DNA of 64,000 bases, from assembly GCF_902652685.1 (NCBI RefSeq), contig NZ_CACRUY010000002.1, positions 248,001-312,000 on the forward strand, read 5' to 3'. Positions within the stretch are counted from its first letter, which is position 1; every line of letters begins with the position of its first letter. Both the position numbers and the translations under genes were made by a program. Shown in pieces: positions 1 through 64,000 of this stretch. Under the pieces are notes generated by a model. That model was given only the letters and a program-made list of their open reading frames with translations, searched no databases and was not told where the DNA came from. The stretch is from Mycobacterium sp. Marseille-P9652. Lineage in GTDB: Bacteria > Actinomycetota > Actinomycetes > Mycobacteriales > Mycobacteriaceae.

Positions 1-1
1 C

Positions 2-973
2 GACTCCCGGCACGAGCCGGTCGAGCTGACCAAGTCCAACATCCTGATGCTCGGGCCGACCGGCTGCGGCAAGACCTACCTGGCCCAGACGCTGGCCAAG
101 ATGCTCAACGTGCCGTTCGCCATCGCCGACGCCACCGCGCTCACCGAGGCGGGCTACGTCGGCGAGGACGTCGAGAACATTCTGCTCAAGCTGATCCAGG
201 CCGCCGATTACGACGTCAAGCGCGCCGAGACCGGCATTATCTACATCGACGAGGTCGACAAGATCGCCCGCAAGAGCGAGAACCCGTCGATCACGCGCGA
301 CGTCTCCGGTGAGGGCGTCCAGCAGGCCCTGCTGAAGATCCTCGAGGGCACCCAGGCGTCGGTTCCCCCGCAGGGCGGCCGTAAGCACCCGCATCAGGAA
401 TTCATCCAGATCGACACCACCAACGTGCTGTTCATCGTCGCGGGTGCGTTCGCCGGCCTCGAGAAGATCATCTACGAGCGGGTCGGCAAGCGCGGCCTGG
501 GCTTCGGCGCCGAGGTGCGGTCCAAGGCCGAGATCGACACCACCGACCACTTCGCCGAGGTCATGCCCGAGGACCTGATCAAGTTCGGGCTGATCCCCGA
601 GTTCATCGGCCGGCTCCCGGTGGTCGCCTCGGTGACCAACCTGGACAAGGAGTCGCTGGTCAAGATCCTGTCCGAGCCCAAGAACGCCCTGGTCAAGCAG
701 TACACCCGCCTCTTCGAGATGGACGGCGTCGAGCTCGAGTTCAGCGACGACGCCCTCGAGGCAATCGCCGACCAGGCGATCCACCGCGGCACGGGCGCCC
801 GCGGGCTGCGCGCAATCATGGAAGAAGTGCTGCTTCCGGTCATGTACGACATCCCGAGCCGCGACGACGTCGCCAAGGTTGTCGTCACCAAGGAGACCGT
901 GCAGGACAACGTGCTTCCGACGATCGTGCCGCGCAAGCCGTCGCGCGCCGAGCGGCGCGACAAGACCGCCTAG
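2..973 (+). CDS. clpX: ClpX, ATP-dependent unfoldase of the Clp protease (5' partial)
   Basis: This is the C-terminal three quarters of ClpX, the hexameric AAA+ unfoldase that selects proteins and threads them into the ClpP1P2 protease in the cytosol. The frame is open from base 2, so the start codon and the N-terminal zinc-binding dimerisation domain lie off the left edge; about 323 of the usual ~426 residues are visible. Walker A (GPTGCGKT) is encoded at 53-76, Walker B (IDEVDK) at 244-261, and the sensor-2 segment (RGTGARGLR) at 785-811. The frame ends in TAG at 971. Nothing seen is broken. In mycobacteria clpX follows the clpP1-clpP2 pair closely and is essential; those genes would lie to the left. 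The next gene begins 44 bases downstream and appears to have its own promoter. Confidence 0.97.
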
Positions 974-1005
974 CGCTCCACTTTTACTCACCAGTCGCGT
1001 GAGGG

Positions 1006-1011
1006 TATAGA
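1006..1011 (+). promoter_or_regulatory. Candidate -10 box for a leaderless transporter mRNA
   Basis: TATAGA ends exactly seven bases before the GTG at 1018. If used as a -10 box it would start transcription on the first base of the start codon. The last base departs from the TANNNT mycobacterial consensus and there is no clear -35, so this is weaker than the similar sites before valS and proA. Confidence 0.35.
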
Positions 1012-1017
1012 CCCCGC

Positions 1018-2262
1018 GTGACCGGGACCGTCGACCGCCCAACCGCGGTCTCACCCCGACTGACGCGCGCGCTGGACGCGGTCAACTTTCTGCTCGCCGA
1101 CGTCCGCGACGGGCTCGGCCCGTACCTGTCCATCTACCTCCTGCTGTCGCATCACTGGGACCAGGCCTCGATCGGCTTCGTCATGGCGGTCGGCGGGATC
1201 GGGGCGATCGTCGCCCAGGCCCCGGCCGGCGCGCTGGTGGACAGGACGACGGCCAAGCGGGCGCTCGTTGTGGTCGCCGCCCTGACCGTCACGGCCGGTT
1301 CCTTGGCCATGCCGTTGTTCCCAGGCTTTCGTGCGATCTCGGTGTTGCAGGCGCTCACCGGGATCGCGGGTTCACTGTTCGCGCCGGCGCTGGCCGCGAT
1401 CACGCTGGGGGTCGTCGGCCCCCGCCTGTTCTCCCGCCGCATCGGGCGCAACGAGTCGTTCAACCACGCCGGCAACGCGTCGGCCGCGGCCCTCACCGGC
1501 GGGCTGGCCTACTTCTGCGGGCCCGCGGTGGTGTTCTGGGTGCTGGCGGTCATGGCCGCCGGCAGCGTGATTGCGACGCTCCGAATTCCGGGCGGCGCGA
1601 TCGACCACGACGTCGCCTGCGGCATGGATCACGAGCGGGGGGAACCGCACCAGCAGCCGTCGCGGCTGGCGGTGCTGCTGCACAACCGGCGACTGATGAT
1701 CTTCGCCGCCACCGTCGTCGCGTTCCACGTCGCCAACGCCGCGATGCTGCCGCTGGTCGGCCAGCTCCTGGCGCTGCACAACAAGGACGTCGGGACGGCG
1801 CTGATGTCCGGCTGCATCGTCGCCGCGCAGGTGGTGATGGTTCCCGTGGCCTACCTCGCCGGGGCCAAGGCGGACACGTGGGGCCGCAAGCCGATCTTTC
1901 TGGCCGCGTTCGCCGTGCTGGCCGCCCGCGGCTTCCTCTACACGGTGTCCGGCAACTCCTACTGGCTGGTCGGCGTCCAGTTGCTGGACGGTGTCGGCGC
2001 GGGCGTGGTCGGTGCGCTGTTCCCCCTCGTCGTCCAGGACGTCACGCACGGGACCGGCCGTTTCAACGTCAGCCTCGGCGCGGTGACGGCCGCCACCGGC
2101 ATCGGGGCGGCGGTGTCGAACCTGGTGGCGGGCCGGATCGTCGTCGCGGCCGGGTACAACGCGGCCTTCGCGTCGCTCGGCGCGATCGCCGCCGCCGGCC
2201 TCCTGCTCTATCTGTTCGCCATGCCCGAAACGGCGGGGACGGCTTCACGCCCGCGAACGTGA
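1018..2262 (+). CDS. Major facilitator superfamily transporter (Rv2456c-like)
   Basis: A 414-residue integral membrane protein with about 12 hydrophobic segments in two halves, split by a polar stretch near residues 195-220 that is rich in His, Asp and Glu (HDVACGMDHERGEPHQQ). This layout is that of the major facilitator superfamily. It corresponds in place and length to M. tuberculosis Rv2456c, a transporter of unknown substrate between clpX and korA. A conserved loop between the second and third membrane segments (GALVDRTTAKR) fits the family's GxxxD(R/K)xGRR/K signature. The start is GTG at 1018 with no Shine-Dalgarno sequence but a possible -10 box seven bases upstream. The substrate cannot be read from sequence; drug or sugar export are only guesses. 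Confidence 0.85.
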   Translation: MTGTVDRPTAVSPRLTRALDAVNFLLADVRDGLGPYLSIYLLLSHHWDQASIGFVMAVGGIGAIVAQAPAGALVDRTTAKRALVVVAALTVTAGSLAMPLFPGFRAISVLQALTGIAGSLFAPALAAITLGVVGPRLFSRRIGRNESFNHAGNASAAALTGGLAYFCGPAVVFWVLAVMAAGSVIATLRIPGGAIDHDVACGMDHERGEPHQQPSRLAVLLHNRRLMIFAATVVAFHVANAAMLPLVGQLLALHNKDVGTALMSGCIVAAQVVMVPVAYLAGAKADTWGRKPIFLAAFAVLAARGFLYTVSGNSYWLVGVQLLDGVGAGVVGALFPLVVQDVTHGTGRFNVSLGAVTAATGIGAAVSNLVAGRIVVAAGYNAAFASLGAIAAAGLLLYLFAMPETAGTASRPRT

Positions 2263-2332
2263 CCAACGCCACAGTTTTTGTGGGTACTCGTCAGTAGCCC
2301 ATCGCTGACGTCGGCATTTGTGGGCAACAACA

Positions 2333-2350
2333 CCACGGCCGGGGCCGTGG
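2333..2350. terminator. Short perfect hairpin between the MFS gene and korA
   Basis: CCACGGCC and GGCCGTGG form an 8-bp stem around a GG loop, about 70 bases after the transporter stop. There is no T run. It may be a weak terminator or part of the korA leader; the two cannot be told apart here. Confidence 0.3.
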
Positions 2351-2494
2351 AGATGCCTATGCACGCTAACAATCAGTGCCATACTCGATACCGCCAGTGA
2401 CATCAATCGTGATGCCCGGGAAGTTACTTCGCCGGCGCGTAACCTGGAGCTACGCGGAGTGCCTGTCCGGTTAAACCAGTGGAGGGCTGAAGAC

Positions 2495-4471
2495 GTGGAT
2501 CCGAACGGCAGTGGCGCCGGGGCGAAATCTCACGAGTCGAAGTCTCGTAACGGCGCTCCTTCCAACGGGTCCGAGCGCCGGCGCCTGGAACAAGTCGTCA
2601 TCCGCTTCGCCGGCGACTCCGGTGACGGCATGCAGCTCACGGGCGACCGGTTCACCTCCGAGGCAGCACTTTTCGGCAACGACCTGGCCACCCAACCGAA
2701 CTACCCGGCCGAAATCCGGGCGCCCGCAGGCACACTGCCCGGCGTCTCGTCCTTCCAGATTCAGATCGCCGACTACGACATTCTGACCGCGGGCGACCGG
2801 CCCGACGTCCTCGTCGCGATGAACCCGGCCGCGCTCAAGGCCAACATCGGCGATTTGCCGCGCGGCGGGATGGTCATCGTCAACTCCGACGAGTTCACCA
2901 AGCGCAACCTGACCAAGGTCGGCTACGTCACCAACCCGCTCGAGTCCGACGAACTCGAGGAATACGTCGTGCACTCGGTCGCGATGACCACGCTGACACT
3001 GGGCGCCGTCGAGGCCATCGGCGCATCGAAAAAGGACGGTCAGCGCGCGAAAAACATGTTCGCCCTTGGCCTTCTGTCGTGGATGTACGGGCGGCCGATC
3101 GAGATGAGCGAGCGGTTCATCCGGGAGAAGTTCGCCCGCAAGCCCGACGTCGCCGAGGCCAACGTGCTGGCGCTCAAGGCGGGCTGGAACTACGGCGAGA
3201 CGACCGAGGCCTTCGGCACCACCTTCGAGGTGTCGCGGGCCAGCCTGCCGGCCGGCGAGTACCGGCAGGTCTCGGGCAACACCGCGCTCGCCTACGGGAT
3301 CGTGGCCGCGGGTCAGCTGGCCGGCATCCAGGTGGTGCTCGGCAGCTACCCGATCACCCCGGCGTCGGACATCCTGCACGAGCTGTCCAAACACAAGAAG
3401 TTCAACGTCATCACCTTCCAGGCCGAGGACGAGATCGGCGGCATCTGCGCGGCCATCGGCGCCTCCTACGGCGGCGCGCTCGGGGTCACCAGCACGTCCG
3501 GGCCGGGCGTCTCGCTCAAGTCCGAAGCGATGGGACTCGCCGTGATGACCGAGCTGCCGCTGCTGGTGATCGACGTGCAGCGGGGCGGCCCCTCGACGGG
3601 CCTGCCCACCAAGACCGAGCAGGCCGACCTGCTGCAGGCGCTCTACGGCCGCAACGGCGAGTCGCCGGTGGCGGTGCTGGCGCCGCGGTCGCCGTCGGAC
3701 TGCTTCGAGACCGCGATCGAAGCCGTGCGCATCGCGGTGTCGTACCACACGCCGGTGATCCTGTTGTCCGACGGCGCGATCGCGAACGGCTCTGAGCCGT
3801 GGCGCATTCCGGACATCAGCACGCTCCCGCCGATCAAGCACAACTTCGCGCGGCCCGACGAGCCGTTCCAGCCGTACAACCGGGACCCGGAGACGCTGGC
3901 CCGCCAGTTCGCGGTTCCGGGCACGCCCGGCCTCGAACACCGCATCGGCGGCCTGGAGGCGGCGAACGGGTCGGGCAACATCTCCTACGAGCCGGTCAAC
4001 CACGACCTGATGGTGCGGTTGCGCCAGGCCAAGATCGAGGGCATCGACGTCCCCGACCTGGAAGTCGACGACCCGACCGGTGACGCCGAGCTGCTCATCA
4101 TCGGGTGGGGGAGTTCGTACGGGCCGATCGGTGAGGCCTGCCGGCGCGCGCGGCGCAAGGGCATCAAGGTGGCGCACGCCCACCTGCGCCACCTGAGCCC
4201 CTTCCCGGCGAACCTGGGCGACGTGTTGCGGCGCTACCCGAAGGTGGTCTGCCCGGAAATGAATCTGGGTCAGCTCGCGTTGCTGCTTCGGGGCAAGTAC
4301 CTGGTCGACGTGCAATCGGTGAGCAAGGTTCAGGGCGTTGCGTTCCTGGCCGACGAGATCGGACGCGTCATCCGGGCGGCCCTTGCCGGGACCCTGGCCG
4401 AGATCGAACAAGACAAGACAATGGTCGCCCGGATGTCGGCGGCAACGGTTGGAGCGGGAGCTATCGAATGA
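2495..4471 (+). CDS. korA: 2-oxoglutarate:ferredoxin oxidoreductase, alpha (gamma-alpha fused) subunit
   Basis: KorA with KorB oxidatively decarboxylates 2-oxoglutarate to succinyl-CoA using ferredoxin, a CoA-dependent bypass of the 2-oxoglutarate dehydrogenase step in the TCA cycle. The protein has an N-terminal gamma-type domain (roughly residues 35-220, with FAGDSGDGMQLTG), a pyrimidine-binding PFOR domain (roughly 255-450, with GSYPITPASDILHEL) and a C-terminal transketolase-like domain. I start it at GTG 2495, which has GGAGGG at 2481-2486 about eight bases upstream. This gives 658 residues, close to the ~653 of Rv2455c. The frame stays open upstream to 2318, but that extension is low-complexity and lacks family sequence. 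The stop overlaps the korB start by four bases (ATGA), which indicates translational coupling of the two subunits. Confidence 0.95.
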   Translation: MDPNGSGAGAKSHESKSRNGAPSNGSERRRLEQVVIRFAGDSGDGMQLTGDRFTSEAALFGNDLATQPNYPAEIRAPAGTLPGVSSFQIQIADYDILTAGDRPDVLVAMNPAALKANIGDLPRGGMVIVNSDEFTKRNLTKVGYVTNPLESDELEEYVVHSVAMTTLTLGAVEAIGASKKDGQRAKNMFALGLLSWMYGRPIEMSERFIREKFARKPDVAEANVLALKAGWNYGETTEAFGTTFEVSRASLPAGEYRQVSGNTALAYGIVAAGQLAGIQVVLGSYPITPASDILHELSKHKKFNVITFQAEDEIGGICAAIGASYGGALGVTSTSGPGVSLKSEAMGLAVMTELPLLVIDVQRGGPSTGLPTKTEQADLLQALYGRNGESPVAVLAPRSPSDCFETAIEAVRIAVSYHTPVILLSDGAIANGSEPWRIPDISTLPPIKHNFARPDEPFQPYNRDPETLARQFAVPGTPGLEHRIGGLEAANGSGNISYEPVNHDLMVRLRQAKIEGIDVPDLEVDDPTGDAELLIIGWGSSYGPIGEACRRARRKGIKVAHAHLRHLSPFPANLGDVLRRYPKVVCPEMNLGQLALLLRGKYLVDVQSVSKVQGVAFLADEIGRVIRAALAGTLAEIEQDKTMVARMSAATVGAGAIE

Positions 4472-5559
4472 CGGACCTGATCGGCAGCCTGCCGGGAACG
4501 GACCTCGGGCTGACACCGAAACTGCACAAGAACGACGGTGTGCCCACGACCGACCAGCCGCAGAAGGCCAAGGACTTCACCAGCGACCAGGAGGTGCGAT
4601 GGTGCCCGGGCTGCGGTGACTACGTCATCCTCAACACCATTCGCAACTTCCTGCCCGAGCTTGGGCTGCGCCGCGAGAACATCGTGTTCATCAGCGGCAT
4701 CGGATGCTCGAGCCGGTTCCCGTACTACTTGGAAACCTACGGGTTCCACTCCATCCACGGTCGCGCGCCGGCCATCGCGACGGGCCTGGCGCTCGCCCGC
4801 GAGGACCTGTCGGTGTGGGTGGTCACGGGTGACGGCGACGCGCTGTCGATCGGCGGCAACCACCTGATCCACGCGCTGCGCCGCAACGTCAACATCACGA
4901 TCCTGCTGTTCAACAACCGGATCTACGGCCTCACCAAGGGCCAGTACTCGCCCACCTCGGAGGTCGGCAAGGTCACCAAGTCGACGCCGATGGGTTCGCT
5001 CGACCAGCCGTTCAACCCCGTCTCCCTGGCGCTGGGCGCGGAGGCGACGTTCGTCGGCCGCGCGCTGGACTCCGACCGCAACGGGCTGTCCGAGGTGTTG
5101 CGCGCCGCCGCCGAGCACCGCGGCGCCGCGGTCGTCGAAATCCTGCAGGACTGCCCGATTTTCAACGACGGGTCATTCGACGCGCTGCGCAAGGAGGGCG
5201 CCGAGGAGCGGGTGATCAACGTCCGGCACGGCGAGCCGATCGTCTTCGGCGCCAACGGCGAATACTGCGTGGTGCGGTCCGGGTTCGGCCTGGACGTGGC
5301 CAAGACCGCCGACGTGGCCGTCGACGAGATCGTGGTCCACGACGCGCACGCCGACGACTCCGCCTATGCCTTCGCACTGTCGCGGCTGTCCGATCAGAAC
5401 CTCGACCACACCGTGCTGGGCATCTTCCGCAACGTCAGCCGCCCGACCTACGACGATGCGGCCCGCTCGCAGGTCCGCGCCGCGCAGGCCTCGAGTGCCT
5501 TCGACACCGCCGCCCTGCAATCATTGTTGCGTGGCCGCGATACCTGGACCGTCGACTAA
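4468..5559 (+). CDS. korB: 2-oxoglutarate:ferredoxin oxidoreductase, beta subunit
   Basis: KorB carries the thiamine diphosphate and the [4Fe-4S] cluster of the cytosolic KorAB complex. The 363-residue protein begins with a short extension and then WCPGCGDY, whose cysteines together with the one in SGIGCSSR are expected cluster ligands. The ThDP/Mg motif is GDGDALSIGGNH (near residues 118-129), followed by LLFNNRIYGLTKGQYSPTS, typical of the beta subunit. The ATG at 4468 overlaps the korA stop. mobA starts 16 bases after the korB stop, so the three genes may share a transcript, although MobA is not functionally tied to KorAB. In M. tuberculosis this enzyme supports growth when fatty acids are the carbon source. 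Confidence 0.96.
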   Translation: MTDLIGSLPGTDLGLTPKLHKNDGVPTTDQPQKAKDFTSDQEVRWCPGCGDYVILNTIRNFLPELGLRRENIVFISGIGCSSRFPYYLETYGFHSIHGRAPAIATGLALAREDLSVWVVTGDGDALSIGGNHLIHALRRNVNITILLFNNRIYGLTKGQYSPTSEVGKVTKSTPMGSLDQPFNPVSLALGAEATFVGRALDSDRNGLSEVLRAAAEHRGAAVVEILQDCPIFNDGSFDALRKEGAEERVINVRHGEPIVFGANGEYCVVRSGFGLDVAKTADVAVDEIVVHDAHADDSAYAFALSRLSDQNLDHTVLGIFRNVSRPTYDDAARSQVRAAQASSAFDTAALQSLLRGRDTWTVD

Positions 5560-5574
5560 GAGGTTGCTGAGCTG

Positions 5575-6171
5575 ATGCCCGACACAGTGGAGGCCGGGTC
5601 GCTGGCCGGAATCGTCCTCGCAGGCGGCGCCTCCCGGCGCATGGGTCGCGACAAGGCAAGCATGCCGGTGCCCGGCTCCGCCGATGGCCGCACCATGCTC
5701 GAGCATGTGGTCGGCGTTCTCGCCGAGCGCTGCGACCCGGTTCTGGTCATGGCCGCCCAGGGGCAGCCGCTTCCCGCGGTGCAGGCTCAGATCGTGCGTG
5801 ACGAGTCGCGCGGGCTCGGCCCGCTGCCGGCGACCGCACGCGGTTTGCGGGCGGCCGGTGAGGCCGGTGCGCGCTTCGCGTTCATCTCCGCGGTCGACAT
5901 GCCGTTCCTGGCGCCCGAGCTCATCGACGAACTGATGCGGATGGCCCTGGAAACGGGCGCCGAGGTGGTGCTGCCGTGGGACGGGCAGGACCACTACCTG
6001 GCGGGGATCTACCGGACCGACCTGGCCGACCGCGCCGACGCCCTGGTGGCTGCCGGCCAGCGCAGCATGCGCGCGCTGGCCGACAGTTCGGACGCCCAGC
6101 GCATCGTGATCTCGGATTCCAGGTTCCTCACCAACGTCAACAGCGACGCGGACCTGCGGGCGCTCGCGTAA
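5575..6171 (+). CDS. mobA: Molybdenum cofactor guanylyltransferase MobA
   Basis: MobA transfers GMP from GTP to molybdopterin to make the guanine dinucleotide form of the molybdenum cofactor used by DMSO-reductase-type enzymes. The 198-residue protein shows the nucleotidyltransferase signature [14 protein letters not shown] at its N-terminus, the metal-binding SAVDMPF segment near residue 103, and a C-terminal [12 protein letters not shown] that matches the family's conserved NINTPEDL-like end. The length matches Rv2453c (~201 residues). The ATG at 5575 is preceded by AGAGG at 5559-5563. The next gene lies 950 bases away, so mobA is probably the last gene of its transcript. Confidence 0.93.
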
Positions 6172-6843
6172 TCCTGCTTCTCTATTTGCGAATCTGGTTA
6201 TCCTACAACTGTTTTCGCTGCTTTGAGTTCCAAAGCTGTCGCTCTGCAATGCTTCTTCATCGAATTTGTTGTCAACACTGACGATTCGATTTCACCGAGG
6301 CTTCATCCTTCCGGCGGATCTGCGAAAGAGGTTGCAATACAGAGCATGTGACGCACGGGCAGGATCGCCATTACGTCGTCGACGATGTGCGCCAGTCGGC
6401 AGCTCACAAAGTTGCGCCCACATGGCGTCACGTCGCAAGGCGCTGTCGCTGTGAGGTGGTTTCCCCCGCTGGTGCTCGTGTGGCCGATGTGACCGTCGAG
6501 GCGGACAGCCCCAACATGCTTGCGCCGCATGGCACTCCGCCGAGTTGTCGGATCGCCGACATCGAGACACGTTGCGCCACAGGCCGGGTTATCACCCGCT
6601 GAGCTGGTCGCGGGCCAAACCCGTTGGCCCCGCGCCACCCTCGCGGGAAGCGAAGAAATATTGGCCGCCCGCTATTCCAAAAGCCGTGTGCCAGCTCACA
6701 AAATGGGCGTGATTCGGCTCACGATCCGATTGGGATGGCCGCCTTCGGGTTCGCGCCGGAAACCCGCAACTGACCTGCGGGAACGATTCCTGTGCCGCTC
6801 CGTGATCCGCCCGTGACCGAACCGAGACATCCGAATTCCGAAG
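6172..6843. other. Gene-free stretch after mobA, AT-richer in its first part
   Basis: I find no convincing gene here. The first ~170 bases are clearly lower in GC than the rest of the window (for example CTATTTGCGAATCTGGTTATC at 6183 onward, shortened here by one base in meaning only as a GC-poor run). Open frames of 80-110 codons exist on both strands, but they overlap one another, lack ribosome-binding sites and show no family sequence or codon-position GC bias. M. tuberculosis has two small hypothetical genes (Rv2452c, Rv2451) in this place; I cannot recognise either, so this may be their decayed remnant. Confidence 0.5.
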
Positions 6844-6872
6844 ATGACGAACGCTGCCCCGTCTCGTACGGT
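6844..6872 (+). promoter_or_regulatory. Candidate promoter of rpfE
   Basis: ATGACG at 6844-6849 and TACGGT at 6867-6872 are separated by 17 bases and resemble a SigA-type -35/-10 pair (TTGACN and TANNNT). Transcription would begin near 6879, leaving an rpfE leader of about 243 bases. Other spacings are possible, so the start needs mapping. Confidence 0.4.
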
Positions 6873-6935
6873 CCCTGTTAGCCCGCAACGGGTTACCCAC
6901 AGTTGAAAAAATTGAATCCACGGACCCGCGTGTGA

Positions 6936-7697
<762 letters not shown>

Positions 7698-7718
7698 TCC
7701 GCGATCTTCGAAGCAGTG

Positions 7719-7754
7719 ACAAGTAGTGCCGGGCTCTGGCCCGGCACTACTTGT
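7719..7754. terminator. Perfect 16-bp hairpin terminator after rpfE
   Basis: Bases 7719-7734 and 7739-7754 are perfect reverse complements around a four-base TCTG loop, 21 bases after the rpfE stop. The stem is GC-rich in its upper part and followed by TCTG, without a long T run, as is common for mycobacterial terminators. It ends only 16 bases before the next start codon. Confidence 0.85.
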
Positions 7755-7757
7755 CTG

Positions 7758-7763
7758 TAGCGT
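7758..7763 (+). promoter_or_regulatory. Candidate -10 box for a leaderless TER-like mRNA
   Basis: TAGCGT fits TANNNT and would place the transcription start at about 7770, one base before the GTG at 7771. The promoter is squeezed between the rpfE terminator and the gene, so its -35 region would lie inside the terminator stem. Confidence 0.45.
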
Positions 7764-7770
7764 CGGGCCG

Positions 7771-9027
7771 GTGACCGAAACCCCGCGTGAATTCGACATC
7801 GTGCTCTACGGGGCGACCGGCTTCGTCGGCAAGCTCACCGCCGAGTACCTGGCCAGGTCCGCCGGCGACGCGCGGATCGCGCTGGCCGGCAGGTCCACCG
7901 AACGCCTACGCGCCATCCGTGACGGCCTGGGCGAGGCGGCGCAGTCCTGGCCGCTCATCGCCGCGGACGCGGCGTCACCGACGACCCTCGACGAGATGGC
8001 CGCCCGCACCCGGGTCGTCGTCACCACCGTCGGCCCTTATGCCCGCTACGGGCTGCCGCTCGTGGCCGCGTGCGCCGCGGCGGGCACCGACTACGCGGAC
8101 CTGACCGGTGAGCCGCCGTTCATGCGGGAAAGCATCGACACCTATCACAAGCAGGCCGCCGACACCGGCGCGCGGATCGTGCACGCCTGCGGGTTCGACT
8201 CGATACCCTCCGATCTGACGGTGTACGCGCTGTATCGGGCGGCGCTGCGCGACGGCGCCGGCGAGTTGGGGGACACCCACTTCGTGGTGCGGTCCATGCG
8301 CGGCGGGATGTCGGGCGGCACGGTCGCTTCGTTGGTGGAGATCATGGACGCCGCCTCGAAGGAATCCGAGGTACGCGAACTGCTCGCCGATCCGTACTCA
8401 CTGAGCACCGACCGCGGCGCCGAACCCGAACTCGGCTCGCAGCCGGACCTGGCGTGGCGGCGCGGAAGCCGGATCGCGCCCGAGCTGGCCGGGATATGGA
8501 CCGCGGGGTTCCTGATGGCGCCAGCGAACACGCGAATCGTGCGGCGCAGCAACGCCTTGCTGGGCTGGGCCTACGGCCGGCAGTTCCGGTACGACGAGAC
8601 CATGAGTGTGGGCTCGTCGGCCGTCGCCCCCGTGGCGGCGGCCGTCGGCACCGGCGTCGGCAACGCGATGTTCGAGTTGGGAAGCCGCTTCTTCCGGTTG
8701 CTGCCGCGCCGCCTGGTGGAGCGGGCGCTGCCCAAACCCGGCACCGGCCCCGGTGAGCGGACCCGCGAGCGCGGCTACTACCGCGTCGAGACCTACACCA
8801 CCACGACCACCGGCGCCCGCTATGTCGCGCGGATGGATCAGCGCGGTGACCCGGGTTACAAGGCCACGTCGGTGCTGCTCGGCGAGTCGGGTCTGACCCT
8901 CGCGCTCGACCGCGACAAGCTGTCCGAGCTGCGTGGCGTGCTGACGCCCGCGGCCGCCATGGGCGACGCGTTGTTGGAGCGGTTGCCGGCCGCCGGGGTG
9001 TCGCTGGAAGTTCAGTCGTTGAACTAA
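7771..9027 (+). CDS. Saccharopine dehydrogenase-like trans-acting enoyl reductase family protein (Rv2449c-like)
   Basis: This 418-residue protein belongs to the saccharopine dehydrogenase-like oxidoreductases. Its N-terminus has a Rossmann NAD(P)-binding motif, YGATGFVGKLTAEYL, at about residues 10-24. It matches Rv2449c in length and position. The M. tuberculosis paralogue Rv2953 is the trans-acting enoyl reductase that works with PpsD in phthiocerol synthesis; whether this gene serves a PKS is not known. The frame is open 15 codons further upstream, but that part is read from the rpfE terminator hairpin, so I place the start at GTG 7771, which fits the family N-terminus. A -10 box at 7758-7763 suggests a leaderless transcript. 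Confidence 0.88.
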   Translation: MTETPREFDIVLYGATGFVGKLTAEYLARSAGDARIALAGRSTERLRAIRDGLGEAAQSWPLIAADAASPTTLDEMAARTRVVVTTVGPYARYGLPLVAACAAAGTDYADLTGEPPFMRESIDTYHKQAADTGARIVHACGFDSIPSDLTVYALYRAALRDGAGELGDTHFVVRSMRGGMSGGTVASLVEIMDAASKESEVRELLADPYSLSTDRGAEPELGSQPDLAWRRGSRIAPELAGIWTAGFLMAPANTRIVRRSNALLGWAYGRQFRYDETMSVGSSAVAPVAAAVGTGVGNAMFELGSRFFRLLPRRLVERALPKPGTGPGERTRERGYYRVETYTTTTTGARYVARMDQRGDPGYKATSVLLGESGLTLALDRDKLSELRGVLTPAAAMGDALLERLPAAGVSLEVQSLN

Positions 9028-9105
9028 TCGGACCATTCACGGCCCGCGCCCGCGGTGCTATTGCACTACTGTCCAACTGCGTCAAACGCGCACCGCGACA
9101 TCCCG

Positions 9106-9165
9106 ATGGAGGGACCGCTGGGCGACATCCTCGGCGGCCTGCTCTGCGGGAAGAAGAAGAAGTAG
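9106..9165 (+). CDS. Possible 19-residue peptide ending in four lysines
   Basis: An ATG at 9106 opens a frame encoding MEGPLGDILGGLLCGKKKK, followed by tandem stops TAG TAA. The peptide has a short hydrophobic Gly/Leu segment with one cysteine and a basic tail, a layout that could touch the membrane. There is no obvious Shine-Dalgarno sequence; a TTG at 9061 is in frame and would add 15 residues. It lies alone between the TER-like gene and the lectin gene. It may be chance; conservation in relatives would decide. Confidence 0.3.
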   Translation: MEGPLGDILGGLLCGKKKK

Positions 9166-9272
9166 TAATCCCGCCCGGCGGGTAACCCTCGCTCATCCGA
9201 GACACACCCTGGGCCCGCGCAAGCGAACCACGACCCCGGTCCCATGGGCCGGACACTCACGAGAGGAATGTG

Positions 9273-9890
9273 ATGTCAGACACGCTCAACCAAGGAGAGA
9301 AGCTCGAGCGGGGCGAATCGCTCGTCTCCAACAACGGGGCCTACACCCTGACGCTGCAGGAGGACGGCAACATGGTGCTGGCGTCCCGCGGCCAGGCCAT
9401 CTGGGCCACCGGAACCGACGGCCAGGGTGTGGTGCGCGCCGAGGTGCAGGCCGACGGCAACTTCGTCGTCTACACCGCCGATAAACCGGTGTGGCACAGC
9501 AACACTCAGGGCAGCAAGAACCCCAAACTGGTGCTCCAGGACGACCGCAACCTGGTGCTGTATGCCGACGGGGGAGCGGCATGGTCGACCAAAACCGAGA
9601 CCAGCGAGCCCCCGCCGCCGGCCCCCGAGGCCGCACCCGAGGCGGAGTCGGTGCCGGAGCCGGCCGTGGAATCGAGCCCGGAACCGCAACCGGAGCCGGC
9701 GGCGGAACCGGTTGCCGCACCGGAACCGGAACCGGCCGCGAGGACCTATACCGTCGAGTCGGGCGACACGCTGTGGGCCATCGCGGAGCGTTTCTACGGC
9801 GACGGCAGCAAGTACCAGGTGATCGCCGACGCCAGCGGCGTCTCCAACCCGGACCTGATCCAGCCGGGCCAAGTGCTCACCATTCCCTGA
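9273..9890 (+). CDS. Bulb-type mannose-binding lectin fused to a LysM domain
   Basis: A 205-residue protein with a B-lectin domain (about residues 1-108), an acidic Pro/Glu/Ala spacer (about 110-155) and a C-terminal LysM domain (about 158-205: YTVESGDTLWAIAERFYG ... LIQPGQVLTIP). The lectin part has two good copies of the mannose motif QxDxNxVxY (QADGNFVVY, QDDRNLVLY) and one degenerate copy (QEDGNMVLA). LysM binds peptidoglycan-type glycans, so the protein could bridge mannose-bearing envelope glycans and the cell wall. A similar M. smegmatis lectin binds mannose. No signal peptide is seen, so export would need another route. The ATG at 9273 has GAGAGG seven bases upstream; a GTG at 9270 is the alternative. 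The gene is absent from this block in M. tuberculosis. Confidence 0.85.
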   Translation: MSDTLNQGEKLERGESLVSNNGAYTLTLQEDGNMVLASRGQAIWATGTDGQGVVRAEVQADGNFVVYTADKPVWHSNTQGSKNPKLVLQDDRNLVLYADGGAAWSTKTETSEPPPPAPEAAPEAESVPEPAVESSPEPQPEPAAEPVAAPEPEPAARTYTVESGDTLWAIAERFYGDGSKYQVIADASGVSNPDLIQPGQVLTIP

Positions 9891-9895
9891 ACCCG

Positions 9896-9910
9896 GCGGC
9901 GAAACGCCGC
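9896..9910. terminator. Small hairpin just after the lectin gene
   Basis: GCGGCG and CGCCGC pair over six bases around an AAA loop, starting six bases after the lectin stop codon. No T run follows. It is a possible weak terminator before the valS promoter. Confidence 0.35.
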
Positions 9911-9967
9911 GGCCCGACACGCGTTGTGGGCCCGGGTGGCGCTTTCCGGCCTGCGGTCGCCGCTCCC

Positions 9968-9973
9968 TAGAAT
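9968..9973 (+). promoter_or_regulatory. -10 box placing the valS transcript start on its GTG
   Basis: TAGAAT fits TANNNT, and its last base is seven bases before the valS GTG at 9980, the standard distance from -10 box to transcription start. There is no Shine-Dalgarno sequence between them. This predicts a leaderless valS mRNA. Confidence 0.6.
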
Positions 9974-9979
9974 TGACCG

Positions 9980-12625
9980 GTGACCGTCAGCCGACCCGCC
10001 GCCGACCTGCCCAAGTCGTGGGACCCCGGCGCCATGGAGGGCGCGATCTACCAGAGGTGGGTCGACGCGGGCTACTTCGCGGCGGACCCGCACAGCCCCA
10101 AGCCCGCCTACTCGATCGTCCTGCCGCCGCCGAACGTCACGGGCAGCCTGCACATGGGTCACGCGCTGGAGCACACCATGATGGACGCCCTGACCCGCCG
10201 CAAGCGCATGCAGGGGTACGAGGTGCTCTGGCAGCCCGGCATGGACCATGCCGGCATCGCGACGCAGAGCGTGGTGGAAAAGCAGCTCGCGGTGGACGGC
10301 AAGACCAAGGAGGACTTCGGTCGCGAGCTGTTCGTCGACAAGGTCTGGGACTGGAAGCGTGAATCCGGCGGGGCGATCAGCGGCCAGATGCGACGGCTCG
10401 GCGACGGCGTCGACTGGAGCCGCGACCGGTTCACCATGGACGAGGGCCTGTCGCGCGCGGTCCGCACCATCTTCAAGCGGCTCTACGACGCCGGGCTGAT
10501 CTACCGCGCCGAGCGGCTGGTCAACTGGTCGCCCGTGCTCGAAACCGCGCTCTCGGACATCGAAGTCAACTACGAAGAGGTCGAGGGCGAGCTCGTCTCC
10601 TTCCGGTACGGCTCGCTGGACGACGCCCAACCGCACATCGTGGTAGCCACCACCCGTATCGAGACGATGCTCGGTGACACCGCCGTGGCGGTTCACCCCG
10701 ATGACGAGCGCTACCGCCACCTCGTGGGCACGACGCTGCCGCACCCGTTCCTCGACCGGCGGCTCGTCATCGTCGCCGACGAGCACGTCGACCCCGAATT
10801 CGGCACGGGCGCGGTCAAAGTCACGCCCGCCCACGACCCCAACGACTTCGAGATCGGGCTGCGGCACGGCCTGCCGATGATCTCGATCCTGGACACCAAG
10901 GCCCGGATCACCGGCACCGGAACGCCGTTCGACGGCATGGACCGCATCGAGGCCCGGGTCGCGGTGCGCGAAGCGCTTGCCGCGCAAGGGCGGGTCGTCG
11001 ACGAGAAGCGCCCCTACCTGCACAGCGTCGGGCATTCCGAGCGTAGCGGCGAGCCGATCGAGCCGCGGCTCTCGCTACAGTGGTGGGTCCGCGTGGAGTC
11101 GCTCGCCAAGGCCGCCGGCGACGCGGTTCGCAACGGCGACACCGTGATTCACCCGGCCAGCATGGAGCCGCGCTGGTTCGCCTGGGTCGACGACATGCAC
11201 GACTGGTGCATCTCGCGGCAGTTGTGGTGGGGTCACCGCATCCCGATCTGGTACGGACCCGACGGCCAACAGGTGTGCCCGGGGCCCGACGAGGCGCCGC
11301 CGGAGGGTTGGGAGCAGGACCCCGACGTGCTGGACACCTGGTTCTCGTCGGCCCTGTGGCCGTTCTCCACGCTGGGCTGGCCGGACAGCACCCCGGAGCT
11401 CGAAAAGTTTTATCCGACAAGCGTTCTGGTCACCGGATACGACATCCTGTTCTTCTGGGTGGCGCGGATGATGATGTTCGGCACCTTCGTCGGCGGCGAC
11501 GACGCGATCACGCTCGGCGGACGCCGTGGCCCCCAGGTGCCGTTCACCGACGTCTTCCTGCACGGGCTGATCCGTGACGAGTCCGGCCGCAAGATGAGCA
11601 AGTCCAAGGGCAACGTCATCGACCCGCTGGACTGGGTGGAGGAGTTCGGGGCCGACGCCCTGCGGTTCACGCTGGCCCGCGGCGCCAGTCCCGGTGGCGA
11701 CCTGGCCATCGGGGAGGACCACGTCCGCGCGTCGCGCAACTTCTGCACCAAGCTGTTCAACGCCACCCGGTACGCGCTCCTCAACGGCGCCGCGCTCCAA
11801 CCGTTGCCGCCGCCCGGCGATCTCACCGACGCCGACCGCTGGATCCTCGGACGTTTGGAAGAGGTCCGCGCCGAAGCGGATTCGGCGTTCGACGGTTACG
11901 AGTTCGGCCGGGCCTGCGAGGCGCTCTACCACTTCGCCTGGGACGAATTCTGCGACTGGTACGTGGAATTGGCCAAGACGCAGCTCGCCGAGGGCATCAC
12001 CCACACCACCGCCGTGCTGGCCGCGGTGCTGGACACGCTCCTGCGCCTGCTGCATCCGGTCATCCCCTTCATCACCGAGGCGCTGTGGCTGGGGTTGACC
12101 GATCAGGAGTCGCTGGTGATCGCCGAGTGGCCGGCGCCGTCGGGTTTCGCGCTGGATCCCGTTGCGGCGCAACGCATCGGTGACATGCAGCGGCTGGTCA
12201 CCGAGGTCCGCCGGTTCCGCAGCGATCAGGGCCTGGCCGACCGGCAGAAGGTGCCGGCCCGGCTGGTCGGCGTGGAGGACGCGGACCTGAGCGGCCAGGT
12301 CTCCGCCGTCACGTCGCTGGCGTGGCTCACCGCGCCGGGTGAGGGATTCCGGCCGTCGGCCTCCTTGGAGGTCCGGCTGAGCGGCGGCACCGTCGTCGTC
12401 GAACTCGACACCTCGGGCACCATCGACGTCGCCGCCGAACGCCGCCGCCTCGAAAAGGACTTGGCCGCAGCGCAGAAGGAGCTGGCGTCGACGGCCGCCA
12501 AGCTGGGTAACGCGGAATTCCTCGCCAAGGCCCCCGAACAGGTCGTCGCCAAGATCCGCGACCGGCAGCGGCTCGCCCAGGAGGAAACCGACCGCATCAC
12601 GGCCAAGCTGGCTGCGCTGCAATGA
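9980..12625 (+). CDS. valS: Valyl-tRNA synthetase
   Basis: ValS charges tRNA-Val with valine and edits threonine mischarged on it. This class I synthetase is 881 residues, as expected for Rv2448c (~876). The HIGH signature is HMGH at residues 58-61, within [17 protein letters not shown], and KMSKS is exact at residues 538-542. The CP1 editing domain lies roughly at residues 190-340. The C-terminal ~65 residues form the tRNA-binding coiled coil ([19 protein letters not shown] and onward). The start is GTG 9980, seven bases downstream of a TAGAAT -10 box and without a Shine-Dalgarno sequence. The last four bases overlap the folC start (ATGA), so folC translation is probably coupled. Confidence 0.97.
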
Positions 12626-14073
12626 CTTCAGAGCCGCCCGAGTTCGGGTCGGGCACCGACACCGCCCCCACCCCCGACGAGATCGCGTCCCTGTGGCAGG
12701 TCGAGCACCTGCTGGACCAGCGCTGGCCCGAAACCAAGATCGAGCCCAGCCTCACCCGGATCAGCGCGTTGATGGACCTGCTGGGCTCGCCGCAACTCGG
12801 GTACCCGTCGATCCACATCGCCGGCACCAACGGGAAGACCTCGGTGGCCCGGATGGTCGACGCGCTGGTGACCGCGCTGGGCCGGCGCACCGGTCGAACC
12901 ACCAGCCCGCACCTGCAGTCGGCCGTGGAGCGCATCGCGATCGACGGCCGCCCGATCAGCCCCGCCCGGTACGTCGAGACCTACCGCGAGATCGAACCGT
13001 TCGTGCTCATGGTCGACGAACAGTCCCGCGCCGCCGGGGGTCCGGCGATGAGCAAGTTCGAGGTGCTCACCGCGATGGCGTTCGCCGCGTTCGCCGACGC
13101 GCCCGTCGACGTCGCCGTCGTCGAGGTGGGGATGGGCGGGCGCTGGGATGCCACCAATGTCATCGACGCGCCGGTCGCCGTCGTCACGCCGATCGCCGTC
13201 GACCACGTCGACTACCTCGGCGACGACATCGCCACGATCGCGGGGGAGAAGGCCGGCATCATCACCCGGGCTCCCGAGGGCGCCCCGGACACCGTCGCGG
13301 TGATCGGCCGGCAGGCGCCGGAGGCGATGGAAGTGCTTCTCGCGCAGACGGTTCGGGCCGACGCCGCGGTGGCACGCGAGGATTCCGAGTTCGCGGTCCT
13401 CGGCCGCCAGGTCGCGATCGGTGGGCAGGTGCTGCAACTGCAGGGCCTGGGCGGCGTGTACTCCGACGTCTACCTGCCGCTGCACGGTGAACACCAGGCA
13501 CACAACGCCGCGGTGGCGCTGGCGGCGGTCGAGGCCTTCTTCGGCGCCGGCGCGCAGCGGCAGCTCGACGTGGACGCCGTGCGAGCCGGCTTCGCCGCCG
13601 TGACGAGCCCGGGGCGGCTCGAGCGCATGCGCAGCGCGCCAACGGTGTTCATCGACGCCGCGCACAACCCGGCCGGCGCGGCCGCGCTCGCCCAGACCCT
13701 CGACGGCGAGTTCGACTTCCGCTTCCTGGTCGGCGTCGTGGGCGTGCTGGCGGACAAGGACGCCGACGGCATCCTGGCCGCGCTGGAGCCGGTGTTCGAC
13801 CAGCTCGTCGTGACCCACAACGGGTCGCCGCGGGCGCTGGACGTCGATGCGCTCGCCGCCGCCGCGCGGGAGCGGTTCGGGCCCGACCGGGTGACGACCG
13901 CCGAGACCCTGCGCGACGCGATCGACGTCGCGACGGCCCTCGTTGACGACTCCATCCGGGACGCGGGCGCGGACGGTGAAGCCGACGCGTTCTCCGGCAC
14001 CGGGATCGTCATCACCGGTTCGGTCGTCACCGCGGGGGCGGCGCGGACGCTGTTCGGTCGTGACCCGCAATGA
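12622..14073 (+). CDS. folC: Folylpolyglutamate synthase / dihydrofolate synthase
   Basis: FolC adds L-glutamate to dihydropteroate to make dihydrofolate, and then lengthens the polyglutamate tail that keeps folates in the cytosol. The 483-residue protein has the Mur-ligase-like ATP-binding loop [14 protein letters not shown] at about residues 66-79, the substrate segment TSPHL near residue 95, and the C-terminal domain with [11 protein letters not shown] near residue 344. Its length fits Rv2447c (~487). In M. tuberculosis, FolC is also the activator of para-aminosalicylic acid, because it glutamylates the pteroate-like drug adduct. The ATG at 12622 overlaps the valS stop, and the folC stop overlaps the next start (14070), forming a tightly packed three-gene operon. 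Confidence 0.95.
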
Positions 14074-14459
14074 GCGAGCCCATCGACGAACAGCGGCCGG
14101 ATCCCTGGAAGAGCTTCGCCGCCGTGATGGCCCTGACCCTGATCCTCGAGGCGATCGTGGTGTTGTTGGCGATACCGGTGGTCTCCGCGGTCGGCGGCGG
14201 CCTCACGTCGGTCTCGCTGACCTACCTGATCGGCCTGGCCGTGCTGCTGGTCCTGCTCGCCGGGGTGCAGCGCAGGCCGTGGGCGATCTGGGTCAACCTG
14301 GGCGTCCAGGCTCTGCTGCTGGCGGGGTTCGCTGTGTACCCGGGCGTGGGATTCGTGGGTGTGCTGTTCGCCGGCCTGTGGGCGTTGATCGCCTACTTCC
14401 GCGCCGAGGTGCGGCGACGTGACCAGGGCGAACTCGGCAATACGCGGCCGCCCGACTAG
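14070..14459 (+). CDS. Four-helix membrane protein (DUF4233 type, Rv2446c-like)
   Basis: A 129-residue protein with four hydrophobic helices: about residues 16-39, 46-66, 71-90 and 93-112. The N-terminus begins with a polar stretch ([16 protein letters not shown]) and the C-terminus is charged. It corresponds to Rv2446c, a conserved mycobacterial membrane protein of unknown role that sits between folC and ndk. Its start overlaps the folC stop by four bases (ATGA), so it is translated with folC. No catalytic motif is visible and I assign no function. Confidence 0.8.
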   Translation: MSEPIDEQRPDPWKSFAAVMALTLILEAIVVLLAIPVVSAVGGGLTSVSLTYLIGLAVLLVLLAGVQRRPWAIWVNLGVQALLLAGFAVYPGVGFVGVLFAGLWALIAYFRAEVRRRDQGELGNTRPPD

Positions 14460-14545
14460 CCCGATGGTCGCGACCCGCTTCGCCCGGCGATGCCGCGCTC
14501 GCGATCCCGACTAGTCGCACCGGTGGCGACCCCCTCGTATTTCTG

Positions 14546-14551
14546 TACGCT
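14546..14551 (+). promoter_or_regulatory. Candidate -10 box for a leaderless ndk mRNA
   Basis: TACGCT fits TANNNT and would start transcription at about 14558, one base before the ndk GTG. No Shine-Dalgarno sequence is present near that GTG. Confidence 0.45.
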
Positions 14552-14558
14552 GTGCGCC

Positions 14559-14969
14559 GTGACCGAACGGACCCTGGTACTCATCAAGCCGGACGGCGTG
14601 CAACGGCGCCTGATCGGGGAGATCATCAGCCGCATCGAGCAAAAGGGCCTGACGATCGCGGCGCTGGAGTTGCGCCACGTCACCGAGGACCTGGCCGCCC
14701 AGCACTACGCGGAGCATGAAGGGAAGCCCTTCTTCGGTTCGTTACTGGAATTCATCACCTCGGCGCCGGTGGTGGCCGCCATTGTCGAGGGCCCGCGGGC
14801 GATCGCGGCGTTTCGGCAGCTCGCCGGGGGTACCGACCCCGTCGAGAAGGCCGTTCCCGGTACCATTCGGGGCGACTACGGCCTGGAAACCCAGTTCAAC
14901 CTGGTTCACGGCTCCGATTCGGCCGACTCCGCGAAACGCGAAATCGCGCTCTGGTTCCCCGGCGCGTAG
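14559..14969 (+). CDS. ndk: Nucleoside diphosphate kinase
   Basis: Ndk moves the terminal phosphate from ATP to other nucleoside diphosphates through a phospho-histidine and so balances NTP and dNTP pools. The 136-residue length equals that of M. tuberculosis NdkA. The start [20 protein letters not shown] is the family's nucleotide-binding N-terminus, and the catalytic histidine is in NLVHGSDS near the C-terminus. The frame stays open to 14490, but only GTG 14559 gives the family N-terminus. A -10 box at 14546-14551 suggests a leaderless message. Nothing in the neighbours ties it to one pathway. Confidence 0.96.
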
Positions 14970-15274
14970 CCGCCTCGAGCGACCCTCCCGGCCGAGGTGC
15001 GAGAGGGTCCGCGAAGTGATATGGGATACTGACTGCGGGTGAACGTCGCCGGACCGGCTTCGGACACCCGAATGAAGACTTCGACAAGCGCGACCATTGC
15101 CACCCGCGGTGTTGCGCGGCATGTCAGGCCGACATTCAGCACAGGCGCCGAGTGAGCTCTTCCGAGCCGCCCGGGGCGAGACCATCACAAGCCCGGGAGA
15201 AGTGACCCGGGCCCATAACGAAGCCCTCGCGTGGCCGCGTCGACACGACGCGCCCGGGGGCTAAAGGAGAATAC
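14970..15274. other. 305-base gap holding the rne leader
   Basis: No gene is seen. A 7-bp inverted repeat (GACCCTC at 14981-14987, GAGGGTC at 15003-15009) just after ndk could end that transcript. GATACT at 15025-15030 resembles a -10 box and would give rne a leader of about 240 bases; long rne leaders are known in mycobacteria and other bacteria, where RNase E controls its own mRNA. AGGAGA at 15264-15269 is a good ribosome-binding site for rne. Confidence 0.4.
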
Positions 15275-18034
15275 GTGGTAGACGGTGCACCACCCAGAGA
15301 GCCAGCAGAGGACCGGGCCCAGCACGAGGACCTGCCCGACCGCCTGAGGGTTCACCAGCTGGCGCGGGCGCTCGGCAGCACCAACACCGAGGTGCTCGAT
15401 GCGCTCACCACGCTCGACGGACAGACGCGCAGCGTGCACTCCGGGGTGAGCCGCGAGGATGCGCTGCGGGTCCGAGACTTGTTGTTCGCCAAGCCTTTAG
15501 AGAACATCCCCGGATTCAGCCATGCTCCGGTTCCGGTCTCGCGGCCCGCACAGCCGCGGCCGCAATCGTCGGGGAGCGCGACCGATCCGCAGGACATGCC
15601 GCTGTTCGTCGCGCCGCAGCCGGTCGAGACGGCGCGGCCCCAGTACAGCGACGACGACGCCGCCGAGGACTCCGACGACGGCGACGAGCCGGACACCGAC
15701 GACGAAGACCAGGGCGACCGGCCGGCCGGCAAGCGCCGCCGCCGGGGCCGCCGGGGCCGCGGCCGCGGGCGCGGTGAACAGGGCGGCCCCGACTCGGGTG
15801 ACGAGGACGAGGATCGGGACTCCGAGGACGACGACGGCGAGGACTCCGACACTGACGACGGCGATGACGAGGGCGGCGGCTCCGAGGCGGGCAATCGCCG
15901 GCGCCGTCGCCGCCGGCGGCGCAAGTCCGGGTCGGGCGACGACAGCGACGAGAACGGTTCAACCGACGACCCGCCGAACACGGTGGTGCACGAGCGACCC
16001 TCGCGCTCGGGCAAGGGCGGCGACTCCGGCGGTGGCACGTCCACCTCGGAGATCAAGGGCATCGACGGGTCCACCCGGCTCGAGGCCAAGCGGCAGAGGC
16101 GGCGCGACGGACGCGACGCCGGACGGCGCCGCCCGCCCGTCCTCACCGAGGCGGAGTTCCTGGCGCGCCGCGAGGCCGTCGAGCGCGTGATGGTGGTCCG
16201 CGACCGCGTCCGCACCGAACCGCCGCACCCGGGCGCGCGCTACACCCAGATCGCGGTGCTCGAAGACGGCATCATCGTCGAGCATTTCGTGACGTCCGCG
16301 GCGTCCGCGTCGCTGGTCGGCAACATCTACCTGGGCATCGTGCAGAACGTGCTGCCGTCGATGGAGGCGGCGTTCGTCGACATCGGCCGCGGCCGCAACG
16401 GCGTCCTCTATGCCGGCGAAGTGAACTGGGAGGCGGCCGGCCTGGGCGGCTCCGACCGCAAGATCGAGCAGGCGCTCAAGCCCGGCGACTACGTGGTGGT
16501 CCAGGTCAGCAAGGACCCGGTCGGACACAAGGGCGCGCGGCTCACCACGCAGGTGTCGCTGGCGGGCCGCTACCTGGTCTACGTGCCGGGGGCATCGTCG
16601 ACGGGGATCAGCCGCAAGCTGCCCGACACCGAGCGCCAGCGCCTGAAGGAGATCCTGCGCGAGGTCGTCCCCTCCGACGCCGGGGTGATCATCCGCACCG
16701 CCTCCGAGGGCGTCAAAGAGGAGGGCATCCGCGACGACGTCACCCGCCTGCAGGAGCGCTGGAAGCAGATCGAGGCCAAGGCCGCCGAGGTGAAGCAGAA
16801 GGCCGCCGGCGCCGCCGTGGCGCTCTACGAGGAGCCCGACGTCCTGGTCAAGGTCATCCGCGACTTGTTCAACGAGGACTTCGCCGGCCTGATCGTCTCC
16901 GGCGACGACGCCTGGAACACGATCAACGAGTACGTCAGTTCCGTTGCGCCCGAACTCGTTCCGAAGCTGACGAAGTACGACAAGGCCGAGTCCACCGACG
17001 GGGTGGCGCCTCCCGACGTGTTCGCGGTGCACCGCATCGACGAGCAACTGGCCAAAGCGATGGACCGCAAGGTGTGGCTGCCCTCGGGCGGCACGCTGGT
17101 GATCGACCGGACCGAGGCGATGACCGTCATCGACGTCAACACCGGCAAGTTCACCGGCTCCGGGGGCAACCTCGAGCAGACGGTCACGAAGAACAACCTC
17201 GAGGCCGCCGAGGAGATCGTCCGTCAGCTGCGGCTGCGGGACATCGGCGGCATCGTCGTCATCGACTTCATCGACATGGTGCTGGAGTCCAACCGCGACC
17301 TGGTGTTGCGCCGCCTCACCGAGGCGCTGGCCCGCGACCGCACCCGCCACCAGGTGTCGGAGGTGACGTCGCTCGGGCTCGTGCAGCTGACCCGCAAGCG
17401 CCTGGGCACCGGGCTGATCGAGGCGTTCTCGACGTCCTGCCCGAACTGCGGCGGCCGCGGGATCCTGCTGCACGCCGACCCGGTCGACTCGGCCCCCACC
17501 AACGGCCGCAAGTCCGAGTCCGGCGGCCGCCGCGGCCGGCGGTCGAAGAAGGGCAAGGCCGACGAGCCCGCCGATCAGCCCACCGTGGCCAAGGTGCCCG
17601 CCCACGCCCCCGGCGAACACCCCATGTTCAAGGCGATGGCCGCCGGTTCCGCTCGTGACGACGAGGAATCCGGCGAGGCCGGCGAGGCCGCCGAAACCGA
17701 CGAGCGCCCCGAGGAACCGGTGAGCACCGCGGTCGGCGACTCCACCGACCGGGAGGACTTCGAGGACACCGACGAGGACGAGCTCGACGACGACGAGGAC
17801 CTGGACGACGAGGAAGACCTCGGCGACGACGACGAGGACCTCGAGCTCGACGACGACGAGCTCGACTCCGACGACGACGACAGCGATGACGGCGACGACT
17901 CGGACGACGACGACGACAACGGCGACGACGATGGCGAGCCCTCCGGAGGCGTCGAGCTGGGCTCGACGTTCGGCCGTCCGCGCCGGCGCCGCGCGGCGGG
18001 CCGCCCGGCCGGGCCGCCGATCCATGCGGACTGA
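15275..18034 (+). CDS. rne: Ribonuclease E/G
   Basis: RNase E starts mRNA decay and processes rRNA and tRNA precursors. The 919-residue protein follows the mycobacterial layout: a ~260-residue disordered N-terminal part with alternating acidic and Arg-rich blocks, an S1 RNA-binding domain from about residue 320 (YTQIAVLEDGIIVEHF), the RNase H/DNase I-like core with the metal aspartates in VIDVNTGKFTG and VVIDFIDM, and the Zn-link cysteines C722 and C725 in SCPNCGGRG. The last ~170 residues are extremely acidic (runs of Asp/Glu). The start is GTG 15275 with AGGAGA six bases upstream. It equals Rv2444c (~953). The disordered ends are expected to drive condensates and bind partner proteins of the degradosome. 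Confidence 0.96.
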   Translation: MVDGAPPREPAEDRAQHEDLPDRLRVHQLARALGSTNTEVLDALTTLDGQTRSVHSGVSREDALRVRDLLFAKPLENIPGFSHAPVPVSRPAQPRPQSSGSATDPQDMPLFVAPQPVETARPQYSDDDAAEDSDDGDEPDTDDEDQGDRPAGKRRRRGRRGRGRGRGEQGGPDSGDEDEDRDSEDDDGEDSDTDDGDDEGGGSEAGNRRRRRRRRRKSGSGDDSDENGSTDDPPNTVVHERPSRSGKGGDSGGGTSTSEIKGIDGSTRLEAKRQRRRDGRDAGRRRPPVLTEAEFLARREAVERVMVVRDRVRTEPPHPGARYTQIAVLEDGIIVEHFVTSAASASLVGNIYLGIVQNVLPSMEAAFVDIGRGRNGVLYAGEVNWEAAGLGGSDRKIEQALKPGDYVVVQVSKDPVGHKGARLTTQVSLAGRYLVYVPGASSTGISRKLPDTERQRLKEILREVVPSDAGVIIRTASEGVKEEGIRDDVTRLQERWKQIEAKAAEVKQKAAGAAVALYEEPDVLVKVIRDLFNEDFAGLIVSGDDAWNTINEYVSSVAPELVPKLTKYDKAESTDGVAPPDVFAVHRIDEQLAKAMDRKVWLPSGGTLVIDRTEAMTVIDVNTGKFTGSGGNLEQTVTKNNLEAAEEIVRQLRLRDIGGIVVIDFIDMVLESNRDLVLRRLTEALARDRTRHQVSEVTSLGLVQLTRKRLGTGLIEAFSTSCPNCGGRGILLHADPVDSAPTNGRKSESGGRRGRRSKKGKADEPADQPTVAKVPAHAPGEHPMFKAMAAGSARDDEESGEAGEAAETDERPEEPVSTAVGDSTDREDFEDTDEDELDDDEDLDDEEDLGDDDEDLELDDDELDSDDDDSDDGDDSDDDDDNGDDDGEPSGGVELGSTFGRPRRRRAAGRPAGPPIHAD

Positions 18035-18053
18035 CCGGGACTGACCCGGCGGT

Positions 18054-18083
18054 TTGACCCTCTAGCCGCTGGTCAAGTACCCT
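18054..18083 (+). promoter_or_regulatory. Promoter of the rplU-rpmA operon
   Basis: TTGACC at 18054-18059 and TACCCT at 18078-18083 are 18 bases apart and match SigA-type -35 and -10 boxes well. Transcription would begin near 18090, giving rplU a leader of about 147 bases. Confidence 0.6.
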
Positions 18084-18092
18084 TGGACAGTT

Positions 18093-18125
18093 GTCGCCAG
18101 GCCGGATAGCAACACGGCCGGCGAC
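18093..18125 (+). promoter_or_regulatory. Hairpin at the start of the rplU leader
   Basis: GTCGCC-A-GGCCG at 18093-18104 pairs with CGGCC-GGCGAC at 18115-18125: eleven base pairs with one bulged A and a ten-base loop. It begins only a few bases after the predicted transcription start. Leaders of ribosomal protein operons often bind their own product, so this is a candidate autoregulatory element, or it may simply stabilise the 5' end. Confidence 0.45.
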
Positions 18126-18236
18126 GGGCGGGGCCTCCCGGACACCGGCACGACCCGCACGAAGACCCACCAAGACCATCGCCGGTGGTTGGCGCGCGAA
18201 GCGCCGAGCGAGCGGCGAAGAGGAGCAGGAGCACCG

Positions 18237-18548
18237 ATGGCGACCTACGCAATCGTCAAGACCGGCGGCAAGCAGTACAAGGTCGCCGTCGGGGACGTCG
18301 TCAAGGTCGAGAAGATCGACTCCGAGCCCGGTGCGAGCGTCTCCCTGCCCGTCGCGCTGGTCGTGGACGGCGCGAACGTCACCAGCGACGCCTCCGCGCT
18401 GGCGAACGTCGCGGTCACCGGCGAGGTCCTCGAGCACACCAAGGGCCCCAAGATCCGCATCCACAAGTTCCGCAACAAGACCGGCTACCACAAGCGCCAA
18501 GGGCACCGTCAGCAGCTGACGGTCCTGAAGGTCACCGGGATCAAGTAG
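18237..18548 (+). CDS. rplU: 50S ribosomal protein L21
   Basis: L21 binds 23S rRNA early in 50S subunit assembly and contacts L20. The protein starts [16 protein letters not shown], the family N-terminus, and contains the C-terminal signature [19 protein letters not shown]. The ATG at 18237 gives 103 residues, as in Rv2442c; AGGAGCAGGAG at 18221-18231 is the ribosome-binding site. The frame is open for 16 codons upstream, but that part is leader. The 50-base stretch before the start (repeated GCG-AGCG-GCGAAG pieces) looks like a diverged copy of the mycobacterial interspersed repeats found in operons. rpmA follows after 12 bases. Confidence 0.97.
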
Positions 18549-18560
18549 AAGGCGACAGAC

Positions 18561-18827
18561 ATGGCACACAAGAAGGGCGCGTCCAGCTCGCGCAACGGCC
18601 GCGATTCAGCCGCGCAGCGGCTGGGCGTCAAGCGGTTCGGCGGCCAGGTCGTCCAGGCCGGCGAGATCATCGTGCGGCAGCGCGGCACCAAGTTCCATCC
18701 CGGTGTCAACGTCGGGCGCGGCGGCGACGACACCCTGTTCGCCAAGGCGTCCGGGGCCGTCGAGTTCGGCATCAAGCGCGGCCGCAAGACCGTCAACATC
18801 GTCGCGGCCGGCCAGACCACCGACTGA
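18561..18827 (+). CDS. rpmA: 50S ribosomal protein L27
   Basis: L27 reaches with its N-terminus toward the peptidyl transferase centre. The 88-residue protein starts [24 protein letters not shown]-like, the standard form without the cleavable N-terminal extension of Firmicutes, and has the conserved [16 protein letters not shown]-type segment. It lies 12 bases after rplU and about 50 bases before obg in the order rplU-rpmA-obg that is kept across bacteria. Confidence 0.97.
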
Positions 18828-18880
18828 CCATCGCGAGCGTGCACCAGTAGTCGCACGTTCGGCGTGGGGAAGGACCCACG

Positions 18881-20335
18881 ATGCCCCGGTTCGTCGATCG
18901 AGTCGTCATTCACGCGCGGGCGGGTTCCGGCGGTAACGGCTGCGCCTCGGTCCACCGCGAGAAGTTCAAGCCGCTCGGCGGCCCCGACGGCGGCAACGGC
19001 GGCCGCGGCGGCAGCGTCGTCCTGGTCGTGGACCCCCAGGTCCACACGCTGCTGGACTTCCACTTCCGTCCGCACATCACCGCGCCGTCGGGCAAGCAGG
19101 GGATGGGCAACAACCGCGACGGCGCCGCCGGCGCGGACCTGGAGGTGAAGGTTCCCGACGGCACCGTCGTCCTGGACTCCAACGGTCGGCTGCTGGCCGA
19201 CCTGGTGGGCGTCGGCACCCGCTTCGAGGCCGCCGCCGGCGGCCGCGGCGGCCTGGGCAACGCCGCGCTGGCGTCCCGGGCCCGCAAGGCGCCCGGATTC
19301 GCGCTCCTCGGCGAGGAGGGCGAATCCCGCGACCTGACGCTCGAACTCAAGACCGTGGCCGACGTCGGGCTGATCGGGTTCCCGTCCGCCGGCAAGTCGT
19401 CGCTGGTGTCGGCGATCTCGGCCGCCAAGCCCAAGATCGCCGACTACCCGTTCACGACGCTGGTCCCGAACCTCGGCGTGGTCTCCGCGGGCGAGCAGAC
19501 GTTCACCGTCGCCGACGTCCCCGGGCTGATCCCCGGTGCGTCCCAAGGCCGCGGCCTGGGCCTGGACTTCCTGCGGCACATCGAGCGCTGCGCCGTGCTC
19601 GCGCACGTCGTCGACTGCGCGACGAACGACCCGGGCCGCGACCCGATCTCGGATATCGACGCGCTGGAGGCCGAGCTCGCCGCGTACACGCCCACCCTGC
19701 AAGGGGACACGACGCTGGGCGACCTCGCCGAGCGGCCGCGGGCGGTGGTGCTCAACAAGATTGACGTGCCCGAGGCGCGCGAGCTCGCGGAGTTCGTCCG
19801 CGACGAGATCGCCGAGCGCGGGTGGCCGGTGTACCTGGTGTCGACGGTCTCCCGGGAAGGGTTGCAGCCCTTGATCTTCGGGCTGTGGCGAATGGTGTCG
19901 GACTATCGGGCCGCCCAGCCGCCGGTCGTGCCGCGACGGCCGGTGATCCGCCCCGTGCCGGTCGACGACAGCGGGTTCTCGGTCGAGGCCGACGGGCACG
20001 GCGGGTTCGTGGTCAGCGGCGCGCGCCCCGAGCGTTGGGTCCGGCAGACCAATTTCGACAACGACGAGGCGGTCGGCTATCTGGCCGACCGGCTCGCCCG
20101 CCTCGGCGTGGAGGACGAGCTGCTGCGGCTGGGCGCCGAACCTGGCTGCGCGGTCACCATCGGCGACATGACGTTCGACTGGGAGCCGCAAACGCCCGCG
20201 GGACACCACGTCGCGATGTCGGGCCGGGGCACCGATGCGCGGCTGGAACAGAGCGAGCGGGTCGGGGCCGCCGAGCGCAAGGCCGCCCGGCGTCAGCGCC
20301 GGGAACGAGGTGAGGAACCGGGTGAGCAGTCGTGA
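18881..20335 (+). CDS. obg: GTPase Obg (CgtA)
   Basis: Obg is an essential GTPase that binds the 50S subunit and links ribosome assembly with growth state. The 484-residue protein has the Gly-rich Obg fold (about residues 1-158, with PGGNGGRGG-like turns), a G domain (about 159-335) with the P-loop GFPSAGKSS, the switch II segment DVPGLIPGA, and NKID, and a C-terminal OCT domain (about 350-430) followed by a basic tail. The length fits Rv2440c (~479). The ATG at 18881 is preceded by GGGAAGGA at 18866-18873. The stop codon at 20333 forms the edge of a MIRU-like element before proB. Confidence 0.96.
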
Positions 20336-20383
20336 GCGCGCCGGCGACGATGCAGAGCGAAGCGATGAGGAGGAGCGGCGCCG
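20333..20383 (+). repeat. MIRU-like interspersed repeat between obg and proB
   Basis: The ~51-base stretch begins with the obg TGA and ends at the proB start. It contains GCCGGCGACGATGCAGAGCG followed by AAGCGATGAGGAGGAGCGGC, which I recognise as the core of the mycobacterial interspersed repetitive unit. Such units typically overlap the stop of one operon gene and the start of the next and carry a strong ribosome-binding site (here GAGGAGGAG at 20367-20375), which fits its place here. Confidence 0.65.
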
Positions 20384-21490
20384 TTGAGTGAGCATCGCGA
20401 CGCGATCCGTACCGCCCGCAGCCTGGTCGTCAAGGTCGGCACCAACGCGCTGACCACCCCGTCGGGTGTGTTCGACGCGGGCCGGCTGGCCGGGCTGGCC
20501 GACGCGATCGAGGCGCGGATGAAGGCGGGCACCGACGTGGTCATCGTCTCGTCCGGCGCCATCGCCGCCGGCATCGAGCCGCTCGGATTGACCCGCCGGC
20601 CAAAGGATTTGGCGACCAAGCAGGCCGCCGCCAGCGTCGGGCAGGTGGCGTTGGTGAACTCCTGGAGCGCGGCGTTCGCCCGGTACGGGCGCACGGTCGG
20701 GCAGGTCCTGCTGACCGCGCACGACATCTCCATGCGTGCCCAGCACACCAACGCCCAGCGCACGCTGGACCGGCTGCGGGCGCTGCATGCGGTGGCGATC
20801 GTCAACGAGAACGACACGGTGGCCACTAACGAGATTCGGTTCGGCGACAACGACCGGCTGTCGGCGCTGGTGGCCCACCTGGTGGGCGCCGAGGCGCTGG
20901 TCCTGCTCTCCGACATCGACGGTCTCTACGACGCCGATCCCCGAAAGTTCAAGGGCGCGAGGTTCATTGCGGAGGTGTCCGGGGCGGCCGACCTCGACGG
21001 TGTGGTCGCGGGGCCGGGCAGCGCGCTGGGGACCGGCGGGATGGCGTCGAAGATGTCGTCGGCGCTGCTGGCCGCCGACGCCGGGGTGCCGGTCCTGCTG
21101 GCGGCCGCGGCCGACGCGGCGACCGCGCTCACCGACGCGTCGTCCGGGACGGTGTTCGCCGCGCGGCCCGACCGGATGTCGGCGCGCCGATTCTGGGTGC
21201 GCTACGCCGCCGAATCGGCCGGTTCGTTGACCCTCGACGACGGCGCGGTGCGCGCGGTGTCGCACCAGCGGCGCTCCCTGCTGCCGGCGGGCATCACCGC
21301 GGTTTCGGGCCGGTTCTACGCCGGCGACGTCGTCGAGCTGCGCGCACCGGACACGACCATGGTCGCGCGCGGCGTGGTCGCCTACGACGCAGCCGAACTC
21401 GCCACCATGATGGGCCGATCGACCTCCGAGCTGCCGGCGGAGCTGCGCCGGCCGGCCGTCCACGCCGACGACCTCGTCGTGATCAACTAG
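20384..21490 (+). CDS. proB: Glutamate 5-kinase
   Basis: ProB phosphorylates glutamate, the first step of proline synthesis, and is normally inhibited by proline. The 368-residue protein has the amino-acid-kinase domain (about residues 10-255, with [19 protein letters not shown] and [10 protein letters not shown]) and a C-terminal PUA domain (about 275-360). The start is TTG 20384, preceded by GGAGGAG inside the MIRU-like repeat; it gives the family N-terminus. The partner proA lies about 10 kb away, as in M. tuberculosis. Its TAG at 21488-21490 lies in the palindrome CTAG that also supplies the stop of the convergent sirtuin gene. Confidence 0.95.
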
Positions 21491-22356
21491 CGCGGGGCCA
21501 CCCGCGCCAGCGCCCCCAGTTCGGTGGACAACAGCACCAGCAGCTCCGAACACCCGCCGTCGACCTTGATGGTGGCGAGGTCGTCACCGCGGGTGCGGCC
21601 CCGGTTGACGATCCCGATCGGGATGCCCCGGGCGGCGGCGTGGCGCACGAACCGGTAACCGGAGAAGACGGTCAGCGACGAGCCCGCGGCCAACAGCGCG
21701 TCCGCCTCCTCGATCAGCGAATATGCCCGCGTCACAACGTCTTTGGGGACGCTCTCGCCGAAATACACGATGTCGGGCTTGAGCATGCCGCCGCAGCGGG
21801 CGCAGTCGAGGTACTCGAAGGACGTCGTGTCGCCGACGACGGCGTCCGCGTCGGGCGCCACGGCCAGGCCGCCTACCGCTCGCGCTTGTTCGGCGGCCCG
21901 CTCGGTGAAGCCCGGGTTCAGGGCCTCGAGCCGTTCGGCCAGCGCGGCGCGGCTCATCGTGTCGCCGCACCCCAGGCAGACCACCCGCGCGTAGGTGCCG
22001 TGCAGGTTGACGACGTTGCGGCTGCCTGCCTTGGTGTGCAGCAGGTCGACGTTCTGGGTGATCACCCCGGTCACCACGCCGGCGCGCTCGAGCGCGGCCA
22101 GGGCGCGGTGCCCGGCGTTGGGCCGGGTATCGGCCATGTGCCGCCATCCCACGTGGTTGCGGGCCCAGTACCGCCGGCGGAACGCCGGATCGGAGGTGAA
22201 CTGTCGGATGGTCATCGGGTTGCTCGGCGGCGAGTCCGGTCCCCGGTAGTCCGGGATGCCCGAGTCGGTGGAGAGCCCGGCGCCGGTGAGCACGGCGACC
22301 CGTCGGCCGGTCAATAGCGCCACCAGTTCCGGGGCTTCGGGGTGGCGCGCGGTCAC
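21487..22356 (-). CDS. Sir2-family NAD-dependent protein deacylase (sirtuin)
   Basis: Sirtuins remove acyl groups from lysines and consume NAD, releasing nicotinamide. The sequence has the NAD-binding [23 protein letters not shown], the catalytic histidine in NLHGTY, two zinc CxxC pairs (CLGCGD and CARCGG) and GSSL near the end. [12 protein letters not shown] is the pattern of the SIRT4-like class, unlike the single M. tuberculosis sirtuin Rv1151c. I start it at GTG 22356 (289 residues); the frame continues to 22407, but that part is read from a palindromic repeat. The gene ends tail-to-tail with proB, sharing CTAG. It is not found at this place in M. tuberculosis and lies next to other NAD-related genes. 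Confidence 0.88.
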
Positions 22357-22377
22357 CTCATCGAGGGTAACCGCTGT

Positions 22378-22441
22378 GCGCGAGCGTGCGTGTCTGCGCG
22401 CCGACACGCCGTTGACGCCGTCACTCTGCGCACGCTCGCGC
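22378..22441. repeat. Palindromic intergenic element, copy 1
   Basis: A 13-bp perfect inverted repeat (22378-22390 with 22429-22441, GCGCGAGCGTGCG-type arms) encloses a second small stem (GTGTC/GACAC). It starts three bases after the stop of the hydrolase gene and lies between it and the sirtuin gene. A second copy at 35523-35584 shares a 31-base core with one mismatch. It probably acts as a terminator or RNA-stabilising hairpin. Confidence 0.7.
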
Positions 22442-22443
22442 GA

Positions 22444-22983
<540 letters not shown>

Positions 22984-23042
22984 GTCTTCCGGGATACCCG
23001 GCGGGCACTGGTTGACACCCGGGGGGCGAGAATGGGAGGGCC

Positions 23043-25097
<2,055 letters not shown>

Positions 25098-25229
25098 CCG
25101 TTTGGGCGTAGAGCCCCTGGGCGCGCGGTTGGGCTTCGTGATTGCGGTCACATCGGGAATCTCCCGTTCGGCAACGGCCTTGTCGTGGTCACACCAATCG
25201 GATCTGAACCACGTCGGGAGGCAGTCGAC

Positions 25230-25976
25230 ATGAGCCCAGCACCCCTAGCCGGACGCCGAGCGCTGGTCACCGGAGGTTCGCGAGGAATCGGTGCGGGAAT
25301 CGTGCGCCGCCTCGCCGCCGACGGCGCCGCGGTGGCATTCACCTACGCGTCATCGGCCGCCGACGCCGACAAACTGGTCGCCGAGGTGACCGCCGGGTCG
25401 GGCAAGGCGGTCGCCATCCAGGCCGATAGCGCCGATCCGGAACAGGTGAGTGCCGCGGTGGAGCGGGCCGTCGCCGCACTCGGCGGCTTGGACATCTTGG
25501 TCAACAACGCCGGGACCGCGTACATCGCGCCGATCGACGAATTCCCGCGGGAGCAGTTCGACCGATTGATAGCGATCAACATCGGCGGCGTCTACTCGGC
25601 GATCCGCAGCGCGGTCGGTCACCTCGGCGAGGGCTCGCGGATCATCAACATCGGCAGCATCAACGCCGACCGCGTCCCGGTGGCCGGCTTGGCCGTATAC
25701 GCGATGACGAAGGGCGCGGTCGCATCGCTGACCCGTGGTCTGGCCCGCGAGCTCGGGCCGCGCGGGATCACCGTGAATAATGTGCAGCCCGGCCCGATCG
25801 ACACCGACATGAATCCCGCCTCGGGCGAGTTTGCCGACGCCATGCGGGAAGTCATGGCGCTGGACCACTACGGAAACACCAATGACACCGCCGCCGTGGT
25901 GAGTTTCCTGGCCGGGCCCGAGTCGGGGTTCGTGACGGGAGCGAACTGGAACGTCGACGGCGGATACACCGTCTGA
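25230..25976 (+). CDS. Short-chain dehydrogenase/reductase
   Basis: A 248-residue classical SDR that oxidises or reduces an unknown substrate with NAD(P). The cofactor motif is TGGSRGIGAG at the N-terminus, NNAG sits near residue 90, and the catalytic residues are S in INIGSIN and YxxxK in YAMTK. PGPIDTDMNP and the C-terminal TGANWNVDGGYTV are typical of 3-oxoacyl-ACP reductase-like members. I start it at ATG 25230, which has GGGAGG eight bases upstream; the frame extends 15 codons further. The stop is only 16 bases from that of the convergent GGDEF gene, leaving no space for a terminator. Not in the M. tuberculosis block. Confidence 0.85.
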   Translation: MSPAPLAGRRALVTGGSRGIGAGIVRRLAADGAAVAFTYASSAADADKLVAEVTAGSGKAVAIQADSADPEQVSAAVERAVAALGGLDILVNNAGTAYIAPIDEFPREQFDRLIAINIGGVYSAIRSAVGHLGEGSRIINIGSINADRVPVAGLAVYAMTKGAVASLTRGLARELGPRGITVNNVQPGPIDTDMNPASGEFADAMREVMALDHYGNTNDTAAVVSFLAGPESGFVTGANWNVDGGYTV

Positions 25977-25992
25977 CGACTACTGAAAAAGA

Positions 25993-27102
25993 TCAATCCG
26001 TCGGCCGGGCAGTCGGCCGGGCCTTCTTCTCCTGGTACATCTGCGCGTCCGCGCGGGCGAGCAATTCGTCGACCGTGGTGGAGTCCGTGGAATGCGCCTG
26101 CACGATGCCAATGCTGGCGGAAAGCCGGTACGGCCGGTCGCCCGCCGCATTGACACACCGGAACGCCTCGACGAGCCGCCTTTTCAGCGACACCGGATCG
26201 TTGCCGATGACCAGCACGCAGAACTCGTCACCCCCGATGCGGGCGAGGATGTCGGAGTCGCGCAGGGTCCCCCTCAGTACCGCGGCGACGTCGGCGAGCA
26301 GCAGGTCGCCGACGTCGTGCCCGTGCTCGTCGTTGACGTGTTTGAGGCCGTCGACGTCGAGGTAGGCGAGTACCAGGTCGCCGCCCTGCCTGCGCGCGGC
26401 CCGCAGCGCTTGCCCGGCGTGCAGGTAGAAGCCGCGGCGGTTGTTGAGTCCGGTCAGTTCGTCGGTGACGGAGAGCTGGCGGATTTCGTCGTTGGCCTTC
26501 TCGAGGGCGGCGGTCCGATCGCGCACCCGCTGCTCGAGTTCGGCGTACACGCGAACGTGCTCGATGGCGACCGACGTGGAATCGGCCAGCGCCTGTAGCA
26601 GCGAGACCTCGCGCTCGGACGGTTGATGCGCGGATGCCCAGTAGTTGCCGATCGCTCCGACGGGCTCCAGCCTGCGGATCGGGACCATCACCAGGCTCTT
26701 GACGAACGTGGGGCGGTAGATCGCGTGTGGGATGCGCGGGTCTCGGTAGATGTCCGGGATCACCGCCGCCTCACGGTTGAGCATCGCCCAGCCGCTGATG
26801 CACGCCTCGATGGGGAATCGGCTGCCCTTCCACAGCGGGGCGATCGCGTCTTCGTCGGCGTAATAGCACTCGTCCTTGTCGCGGAGCACCAGCGTGGCGC
26901 CGTCGCACCCGGTGAGCTCGCGCGCCGCCGTGCGGACGATGCGCTGGATGTCCCGGAGACTGCGGGCCAGGGACAGCTCCTGGACGGCCTGCACCAGGCG
27001 CTCCATGCCATGCAGGTAATCGGCGGGGGTGAACGCAGGGGAGGGCGCGGGCGCTCGTGTGACGAGCTGGGCGTCCATGGCACCTCCATGCGAGACCGGC
27101 AC
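25993..27102 (-). CDS. GAF-GGDEF diguanylate cyclase
   Basis: A 369-residue signalling protein that should make cyclic di-GMP from two GTP. It has a GAF-type sensor domain (about residues 35-185), a coiled-coil linker (about 188-215, VYAELEQRVRDRTAALEKAN) and a GGDEF domain (about 218-360). The active-site loop is intact (RIGGDEF), and five residues before it lies RDSD, which fits the RxxD inhibitory site for product feedback. No membrane segment is seen, so it is cytosolic. The start is uncertain: ATG 27102 or ATG 27078, the latter with GGAGGT close upstream. TATGAT at 27132-27137 is a good -10 box. rbsK lies upstream on the same strand. Confidence 0.87.
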   Translation of the reverse strand: MPVSHGGAMDAQLVTRAPAPSPAFTPADYLHGMERLVQAVQELSLARSLRDIQRIVRTAARELTGCDGATLVLRDKDECYYADEDAIAPLWKGSRFPIEACISGWAMLNREAAVIPDIYRDPRIPHAIYRPTFVKSLVMVPIRRLEPVGAIGNYWASAHQPSEREVSLLQALADSTSVAIEHVRVYAELEQRVRDRTAALEKANDEIRQLSVTDELTGLNNRRGFYLHAGQALRAARRQGGDLVLAYLDVDGLKHVNDEHGHDVGDLLLADVAAVLRGTLRDSDILARIGGDEFCVLVIGNDPVSLKRRLVEAFRCVNAAGDRPYRLSASIGIVQAHSTDSTTVDELLARADAQMYQEKKARPTARPTD

Positions 27103-27131
27103 ACCCCCGCTGCCGTCAAGGCAGTGGACGC

Positions 27132-27137
27132 ATCATA
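27132..27137 (-). promoter_or_regulatory. Candidate -10 box of the diguanylate cyclase gene
   Basis: Read on the minus strand the bases are TATGAT, close to the ideal -10 sequence. Transcription would start near 27125, giving a leader of about 23 bases to the ATG at 27102. No clear -35 box is seen. Confidence 0.45.
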
Positions 27138-27176
27138 CGGCAATCCGGCTTGGCGGCGCTCGAAACCGCGGGTGCG

Positions 27177-28040
27177 TCACCCGCCGAGCGTCGCCGCCGC
27201 CGCCTCGATCGCCTGCGCGTCGGGCGCACAGTCACCCGCGCCACGCACCCGCGTTGCGAGCGCGCCCGCGGCGCATGCCCGCCGCAGTGCCCGCAGCCGC
27301 TCCCCGGGCGACCCGGGGTCGGCCGGCCAATTCGCCGCGAGCACGCCCGCGAACACGTCACCGGCGCCGGTCGTGTCGACCGCGTCGACCGACGGAGCGG
27401 GCACGGTGAACTCGCCGTCGGGCCCGGCGTAGCGGGCGCCCCGCGCGCCTCGGGTCACCACGAAATGGGCTGGCCTCCAGGGCCATTCGTCGGCCTCGGC
27501 CTCGTTCGCGATCACCACGTCGGACAGCGCCGCCAAATCGGCCAGCGAGTCGTCCCGACTCGCCGGTGAGGCGTTCGTCATGACGACCGCTCCGGCCGAC
27601 CGCGCGGCCCGCGCCGCCGCCAACGCCGTCGCCACCGGAATCTCCAACTGCGTCAACAACACGTCGCAGTCGGTCACGGCCGCGCGCACGGCGGCCGATT
27701 CCGCCGAGAACCGCCCGTTGGCTCCCGGCGACACCACGATGGTGTTCTCGCCGCGGGCGTCCACCACGATCACCGCCGCTCCGCTCGGTCCGGACACCGA
27801 CACGGTCCCGCGCAGCCCAACGCCGTTGGCCCGCAGGTGGGCTCGCAGCCGTTCGGCGACGACGTCGTCACCGACCGCGCCGGCGAATTCGACGTGCGCC
27901 CCCGCGCGGGCCGCCGCCACCGCCTGGTTGCCGCCCTTGCCGCCGGGCGCGTAGCTCAACGAGGAGGCCAGCACGGTCTGACCGGGGCGCGGAATGGCAT
28001 CGACGGCGAAGGTCATGTCCATGTTCACGCTGCCGACCAC
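27177..28040 (-). CDS. rbsK: PfkB-family sugar kinase, ribokinase-like
   Basis: A 287-residue PfkB-family kinase matching Rv2436 RbsK, which phosphorylates ribose. The substrate end shows VGSVNMDM and GGKGGNQAVAAARAG, and the ATP/anion-hole motif DTTGAGDVF carries the catalytic aspartate. The start is awkward: the only in-frame start codon upstream of the first strand is GTG 28040, directly at VGSVNMD. M. tuberculosis RbsK has about 20 more residues, and here the matching sequence (VNVGPKARVC) continues upstream in frame without ATG, GTG or TTG. Either translation begins at GTG 28040 or at a rare codon further up. The gene diverges from the cyclase-like gene at 28165. Confidence 0.85.
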   Translation of the reverse strand: MVGSVNMDMTFAVDAIPRPGQTVLASSLSYAPGGKGGNQAVAAARAGAHVEFAGAVGDDVVAERLRAHLRANGVGLRGTVSVSGPSGAAVIVVDARGENTIVVSPGANGRFSAESAAVRAAVTDCDVLLTQLEIPVATALAAARAARSAGAVVMTNASPASRDDSLADLAALSDVVIANEAEADEWPWRPAHFVVTRGARGARYAGPDGEFTVPAPSVDAVDTTGAGDVFAGVLAANWPADPGSPGERLRALRRACAAGALATRVRGAGDCAPDAQAIEAAAATLGG

Positions 28041-28164
28041 GCAGACCCGCGCCTTCGGGCCAACGTTAACCGCGCCCGCCGCAACGCGGTACCACCCTCG
28101 GTCCGGCCGCTTTGCGGCAATCCCCCTTTTTGTGAGGTCGGCGCGCTAGTGTGCTCCGTTAGCG

Positions 28165-30426
28165 ATGCCGATTCTTTTGCGAAGAAAGGCGGGAAGGCGA
28201 TTGACAGCGACCGACGTCAAAGCCGCCGAACCGGCCCCCGAAAGGCCCGCGGAAACCGCCGCCGAACGATCACCGGAAGCCGCCCCGGCGCCGACGGCGA
28301 AGAAAGGCCGGCGGCGCGTGCTGTCCTGGCCCCGCATCCGATTCGGCATCCAATCCAAGATCATGGTCGCGCTGCTGCTGTCGAGCATCCTCGGTGTCGC
28401 GGTGATCGGCCTCATCGGCGCCCTGTCCGGGCGCACCGCGCTGCGTGAGGTCGAGTCCGAGCGGCTCATCGAACTGCGGGAGTCACAGAAGCGGGCGGTG
28501 GAGGCGCTGTTTCGGGAGGTGACGAATTCGCTGATCATCTACAGCGAGTCGTACACCGTCGTCGAGGCCACCGCGGCGCTCTCGGCGAGCTTCACTCAAC
28601 TGAACAACGCGACGATCACTCCGGCACAGCAGCAGGCGCTCGTGGACTACTACGAGAACAACATGATCAAGCCGATCAAACAGGCGACAGGTGATGCGGT
28701 CGACCTCAACGCTGTTCTGCCGACCTCCAATGCGCAGAAATATCTCCAGGCCAACTACACCGTCACTTCTTCTCCGCCAACCGAGTTCACTCCCCAGGAT
28801 GCCGCCGGCGGCGCATGGTCGGCGGCGAATGCCCGCTACGACTTCGTCCTTCGCGACATCGTCACCCGGTTCAACTACCAGGACGCGCTGCTGCTCGACC
28901 TGCAGGGCAACGTCGTCTACAGCGTGAAGCGGGGCGTCGACTTCGGTACCAACATCCTCACCGGGCCGTACCGCGAGTCGAATCTGCGGGACGCGTATCA
29001 GAAAGCCCTGCGCTCCAACGACACTGACTTCGTCTGGATTACCGACTTCCAGTTCTATCAGCCACACCTCAACGCCCCGACCGCGTGGGTGGTCTCCCCG
29101 GTCGGACAGAACGGCAAGATCGACGGCGTCATGGCCCTGCCCGTGCCGGCCGCGAAGATCAACAAGATCATGACCGCCGACAAACACTGGAAAGCCGCGG
29201 GCATGGGCGCCGCGACCGAGACCTACCTGGCGGGTTCGGACACCCTGATGCGGTCGGATTCACGGGAATTCATCGAGAACCCGCAGGAATACCGGCGCGA
29301 GGCGATCGACGCCGGCACCCCGCCCGACATCGTCGACCGCGCGATCCGGCTGGGCGGCACGACGCTGGTGCAGCCGGTCCCGAGCGCCGGTCTGCGTGCG
29401 GCCCAGCGAGGCGAGACGGGGGTCGTCACCGGCACGGACTACACGGGCAACAGGGAGCTCGAAGCGTATGCGCCACTGAACGTGGCTAATTCGGACCTGC
29501 ACTGGTCGATCCTCGCGACGCGCGACGACTCGGATGCCTTCGCCCGGCTGAGTCGCTTCAGCAAGACGCTCGCGATCGCGGTGACGGCCATGATCTTTGC
29601 GATCTGCGTGGTGTCGATGATCGTCGCGCAGTTGGCGATGCGGCCGATCCGGCGCCTCGAGGCCGGCACGCGCAAGATCAGCTCGGGTGATTACGAGGTC
29701 AACATCCCGGTGCGCTCGCGTGACGAGATCGGCGACCTGACAGCGGCATTCAATGAGATGAGCCGCAACCTGGCGATCAAGGACGAGCTGCTCAACGAGC
29801 AGCGCCGGGAGAACGAGCGGCTGCTGTTGGCGTTGATGCCCGAGTCGGTGGTGCAGCGGTACCGCGGCGGCGAGGAGACCATCGCGCAGAAGCACCAGGA
29901 CGTCACGATCATCTTCGCCGACATCGTCGGCCTCGACGAGATCTCCAACGAGCTGCCGGGCGACGAGTTGGTGGGAATGGTCGACGACATCTTCCGGCAG
30001 TTCGACTCGGCTGCGGAATCGCTTGGCGTCGAACGGATCCGCACCTTCCACAACGCCTACCTCGCCAGCTGCGGGGTCGTCACGCCGAGGCTCGACAGCA
30101 CCCACCGAAGCGTCGACTTCGCCCTCGAGATGCGCCACATCATCGACCGGGTGAACCGCCAGACCGGTCACCAGCTCGGTCTGCGGGTCGGGGTGAACAC
30201 CGGCAACGTCGTCAGCGGGCTGGTGGGCCGATCGGGCCTGGCCTACGACATGTGGGGTGGCGCGGTGAGCCTGGCCTTCCAGATGCAAAGCGGCGCGGCG
30301 CAACCCGGCATCTACGTCAGCGCGCAGGTGTACGAGGCGCTGCGCGACGTGCGCCAGTTCGCGCGGGCGGGAACGATTTCGGTGGGCGGCAGCGAACAGG
30401 CGATCTACCGGCTGGTGGAGCGGTGA
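28165..30426 (+). CDS. Membrane sensor with a degenerate class III nucleotide cyclase domain (Rv2435c-like)
   Basis: A 753-residue sensor with a basic, Pro/Ala-rich N-terminus, a first membrane helix (about residues 66-88), a large external domain (about 90-465), a second helix (about 468-492), HAMP (about 493-545), a coiled coil and a C-terminal cyclase domain (about 575-750). Layout and place match Rv2435c. The first metal aspartate is kept (D586 in FADIVG), but the substrate lysine is R626 and the second metal aspartate is N630 (RTFHN in place of KTIGD). In the DxWGxxVNxAxR motif the catalytic Asn and Arg are S702 and Q706. It is therefore probably not an active adenylyl cyclase and may signal by shape change. 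The last bases overlap the MscS-type gene start (GTGA). Confidence 0.88.
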   Translation: MPILLRRKAGRRLTATDVKAAEPAPERPAETAAERSPEAAPAPTAKKGRRRVLSWPRIRFGIQSKIMVALLLSSILGVAVIGLIGALSGRTALREVESERLIELRESQKRAVEALFREVTNSLIIYSESYTVVEATAALSASFTQLNNATITPAQQQALVDYYENNMIKPIKQATGDAVDLNAVLPTSNAQKYLQANYTVTSSPPTEFTPQDAAGGAWSAANARYDFVLRDIVTRFNYQDALLLDLQGNVVYSVKRGVDFGTNILTGPYRESNLRDAYQKALRSNDTDFVWITDFQFYQPHLNAPTAWVVSPVGQNGKIDGVMALPVPAAKINKIMTADKHWKAAGMGAATETYLAGSDTLMRSDSREFIENPQEYRREAIDAGTPPDIVDRAIRLGGTTLVQPVPSAGLRAAQRGETGVVTGTDYTGNRELEAYAPLNVANSDLHWSILATRDDSDAFARLSRFSKTLAIAVTAMIFAICVVSMIVAQLAMRPIRRLEAGTRKISSGDYEVNIPVRSRDEIGDLTAAFNEMSRNLAIKDELLNEQRRENERLLLALMPESVVQRYRGGEETIAQKHQDVTIIFADIVGLDEISNELPGDELVGMVDDIFRQFDSAAESLGVERIRTFHNAYLASCGVVTPRLDSTHRSVDFALEMRHIIDRVNRQTGHQLGLRVGVNTGNVVSGLVGRSGLAYDMWGGAVSLAFQMQSGAAQPGIYVSAQVYEALRDVRQFARAGTISVGGSEQAIYRLVER

Positions 30427-31829
30427 CCCACGCGTGGGACGCCCCCTGGTTCTACTGGGCGATCGGGGTGGCGGTCGGATTCCCCCTCAGCCTGATCCTG
30501 CTCACCGAACTGCACAGCGTGCTCGTTCGCAGGGGCAGCCGGCTGGCCCGGCAGGTGGGCCTGCTGCGCAACTACCTGCTACCGCTGGGTGCGCTCCTGC
30601 TCCTGCTCGTCAAGGCCTCGCAGGTACCGGCCCGCGACGTGCCCGTGCGGATGCTCACCACGGTGTTCGGCGTCCTGGTGCTGTTTGCGCTGCTCTCGGG
30701 TCTCAATGCCACGGTGTTCGAATCCGCGCCCGAGGACAGCTGGCGCAAGCGGCTGCCCACCATCTTCCTCGACGTCGGCCGCTTCGCCCTGATCGGCGTG
30801 GGGCTGGCCATCATGCTGTCCTACATCTGGGGCGTTCGCGTGGGGGGCGTGTTCACCGCGCTGGGCATCACGTCGGTCGTCATCGGCCTGATGCTGCAGA
30901 ACTCGGTCGGCCAGATCGTCTCGGGCCTGTTCATGCTGTTCGAGCAGCCGTTCCGGATCGACGACTGGCTGGACACCTCGACGGCCCGGGGCCGCGTCGT
31001 CGAGGTGAACTGGCGCTCCGTGCACATCGACACCGGCAGCGGGATGCGGGTCATGCCGAACTCGATGCTGGCCACGACGGCGTTCACCAATCTCAGCCGT
31101 CCGCCCGGCGTCTACAAGCTGGGCATGACGACCACCTTTTCCCCCTCCGACCCGCCCGACCGGGTGTGCGCGATGCTCTCGCGCGTCGCCGCCGGCCTCC
31201 CCCAGCTCAGGTTCGACAGCGTGCCGCGATCGGTTCCCGTCGGCGGCGGCGAATACCGCACCAGCATCGGGCTCAACTCGCCCGCCGACGACGGGGCCGC
31301 GCGATCGACCTTTCTGCGCTGGGTCTGGTACGCCGCCCGCCGCGAAGAACTGCACCTCGACGGCATCGACGACGATTACACGACGCCCGAGCGGGTGGAG
31401 CAGGCGCTGCGCACCGTCGTGGCGCCCGCCCTGCGGCTCAGCGCCGACGAGGAGCGGTCGCTGTATTCGCGCGCGAAGCTGGTCCGGTACGGCGCCGACG
31501 AGGTGGTCGAGTACTCCGGTCAGGTGCCTCCCGGCATGACGTTCCTGGTCCGCGGCCGGGTGCAGCTGGCGGCCACTGACGACGACGGGTCCGTCGTGCC
31601 CATCAGCACCCTGGCCGAGGGCTCCTTCCTGGGCCTGACCGCGTTGACCCGGCAGCCGAACCTGGCGAGCGCCTACGCGCTGGAGGAGGTGACGGCCCTG
31701 GTGATCGACCGGGAGCACCTGGAGCCCCTGGTCATGCGGGAGCCGTTGCTGCTGCAGAACTTTGGCCGCATCCTCGAGGAGCGCCGCACCATGGTGCGTC
31801 GGCTCGGGCGCGGTGAGCGGGTCGGCTGA
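30423..31829 (+). CDS. MscS-type mechanosensitive channel with C-terminal cNMP-binding-like domain (Rv2434c-like)
   Basis: A 468-residue membrane protein with about four N-terminal helices, an MscS pore and beta domain (about residues 120-250, with GITSVVIGLMLQNSVGQIVSG), and a C-terminal cyclic-nucleotide-binding fold (about 340-460). It equals Rv2434c (~481). GTG 30423 overlaps the stop of the cyclase-like gene, so the two proteins are made together. The phosphate-binding cassette is degenerate: the usual FGE...PRxA reads LGL...PNLA, with Leu at 405 and Asn at 413 in place of the conserved Glu and Arg. Binding of ordinary cAMP is thus doubtful. The pairing suggests that the sensor gates the channel directly. 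The frame is open upstream to 30252 in the preceding gene. Confidence 0.87.
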   Translation: MTHAWDAPWFYWAIGVAVGFPLSLILLTELHSVLVRRGSRLARQVGLLRNYLLPLGALLLLLVKASQVPARDVPVRMLTTVFGVLVLFALLSGLNATVFESAPEDSWRKRLPTIFLDVGRFALIGVGLAIMLSYIWGVRVGGVFTALGITSVVIGLMLQNSVGQIVSGLFMLFEQPFRIDDWLDTSTARGRVVEVNWRSVHIDTGSGMRVMPNSMLATTAFTNLSRPPGVYKLGMTTTFSPSDPPDRVCAMLSRVAAGLPQLRFDSVPRSVPVGGGEYRTSIGLNSPADDGAARSTFLRWVWYAARREELHLDGIDDDYTTPERVEQALRTVVAPALRLSADEERSLYSRAKLVRYGADEVVEYSGQVPPGMTFLVRGRVQLAATDDDGSVVPISTLAEGSFLGLTALTRQPNLASAYALEEVTALVIDREHLEPLVMREPLLLQNFGRILEERRTMVRRLGRGERVG

Positions 31830-31874
31830 GCCGCGGGTGCGAGGGGCAGCCTGACCGGGCCGGATAACGCCCGT

Positions 31875-31880
31875 TACCCT
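31875..31880 (+). promoter_or_regulatory. -10 box placing the proA transcript start on its ATG
   Basis: TACCCT fits TANNNT and ends seven bases before the A of the proA ATG, so the mRNA should be leaderless. CTGACC at 31851-31856, 18 bases upstream of the -10, resembles the TTGACN -35 box. Confidence 0.6.
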
Positions 31881-31886
31881 GGATAA

Positions 31887-33158
31887 ATGAGTGTGCAAGC
31901 ACCGTCTCGCAGCGGCGCGACCCATCAGCCCGAGTCCGATCTGCGCCGCGAGGTCCACGACGCCGCGCGCCGCGCCCGCGTCGCGTCGCGCGCGCTGGCC
32001 CTGCTGCCGACGGTCGCGAAGGATCAGGCGCTGCGCTCCGCCGCGGACGCGGTAGCCGGCAACGTCGCGCTGATCCTCGCCGCCAACGCCGAGGACCTGG
32101 ACGCCGCCCGGGCAGCCGGCACGCCGGTGGCCATGCTCGACCGGCTCGCGCTGGACGCCAAGCGCGTCGACGACATCGCCGCCGGCCTGCGGCAGGTCGC
32201 CGGGCTGCCCGACCCGGTCGGCGAGGTGCTGCGCGGCTACACCCTGCCCAACGGCCTGCAGCTGCGTCAGCAGCGGGTGCCGCTCGGCGTGATCGGCATG
32301 ATCTACGAGGGCCGGCCCAACGTCACCGTCGACGCCTTCGGGCTGTCGCTCAAGTCCGGCAATGCCGTGCTCCTGCGGGGCAGCTCGTCGGCGGCGCGGT
32401 CCAACTCGGCGCTGGTGCAGGTGCTGCGCGCCGCACTGGTCAGCGAGGACCTGCCCGCCGACTCCGTCCAACTGCTCTCCTCGGCCGACCGCTCCACGGT
32501 GACGCACCTCATCCAGGCCCGCGGCCTGGTCGACGTGGTGATCCCGCGCGGCGGCGCCAGCCTGATCAACGCGGTGGTCCGCGACGCCCAGGTGCCCACC
32601 ATCGAGACCGGCGTCGGCAACTGCCACGTCTATGTCCACGAGGGCGCCGACCTCGACATGGCCGAACGCATCGTGCTGAACTCCAAGACGCGCCGGCCCA
32701 GCGTCTGCAACGCCGCCGAGACCCTGCTGGTCGACGCGGCGATCGCCGACGAGGCGGTGCCCCGCCTGGTGGCCGCCCTGCAGGACGCCGGCGTGACCGT
32801 GCACCTCGACCCGGGCGAGGACGACCTGCGCCGCGAATATCTGTCCCTGGACATCGCGCTGGCGGTGGTCGACGGTGTCGACGCCGCGATCGCCCATGTC
32901 AACGAGTACGGCACCGGGCACACCGAGGCCATCGTGACCACGAACATGGCTGCGGCGCAACGGTTCTCGGACGGTGTCGACTCCGCGGCGGTGATGATCA
33001 ACGCCTCGACGGCGTTCACCGACGGCGAGCAGTTCGGGTTCGGCGCCGAAATCGGCATCTCCACCCAGAAGCTGCACGCCCGCGGCCCGATGGGGCTGCC
33101 GGAACTGACCTCTACCAAATGGATCGCGTGGGGAGACGGGCAGATCCGCCCGGCATGA
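31887..33158 (+). CDS. proA: Gamma-glutamyl phosphate reductase
   Basis: ProA reduces gamma-glutamyl phosphate with NADPH to glutamate semialdehyde, the second step of proline synthesis after ProB. The 423-residue aldehyde-dehydrogenase-fold protein has the catalytic cysteine C274 in [13 protein letters not shown] and the glycine-rich [10 protein letters not shown] segment for cofactor binding. The length is close to Rv2427c (~415). The ATG at 31887 lies seven bases after a TACCCT box with no Shine-Dalgarno sequence. It follows the channel gene by 57 bases; in M. tuberculosis the ahpC-ahpD and PE25-PPE41 genes lie in this gap, and they are missing here. Confidence 0.96.
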
Positions 33159-33185
33159 GAAGAGCTCTGAGGAGAAACTGAAATC

Positions 33186-34061
33186 GTGAGCGTGCCCGCA
33201 AAGCCCAGGCCGTTGTTCGCCGACATCGACGACGTGTCGCGGCGGCTGGCCGAAACCGGCTACCTGCCGGACACCGCGACCGCGACCGCGGTGTTCCTGG
33301 CCGACCGGCTGGGCAAGCCGCTGCTGGTCGAGGGCCCCGCCGGGGTCGGCAAGACCGAGCTCGCCCGGGCCGTCGCCCAGGCCACGGACTCCGGCCTGGT
33401 CCGGCTGCAGTGCTACGAGGGCGTCGACGAGGCGCGCGCCCTGTACGAGTGGAACCACGCCAAGCAGATCTTGCGCATCCAGGCGGGATCCGGCGACTGG
33501 GACGCCACCAAGATGGACGTCTTCAGCGAGGAGTTCCTGCTGCAGCGCCCACTGCTCACCGCCATCCGGCGCACCGAGCCCACGGTCCTGTTGATCGACG
33601 AAACGGACAAGGCGGACATCGAGATCGAGGGCCTGCTGCTCGAGGTGCTGTCCGACTTCGCAGTGACCGTTCCCGAGCTCGGTACGCTCACCGCCGAGCG
33701 GCCGCCGTTCGTCGTGCTGACCTCCAACGCCACCCGCGAGCTGTCCGAGGCGCTCAAGCGTCGCTGCCTGTTCCTGCACATCGACTTCCCGAGCCCGGAC
33801 CTCGAGCGCCGCATCCTGTTGTCCCGCGTGCCCGAGCTGCCCGGCCACCTGGCCGAGGAGCTCGTGCGGATCATCGGCGTGCTGCGCGGGATGCAGCTCA
33901 AGAAACTCCCGTCGGTCGCCGAGACGATCGACTGGGGCCGCACCCTGCTCGCGCTGGGCATGGACACGATCGACGACGCGGTCGTCGCCGCCACTCTCGG
34001 CGTGGTCCTCAAACACCAATCCGACCAGCAGCGCGCCATCGGCGAGCTCCGGCTGAACTAG
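33186..34061 (+). CDS. MoxR-family AAA+ ATPase (Rv2426c-like)
   Basis: A 291-residue MoxR-type AAA+ ATPase, equal in length to Rv2426c. Walker A is EGPAGVGKTEL, Walker B is LLIDETDKAD, and the sensor-1 threonine/asparagine segment is VLTSNATREL. MoxR ATPases usually act with a von Willebrand factor A protein as a chaperone pair that matures metal enzymes or other complexes; here the VWA gene follows after eight bases. The start is GTG 33186 with GAGGAG at 33170-33175. The target is unknown. Confidence 0.92.
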   Translation: MSVPAKPRPLFADIDDVSRRLAETGYLPDTATATAVFLADRLGKPLLVEGPAGVGKTELARAVAQATDSGLVRLQCYEGVDEARALYEWNHAKQILRIQAGSGDWDATKMDVFSEEFLLQRPLLTAIRRTEPTVLLIDETDKADIEIEGLLLEVLSDFAVTVPELGTLTAERPPFVVLTSNATRELSEALKRRCLFLHIDFPSPDLERRILLSRVPELPGHLAEELVRIIGVLRGMQLKKLPSVAETIDWGRTLLALGMDTIDDAVVAATLGVVLKHQSDQQRAIGELRLN

Positions 34062-34069
34062 GGCTCGCC

Positions 34070-35518
34070 ATGGCCGCCCGCCGCATCCGACCCAGCCGCC
34101 CCCTGGCCCCGCACGGGCTGCCCGGCCACCTGGTGGGGTTCGTGGAAGCGCTTCGCGGCGCGGGCATTTCGGTGGGCCCGTCGGAGACCGTGGACGCCGG
34201 CCGGGTGATGGCCACCCTGGGGCTGGGCGACCGCGAGGTGCTGCGCGAGGGCATCGCGTGCGCCGTGCTGCGCCGTGCCGACCACCGCGAGACCTACGAC
34301 GCCATGTTCGACCTGTGGTTCCCCGCCGCGCTGGGCGCCCGTGCGGTGGTGCTCGACGAGGAGGCCGGGGACGAGGAGGGTGACGGCTCGCTGCCGCCCG
34401 AGGACATCGAGGCGATGCGCCAGATGCTGCTGGACCTGCTCACCGAGAACCCCGACCTCGCGGAGATGGACGAGCGCCTGGTCGCCATGATCGCGCGGAT
34501 CGTGGAGGCCTACGGCAAGTACAGCTCCAGCCGGGGCCCGTCGTTCTCGTCGTACCAGGCGCTCAAGGCGATGGCGCTGGACGAGCTGGAGGGCAAGCTG
34601 TTGGCCGGCCTGCTCGCGCCGTACGGCGACGAACCCACGCCGAGCCAGGAGCAGATCGCCAAGGCCCTTGCCGCGCAGCGCATCTCGCAGCTGCGCAAGC
34701 TCGTCGACTCCGAGACCAAGCGGCGCACCGCCGAGCAGCTGGGCCGCGACCACGTCCAGATGTACGGCATCCCGCAACTGTCGGAGAACGTCGAGTTCCT
34801 GCGCGCGTCCGGCGACCAGCTGCGCCAGATGCGCCGGGTCGTGGCCCCGCTGGCCCGCACGCTGGCGACCCGGCTGGGCGGCCGCCGGCGGCGCGCCCGG
34901 GCCGGGACCATCGACCTGCGCAAGACGCTTCGCAAGTCGATGTCCACCGGCGGCGTGCCGATCGACGTGGTGCTGGCCAAGCCCCGCCCGGCGCGCCCCG
35001 AACTGGTGGTGCTGTGCGACGTGTCGGGGTCGGTCGCCGGGTTCAGCCACTTCACCCTGTTGCTGGTGCACGCGCTGCGCCAACAGTTTTCGCGCGTGCG
35101 GGTGTTCGCCTTCATCGACACCACCGACGAGGTCACCCACATGTTCGGGCCGGAGGCCGACCTGGCCGTGGCCATCCAGCGGATCACGCGGGAGGCCGGG
35201 GTGTACAGCCGCGACGGGCACTCGGACTACGGCAACGCGTTCGCGTCCTTCGTGCAGAACTTCCCGAACGTGCTGTCGCCGCGCAGCTCGCTGCTGGTGC
35301 TCGGCGACGGGCGCACCAACTACCGCAACCCCGAGACCGAGCTGCTCACCCACATGGTTACCGCGAGCCGGCACGCGCACTGGCTGAATCCCGAGCCGAA
35401 GCATCTGTGGGGCAGCGGCGACTCGGCGGTGCCGCGCTACTCCGAAGTCATCACGATGCACGAATGCCGGTCCGCCAAGCAGCTGGCGGCGGTGATCGAC
35501 CAACTGTTGCCGGTCTGA
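34070..35518 (+). CDS. VWA-domain (CoxE-like) partner of the MoxR ATPase (Rv2425c-like)
   Basis: A 482-residue protein with an N-terminal helical part (about residues 1-270, acidic around residues 100-120) and a C-terminal VWA domain (about 300-480). The metal-ion-dependent adhesion site is visible as DVSGS (DxSxS) in [12 protein letters not shown], with further site residues in FIDTTDE and LVLGDGRTN. It resembles CoxE, which works with a MoxR ATPase to insert the metal centre of carbon monoxide dehydrogenase, but the target here is unknown. It matches Rv2425c (~480). The ATG at 34070 is eight bases after the MoxR stop. A palindromic repeat starts five bases after its own stop. Confidence 0.9.
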
Positions 35519-35522
35519 GTCC

Positions 35523-35584
35523 GGCGAGCGTGCGTGTCTGCACGCCGACACGCCGCGATCACCGTACAAACGTGCACGCTCGCC
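35523..35584. repeat. Palindromic intergenic element, copy 2
   Basis: Inverted arms GGCGAGCGTGC (35523-35533) and GCACGCTCGCC (35574-35584) enclose the same core as at 22378-22441: CGAGCGTGCGTGTCTGC, then CGCCGACACGCCG with one changed base before it. It lies just after the VWA gene and before the nadD promoter, and probably terminates the upstream transcript. Confidence 0.7.
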
Positions 35585-35625
35585 CACGCGCACGCTGGGG
35601 AATCGGGCGTGCCGATCCGCTCAAG

Positions 35626-35631
35626 TAAGCT
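35626..35631 (+). promoter_or_regulatory. Candidate -10 box of the nadD operon
   Basis: TAAGCT fits TANNNT and would start transcription near 35638, two bases before the nadD GTG. No Shine-Dalgarno sequence is present, so the nadD message is probably leaderless or nearly so. Confidence 0.45.
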
Positions 35632-35639
35632 GGCAAATC

Positions 35640-36308
35640 GTGCAAAAGCACCTGCGCAGGCTCGGAGTGATGGGTGGGACGTTCGATCCCATCCATTACG
35701 GCCACCTGGTCGCCGGCAGCGAGGTCGCCGACCTGTTCGACCTGGACGAGGTGGTGTTCGTGCCCAGCGGTCAGCCCTGGCAGAAGGCGCGGCGCGTGTC
35801 GGCCGCCGAGGACCGGTACCTGATGACGGTGATCGCCACCGCGTCCAATCCGCGGTTCTCGGTGAGCCGCGTGGACATCGACCGCGCCGGACCCACCTAT
35901 ACCCGTGACACGCTGCGCGACCTGCACGCGCTGAATCCCGGGTCGCAGCTGTACTTCATCACCGGCGCCGACGCGCTGGCCTCCATCCTGTCGTGGCAGG
36001 GCTGGGAGGAGCTGTTCTCACTGGCGCACTTCGTCGGCGTGAGCCGCCCCGGCTACGAGCTGCGGCGCGAGCACATCACCGGCGTGCTGGGAGAGCTGCC
36101 CGACGACGTGCTCACGCTGGTCGAGATCCCCGCGCTGGCGATCTCGTCCACCGATTGCCGCCGCCGCGCCGAGGAGGACCGGCCGCTGTGGTACCTGATG
36201 CCCGACGGCGTCGTGCAGTACGTCTCCAAGCGCCGGTTGTACCGCCCCGGCGGCGAATCCGCGCGGGACATCACCCACCCGAAGCTGGCCAGCGGGAACA
36301 CGCCATGA
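35640..36308 (+). CDS. nadD: Nicotinate-nucleotide adenylyltransferase
   Basis: NadD joins nicotinate mononucleotide with ATP to give deamido-NAD, the substrate of NadE. The 222-residue protein shows the nucleotidyltransferase N-terminus [15 protein letters not shown] with the (H/T)xGH motif and the C-terminal ISSTDCRRR (the family's ISSTxxR). It matches Rv2421c (~211). The start is GTG 35640; an internal ATG at GVMGGTF would cut into the first strand. The stop overlaps the rsfS ATG by four bases (ATGA). It is the first gene of the five-gene group nadD-rsfS-gpgP-octT-degV, in which all neighbours overlap or nearly touch. Confidence 0.95.
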
Positions 36309-36703
36309 CGGCCACCCAGGAGGCCATCGACATGGCCACCGTGGCCGCGAACGCGGCCGCCGCCAAGCTGGCCGACGACGTCGTCGTCATCGACGTGTCG
36401 GGCCAGCTGGTGATCACCGACTGCTTCGTCATCGCCTCGGCGTCCAACGAGCGCCAGGTCAACGCGATCGTCGACGAGGTCGAGGAGAAGATGCGCAAGG
36501 CGGGCTACAAGCCGGCCCGCCGCGAGGGCGCCCGGGAGGGCCGCTGGACCCTCCTGGACTACCGCGACATCGTCGTGCACGTTCAGCACCAGGACGACCG
36601 CAACTTCTACGCGCTGGACCGGCTGTGGAGCGACTGCCCGGTGGTGCCGGTGGACCTCAGCGGCGACAGCGACGACAGCGACGACACCCGGGCCGCGCCG
36701 TGA
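36305..36703 (+). CDS. rsfS: Ribosomal silencing factor RsfS
   Basis: RsfS binds L14 on the 50S subunit and blocks joining with the 30S subunit, lowering translation in starved cells. The 132-residue protein has the family's [25 protein letters not shown]-type core, the [12 protein letters not shown] strand and [10 protein letters not shown]. An acidic tail (DSDDSDDT) follows. It equals Rv2420c (~126). ATG 36305 overlaps the nadD stop, and its own stop overlaps the gpgP GTG at 36700 (GTGA), so the three are translationally coupled, as in many bacteria for nadD-rsfS. Confidence 0.95.
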
Positions 36704-37374
36704 GGGTGCGCCGGCTGGTCATGCTGCGGCATGGGCAGACCGACTTCAACCTCGGCAGCCGCATGCAGGGCCAGCTCGACACGGAGCTCAGCGAGCTAGG
36801 CCGCGCCCAGGCAGTCGCCGCGGCCGAGGCGCTGGGCAAGCTGCAGCCGTTGTTGATCGTGTCGTCGGACCTGCGGCGGGCCTACGACACGGCGATCAAG
36901 CTGGGGGAGCGGACCGGCCTGAAGGTCTGGGTGGACGACCGGCTGCGCGAAACGCACCTCGGCGACTGGCAAGGCCTGACCCACGCGGACATCGACGGCG
37001 AGGCGCCCGGCGCGCGCCTCGCCTGGCGGGACGACGCGAGGTGGGCGCCCCACGGCGGGGAGAGCCGGGTCGACGTCGCCGCCCGCAGCCTGCCCCTGAT
37101 CTCCGAGCTGGTTTCCCGCGACGCCGAGTGGGGCCACCCCAACCATCCCGATCGGCCGGTGGTGCTGGTGGCCCACGGCGGCCTCATCGCGGCGCTGTCG
37201 GCCGCCCTGTTGAAGCTGCCCGTCGACAACTGGCCGGTGCTGGGCGGCCTGGGCAACGCCAGCTGGGTCCAGCTGTCCGGCCATTCCCACGAGGGCGGCG
37301 GCGATTTCGAGGGCATCCGGTGGCGCCTCGACGTGTGGAACGCCTCGGCGCAGGTGTCCGGCGATGTCCTCTGA
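36700..37374 (+). CDS. gpgP: Glucosyl-3-phosphoglycerate phosphatase
   Basis: GpgP removes phosphate from glucosyl-3-phosphoglycerate to give glucosylglycerate, an early precursor of the methylglucose lipopolysaccharides (MGLP) that modulate fatty-acid synthesis. The 224-residue protein is of the histidine phosphatase (phosphoglycerate mutase-like) superfamily: the phospho-histidine is in LRHGQTDFN, the second arginine in [10 protein letters not shown], and the later histidine in LVAHGGLI. It matches Rv2419c (~223). GTG 36700 overlaps the rsfS stop; the stop overlaps the next gene by 11 bases. Its link with octT shows that the tail of this operon is for MGLP. Confidence 0.93.
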
Positions 37375-38113
37375 CGGCCGCCCGACCCTGCTCGTGTTCG
37401 CCGACTCGCTGGCCTATTACGGGCCCGAGGGCGGGTTGCCCGCCGACGATCCGCGGATCTGGCCGAATCTCGTTGCGGCACAACTTGGCTGGGATGTCGA
37501 GTTGATCGGGCGCATCGGCTGGACGTGCCGGGACATCTGGTGGGCGGCGACGCAGGACCCGCGGGCCTGGGCAGCGCTGCCCCGGGCGGGTGCGGTGATC
37601 TTCGCGACGGGCGGGATGGACTCGCTGCCCTCGGTGCTGCCGACTGCAGTGCGTGAGCTGATCCGCTACGTGCGGCCACCCTGGCTGCGCCGCTGGATCC
37701 GCGACGGCTACGGCTGGCTGCAGCCGCGGCTGTCCCCGGTGGCCCGTTCCGCCCTGCCGCCGCACCTGAGTGCCGAATACCTGGAACAGACAAGGGGAGC
37801 AATCGATTTCAACCGCCCCGGGATCCCCATCGTGGCGTCACTGCCGTCGGTGCACGTCGCCGAGACCTATGGCAAAGCGCACCACGGCCGCCCGGGCACC
37901 GCGGCCGCGATCGCGGAATGGGCCGAGCGCCACGACGTTCCGCTGGTCGACCTCGAAGCCGCCGTGGCCGACGAGATCCTGAGCGGGCGAGGCAATCCCG
38001 ACGGCATCCACTGGAACTTCGAGGCCCACCGCGCGGTCGCCGAGCTGATGCTCAAGGCGCTGGCCGAGGCCTTACAGAAGGCCGAAGTGGGCAACGAGAA
38101 ACCGCGCGGCTGA
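37364..38113 (+). CDS. octT: SGNH-fold acyltransferase OctT (MGLP octanoyltransferase)
   Basis: The 249-residue protein matches Rv2418c, identified in M. tuberculosis as the enzyme that transfers octanoate to the glyceryl-glucose precursors of methylglucose lipopolysaccharides. The SGNH-hydrolase nucleophile block is at the N-terminus ([12 protein letters not shown], serine in ADS), and the C-terminal Asp-x-x-His pair is in NPDGIHWNF. No signal peptide is present, which fits a cytosolic step. ATG 37364 lies 11 bases inside the end of gpgP, and degV follows after two bases. Overlap with gpgP supports a shared pathway. Confidence 0.88.
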
Positions 38114-38115
38114 TC

Positions 38116-38943
38116 ATGCCCGTCGTCGTCGTGACCGATGCGTCCGCGCGCCTACCCGCCGACCTCCTCGAAAAGTGGGCGATACGAGTCGTTCCGCTGC
38201 ACATCCTGCTCGACGGCCGCGACCTGCGCGACGGCGTCGACGACATCCCCGAGGACATCTACTCCCAGCACGCCACCACCGCGGCGGCCACTCCCGCCGA
38301 GCTGGCCAACGTCTATCAGCAGGCGCTGGCCGAGAGCGGCGGCGACGGTGTGGTGGCGGTGCACATCTCCTCGGCGTTGTCGGGCACCTGCGGGGCGGCG
38401 GAACGCACCGCCGCGGACCTCGACCCGCACATCCGCGTGGTCGACTCCAGGTCGGCCGCGATGGGCATCGGGTTCGTAGCGCTCGCCGCCGCGCGGGACG
38501 CCGCCGGCGGCGGCGACCTCGAGGCCGTCGCGGATGCCGCGCGGTCCGCCGTGCCCCGCACCCACGCGTTCGTGGTGGTGCATCGCCTGGAGAACCTGCG
38601 GCGCAGCGGGCGGATCGGCGGCGCCAAGGCCTGGCTGGGCACGGCGCTGTCGCTCAAGCCGCTGCTGCGCATCGACGACGGCAAACTCGTTCTGGCGCAA
38701 CGGGTCCGGACCGCGACCCACGCGACCGAGACGATGGTCGACCGCGTCTGCGAGGTCGTCGGGGAGGGGCCGGCGGCGTTGGCGGTGCACCACGTCGCCA
38801 ACCCCGACGGCGCGAAGGACGTGGCCGCCGCCCTCGCGCGGCGGTTACCGGCCTGCGAGCCGGCGATCGTCACGGAGCTGGGACCCGTGCTCGCGCTGCA
38901 CGTCGGGCCCGGAGCCGTCGCGGTGTGCCTGCAGCTACCCTGA
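38116..38943 (+). CDS. DegV-family fatty-acid-binding protein (Rv2417c-like)
   Basis: DegV proteins bind one fatty acid in the cleft between two domains; in Firmicutes related proteins serve fatty-acid kinases. The 275-residue protein starts VVVVTDASARLP (family VTDSxxxLP, here with Ala for Ser), and has HISSALSGTCGAAE and VDSRSAAMGIGF, all in the binding site, then VHRLENLRRSGRIGGAKA and SLKPLLRIDDG. It matches Rv2417c (~280). It ends the nadD operon and is the last gene in M. tuberculosis order; its last nine bases overlap the end of the convergent mmpL gene. In M. tuberculosis the next gene would be eis. Confidence 0.9.
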   Translation: MPVVVVTDASARLPADLLEKWAIRVVPLHILLDGRDLRDGVDDIPEDIYSQHATTAAATPAELANVYQQALAESGGDGVVAVHISSALSGTCGAAERTAADLDPHIRVVDSRSAAMGIGFVALAAARDAAGGGDLEAVADAARSAVPRTHAFVVVHRLENLRRSGRIGGAKAWLGTALSLKPLLRIDDGKLVLAQRVRTATHATETMVDRVCEVVGEGPAALAVHHVANPDGAKDVAAALARRLPACEPAIVTELGPVLALHVGPGAVAVCLQLP

Positions 38944-41859
38944 CGCCGCCGCGGCGCGCCGCGCCGGCAGAGCGTTGTCGCCGCGCGGGTGCACCACCTG
39001 CGGCCACCAGAACCAGCGGCCCAGCAGGACGGCGATGGACGGCATCAACAACGTTCGCACGATCAGGGTGTCGAGCAGCAGACCGATGCACACGGTCGAC
39101 CCGAACTGGCCGAGCACGCGCAGGTCGCTGCCGAGCATGGACGCCATCGTGAACGCGAACACCAAGCCCGCCGCCGTCACCACCCCGCCGGTGCCGGCCA
39201 TCGACCGGATGATGCCCGTCTTGAGCCCGGCGTGGATCTCTTCCCGGAACCGGGACACCAGCAGCAGGTTGTAGTCGGAGCCGACCGCCAGCAAAATGAT
39301 GACCGACAGCGCGGCCACGATCCAGTGGATCTTGATGCCGAACAGGTCCTGCCAAATCAGCACGGACAGCCCGAACGACGCCGCGATCGAGCTCGCCGCA
39401 GTGCCCACGATCACCAGCGCGGCGACCACGCTGCGGGTCAGCAGCAACATGATCATGAAGATCAGCGTCAGGGCCGACACCACGGCGATCATGAGGTCGT
39501 ATTTCTCGCCGTCGGCCATGTCCCGGAAGGTGGCGGCGGTGCCCCCGAGATAGACCCTCGCGTCGGACAGGGAGGACTGCTTGAGGGCCTCCTGCGCGGC
39601 CGTGCGCTCGGCGTCGACTCGCGAAATGCCTTCCGGTGTCATCGGATCGCCCTGGTGGGTGATGAAGAACCGCGCCGATTTCCCGTCCGGCGACAGGAAC
39701 ATCCGCAGGCCGGTCTGGAAGTCGGGGTTGTCGAAGGCCTCCGGCGGCAGATAGAAGAAGTCGTCGTTCTTCGACGCATCGAAGCTCTGGCCCATGACGA
39801 TCGCGGTGTTGCTCATCGCCTCCATCTGGTCGATCATCGCCTTGAACGTCTGGTAGAGCGTCAGCGTGATGGCCCTGGTGTTCTTCAGCGTCGAAATCAG
39901 TACGGGGAAAAGCGCATTGAGGTCGTGCGTGGCCTTGGCGGTGTGCGCGATGTCGGCCGTCAGGTAGTGGAATTGCTCGGCGAGTTGGTCGAACCCGTCG
40001 AACGTGTCGAACAGGGACCGTATCCCGATGCACAGGGGGATGTCGTAGCAGTGCCTCTCCCAGTAGAAGTAGCTACGTATCGGCCGGAAGGTGTCATCGA
40101 AATCCGCGATGTGGTCGCGCAACTTGTCGGTGATTTGCGACGTCACCGCGGTGGTCTTCGCGCTGTCATCGGCGGCGTTGGACAGGTCCAGCGACACCTC
40201 GTACTGGCGTTGCGTGGTGTCGATCTGGGTCTGCAGATCATCGGCCATTTTCAGGATGTCGGCGATCCGTTCCTTGAGGAAGCCCATGTTCTGCATGGTG
40301 GTCTGGCTCGAGATGCTGTTCTGGAACGGGATCGAGCTGTGCTGGATAGGAATTCCCAGCGGCCTGGTGATGTCCTGGACCATGGCGATGCCGAGCGTGC
40401 GCATCTCGTTCTTCGCGACCCGGTCCAGCACCAGCATGTCGGCCGTGTTGCGCATGTCGTGGTCGGATTCGACCATCAGCAGGTCCGGGTTCATCCGCGC
40501 CTCCGAGAAGTGCCGGTTCGCGGCCTCCTGTCCCTGGTTGGACGGGGCGGAGGTGGGCAGGTAGTAGCGGTCGTTGTAGCTCGTGACGTAGGTCGGCAGG
40601 GCGATCATGCCGACGAGTACCACGGCGGCGCTCACCGCGAGAATGGCTGCGGGCCAACGCACCACGGCGGTGCCCACGCGCCGCCAGAGCCGCCCCTGCC
40701 TCGAGGCGCGCTTGGTCTCGAAGAGGTGGAAGCGGCTGCCCACGAAGATGACGGCGGGGCCCAGCGTGAGGCCGGCCGCTACCACGACGAGCATGCCGAT
40801 CGCCACGGGCGCGCCCATGGTGTTGAACCAGGGCAGCCGGGCGAAACTCAGGCAGTAGGTGGCGCCGGCGATCGTCAAACCCGAGCCCAGGACGACGGGG
40901 GCCACGCCCTTGAATGTCGTGTAGTACGCCGTTTCCCGGTCTTCGCCGGCGCGCAGCGCCTCCTGGTAGCGGCCGACGAGGAATATGCCGTAGTCGGTGC
41001 CCGCGGCGATCGCCAGCATGGTCAGGATGTTGGCCGCGAACGTGGTGAGCCCGAATGCGTTGTGGTAAGCCAACACCGCGACGACCCCGCGCGAGCACGC
41101 CAGGGCCACGAACGTCATGAACAGCTGGACCAGCGTGGTGACGATGGACCGGTAGACCAGCAGCAGCATGATCGCGATGGCGCCCAGGGTGAACAGCGTG
41201 ATCTTGGCCAGGCTGGCGTTGCCGATGAGGTGCATGTCGTCGGACAGCGCGGCGGGACCCGTGACGTAGGCCTTCACGCCCGGCGGCGCCTCGTTCTCGT
41301 CGATCACCTTGCGAACGGCGTCGACGGACTCGTTCGCCAGCGTCGTGCCCTGGTTACCCGCGAGGTTGATCTGGACGTAGGCGCCCTTGGCGTCGGCGCT
41401 CTGCGCCCCGGCCGCCGTCAGCCGGTCGCCCCAGAAGTCCTGGATGTGCTGAATGTGCTTGGGGTCCTGGCGCAGTTGCCGAATCAGCTTGTCGTAGTAA
41501 GCGTGCGCGTCGGGGCCGAGCGGTTGCTGGCCCTCCAGAACGACCATCACGGTGCTGTTGGAGTCGAACTCGTGGAAGTTGTGCCCCATGCGCATCATCG
41601 CCTTCATCGACGGCGCGTCCAGGGGCGTCATCGGCGCCGAGTGCGCCTCGCCGACCTTCTCGAGGGTCGGGACGATGACGTTGACGAGCACCGTCACGAA
41701 CACCCAGATCAAGATGATCGGCACCGCGAAGATGCGGATGGCGTGGGGCAGGTACGGGCGGTGGCCCCGGTCGGCCATCGTTGCGCGGCCGCCGTTTTCG
41801 GGCGGGCGTGGCCGGTCGGGCCGGGTCTTGATCGGGCCGGTGTCTTCGAAGTCGCTCAT
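38935..41859 (-). CDS. MmpL-family RND lipid/siderophore transporter (MmpL4/5-like)
   Basis: A 974-residue RND permease with two large external loops, each following a first helix (helix 1 at about residues 40-62; second half helix at about 395-418), and about 12 membrane helices. The proton-relay motif is seen in each half: AGTDYGIFLVGRY and AVGSDYNLLLVSR. Length, the upstream mmpS partner and the CYDIPLCIG cysteine pair in the second loop fit the MmpL4/MmpL5 group, which exports mycobactin-type siderophores and drugs, or the related glycopeptidolipid transporters. The cargo cannot be named. The ATG overlaps the mmpS stop by four bases, and the gene ends by overlapping degV by nine bases tail-to-tail. 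Confidence 0.9.
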   Translation of the reverse strand: MSDFEDTGPIKTRPDRPRPPENGGRATMADRGHRPYLPHAIRIFAVPIILIWVFVTVLVNVIVPTLEKVGEAHSAPMTPLDAPSMKAMMRMGHNFHEFDSNSTVMVVLEGQQPLGPDAHAYYDKLIRQLRQDPKHIQHIQDFWGDRLTAAGAQSADAKGAYVQINLAGNQGTTLANESVDAVRKVIDENEAPPGVKAYVTGPAALSDDMHLIGNASLAKITLFTLGAIAIMLLLVYRSIVTTLVQLFMTFVALACSRGVVAVLAYHNAFGLTTFAANILTMLAIAAGTDYGIFLVGRYQEALRAGEDRETAYYTTFKGVAPVVLGSGLTIAGATYCLSFARLPWFNTMGAPVAIGMLVVVAAGLTLGPAVIFVGSRFHLFETKRASRQGRLWRRVGTAVVRWPAAILAVSAAVVLVGMIALPTYVTSYNDRYYLPTSAPSNQGQEAANRHFSEARMNPDLLMVESDHDMRNTADMLVLDRVAKNEMRTLGIAMVQDITRPLGIPIQHSSIPFQNSISSQTTMQNMGFLKERIADILKMADDLQTQIDTTQRQYEVSLDLSNAADDSAKTTAVTSQITDKLRDHIADFDDTFRPIRSYFYWERHCYDIPLCIGIRSLFDTFDGFDQLAEQFHYLTADIAHTAKATHDLNALFPVLISTLKNTRAITLTLYQTFKAMIDQMEAMSNTAIVMGQSFDASKNDDFFYLPPEAFDNPDFQTGLRMFLSPDGKSARFFITHQGDPMTPEGISRVDAERTAAQEALKQSSLSDARVYLGGTAATFRDMADGEKYDLMIAVVSALTLIFMIMLLLTRSVVAALVIVGTAASSIAASFGLSVLIWQDLFGIKIHWIVAALSVIILLAVGSDYNLLLVSRFREEIHAGLKTGIIRSMAGTGGVVTAAGLVFAFTMASMLGSDLRVLGQFGSTVCIGLLLDTLIVRTLLMPSIAVLLGRWFWWPQVVHPRGDNALPARRAAAASG

Positions 41860-42311
41860 GCGGACTTCACCAGGCAGAAGGTCTGGGCGTTGTGGCCGTC
41901 AGACGTTTGGTGTTCGCGGACCACGCCGTCCACGGTGATCTTGCAACTGATCGCGCTTCCGTCGCCCTGCGCCATGATGTTCGCGCTCACCGAGGGCAGG
42001 GTGGTCGAGATCGTCGCCGACCAGGGCAGTGGGGCGTTGTCGACCTGGTGGGTGTTCGCGTTCTCGTCCCAATAGTTGATGTTGGCGACGGTGCCGGGCG
42101 GGCCGGAGACGTCGTAGACGACGACCTTGGGATTGAACTGCACGATCTCGATTCCCCGGCCTGCGTTGGCGTTGAGGTCCTGGGAGCCGAAGACCTTGTG
42201 CAAACGGCTCACCACCAGTGCCGAGACGGCGAGCACCACCACCAGGAGCAGCGGAATCCACGCCCGTTTGAACGCGCCGGATATGGACGCCGACTTGGGA
42301 ATGACCCTCAC
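41856..42311 (-). CDS. MmpS-family membrane accessory protein
   Basis: MmpS proteins are small periplasm-facing partners of MmpL exporters. This 151-residue protein has one N-terminal membrane helix (about residues 17-36) and a beta-rich external domain with the family segments VVYDVSGPPGTVANINYWDENA, shortened here to its key words VYDV and ANINYWD, and a C-terminal cysteine pair (SCKITVDG ... FCLVKSA). The start is GTG 42311 with GGAGGG eight bases upstream. It is translationally coupled with the mmpL gene. No regulator of the MarR or TetR type lies nearby in the window. Confidence 0.9.
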   Translation of the reverse strand: MRVIPKSASISGAFKRAWIPLLLVVVLAVSALVVSRLHKVFGSQDLNANAGRGIEIVQFNPKVVVYDVSGPPGTVANINYWDENANTHQVDNAPLPWSATISTTLPSVSANIMAQGDGSAISCKITVDGVVREHQTSDGHNAQTFCLVKSA

Positions 42312-42390
42312 CCTGACCGCCCTCCGCTCACCGCTGCGGGTGCCGCCGCCGCAGCCTGACTACTCTCGTCGCCTGAAGAACTTTGCTCGG

Positions 42391-42410
42391 CTAAGAATGT
42401 TAAACCTTAG
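42391..42410. promoter_or_regulatory. Imperfect palindrome upstream of mmpS
   Basis: CTAAGAATGTTAAACCTTAG has five-base arms CTAAG/CTTAG and lies about 80 bases before the mmpS start in an AT-rich patch. Read on the minus strand, the half CTAAGGTT resembles an IdeR half-site, but the other half does not, matching only about 10 of 19 positions. It could be an operator for a repressor. Confidence 0.3.
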
Positions 42411-42460
42411 TGCACGTCAACGTTCCTCCGGGGGCCGCCGGTGTGGGTAACGCCATACCT

Positions 42461-43519
42461 CTAGCGCGCGACGCGGCCGGTCACCGGCGGGAGATCGGCC
42501 AGCGTCACGATCCCGGGCCGGGCAGCCACCACCGCCGGGACGGCATTGGTAACCGGCATCGCGGTGTAAATCATTCCCAACCCCATGAACCCGGGCTCCG
42601 TCCAGTCCTTCGGCGGCAGGCAATGCAGCACGGTGCGCATGTTGGGCAGCCCGAAGACCTGGATGACGTGGCCGTGCTCCAGCGGCTTGGGCGGCACCAC
42701 GTGGCTGCCCATCGTCCAGTTGAACCCGACGCTGACCACGTTGCGATCGCCCCGCCACCCGCGGTGGTAGCCGTAGACCCCGCCGACGGTCCCCGCGGGG
42801 ATCTTCATGAAGCCCAGGTCGGAGTCGCCCGTGGCCGCGGTGAAGGTCACGTCGAAGGTCATCCGGTCCAGGCTGGCGCCGATCGCGTCGGCCATCATCG
42901 CGGCCGACTCGGCGAAGACCTCGCTCTCGCGCCGCACGCTTTCGGCGAGCCCCGGGGTATCGGGATCCTGGGAGAAGCCCATCGCGGTCTGGGTCTCCGC
43001 GGACTCGTAGGTCGAGCAGTCCACCGACTCGGTGATCCGGATCTCGTCGATGCGCTCGCAGGCGCCGGACAGGACCATTCCGACCATGTTCGTCATCCCG
43101 GGGTGCGCGCCGCTGCCGAAGATCGTCGAACCGCCGCGCTCGCAGGCGTCCTGGATGCGCCGGCGGTCCTGCAGCGTCTGCTTGCCGCCGGTGATCCAGG
43201 CCGCGCTGGAGCACACATTGACCCCGGACTCGAGCAGCCGCACGAGCTCATCGACGTTCGGCCACAAGGGGTTATAGCAACACGCGTCGGGCTTCAGCGC
43301 CAACAGGGCGTCGATGTCATCGGTCGCGTGCACGCCGGTCGGTTCCGGCCAGCCGGCCAGTTCGGCCGCGTCGACGCCGACCTTCGCGGCTCCGTGCGCG
43401 TACACCCCGACCAACTCCATGTCGGGTCGACCGATGATGGCGTGCAGCGAACGCCGCCCTATGTTGCCGGTGGTCCACTGAATGACACGCAGCGGACGGT
43501 CGGTGCTGGTTGTGCTCAT
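42461..43519 (-). CDS. NAD(P)-binding reductase of the dihydrodipicolinate reductase-like family
   Basis: A 352-residue Rossmann protein beginning VIQWTTGNIGRRSLHAII, the N-terminal cofactor motif of a mycobacterial family annotated as dihydrodipicolinate reductase-like. It is longer than true DapB (~245 residues) and has a different C-terminal half, so it is unlikely to serve lysine synthesis. Members have been linked to diverse redox steps, none proven for this one. The ATG at 43519 has GGAGC seven bases upstream. It is transcribed toward mmpS (149-base gap), so it could share a transcript with mmpS-mmpL, or lie at the end of the papA3-mmpL10 operon, 195 bases downstream of the PE-PPE gene. 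Confidence 0.75.
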   Translation of the reverse strand: MSTTSTDRPLRVIQWTTGNIGRRSLHAIIGRPDMELVGVYAHGAAKVGVDAAELAGWPEPTGVHATDDIDALLALKPDACCYNPLWPNVDELVRLLESGVNVCSSAAWITGGKQTLQDRRRIQDACERGGSTIFGSGAHPGMTNMVGMVLSGACERIDEIRITESVDCSTYESAETQTAMGFSQDPDTPGLAESVRRESEVFAESAAMMADAIGASLDRMTFDVTFTAATGDSDLGFMKIPAGTVGGVYGYHRGWRGDRNVVSVGFNWTMGSHVVPPKPLEHGHVIQVFGLPNMRTVLHCLPPKDWTEPGFMGLGMIYTAMPVTNAVPAVVAARPGIVTLADLPPVTGRVAR

Positions 43520-43714
43520 CGGGGCTCCTTTGCGCCGGTGCGACGGGAGTCATTATTGCCGCTGTATTCGGAAGCGCTCGCAGGCGGGCATGTGCATCCG
43601 GCGGGGTGGTAAGCAGGTGCGGGAGCGACCGATGGCTGCGGAAATCGCCCCATGGTCCGCGCGGTAGCTGTCACTCGATACACCCGGAGCCGCGGGAGGA
43701 AGGCCTCGCGGTCG

Positions 43715-44848
43715 TTACTGGCCCGCGCCTGTCGCAGGCGCCTCGGGTCGGTGGATGCCCTGGTTCAACACCGCCATTGCGCCGGACAGAACCTGCGAGA
43801 ACGGATCGGCGCCGCCGCCGAAGGTCGCCTGGGTCGCCGGTGCAGTGACGGCTGCGGGGTCGAACCCCCTCACCGGGTCCACTTGAACCGGAGCGGTCGC
43901 CGGATCGTCGTTTCGCGAATATCCCGCGTTCACCATCGGTGTCAGTTCCGCGTCAAGCTGATTCAGCAGGTCCTCAGACACTCCGAGATACTTCAAAGGC
44001 AATACCAGCGGAAGATGTTTTTCTGGAATCAGGTACGTCGTCGTTGTCCCGCCCCGGGAGTTAACGGTGGTCCTGATGTTCTGCGCCGGCACCATACTCG
44101 GGTTGGTGAAGGCGACCGCCGTATGACCGGTCGCGAGGCCGACGAGCGTGTTGGCGAGGGCCATCAGGTTGTCCGGTCGGTCGGGAAAGTCGGCGATCGA
44201 GTCGTATGCGGAGACGAAAACCTTCGTGTCGTATTGGCTCTCCACGGGGGGCGGTACGCGGTAGTCGAGGAAGGGAACGACACTGCCGACTGGAAACATC
44301 TCGGTCAGGAAACTCTCACCGAAGCCGTGACGCGCAATCGGGTCGCCAAATGTGCTGAACGTCAATTGGTCTGGCGGTGGCGCGGTCGGATCACTCGCCA
44401 GCCGAGCCTGCTCGGCGTCGAGCACGAGCGAACCTTCGGATAGGCCGATCGCCGTGCCCGGACCCCCTCTCCGGATCGCCGCGTCGAGGTTGTCCTGCCC
44501 GACGACGACCGACTCACCGACGCTGGGGCCGTTCACGCCCAGGCCGGGAAAGGCTTCGTCCAACCGGCTTATGCCCGGGAAGAGTCGTTCCAGCACGTGC
44601 CCCTGGACCTGCCCGGCGGGGTAGCCGACTATCTCTCGCTTCAACCCTGGGAACCACTCGGCGCCCTCGCGGCGTATGTACTCGTCGTACGGAATTCCCA
44701 AGACGTGAGCTCCGCCGAGAGCGTAGGCCGTTCCGTCGCCTGGTGTGCCGTCGGCCGGCGATTCGTCGGCCGACGCCACTCCGACTCCGAAATGACCTGT
44801 GGCACCGACGGTCACCAACGCGGTAACTGCTGCGAGTAGTTTCTTCAT
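43715..44848 (-). CDS. Secreted PE-PPE-domain serine hydrolase/acyltransferase (Chp2/TPP 'PE'-like)
   Basis: A 377-residue exported protein: signal peptide at residues 1-27 ([17 protein letters not shown], cleavage after ASA) followed by a PE-PPE domain, an alpha/beta-hydrolase fold. The nucleophile is S137 in GLSEG (GxSxG), with acid and histidine candidates in the segments DFPDRPDN and TGHTAVAF. In M. tuberculosis the homologue Rv1184c (Chp2) finishes polyacyltrehalose by moving acyl chains between lipids outside the membrane; the M. smegmatis homologue is needed for TPP. ATG 44848 has GGGAGTAGGA upstream and lies two bases after the mmpL10 stop, so the two are coupled. The name PE-PPE refers to this domain, not to an N-terminal PE domain. 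Confidence 0.87.
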
Positions 44849-44850
44849 TC

Positions 44851-47800
44851 CTACTCCCGGCTCGCTCGACTCAAGTCTGGTGCTTTCTGAGATCTCAGCC
44901 GTGACGGCCACCAACTCGCCCGTCCGACCAGCGTAGCCATTGCGGGGACCGTTATGGTCCGAACGAGGAAGGTGTCGAGCAAGATACCGATGCCGATCAC
45001 GAAGCCGCCCTGGACCACGGTTCCGATGCTGGAAAACAGGAGGCCCCACATCGAGGCGGCGAAGATCAAACCGGCCGCGGTGATCACACCGCCGGTCGAG
45101 CCCAGGGCGCGGATGACGCCGTAACGCATGCTGTGGGGAGACTCGTCGCGCATTCGCGAGACGAAGAGCATGTTGTAATCGGCTCCCACGGCGACCAGCA
45201 CCACGAACGCCAATGGCGCTACTGTCCAATGCAATCGCTGGCCGAGCGCGAGTTGAAACGTCAGGACGCCGATACCGACGGCCGACAAGTACGAAATCAC
45301 CACGGAAGCAACCAGATATATCGGTGCAACGATCGCGCGTAGCAGCGCCATCAGGGTCAGTAGGACGACGACGAGGGTTACGGCGATGATGAATCGGATG
45401 TCGTGATCGTAATAGTTGCGCGTGTCCCGCAGCGTGACGGGATATCCCGCCATCGTCACCGAGGCGTCCGCCAAGGTGGTGTTCGGTTGGGCACCCCGAG
45501 CGGTATCGGTGATCGCGTTGACCTGATCCATCGCTTCGGCGCTGAAGGGATTGAGTTTGGTTTGAACCAGGTAGCGCACCGAGTGGCCGTCCGGCGAGAT
45601 GAACGCCTTGGCGATCTTCTTGAATTCGTCCATACGCAGCAGCTGAGGCGGAATGTTGAACCCTGCCATCGACGGTTCGGCAGCATCATGTTTCATCGCC
45701 AATAGGAAAGCCGACGCGTCCCTGAGGCCGGCATCCATTTGTTTGATCTGGTCTACGAGTTGTTCCACGCCGTCAGCCAGCTGCCGGCTCCCGCCGGCGA
45801 ATCGGTCGGCGCCTTGTTGAAGGTGGGTCAGGCCCGCCTGCAGCCCACCGGGCTGGTCGAGCCCCATGGAATGCAACACCTTCACGAGGTTGGAGAGCGC
45901 ACCACGCAGCTGTTCCACCGATGCGTTGAGGGTCTGTCTGTCTTGGAACGCCTGCAGTTGCCGGGCCAGATCATTGATCTCGTCGAGGCTTCCGTCGCCA
46001 CGCGCATTGACCAGGCGCTCAAATTCGCCGCGGGTTGCGCTGCACGAGGGATCGGCATCGCAGACCGGATTACCCTGGAGTGCCCCCAACACCGGGCCCA
46101 CCCAGGCGAACATGTCCTTCATGGCCGCGAAGTTCAGGCCGATGCTATGGCCGAGCGAATTGATGCTGTTGACCAGCTTGGCCGCGGTGACGACCTCCTT
46201 GACCAACGTGTCTCCGCCATATTGGGTCTTCATGGACGAGAACGCGTCGATCAGACCCTGTATGCCGAGGGCGACCTCGTTGACCCGGCCGCGGACGTCA
46301 CCGAGATTGTCGGCCAGGGTGTTGGCGCCGTTGACCAGTCGGTTGAGGTCATCGGCGTGGTCGCTGATCTCGTCGGACCCGGCGCCCAGGCGAGCGCCGA
46401 TCGCGCCCGCCTGATATGTCGCTCTGAACTCTTCGGGCACAACGCCTCTGGGTCGGGTGATGCCCCTGACCGCGGCGATGTTCGGCAATTGGCTGACCCG
46501 GCCGGCCATTTGCTCCAAGTCGGCGAGCGCCCGCGGCGTGCGCAGGTCATGCGGTGACTGGACCAGGATGTATTCGGGAATGGACTCGTTGACGGGGAAA
46601 TGGCGATCAAGCGCCGCATACCCGACGGAACTCGGAGCGGACGACCGCAGGGCCTTGCGATCGTCGTAGTTGTAGCGAACCAAGCCGGCACAGCTGGCCA
46701 GGACGATCAGCACGAGCACGCTGGCGACCAGATGGATCTTCGGCCGGCGGACGATGCGTATTCCCGAACGCCGCCACAATCGGGCGGTCAATTCCCGCCG
46801 CGGCGTGACCCAGCCCCGTGGCCCGGCGACCGCCAGAATGGCCGGCAGCAACGTCAGCGCGGCCAGGAATACGACACCGATGCCGATCGCCGACGACACA
46901 CCGACCGTTGAGAAGACTCCCATCCGTGCGAAGCTGATGCCGAGAAATGTGATCCCGACCGTGGCGGCGGACGCGGCGATCACCTTTCCGATCGACGCCA
47001 ATGCCCGCCTCACCGCTTCATCGGAATCCGCACCGAGCCGCAGGTGGTCGTGATAGCGGCTGATGAGAAAGACCGCATAGTCCGTTCCCGCCCCGGCGAC
47101 CATCGCGCTCAGAAATACGACGGATTGGTTGGAAACGCCCAAGCCGCTGTGTTGGGAGACCGCCGCTACCACCGCCTGTGCGATCGCCATCGATATCCCG
47201 ATCGCTATCAACGGCAGCAGCATGGTGAGCGGGTTGCGGTAGACCACCAGGAGGACGGCAAGCACCAGGACGGCGATTGCAAGCTCAATCGGAAGCCGAT
47301 CCTGTTGGCCGGCGGCGGTGAGGTCAGCCACCGTGGCCGCGGGCCCGGCGAGGTGTGCGGTCAGCCGAGATCCGGCCGGCACGCGCTCCGCCGTTTGGCC
47401 GATGACCTGTTTGATGAGGGCGGCGACCCGGGTGTATGAGGCGTCGGAACGCGGAGTGCCCAACTCGCCCGCGATGCCGACGGGCAACACCCAGGATTTG
47501 TGGTCCTTGCTCGTCAGGGCCGGACGCAGGGACGGCGTGCTGACGAAGTCCTGCAACATCACGACGTCTCGGCTGTCCCCGCGCAGCGTCTCGACGAGCT
47601 TCTGGTACGCGGCCTCGTCGGGGGGACCAAGACCGTTCTCGTCGGTCAGCACCACCAGCAGAAGGTTTTCCGTGCCCGATTCGTGGAACGCCTCGGTCAT
47701 CTTTCGCGCGGCCACGCTGGACGGCGCGTCGCTGGGCAGGATGGCGAGCGGATGGCTCTCGGCCATCTCGTCCAGAGTCGGGAGCGTCAGCGGCAGTGCG

Positions 47801-47871
47801 ACCGCAATGGCGGCCCAAAGTCCTATCACCACCCAGGGCCACCGCACCACAAATTCGGCTAGCCGTCGCAA
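44851..47871 (-). CDS. mmpL10: MmpL10-like RND transporter for acyltrehalose
   Basis: A 1006-residue MmpL permease, the same size as MmpL10 (~1002), with helix 1 at about residues 12-32, proton-relay segments [15 protein letters not shown] and [14 protein letters not shown], and two large external loops. The second loop (about residues 400-780) is long, partly coiled coil, and holds a CDADPSC cysteine pair. The position between papA3 and the PE-PPE gene repeats the M. tuberculosis PAT locus and the M. smegmatis TPP locus, where MmpL10 moves the diacyltrehalose precursor across the membrane. The start is TTG 47871, the first possible codon after an in-frame stop. It needs no MmpS in those loci, and none lies beside it here. 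Confidence 0.87.
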
Positions 47872-47948
47872 TTCGGCCCCATGTCATTCACGCGTGGCTG
47901 CAGATCGCTCATTGTTGAGAAAAGCAATCGACGTCGAAATACTTCACG

Positions 47949-49370
47949 CTAGGCAACGCGTCCCCAATGCCCGCTATCGGCGACACGCGTACACAGAGAC
48001 TTCATCGCTGCCATGTAACGGGCGACCGATTTATGGGCAACAGGGTTGTCGGGGTGCATCATCGCCATTGCCGTCCCGCCCGCGTACATGAATATATACG
48101 TGGTCAACTGATACGAATATCTCCCGTCGGAATATATGCCGATGTTGTCCGCATAGCCCAAATCCGCGGCTGCAAGCACAGCATTCATGGGGGCGGCGCC
48201 CCCGTGGAAGAAATTCGACACCGGGAAGTTGGGACGAGGCCGGTCCAGCCAGGGCGCCAATTCCAATACGCGGTAATAGGGCACTCTGGCCAGGTTCAGG
48301 CTCGAATCGAAGGAAGACTGGGCTGCCCAGGCGGCGTCACCGAAAGACGCCGCGCCGATCGGCACGGTGATAGGAACCAGGCCGGTGAACCAACCCTGAG
48401 TCATGAAGTTGTCCGAAGTCCTGCGGGTGTCTCGGGGGGTGAGCCCGTAATACGTGACGGCGCCCGTGAACTCGTGTTCCACCAGGGCGATGCAGGCGAA
48501 CAGGCCGCCGACGAAACGGGCGCCGGCCGCCGCGCAGGCTGATTCGAATCTCGCCGTCTGTTCGGCGTCCATCAGCGTTTCCGTCGTCATGGCACTGACG
48601 GTCGGCTCCAACGGGTTACCCAACGGCAGGGGGAATTCGGGCAGGCCGCCATTGTTACTCTCGGCGAAGTCGATCCACGCGCGGACCTGGGGCGAATCAA
48701 TGGTCAGAGACGACACGTACCGGCGTTCCTGGAGGCAGAAATCGTCAAAGCTGCCGGCGTCCGGCAGCGCCAGCGGCTGTCCGCCTCCCGCCAGCGCCTG
48801 GTACATCGCGTGGGACTCCAGCATCGTGATGCCAACCAGCGCGGCATCGCCGTGGACGTGGTCGATGCTCGCGTAGAACGTGAAGTTGTCCGTGCGCTGA
48901 ACAATCCCGAAGGTGAAGCAACCCCACTGCAGGGGATTCGGTATGGCCACGACATGGTCGTGTAATTCCTGAGCACTCATTTCCCCATGATGGGTCGGCG
49001 CGAATTCGATATCGGCGGGGTCGTCGATGCTGTGCCTGACGACTTCTCCGCTATCGGTGTACTCGAACCAACTGCGGAACGTATCGTGCCGGCGCAGGTA
49101 AGAGTTGAGGGCGTGATTCATGGCAGCAATATCGCACCGGCCGGGCACCTCGCATGCACCGATGATTTGTCGGGAGTAGTCGAGTCCCGCCACAGTGCGT
49201 TCGTGATAGCCACGAATATGTTGCGATTGCATGTAGCTGACCGGCACAGAACTCACGGGTGCTTGCAGGGCCTTTTCCTGCGCCGCGGTTGTCGCGTGCC
49301 AGGAAGTCACCGCGCCCGGGCTCAGCGCCCAATCGCCAAGTGAGCCGATCGTGATTTTGCCGATGCGCAC
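47949..49370 (-). CDS. papA3: PapA3-like polyketide-associated acyltransferase
   Basis: PapA enzymes move polyketide acyl chains directly from the PKS carrier protein to a sugar or alcohol. This 473-residue protein is the length of PapA3 (~472), which acylates trehalose at positions 2 and 3. The condensation-fold active site is HVHGD at residues 171-175 (HxxxD); the following glycine is Ala. The N-terminus RIGKITIGSLGDW is typical of the PapA1-3 group. GTG 49370 has AGGAG seven bases upstream. It is the first gene of the minus-strand papA3-mmpL10-PE-PPE operon and is divergent from the PKS gene. The acceptor is inferred from the neighbours, not from sequence. Confidence 0.87.
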   Translation of the reverse strand: MRIGKITIGSLGDWALSPGAVTSWHATTAAQEKALQAPVSSVPVSYMQSQHIRGYHERTVAGLDYSRQIIGACEVPGRCDIAAMNHALNSYLRRHDTFRSWFEYTDSGEVVRHSIDDPADIEFAPTHHGEMSAQELHDHVVAIPNPLQWGCFTFGIVQRTDNFTFYASIDHVHGDAALVGITMLESHAMYQALAGGGQPLALPDAGSFDDFCLQERRYVSSLTIDSPQVRAWIDFAESNNGGLPEFPLPLGNPLEPTVSAMTTETLMDAEQTARFESACAAAGARFVGGLFACIALVEHEFTGAVTYYGLTPRDTRRTSDNFMTQGWFTGLVPITVPIGAASFGDAAWAAQSSFDSSLNLARVPYYRVLELAPWLDRPRPNFPVSNFFHGGAAPMNAVLAAADLGYADNIGIYSDGRYSYQLTTYIFMYAGGTAMAMMHPDNPVAHKSVARYMAAMKSLCTRVADSGHWGRVA

Positions 49371-50058
49371 TCATGGCTCCTAGGTGTGTACGGCTGCAGT
49401 GGGGCCCCGCTGGTGGCGAGATCAAGATAACCCGTTGGGCCATCACCGTTGCGGAGAATCCGCGGATACGTGTGACACCCGACGGGGGCGGCCGCCGTCG
49501 CCGCGGTGGGCCGCTCGTCGCCGAGGGGCGCCACAACTGACGGGCTCAAATTTTGGAGCGAAACGTGGCTCCTGGGTGGCCGCCCGCCCGATAGAGTGCG
49601 GGCGGCGCGCCGGTTCTACGGGTCTGCCGCGACATGTTCGGCAACTTCGCCCAACGGTACGTCTGTCTTAGATCTTGCCGCTACGCTACATATGTTGAAC
49701 AACGGATACTGGGCCCGAACTCAGGGGGTGCCCTGGCGCCTGTGCGCACGGGGCACCTCTGGTGTTCACCAGGCCGTCGACCGCGGAAGGCCAACGGAAG
49801 GCCATTGCGCGGGAAGGGGAACCGCAGGTTGCATCGTGAATCCAGCCCACCGGAGGCCGCCAACACGGCTGACGGAAAAAGCCGACTCTCGCTTGCCGAT
49901 CGCGTGGTCGTCGCACACTCGAACCGCTGAAGTCGGTTGGGTGCTTGCAGTGAGCGTTTCCGACGTGGTTGGCAACTCACGCGGCCCGGACGCGGCCGGG
50001 GCTCGCGAGCCTCGAGTCGTCGACGGATCCAATAGCGGAATATAGAGAGGACAACCGC
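49371..50058. other. 688-base divergent control region between papA3 and pks
   Basis: No convincing gene lies here; open frames up to ~180 codons on the plus strand lack ribosome-binding sites and family sequence. Both operons must have their promoters in it. Candidates are TACGCT at 49682-49687 in an AT-rich patch (CTACATATGTTGAAC) for pks, and AAGATA at 49424-49429 (TATCTT on the minus strand) for papA3. The pks ribosome-binding site is AGAGAGG at 50044-50050. I find no clear operator. Confidence 0.5.
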
Positions 50059-53000
50059 ATGGCATCTCTCGAAGACCCGATGGCGCCGGCACCGGGTTTT
50101 GCGATCGTCGGCTACGCAGTGCGCGTGCCGGGTGCTAACGATGCGGATGGATTCTGGGACATATTGCGGCAAGGGCGCGAAACGGTTTCGGAGGTACCTC
50201 AGGACCGCTGGGATGTCGACGAGTTGTTCGACCCGGATCCCGGGGCGCCCGGGAAGATCGCGACCCGCCGGGCGGGATTCATCGACGACATAGCGGGGTT
50301 TGACGCGCCGTTCTTCGGGGTGTCGACGCGCGAGGCCGAGTGGATGGACCCGCAACATCGGATGCTGCTGGAGACCGCGTGGCAGGCGCTGGAGCATTCT
50401 GGCGCCGCACCAACCAATTTGGCCGACACCAGGACCGGCGTTTTCATGGGTTTGTCGACCCATGACTACCTGGCGACGATGTCCAACGAGCTGGGCCCCG
50501 CGGAAATCGAAGCCTATTTGGCGATTGGCACGTCGGCCGCTGCGGCGGCGGGCCGGATCAGTCATCGCCTGGGACTGCAGGGACCGGCGGTCACGGTCGA
50601 TACGGCGTGCAGCTCGTCGTTGGTGGCAGTCCATCAGGCCTGCCAAGCGCTGCGCCTGCGCGAGTGCGACCTCGCGCTGGTCGGTGGCGCGAATGTCCTC
50701 ATCAGCCCGGCAACGATGATGACCTTCTCCCAATCACGGATGCTGGCCCCGGACGGCCGCTGCAAGACGTTCGACGCGGCGGCCGACGGTTACGTGCGGG
50801 GTGAGGGCTGCGGTGTCGTGGTCGTGAAACGTCTTGATGACGCGATTCGCGACGGTGACCGCATTCGGGCCGTGATACGGGGCAGCGCGGTCAACCAGGA
50901 TGGCGCATCGGGTGGTTTGACGGTGCCGAATGGTGTTGCCCAGCAACGGGTCATCGCCGAGGCCCTGCAGCGAGCCGGCGTCGCGGCCGGCGATGTCGGA
51001 TATCTGGAAGCGCACGGGACCGGCACATCGCTGGGTGACCCAATCGAAGTACAGGCCGCGGCCGCGGTACTCGGCGAGGGGCGCGACCCCGGCGCGCCGC
51101 TGCTGATCGGTTCGGTCAAAACGAACATCGGGCATCTGGAAGCCGCCGCGGGGATCGCGGGGCTGGTCAAGGTCATCCTGTCGCTCGAGCACGAAGTGTT
51201 GCCGAAGCACTTGAATTTTCGCAACCCGTCGCCGCACATACCTTGGAACCGGCTTCCGGTGCGGGTCGTGGACGAGACGACTGCATGGGAACGCAACGAT
51301 CGACCTCGTGCCGCGGGCGTCAGTTCTTTCGGGTTCTCCGGCACCAACGCGCACCTCATCGTCGAGGAAGCGCCCTGTCAAGTGGGCCAGTTCGGCGGGG
51401 CGCCTGCTCCGACCGGGCAGTCCACGGACCGACGGTTCAGCGTGCTTCCACTCTCCGCGCGCAGCCCGGCCGCATTGGTGCAGCTGGCCGATCGGTACCG
51501 CTGCTGGTTGAGCGCGCATCCCGAGGCCGCGTTGTCCGATGTGTGCTTCACCGCCGGGGCGGGGCGATCCCATCTGGAGCACCGGGCCGCGTTGGTGGTG
51601 AATTCGACGGAATCCGCGCGTGAGTTACTCGGTGCGCTGGCCGACGACCGCCCGGCACCGGGTTTGGTGCGGGGCGTGTGCGCCGACAAGCCGCAGACGG
51701 CATGGTTGTTCCCGGGTCAAGGCAGCCAGTTCGCCGGGATGGCCCGAGAGTTGTTCGAGAGCGAGCCGGTGTTCGCCGAGACGATGACCCGGTGCGCCGA
51801 GGTGATCGATGGCGTGCTCGAAAAACCCTTGCTGAACGTGGTTTTCGATTCGGACGGCCCAGACAGCCAAGAGACCTTGCGGCAAACATGCTATGCCCAG
51901 CCGGCCTTGTTCGCGATTGAGATGGGCCTTGCCAGACTTTGGCAGTCGTGGGGCTTCGAGCCGGACGTGGTTATCGGCCACAGCGTCGGCCAATACGCGG
52001 CCGCCTGCGTCGCGGGCGTCTTCGGTCTCGAGGACGGAGCCATGTTGCTGGCCGAGCGCGGCCGCCTGTTCGGCAGTTTGCCCCCCGGCGGCCGCATGGT
52101 CGCGGTATTCGCTGCCGGCGAGCGCGTGGAAGGCCTGACCGATACGTTTCCGAGCTTGTCGGTGGCCGCGTACAACGGCGCCAATACCGTGCTGTCGGGA
52201 CCCGCGCAGGACCTGGACCGGGCGGTGGCGGGACTGGAGGCGGACGGTGTGCGCTGTGACTGGCTGGATACCAGTCATGCCTTCCATTCGGCGCTCCTGG
52301 ATCCGGTCCTCGACGAATTCGAATCGTATGCGAACGGGTTCCAGTTCCGTTCGCCACAACGAACATTGGTGTGCAATCGCACCGGCACCGCCCTGGGCAG
52401 AAATGCAAAACTGGACGGCGCCTATTGGCGCGGCCACGCCCGGCAGCCGGTCGAGTTCGCCAAAAGCGTGCGCACCCTGGCCGATCTCAGGTGCACGCTG
52501 CTGCTGGAGGTCGGTCCGCAACCGGTGCTCGCCGCCGCAGCCCTGCGTGCGTGGCCTGACCCGGCAACCGCACCACGGGCAATCGCCTCGTTGCGCCGCA
52601 ACACCGCCGACCACCGCCAGATCACCGACGCCCTGGCCAATGCCTACGTGATGGGGCACCGGCCCGACTTCACTGCCCTGCAGCACGGACGCGCACACAA
52701 GCTCGACCTACCCACCTACCCCTTTCAGCATCGCCCGTACTGGTTCCGCGAGCAGCGGATCGCGCGCACCCGGATCTCCGACCAGAGCGCAGCCACGCGC
52801 ACCGAGGCCGTCCGGCTTCTGGAAGACGGCCGGATCGAGGAGCTCGCCGCGCAACTCGACGGCGGCAGCGGCGATCAGCACACCGTCGATGTGCTGAAAC
52901 AGCTCGCCGCACAACACAACCAGCAGCGTGAAGCGCAATCCATCACGGACTGCCGTTACGAGATTCGCTGGGACAAATCCGCTGTCAAGGCCTCAGAGGC

Positions 53001-56000
53001 CGCCCAGGCGGAACTTCCCGGGGGTTCTGCCTGGATCCTCATCGGCGACGATGCCGATGCCATCAAGCCATTGGTCGGCGCGCTGACCGCCCGCGGGCAC
53101 CGGCATCGCATCCTCGGACTGCCAGCCTCCGACGTCGACGAGGAAAAACTCGAAGCTACGTTACGTGCTGCGGTGGCGGACGAACCGACGACCCGAATTC
53201 TGCATCTCGCGGCGCTCTCGGTCGGAACATCGTCGACGCAGTCGCTGCTGCGGATGCAACACCGAATCGTCGGCGGGACACGGCGACTCTTGCGCGCCGC
53301 GGCCGCCGCCGAACTCCGCACAGCCATTTGGGTGCTGACCCGCGGAGCGCAGCGGGTCACCAGCGGCGACACGGTGTCACCGGTGCAATCCTGCATGTGG
53401 GGGCTCGGTCGTGCCGCCGCGCTGGAATATCCGCGACTGTGGGGCGGACTGGCGGATCTTCCAGACGATGGTCCCTTGGAAGAGGGTGTTTGGACGCGAT
53501 TGATCGACCACCTGATGGCTGCACCGCGCGCCGAAGACCAAGTCGCGCTGCGCGATCAAACGGTTTATGTACCTCGGCTGACCCGGCGCGCCGGGCAGCC
53601 GATCGCGACACCGTTGGAACTGCGTGATGACGCAACATATCTGGTGACTGGCGGCCTGGGCGGGGTCGGATTGGAAATAGCCGGATACCTGGCTGCGCAC
53701 GGCGCCGGCCACCTGCTGCTTGTCGGCCGACGCCCGCCTCGTGATGCCGTGCAACAGCGCATCGATGCGATTCGCGAACAGCACGGCTGCGAAATCCGCG
53801 TCATCGCCGCCGATGTCGCCAATCCGCACGACGTCGCACGTCTTTTGGGCACCGTACACAGCGAGCTACCGCCGCTGGCCGGCATCGTGCACGCCGCGGG
53901 AGAGATCAGCTCAACACCGCTACAAACGTTGGAGGACGCCGAAGTAGATCGAGTGTTCGCCGGGAAGGTCTGGGGCGCTTGGTATTTGAGCGAAGCCACC
54001 GCGGACATTCCGTTGGACTTCTTCCTGAGCACCTCCTCGATCTCCGCGGCATGGGGCAGCTTCGGCCAGGCCGCGTACAGCGCGGCCAACGCCTTTCTCG
54101 ACGGGCTGGCCCGGCGGCAGCGCGAGCAGGGCATCCCCGGCATCAGTGTCAGTTTCGGCCCGTGGGGGTCGGCGGGCATGGCCGACGCGGCCGCCCGCGC
54201 GGAACTGGAGAAACGAGGAGTCAAAACGTTGTCTCCCGCCGATGCGTTGGCGGGGATGGCCGAGCTCATGGTGGCTTCGTCAGGAAAAGGCGCAGAAGGG
54301 ATTGTGGCACGGATCGACTGGGCCAGCTTCGTGCCGCTCTACCAACTGGCCGGGAAGCGGTCGTTCCTGGAGGAGCTGGAGCGGGAGGTGCCCGAGTCGC
54401 CAGCGCTCACGTCGCCCGGAACCACCCGACTGGTGGAGCAGCTCACCATGGCTCCGGCGCAGCAGCGGAAGAAACTCGTCGTGGACTACCTGCGCGGCGT
54501 GGTAGCCGAGGTGACACGGATCGATGCGGCGGAAATCCGCGACGAGGCCGGGTTCTTCGATGTCGGTATGGATTCGCTGATGGCCGTTGAACTTCGGCGA
54601 CGGGTGGAGCATGCCGTGGGCAAGGAGCTGCCGGCGACTCTGGCGATGGACTATCCCCGTCTGGTCGACGTGGCGGACTACCTGCTCTGTGACGTCCTCA
54701 GCATCGGCGCACAGGCTGCCAGTTCGGACGCCGATTCGAGTGCCACTTTGGCGGCCCGGCGGGGCCCCGCAACGACCCCACTTACATCAGGACGCACGGA
54801 CGAGCCGATCGCCATCGTCGCGGTGGCCTGCCGCTTCCCCGGTGCGCCCGACCCCGAGGCGTACTGGGAGTTGCTGTCGGCCGGTGTCGATGCGATCCGG
54901 GAGATCCCGGACGACCGCTACGACGTCGACGAGTATTTCGACCCGGACCCCGAGACGGCGGGCAAGACCTACAGCCGCTTCGGCGGATACCTCGACCGAA
55001 TCGACGGATTCGATCCGGAATTCTTCGGCATCTCCCCGCGCGAGGCCGTATGGATGGATCCGCAGCAGCGGTTGATGCTGGAAATCGCGTGGGAGGGCCT
55101 GGAACGCGCCGGGTATTCGCCTACGGCGTTGCGTGGCAGCCGAAGCGGCGTGTTCGTCGGCGTGGCCGCAAACGAGTATTCGCATCTGCTGTCCGCCAAC
55201 CCAATCGAGACCCTGGAAGCACATTTCATCACCGGCAATGCGCTCAATGCCATCGCGGGTCGTGTTGCCTTCGCACTCGGGCTGGAAGGACCGGCGATGG
55301 CGGTGGATACGGCATGCAGCGCGTCGCTGGTGGCCGTCCACCAGGCATGCCAGGCGTTGCGCACCGGTGACTGCGACCTGGCGCTGGCAGGCGGGGTGAA
55401 CGTTTTGCTGAGCCCAGCATCGATCGTTGCCGCCTCACGCGCGGGGATGCTGTCCCCGGACGGTCGATGCAAGACGTTCGACGCTGCCGCCGACGGCTAC
55501 GTGCGCAGCGAGGGATGCGGGATCCTGGTGCTCAAGAGGCTCGGCGATGCCGAGCGCGACGGCGATCGGATTTGCGCGGTCATCCCGGGCAGCGCGGTCA
55601 ATCAGGACGGCGCGTCCAGCGGTTTGACCGTGCCCAACGGGGGTGCGCAGCAACGGCTTATCGCGGCGGCGCTGGCTCGTGCCGGTATCGAGGGGCGAGA
55701 TGTCGACTACCTCGAGGCGCACGGGACCGGCACATCGCTCGGTGACCCGATCGAGGTCCAGGCCGCCGCAGCCGCCTACGGTGGCGGCCGCGACGCCGAC
55801 CGCCCGCTGCTGCTGGGCTCGGTGAAGACCAATATCGGGCACCTCGAGTCGGGGGCCGGAATCGCCGGTCTGATCAAGGTCGTGTTGTCTTTGCAGCACG
55901 AGGTTCTGCCCCAGAACCTGCACTTCGAGGAACCGTCGCCGCATATTCCGTGGGACTCGTTGCCGGTGCGGGTCGTTGACAAGGCGATTCCCTGGCAAGC

Positions 56001-59000
56001 CAACTGCAAGCCCCGACGCGCCGGGGTGAGTTCCTTCGGATTCACCGGAACCAACGCACACGTGATCATCGAGGAGGCGCCGCGCCGAGCGGCAAGCGCC
56101 GACGAATACACCCCGGACGACGCCGTCCCTGACGTCTTTCCCGGTGTGGATGAGGCGCCGGAGTCGGAGGCATCGGGCGAGCCGGTCAGCGTGTTGCCGC
56201 TATCGGCGCGCTCACCCCAGGCGTTGATGGCGTTGGCGCAGCGTTATGGGGCCTGGTTGGACGCGCACCCCAAGGCCGACATCACCGATGTGTGCTTCAC
56301 GGCGGGGGTCGGGCGTTCGCATTTCGAACACCGGGCCGCGATCGTCGTGGATTCGGGCGGCGGTTCAATCCAGGCCGCTCGCGAGTTGCTGACCGAATTG
56401 TCCGAGAATCGGCTGCGACCGGGCGTGGTACGCGGTGAGTGCGCCGACCCGCCGAGGACGGCGTGGTTGTTCACCGGGCAAGGTAGCCAGTACCCGCGGA
56501 TGGCGCGCGAGTTGTTCTACGCCGAACCGGTTTTCGCCGAAACCGTGACGCGATGCGCGGAAGCGGTGGATGGGATGCTCCCGCATCCGTTGCTGGAGGT
56601 GCTGTTCGGCGCCGACCGGGACAGCGCAAAGATGTTGCGCCATACCTCGTTTGCTCAGCCGGCGCTGTTCGCAGTGGAGATGGGCCTGGCACGGCTGTGG
56701 CAGTCGTGGGGCATCGAACCCGACGTGGTGCTCGGGCACAGCGTGGGCCAGTACGCGGCGGCGTGTGTGGCCGGCGTCTTCAGCCTCGAGGACGGGGCAC
56801 GACTGTTGGCCGAGCGTGGCCGGCTGTTCGGCAGCCTGCCCGAGGGCGGGCGGATGGTGGCGGTATTTGCCGACCCCGAGCACGTGGAGGCACTCGCCCA
56901 CGGATTTCCGCGGGTTTCGGTCGCTGCCTACAACGGCCCCAACACGGTGTTGTCCGGGCCCGGCACGGATCTGGAACAGATCGTCGCCACATGCAGCAAT
57001 GACGGGATCCGGTGCTCGTGGCTGGACACCAGTCACGCCTTTCATTCGGAGTTGCTGGAGCCGGTGCTGGACGAGTTCGAGTCGTGTGCGGCTCGGGTGC
57101 AGTTTGCCGTGCCGGAGCTGCCGTTGGTCTGCAACCGGACCGGCGCGGTGCTCACCGCGGAAAACCCACCGGACGCACAGTATTGGCGGCGGCATTCCCG
57201 CCAGCCGGTGCAGTTCGCCGACAGCGTCCGCACCGTGGCGGCCCTGCGCTGCTCGGTCTTGATGGAGATCGGACCCCAGCCGGTTCTGACCGCGGCTGCC
57301 GTTCAGGTGTGGCCGGAATCCGCGGCCGCGCCGCGCGCGATCGTTTCCCTGCGCAAGGGCACCGACGCGCGCCGCCAGACCGCAGAAGCGCTGGCCGCGG
57401 CCTATGTCGCCGGGCACCGGCCCGATTTCGCCGCACTGCATCACCAGCCGCGCCGCAGGCTCGAACTACCGACATATCCGTTCCAGCGCCGTCACTTCTG
57501 GCCCAAGGTTTCGGGCCTCGCCGTTTTGGACTCACACGGTGCCGCCGTATCCGGGATCCTGGGCAGCGCAAAGGATCTCGCCTCCGGGGACTCCGTGTAC
57601 ACCAGCCGGTGGTCCATCAAATCGCAGCCGTGGCTGTCGGATCACGTCATCTATGGAACCGTTGTCGTTCCGGGAGCGACGTACGCGGCGATGGCGATTG
57701 CCGCGGTCGGGACGCCGGCGCAGGTGCACGATGTCTTCTTCTACGAACCGATCATTCTGGGCGACAAGAGTTCCCGGGAGGTGCAGCTGACCGTGCATCC
57801 GGTGGGGGACGGTGGCGGCCGGACCTTCCAGGTACACAGCCGTCCATACGGTGAGCGAGACGCCGAGTGGTCGTTGAACGCCGATGGCCGGATTGTCAGC
57901 GGCGCCGACCAGGGCCTGCCGGTGGAGCCCGCATCGGAGCCGACATCGAATCCGACGGATTCCGTGGATGCCGCGTGCGAGCGGATGAGCCGCAAGCGTC
58001 CGCAGGAGCTGTTCGGCATTTTCGCCGACATGGAGCTGGCGTGGGGCCCCACCTGGTCCACTTCCCTCAAATCGCTGTGGGCCGGTGACGGCGAGGCGGT
58101 TGGCGACATCGTCGTCGGTGACGAGCTCGCCGAACAACTCGGAAGCGAGCCGATCCATCCGGTGCTGCTGGACCTGTGCACCGGAATCGCCTTCCCGGCC
58201 TTTCCCGCGGTTCTCGCGGCAACCGAGGATGGCGGCCTCATGGGGGATCTTTTCTTGCCGCTGCGGTATGGGCGGGTGGCGCTGCGCGAGAAGATGCCGC
58301 GGCGGTTCTACTGCCGTGCGCGTTGGCAGTCCGGCGGTGTCGACAGCGAAACGCAGGTCTTCGACCTTGATTTCGTGGATCGGGACGGTCGGCAGTTGGG
58401 CGAAATCAGCGGCTTCACCGTAAAGCGCGCCCCCCGGGAAGCTTTGTTGCGCGGGCTCGGCGGCGATGCCAGCCGGAACCTGTACACCCTCGGCTGGCAG
58501 GAAACGCCGCCGGCGGCGTCAGGCGACGTTGCCGAGAGCGGCGACGGCACCTGGCTCGTCATCGGGTTTGACGACCTCGCGGCCGAGCTGCCGGGTTCCA
58601 TTGTGTTGCAACGTGACTCGATCAATTCGCTTTCAGAGGATCCGGGAGCGTGGGAGCGGCTGTTCGCACAGGCTCGGGAGCGCGGTGCCCCGGTCTCCGG
58701 CATTGTCTGGCGCAGTACCGGCCGACCGCGCACAGAAGAATCGACGGTCGAATTCGCCGGGCGGTTGGAGACGGAGATCGACCAGCTGCTCACAATCGCG
58801 CAAACACTTTCGGCGCAGCAAGACGTGAAACTCACCGGAGGATTGTGGATCGTCACCGGACGGGCCGTGGCGACCGAACCGGGCGAGCCGGTCGACCCGG
58901 CGCAATCGGCGCTGTGGGGATTCGGCCGTACCATGATCGCCGAGCAGCCGTCCCTGCGTTGTAGGTTGGTCGACTGCGACGATTTCGACGATGCCGTGCG

Positions 59001-61221
59001 ATTGCTGACCGGGCTACTCGGCACGGTGGACACAACTCTTTCCGAACCCGAACCCGAACCCGAACTCGCACTGCGACAAGGCAAGTGCTTGGTGCCGCGG
59101 CTGGTGCCATGGGCGCGCGGCGGCCCGCTGGCGGTACCCCGCGCGACCGATTACATCCTGGCGCCGACCGAACGGGGCGCGATCGACAACCTGCGTCTTG
59201 TCGAGACGGAAGTGTCGCCGCCGATGGCGGGCCATGTGCAGATCCGCGTAGAGGCCGCGGGCCTCAACTTCCGGGACGTGCTCAATGTGCTCGGCCTCTA
59301 CCCAGGCGATCCTGGGATGATCGGTGGTGACCTCTCCGGCGTCGTGACGGAGTTGGGAGCCGGCGTTACCGAATTCGAGTTCGGCCAGCGGGTTTTCGGC
59401 TTCATGCCGGGTGGATTCGCCACCCGTGTCAACGTGCCCGCCCAGTTCCTGTCGGCGGTGCCGAAGGGGCTGAGCGCGGTAGCGGCGGCCACGATACCCG
59501 CCGGGGCGCTCACGGCCCGGCTTGCATTTGACTGGGCGAAGGTGCGGCCCGGTGACCGCGTGCTCATCCACGCCGCAAGCGGGGGCGTCGGACTGGCCGC
59601 GATCCAGTTGGCACAGCAGCGAGGTGCGACCGTCTTCGCCACCGCCAGCGCCTACAAACGTGCGGCGCTGCGCGAGATGGGCGTGGAACACGTGTACGAC
59701 TCGCGCAGTACGGATTTCGCGGATCAGATTTTGGCGGACACCGGCGGCTCGGGCGTTGATGTGGTGCTCAACAGTCTGACGAACGAGGGATTCATCGCTG
59801 CGACCGTGCGCGCTACCGCGCAGGGGGGCCGGTTCGCCGAGATCGCCAAGCGCGACATCTGGTCTCCGCAGCAAATGGCGGCGGCTCGTCCCGATATCGA
59901 TTACGAGATCATCGCGCTGGACGGGTGCATCGAGCGAGAGCCCGAGCGGGTGGGGAACCTGCTGGCGGAGCTGGCCGACAGTATGGCCAGCGGCGAGCTG
60001 GCCCCGATCGCGGCCGAGGTCTACCCGTTGACTGAGGCCAAGGCCGCATTCCGTCGCATGCAACAGGCGCGGCATATCGGCAAGATCGTGCTGCAGATGC
60101 CGAAACCGCTACAGCCGCACCACGATCGGAGCTATCTGATCACCGGTGGTCTCGGTGCACTCGGCCTGAACACCGCCGCTCACCTGGCCCAACTCGGGGC
60201 GGGTGACATCGTGCTGACCAGCCGGCGCGCGCCCGACGGTGACGCACAGCGGGCGATCGCTGACATCACCGAGCGCTACCGGTGCCGCATCCACACCTTT
60301 GCCGCCGATGTCGGGGACGAGGCCCAGGTCGCCGAGCTGCTGGAGCGGATCAGGACGGAGTTACCGCCGCTGGCTGGGATAGCCCACCTGGCGGGAGTGC
60401 TCGACGACGCGCTGCTACCGCAGCAGAGCCTGGAACGCTTCCGAATGACATTGGCTCCCAAGGCATTGGGCGCGTGTCACCTGGACCGGTTGACGAAGAA
60501 CGACGATCTGGACTTCTTCGTCGTGTACTCTTCGGCTTCCAGCGTGCTCGGTTCGCCCGGTCAGGCCAACTACTCGACCGCCAATGCGCTGCTCGACGGG
60601 CTCGTTGCGGAGCGCAGGGCGAAAGGCCTGCCCGCGACCAGCGTCAACTGGGGTCCCTGGGCGAAGGGTGGCATGGCCACTTCCCGCGCCGCGCGGGCCA
60701 ATCTCAGTGCGCAAGGCCTGATTCCGTTGGAACCGGCTGCCGCCCTCGCGGCGCTCGACGACATCATCGCGCACGGGACGTCGCAGGCCACCGTCATCAA
60801 AGCCAATTGGCAGCGTGCCGCGAAGAGCGGCCTGGGCGCCTCGCGCCCGTCGATTCTCGACCACGTTCTGCCGAGCGCTGTCGCGGCGACACCCGGGGAC
60901 AGCGAGTTGCTCCGGCAACTGCAGGAGGTGCCTGAGGCGCAACGCGGCAGTTTCCTCACCGAATACCTACGGTATGAAGTACAGAGCTTCCTCCGGCTCG
61001 CACAACCGCCGGCCGCGACCAGCCGGTTCTTGGACCTGGGCACCGATTCGCTGATGGCGGTCGAATTCAGCAATCGGTTGGTCCCCCAGTTCGGGGGTGC
61101 GTTCGCGATCAGCGCGACCGCGTTATTCGACTATCCGACGATCGGTTCGCTCGCCGAGTACCTGGCCAGTCAGGTGCCGGAACGGCCCGATACGGATCCT
61201 GGCGCGCCCGACGCCGCGTGA
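50059..61221 (+). CDS. pks: Bimodular type I polyketide synthase (TPP/phleic-acid-type)
   Basis: A 3720-residue synthase: module 1 is KS (C184, H319, H359), AT (S642), KR (from residue 1195, Y1340) and ACP (S1506); module 2 is KS (C1753), AT (S2228), DH (H2529 in HVIYGTVVVPG, D2705), ER (GGVGLAAIQ near 3175), KR (from 3359, Y3505) and ACP (S3664). Both AT domains carry HAFH (740-743 and 2326-2329) and GHSVG, the malonyl-CoA pattern, so no methyl branches are expected. Module 1 has no dehydratase: the stretch from about 900 to 1190 is a KR structural domain. No thioesterase ends the protein, which fits release by PapA3. Size and partners match the PKS for phleic acids in M. smegmatis TPP. ATG 50059 has AGAGAGG upstream. 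Confidence 0.9.
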   Translation: MASLEDPMAPAPGFAIVGYAVRVPGANDADGFWDILRQGRETVSEVPQDRWDVDELFDPDPGAPGKIATRRAGFIDDIAGFDAPFFGVSTREAEWMDPQHRMLLETAWQALEHSGAAPTNLADTRTGVFMGLSTHDYLATMSNELGPAEIEAYLAIGTSAAAAAGRISHRLGLQGPAVTVDTACSSSLVAVHQACQALRLRECDLALVGGANVLISPATMMTFSQSRMLAPDGRCKTFDAAADGYVRGEGCGVVVVKRLDDAIRDGDRIRAVIRGSAVNQDGASGGLTVPNGVAQQRVIAEALQRAGVAAGDVGYLEAHGTGTSLGDPIEVQAAAAVLGEGRDPGAPLLIGSVKTNIGHLEAAAGIAGLVKVILSLEHEVLPKHLNFRNPSPHIPWNRLPVRVVDETTAWERNDRPRAAGVSSFGFSGTNAHLIVEEAPCQVGQFGGAPAPTGQSTDRRFSVLPLSARSPAALVQLADRYRCWLSAHPEAALSDVCFTAGAGRSHLEHRAALVVNSTESARELLGALADDRPAPGLVRGVCADKPQTAWLFPGQGSQFAGMARELFESEPVFAETMTRCAEVIDGVLEKPLLNVVFDSDGPDSQETLRQTCYAQPALFAIEMGLARLWQSWGFEPDVVIGHSVGQYAAACVAGVFGLEDGAMLLAERGRLFGSLPPGGRMVAVFAAGERVEGLTDTFPSLSVAAYNGANTVLSGPAQDLDRAVAGLEADGVRCDWLDTSHAFHSALLDPVLDEFESYANGFQFRSPQRTLVCNRTGTALGRNAKLDGAYWRGHARQPVEFAKSVRTLADLRCTLLLEVGPQPVLAAAALRAWPDPATAPRAIASLRRNTADHRQITDALANAYVMGHRPDFTALQHGRAHKLDLPTYPFQHRPYWFREQRIARTRISDQSAATRTEAVRLLEDGRIEELAAQLDGGSGDQHTVDVLKQLAAQHNQQREAQSITDCRYEIRWDKSAVKASEAAQAELPGGSAWILIGDDADAIKPLVGALTARGHRHRILGLPASDVDEEKLEATLRAAVADEPTTRILHLAALSVGTSSTQSLLRMQHRIVGGTRRLLRAAAAAELRTAIWVLTRGAQRVTSGDTVSPVQSCMWGLGRAAALEYPRLWGGLADLPDDGPLEEGVWTRLIDHLMAAPRAEDQVALRDQTVYVPRLTRRAGQPIATPLELRDDATYLVTGGLGGVGLEIAGYLAAHGAGHLLLVGRRPPRDAVQQRIDAIREQHGCEIRVIAADVANPHDVARLLGTVHSELPPLAGIVHAAGEISSTPLQTLEDAEVDRVFAGKVWGAWYLSEATADIPLDFFLSTSSISAAWGSFGQAAYSAANAFLDGLARRQREQGIPGISVSFGPWGSAGMADAAARAELEKRGVKTLSPADALAGMAELMVASSGKGAEGIVARIDWASFVPLYQLAGKRSFLEELEREVPESPALTSPGTTRLVEQLTMAPAQQRKKLVVDYLRGVVAEVTRIDAAEIRDEAGFFDVGMDSLMAVELRRRVEHAVGKELPATLAMDYPRLVDVADYLLCDVLSIGAQAASSDADSSATLAARRGPATTPLTSGRTDEPIAIVAVACRFPGAPDPEAYWELLSAGVDAIREIPDDRYDVDEYFDPDPETAGKTYSRFGGYLDRIDGFDPEFFGISPREAVWMDPQQRLMLEIAWEGLERAGYSPTALRGSRSGVFVGVAANEYSHLLSANPIETLEAHFITGNALNAIAGRVAFALGLEGPAMAVDTACSASLVAVHQACQALRTGDCDLALAGGVNVLLSPASIVAASRAGMLSPDGRCKTFDAAADGYVRSEGCGILVLKRLGDAERDGDRICAVIPGSAVNQDGASSGLTVPNGGAQQRLIAAALARAGIEGRDVDYLEAHGTGTSLGDPIEVQAAAAAYGGGRDADRPLLLGSVKTNIGHLESGAGIAGLIKVVLSLQHEVLPQNLHFEEPSPHIPWDSLPVRVVDKAIPWQANCKPRRAGVSSFGFTGTNAHVIIEEAPRRAASADEYTPDDAVPDVFPGVDEAPESEASGEPVSVLPLSARSPQALMALAQRYGAWLDAHPKADITDVCFTAGVGRSHFEHRAAIVVDSGGGSIQAARELLTELSENRLRPGVVRGECADPPRTAWLFTGQGSQYPRMARELFYAEPVFAETVTRCAEAVDGMLPHPLLEVLFGADRDSAKMLRHTSFAQPALFAVEMGLARLWQSWGIEPDVVLGHSVGQYAAACVAGVFSLEDGARLLAERGRLFGSLPEGGRMVAVFADPEHVEALAHGFPRVSVAAYNGPNTVLSGPGTDLEQIVATCSNDGIRCSWLDTSHAFHSELLEPVLDEFESCAARVQFAVPELPLVCNRTGAVLTAENPPDAQYWRRHSRQPVQFADSVRTVAALRCSVLMEIGPQPVLTAAAVQVWPESAAAPRAIVSLRKGTDARRQTAEALAAAYVAGHRPDFAALHHQPRRRLELPTYPFQRRHFWPKVSGLAVLDSHGAAVSGILGSAKDLASGDSVYTSRWSIKSQPWLSDHVIYGTVVVPGATYAAMAIAAVGTPAQVHDVFFYEPIILGDKSSREVQLTVHPVGDGGGRTFQVHSRPYGERDAEWSLNADGRIVSGADQGLPVEPASEPTSNPTDSVDAACERMSRKRPQELFGIFADMELAWGPTWSTSLKSLWAGDGEAVGDIVVGDELAEQLGSEPIHPVLLDLCTGIAFPAFPAVLAATEDGGLMGDLFLPLRYGRVALREKMPRRFYCRARWQSGGVDSETQVFDLDFVDRDGRQLGEISGFTVKRAPREALLRGLGGDASRNLYTLGWQETPPAASGDVAESGDGTWLVIGFDDLAAELPGSIVLQRDSINSLSEDPGAWERLFAQARERGAPVSGIVWRSTGRPRTEESTVEFAGRLETEIDQLLTIAQTLSAQQDVKLTGGLWIVTGRAVATEPGEPVDPAQSALWGFGRTMIAEQPSLRCRLVDCDDFDDAVRLLTGLLGTVDTTLSEPEPEPELALRQGKCLVPRLVPWARGGPLAVPRATDYILAPTERGAIDNLRLVETEVSPPMAGHVQIRVEAAGLNFRDVLNVLGLYPGDPGMIGGDLSGVVTELGAGVTEFEFGQRVFGFMPGGFATRVNVPAQFLSAVPKGLSAVAAATIPAGALTARLAFDWAKVRPGDRVLIHAASGGVGLAAIQLAQQRGATVFATASAYKRAALREMGVEHVYDSRSTDFADQILADTGGSGVDVVLNSLTNEGFIAATVRATAQGGRFAEIAKRDIWSPQQMAAARPDIDYEIIALDGCIEREPERVGNLLAELADSMASGELAPIAAEVYPLTEAKAAFRRMQQARHIGKIVLQMPKPLQPHHDRSYLITGGLGALGLNTAAHLAQLGAGDIVLTSRRAPDGDAQRAIADITERYRCRIHTFAADVGDEAQVAELLERIRTELPPLAGIAHLAGVLDDALLPQQSLERFRMTLAPKALGACHLDRLTKNDDLDFFVVYSSASSVLGSPGQANYSTANALLDGLVAERRAKGLPATSVNWGPWAKGGMATSRAARANLSAQGLIPLEPAAALAALDDIIAHGTSQATVIKANWQRAAKSGLGASRPSILDHVLPSAVAATPGDSELLRQLQEVPEAQRGSFLTEYLRYEVQSFLRLAQPPAATSRFLDLGTDSLMAVEFSNRLVPQFGGAFAISATALFDYPTIGSLAEYLASQVPERPDTDPGAPDAA

Positions 61222-61612
61222 CGAGCGTGTGCTTGCGTGCGCGCGCATCTCGCCGGCGCCGGCAGTTCGGTCTCGCATCACCCTGAAAATGGCAGATGGA
61301 CACCGTGAGCCGGAGGACCCGATTTCGCGTCGATACGCGATTGAGATATAACTAGACGTTAGTCCAATAAGCCGCTAGTTGCCGGCGCGTGAAAACTGAA
61401 AATGCTCGTTTTCGCATAATTCGCTGTGCTCAGTTATTCAGCATGCGCCTAATTAATGGCCGCCCCGCGCAGCTCTCACCAGCGCGAACGCGCGGGCCGA
61501 CGATCACCGAAAATAATCATTCCGTTTTCGCCATTCGCGCACACTCCGCGTCAGTGTGATGTATACACACATGTGAGCCGATGCCTGTCGGCGCGTAACG
61601 GGGAGGTAAGCG
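61222..61612. other. 391-base AT-richer gap between pks and the PE gene
   Basis: No gene is seen. The first ~40 bases (ACGAGCGTGTGCTTGCGTGC and on) are a weak, incomplete echo of the palindromic elements at 22378 and 35523. The middle is AT-rich for this genome, with a small GAAAA/TTTTC hairpin at 61398-61413. The PE ribosome-binding site is GGGAGG at 61600-61605. The promoter of the PE gene must lie here but I cannot fix it. Confidence 0.45.
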
Positions 61613-63784
61613 ATGTCTTTTCTATCGGCGGCTCCGGAGTTCCTGAACTCGGCGGCAGCGGATATTTCCAACATCGGCTCTGCGCTGACGAACGCACATG
61701 CAGCGGCGGCCGGCCCGACGACGAGCGTGCTTGCCGCCGGTGCTGACGAGGTGTCGGCGGTGGTGGCATCGCTGTTCTCCGAGCACGGGCAGCTTTTTCA
61801 GACTCTCGGCGCTCAGGCCTCGATGTTCCAGGCCCAGTTCACGCAGGCCTTGAGCCAGGCGGGACTCGCCTACACAGCCGCCGAGCTGGCTAACGCCTCG
61901 CCGTTGCAGGCGCTGAACAGCCTGCAAGCCTTTGAGAGTCAGGTGGCCGGTGCTGTGCCCTCAGTCGGCACCCTGGGTCTGCCGGGCGGCGTCCCGGGTC
62001 TGACAAGCGCGGCTCCGCTCCTGCCGGGCTTGCCGGATCTGGGCGGCGGCCTGGGTCTGCCGGCGCTGCCGGGCCTGGGTGGTCTGCCGGGCTTGCCGGC
62101 TCTGCCGGGGCTGGGCGGGCTGCCGGGCTTCCCGGCTCTGCCCAGCTTCCCGGCTCTGACCTTCCCGGCTCTGACCTTCCCGGCTCTGCCGGGTCTGGGC
62201 AGCCTGACGGGGCTCCTGGGCAGCCTCACGGGTCTGGGCGGCGGCCTGGGTGGACTTCTCGGCGGCCTGACGGGTGGTCTGGGCGGCCTCTTGGGCGGCG
62301 GCCTCCCGGGTCTGGGCGGCCTGGGTGGCCTGCTGGGCGGCCTGACAGGTGGTCTGGGCGGCCTCTTGGGCGGCGGCGTCCCGGGCCTGGGCGGCCTGAC
62401 TGGTCTCCTGGGCGGTCTCCTGGGCGGCCTCCCGGGTATCCCGAACCTCTTCAACCTGCCGCCCGCGGTGGTTGACAGCCTCTTCAATGCGGGCTTCTTC
62501 AACTACCTGCCCAATTTCGGCTTCGGTAACCGAGGCCTCTACAACTTCGGCAACGGGAACACCGGCTTCTTCAACTTCGGTTCCGGAAACATCGGCATCA
62601 ACAACGTCGGCTTCGGCAACAGCGGCTTCCTCCCCGCCGGGCTTCCGCTGGGTGGCGGCAACTGGGGCGGCGGGAACTTCGGCAACACCAACTACGGCTT
62701 CGGAAACACGGGCAACCTCAACTGGGGCCTGGGAAACACCGGCATCGGCAACATCGGTGGCGGCAATACCGGTGCGGGCAACTGGGGCCTCGGAAACACC
62801 GGCGTCGGCAACTTCGGGGTCGGGCTGACCGGGAACGGTCAGTTCGGCATCAACTTCTCCAGGCTGCTCAACTCGGGCAGTGGCAACCTCGGATTGTTCA
62901 ACTCGGGTGCGGGCAACATCGGGTTCTTCAACTCGGGTGTCGGCAACATCGGCATCGGCAACTCCGGCTTCAATACGGCCTTCCCGCTCGCGGGCACCTT
63001 CAACAACATGGGCTTCGGCAACTCCGGCGTCGCGAACTTCGGCGCCTTGAACTCGGGCATGTTCGACACGGGCTTCGGCAACTCCGGTTTGCCCGTAACC
63101 AACCTGATCGACGCCGCACCCGGCTCCAACACACCCTATGGCCCGTTGTCCCCCTTGGGCGGGTTCAACACCGGCTTCGGAAACTCGGGCAGCTGGAACA
63201 CGGGCTTCGGGAACGGAGGCAACTTCAATACGGGCCTCTGGAACGCGGGCAACGTCAATACGGGCGTGGGGAACCTGGGCAACATCAACACGGGCTTCTT
63301 CAACTCGGGCAGCCTGAACACCGGGTTCTTCGGCGGTACGGTGCCTATCCTCGGCAGCGGCGACCCCACGGCCGTTAACTCCGGCTTCGGCAACACCGGT
63401 GTCGGGACCTCGGGCTTCTTCAACACCGGTAATACGGTGTCGGGCTTAATGAACACGTTCACCGACGGAGCATTAGCCGACGGCTTCGGCTCGGGGATCA
63501 TGAACACAGTCATCGACGGAACCAATATTGATGGCTTGGTCTCGGGCATCTACAACCACGGCGTCTCCGGCCACGTTCCGTTGACAAACCTCATTCTGAG
63601 CACCCCGCTGATGTCGACCTTTAGCGGCCTCCTCACGCCCGGTGAGTACCAGCTCCTGGTGAATACGCTGAGCCTGCCGGGCGTCCCCATCTTCATCGAG
63701 CAAGGCTTTGACAGTGGTCTCATGTCGGGCTTTATCAACAACGGGACTCTTATTTCCGGCTTGCTAAGCATCGGCCCCAAGTAA
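61613..63784 (+). CDS. PE-family protein with MPTR-type repeats
   Basis: A 723-residue PE protein. The PE domain (about residues 1-95) starts MSFLSAAPEFLNSAAADI and ends in YTAAE, the YxxxD/E-type signal for type VII (ESX-5) export. Next is a Gly/Leu/Pro-rich stretch (about 115-285) with PGLGGLPGLPAL-like phrases and a 25-residue tandem duplication. Residues ~300-615 are pentapeptide repeats of the MPTR kind (NxGxGNxG: GFGNSG, GSGNIG, FFNSG), which in M. tuberculosis follow PPE, not PE, domains; PE-linked repeats there are PGRS (GGAGGX). The last ~105 residues form a non-repetitive tail. ATG 61613 has GGGAGG upstream. Surface or secreted location is expected; the function is unknown. Confidence 0.88.
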   Translation: MSFLSAAPEFLNSAAADISNIGSALTNAHAAAAGPTTSVLAAGADEVSAVVASLFSEHGQLFQTLGAQASMFQAQFTQALSQAGLAYTAAELANASPLQALNSLQAFESQVAGAVPSVGTLGLPGGVPGLTSAAPLLPGLPDLGGGLGLPALPGLGGLPGLPALPGLGGLPGFPALPSFPALTFPALTFPALPGLGSLTGLLGSLTGLGGGLGGLLGGLTGGLGGLLGGGLPGLGGLGGLLGGLTGGLGGLLGGGVPGLGGLTGLLGGLLGGLPGIPNLFNLPPAVVDSLFNAGFFNYLPNFGFGNRGLYNFGNGNTGFFNFGSGNIGINNVGFGNSGFLPAGLPLGGGNWGGGNFGNTNYGFGNTGNLNWGLGNTGIGNIGGGNTGAGNWGLGNTGVGNFGVGLTGNGQFGINFSRLLNSGSGNLGLFNSGAGNIGFFNSGVGNIGIGNSGFNTAFPLAGTFNNMGFGNSGVANFGALNSGMFDTGFGNSGLPVTNLIDAAPGSNTPYGPLSPLGGFNTGFGNSGSWNTGFGNGGNFNTGLWNAGNVNTGVGNLGNINTGFFNSGSLNTGFFGGTVPILGSGDPTAVNSGFGNTGVGTSGFFNTGNTVSGLMNTFTDGALADGFGSGIMNTVIDGTNIDGLVSGIYNHGVSGHVPLTNLILSTPLMSTFSGLLTPGEYQLLVNTLSLPGVPIFIEQGFDSGLMSGFINNGTLISGLLSIGPK
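62249..62398 (+). repeat. 75-bp tandem duplication inside the PE gene
   Basis: Bases 62249-62323 and 62324-62398 encode the same 25 residues (GGLLGGLTGGLGGLLGGG, then L or V, then PGLGGL) with a single Leu-to-Val change. This is a recent in-frame duplication and a likely length-variable site between strains. Confidence 0.8.
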
Positions 63785-63809
63785 CTGACACCGAGGGTTC
63801 CTGCTAGAA

Positions 63810-63856
63810 CCGACGACATGGCCTGCTGAGGATGACTCAGCAGGCCATGTCGTCGG
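63810..63856. terminator. Perfect 21-bp hairpin terminator after the PE gene
   Basis: Bases 63810-63830 and 63836-63856 are perfect reverse complements around a GATGA loop, 25 bases after the PE stop. This is the strongest hairpin in the window. TGCCCTTTGACTT follows on the plus strand. The symmetrical stem could stop transcription from both sides. Confidence 0.9.
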
Positions 63857-63942
63857 GTGCCCTTTGACTTAATGCTAGTCGCGCATGGGTCCTGCCCAAC
63901 AACGCCGCGTCAGACCAACTTCGCGCGGACTGGCACAACCGA

Positions 63943-64000
63943 TCAGCGGCCGTCGGCCGCCGCGTAACCGGGCATCCCGGTGCGGGTGCCGAGCAAAGAG
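63943..64000 (-). CDS. Possible C-terminal end of a gene running off the right edge
   Basis: On the minus strand, a frame open from the window edge reads SLLGTRTGMPGYAAADGR and stops at TGA (63945-63943). It would be convergent with the PE gene across the 21-bp hairpin, which makes sense for a shared terminator. Eighteen codons are too few to identify a family. Confidence 0.25.
   Translation of the reverse strand, partial: SLLGTRTGMPGYAAADGR

Follow-up and report, generated by a model that had tools for sequence, protein, structure and literature searches.

M. smegmatis, M. abscessus and M. avium are among the mycobacteria reported to contain trehalose polyphleates (TPPs) (PMC5524727), and a TPP-type locus in the mycobacterium analysed here is therefore in itself ordinary. 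TPPs are described as surface lipids that are required by phages BPs and Muddy and tied to the fitness of M. abscessus (PMC10465359, PMC11633156). The locus described below resembles those of M. smegmatis (MSMEG_0408-0412) and M. abscessus, in which pks, papA3, mmpL10 and PE are clustered and, according to the same reports, PE acts as a transacylase outside (PMC10465359, PMC11633156). Unlike those loci, which include fadD23, it has no such gene. In the account given in PMC10465359, a fadD23 mutant of M. smegmatis lost TPP incompletely, possibly via some other AMP ligase. The DAT/PAT system of M. tuberculosis (pks3/4, papA3, mmpL10, chp2 and fadD21) is alike in its cytosolic diacyltrehalose, in the role of MmpL10 and in transesterification outside, but differs in using methyl-branched acids and in requiring FadD21, without which, as that work describes it, no DAT or PAT was detected in M. 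tuberculosis (PMC4183827).

Layout and assignment of the locus

The window is a stretch of 64,000 nucleotides, positions 248001-312000 of contig C2 in the genome of Mycobacterium sp. Marseille-P9652 (G000; 5.7 Mb in 128 contigs, completeness estimate 100%), and the relatives of its sequence are mycobacteria. Three of the genes form an operon on the reverse strand, papA3-mmpL10-PE, with gaps of 77 and 2 bp. The first, papA3 (47949..49370), codes for a predicted condensation-fold acyltransferase of 473 residues (PF00668, E 5.1e-16) of the type termed B below, with the HxxxD motif at residues 171-175 and PapA2 (6aef, 497 bits) as its nearest solved structure. It is followed by mmpL10 (44851..47871), for a putative RND-type lipid transporter (PF03176, 1.3e-174; TIGR00833, 904.8 bits) in which two DY pairs are found (D264 and D898), both DY motifs being kept in 75 of 75 aligned MmpL10 proteins. 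The last gene, PE (43715..44848), codes for a predicted secreted PE-PPE-domain transacylase of 377 residues (PF08237, E 1.7e-70; NF041570 'acyltransferase PE', 640.9 bits with a cut-off of 580). Its translation and an alignment with 12 relatives place the start at 44848 and not at 45229; the N-terminus looks like a signal peptide by eye and the GLSEG motif is present, while a comparison of PE with the PDB gave no match at E 0.001. Divergent from papA3 across a 598 bp intergenic region (49371..49968) that presumably holds the promoters is pks (49969..61221, forward strand), which codes for a bimodular polyketide synthase of 3750 residues if translation begins at the first possible start; the actual one is perhaps slightly downstream. 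All four genes are open frames, and chance is excluded by the family scores together with the gene order conserved in loci of named species.

Pfam and NCBIfam domains and motifs give the Pks modules as KS-AT-KR-ACP followed by KS-AT-DH-ER-KR-ACP, the single DH stretch and the single ER stretch found by Pfam both lying in module 2. A DH in module 1 had no Pfam match; a special loss of this domain was nevertheless rejected, as the module-1 stretch aligns with that of other TPP-locus Pks proteins. Both AT domains read GHSVG and HAFH, a combination that we take to be the malonyl-type signature. In an alignment with 21 related Pks sequences the motif residues are intact among those displayed, and the active-site motif of KS2 reads CSAS, with the cysteine present, as it also does in three paralogues. 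Whole-Pks identity to 18 other TPP-locus Pks proteins is 71-80%. A further match to module 1 of the TPP pks was noted in another genome (G187:C1:3820622-3821326), in an open frame of 5750 aa about 20 kb from the first; it is perhaps a larger relative.

To the left of the locus lie a gene for a DAP_DH_C-family dehydrogenase (42461..43519, reverse strand; PF19328; GC3 0.92) and, at 38935..42311 on the same strand, an mmpL4-type transporter gene (PF03176) with a small mmpS-like gene, the names mmpL4 and mmpS being assumed here; the synteny of both features is common with slow-growing relatives. The right neighbour (61613..63784, forward strand) codes for a PE protein that, from its translation, is Gly-rich with MPTR-like NxGxGN repeats (NF052352 over residues 12-106, far below the model cut-off). 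It sits between pks and acyl-CoA dehydrogenase-like genes and was unmatched in eight relatives (L216-L223) with low-complexity masking on. Elsewhere in the window ARAGORN called a 97-base tRNA-Gly (tcc) at 21238-21334, inside a predicted coding frame (20384-21490), which is probably a false call.

The loci of named species used for comparison are the best 80 of 200 by PE alignment, that is, the most similar ones and not a random sample. In these loci pks is divergent from papA3, with mmpL10 and then PE following, the latter two being separated in some by fadD23 or by other genes; PapA3, MmpL10 and PE are full-length in 78 of 86 rows. Where a protein is present, identity to the window is 70-84% for PE, 68-84% for MmpL10, 67-79% for PapA3 and 74-81% for KS1-AT1 of Pks. 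Because the locus thus shares 67-84% with TPP-type loci of named species as against 47-60% with PAT-like and SL-1-type controls, we assign it on sequence to the TPP type, a known kind. This agrees with the initial annotation, which gave the right coordinates for the locus and had also correctly read an operon of PapA3-sized, MmpL10-sized and secreted PE-PPE hydrolase genes, with a bimodular PKS, malonyl-type in its ATs, running divergently from it. The locus holds a bimodular pks with malonyl-type ATs, orthologs of PapA3 and MmpL10 and a predicted secreted PE transacylase. The gene set listed by that annotation, however, includes fadD23, usual in the cluster and absent here. We conclude that the organism probably makes trehalose polyphleate. 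Its acyl chains had been called unbranched, which fits the AT motifs but is incomplete, the chains expected of TPP being described as polyunsaturated phleic acids together with a single straight chain (PMC11633156). That the lipid would be finished outside the membrane follows from the PE signal peptide and from the work on PE and Chp2 reported in PMC11633156 and PMC4183827.

FadD23 in the locus, the genome and the genus

Most sampled slow-growing relatives carry fadD23 at a site that here consists of 195 bp (43520..43714) with no remnant of the gene. A tblastn search of the window with FadD23 at E <= 10 gave one chance match (E 3.2), inside pks, and none in this gap. Throughout, a FadD23 ortholog is defined by similarity of 69% or more to a single query, the FadD23 of locus L029. 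By this measure there is no ortholog in genome G000, where the best FAAL (on contig C9) reaches 57% and the next two, both FAAL-PKS fusions, 56% each. A FAAL tree built from 44 chosen sequences unites 17 FadD23 proteins in one clade (0.82), and the five FAALs of G000 fall outside it. A relocated FadD23 in this genome was rejected on both counts. The C9 FAAL is nearest to the solved FadD23 structure 8hd4 (798 bits). Another FAAL of this genome, at C2:197665-199392 (L127), is fused to a PKS that has a YASH-type AT, in a frame of 3228 aa. It lies some 100 kb to the left of the TPP pks, and M. terramassiliense (G076:C12:2314012) has a comparable FAAL-PKS frame at about the same distance.

Of the 80 named loci 59 have a fadD23 ortholog within or next to them, 58 of these genes scoring 69-100% to that of L029 (L029 included) and one, in L055, being cut by a contig end. 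Three loci (L086, L088 and L095) have a reversed FAAL at 57-58%, and 18 have no FAAL, as in the window. The flanking dehydrogenase gene comes directly after PE in the fadD23-less slow growers. In the 13 fadD23-less genomes reached via the named loci the best FAAL scored 51-64%, as against 77-100% in four controls. Across a genus sample of 148 genomes PE was found at E <= 1e-150 in 101 (99 of them above the model cut-off), and a FadD23 ortholog was present in 71 of the 101 and lacking in 30. The first scoring covered nine candidates per genome; a recheck of all 30 fadD23-less genomes (22 with 62 candidates each, the other eight in separate comparisons) found no FAAL above 64%. All 30 have kept pks, so the loss of fadD23 has not been followed by loss of the pathway. 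The pks frame is at least 3650 aa long in 26; the short frames of the other four (1519-2831 aa) are possibly due to assembly or sequencing error. Among the titles and abstracts listed by literature searches we found none on fadD23-less TPP loci or their transfer.

It can be seen that these 30 genomes, whose loci we term type B, are not uniform in their FAALs: ten have one beside PE (58-61%), five have one elsewhere (62-64%) and 15, G000 included, have neither. In the first ten the gene runs on the opposite strand near PE, at 726-751 bp from it in nine and at about 5 kb in G004, and in those genomes type B is therefore not ligase-free. Including the named loci, this FAAL of about 572 aa (57-61%) was found in L086, L088 and L095 and in G004, G009, G018, G024, G083, G092, G130, G168, G181 and G186. 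It is possible that it is an in-place substitute for FadD23, and it might also be a strongly diverged FadD23, its placement in the FAAL tree having a support of 0.35. In five genomes of the scrofulaceum group a FAAL at another site is sister to the FadD23 clade (1.0). For M. scrofulaceum itself (G065), two FAALs passed E 1e-80 among the 80 of 113 candidates that were scored.

A serious alternative is that type B has a dedicated ligase, namely the FAAL beside PE, and that the lineage of the window has lost or moved it. The same place and strand in ten of the 30 type-B genomes, and the presence of the gene in the three named loci, speak for this, but in the other 20 genomes, G000 among them, it does not lie beside PE, and the FAALs of G000 fall in other clades of the FAAL tree. 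We would bet against this explanation while taking it as plausible.

Two proposed lines of the locus and the probable history of the window's copy

We found that the PapA3 tree splits by fadD23 status with no errors in 80 rows (branch support 1.0), the window's PapA3 falling in the fadD23-less clade with support 1.0, and that the tree of Pks KS1-AT1 does the same in 74 rows (branch support 1.0). One seeming exception in the Pks tree, M. genavense L041, was dropped, its row being only 13 residues long; a stop follows 13 residues from the match start in this pks, presumably through a broken start or a sequencing error. The trees of PE (87 rows) and MmpL10 (80 rows) each have seven misplaced rows, those of the fadD23-less M. 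deserti, M. pinniadriaticum and their kin. Changes of fadD23 status on the all-row trees number one each for PapA3 and Pks and three each for MmpL10 and PE. AU tests on smaller trees rejected monophyly of the fadD23-less loci with MmpL10 (p 3.9e-5) and with PE (p 6e-4), and monophyly of the fast growers with PapA3 (p 2.2e-4) and with Pks (p 0.013). All trees were made with FastTree or quick IQ-TREE runs. Since fadD23 lies beyond mmpL10 and PE in most sampled slow growers, plain linkage with papA3-pks explains the pattern poorly; as papA3 and pks adjoin and may be co-inherited, the match of both with fadD23 amounts to fewer than two independent facts. We infer two lines of the TPP locus, A with FadD23 and B without it, with recombination between species.

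The residues that differ between the types lie in PapA3 at 98, 166, 169, 181 and 243, those at 166, 169 and 181 being within six residues of the HxxxD motif, and in KS1 at 209, 246 and 457 (strict in 19 full Pks sequences), residue 209 being near Cys214. Pks and PapA3 of type B may thus be adapted to another acyl supply. The closeness of these residues to the PapA3 motif and to the KS1 cysteine would also suit the alternative that the product of type-B loci is an acyltrehalose other than TPP, another starter supply altering the chains or their number; DAT/PAT, as described in PMC4183827, shows a similar gene set serving other chains. Against this, the domains and AT motifs are the same as in type A, and the window's Pks lies within the 71-80% identity given above, which makes a different product unlikely. 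The notion that the locus is decaying, with the loss of fadD23 as the first step of pathway loss, could draw on the 30 of 101 genomes without an ortholog and on the four short pks frames, if these are not errors. It is nonetheless improbable, given that pks is kept in all 30 genomes and is full-length in 26, that the catalytic motifs displayed for the window are intact, and that the fadD23-less PapA3 clade spans many species, which we take to make it too old for plain decay.

The gene trees are discordant also in the placing of the window's copy. In a tree of PapA3, MmpL10 and PE together it joins the gordonae, asiaticum and scrofulaceum groups in a clade of 16 loci (0.995), none of which, L170 included, contains a FadD23 ortholog. 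The flank tree sets gordonae and asiaticum apart, places the scrofulaceum group among fadD23-bearing species and puts the window near M. bohemicum, M. paraense and M. interjectum with weak support (0.2-0.9). The window's NadE is closer to that of M. paraense and M. terramassiliense (92% identical) than to that of gordonae and asiaticum genomes (85-86%); PE runs the other way, with 74-76% to the paraense/terramassiliense side and 82-84% to gordonae/asiaticum. PapA3 identity on its own is not reversed, being higher with the interjectum/paraense group (76-78%) than with asiaticum/gordonae (71-74%). The flank tree places the two M. nebraskense loci (L059 and L060) with the scrofulaceum group, the locus tree elsewhere. 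GC3 is 0.775 in the TPP genes against 0.928 in the flanks (z -4.4 relative to 44 other loci), and the codon use of the window's copy looks foreign.

Gain of a whole foreign island is not favoured: the genes of the right flank (acyl-CoA dehydrogenase-like, holA-like and rpsT-like, named by eye) lie behind pks in seven of eight relatives (not in G023), and the left flank is common with slow growers. As both flanks are syntenic with relatives, replacement by recombination fits better, and we conclude that the locus was probably replaced in this way at its old site. That there was no recombination, the tree conflicts arising from unequal rates and composition, is very improbable: the GC3 contrast of locus and flanks is of a kind that can mislead trees, but the AU rejections were obtained on protein trees and the two M. 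nebraskense loci change place between flank and locus trees.

The genome holds a second bimodular pks (C16:41946-53018), for a protein of 3690 aa that is 78% identical to the window's Pks. Its neighbours code for a FAAL-PKS fusion, a glycosyltransferase, AT3-SGNH acyltransferases, a methyltransferase and two NRPSs of 1582 and 4184 aa, the longer seen by adenylation matches only. This cluster (C16:28000-72000; L152-L154), in which the AT motifs of the FAAL-PKS fusion read GHSQG and YASH, is largely kept in M. paraense (G017) and M. terramassiliense (G076), with NRPSs 76-77% identical. It is perhaps a lipopeptide or glycolipopeptide cluster, whose product, at a guess, would be a lipopeptide with a phleate-type chain. 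In segment trees the window's Pks behind residue ~2500 groups with this NRPS-linked synthase (support 1.0) and KS2-AT2 with the TPP pks of G023 (0.87), while module 1 groups with both (0.83 with the second pks type, 0.74 with G023). With the breakpoint at residue 2500, picked after inspecting the trees, sites of paralogue-only and donor type number 16:70 before it and 21:15 behind it (Fisher p 2.8e-5). The pks of the window thus looks like a mosaic with a tail resembling that of the NRPS-linked paralogue. Against a clean mosaic stand the 15 donor-type sites beside 21 of paralogue type in the tail, and the leaning of module 1 to the paralogues too (0.83).

Proposed pathway and comparison with known systems

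Our main reading, to which we give a probability of about 0.72, is that the window carries a working TPP-type locus of the second line, type B, without FadD23. Product, starter-loading route and order of transfers would then be as follows. A fatty-acyl starter would reach the bimodular Pks from a FAAL of another lipid pathway or as acyl-CoA; in G000 the supplying FAAL is perhaps that of the pks2-type locus on contig C9. Pks would alternate its two malonyl-specific modules to yield a long unbranched polyunsaturated acid of phleic type, PapA3 would load acyl chains onto trehalose in the cytosol, MmpL10 would export diacyltrehalose, and the secreted PE would move acyl chains between diacyltrehaloses outside. 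The present locus would have come to its conserved site through recombination between mycobacteria.

More tentatively, and at somewhat less than even odds, the results may be read jointly as TPP synthesis in two co-adapted lines. The type-B KS1 and PapA3 would be tuned to a non-FadD23 acyl supply (in some species from the FAAL next to PE, in others, the window's included, from no neighbouring ligase), the pks-papA3 pair would have moved between fast and slow growers, exporter and outside finishing enzyme would have histories different from that of the pair, and a lipopeptide (NRPS) cluster would have acquired a synthase of this kind. The 30 of 101 sampled genomes with a TPP-type PE and no FadD23 ortholog are a natural counterpart of the fadD23 mutant. 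With type-B species the list of stand-in ligases becomes shorter, so that the question of starter loading can be tested. It also follows that fadD23 serves poorly as a marker for TPP.

That the locus is itself of the M. tuberculosis DAT/PAT type deserves hardly any credence and was rejected, for although the same four gene families are clustered, the window's Pks is bimodular with malonyl-type HAFH in both ATs and not a monomodular methyl-branched-type synthase, whereas the locus that we call PAT-like by our own inference (L196) has a monomodular PKS without HAFH and a PapA, MmpL and PE only 55, 60 and 52% identical to those of the window. The SL-1-type locus of the same genome, of the pks2 family (C9:40000-58000; L125, L126), is alike in keeping a FAAL, a PapA, an MmpL and a PKS (2103 aa) together. 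It differs in that its PKS passes the Pks2-type model NF041183 with 3945 bits, where the window's Pks fails (1905.9 bits, cut-off 2400), and in that its PapA and MmpL are each 48% identical to the window's (range 47-48%); SL-1 cluster membership was rejected on these grounds.

Within the TPP-type loci, PapA3 and KS1 of the window fall in another clade than those of the sampled fadD23-bearing loci, a sample made up of named species other than M. smegmatis and M. abscessus. The window is like the fadD23-less loci of M. gordonae, M. asiaticum, M. scrofulaceum, M. europaeum and M. parascrofulaceum in gene order and left flank, with PE 79-84% identical, and unlike them in the NRPS-paralogue-like tail of its pks and in the PE/MPTR gene behind it; its GC3 contrast is larger than in the 44 loci measured. 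What is new here is a variant of the TPP-type locus that is without fadD23 and otherwise intact, pointing to two lines of the pathway.
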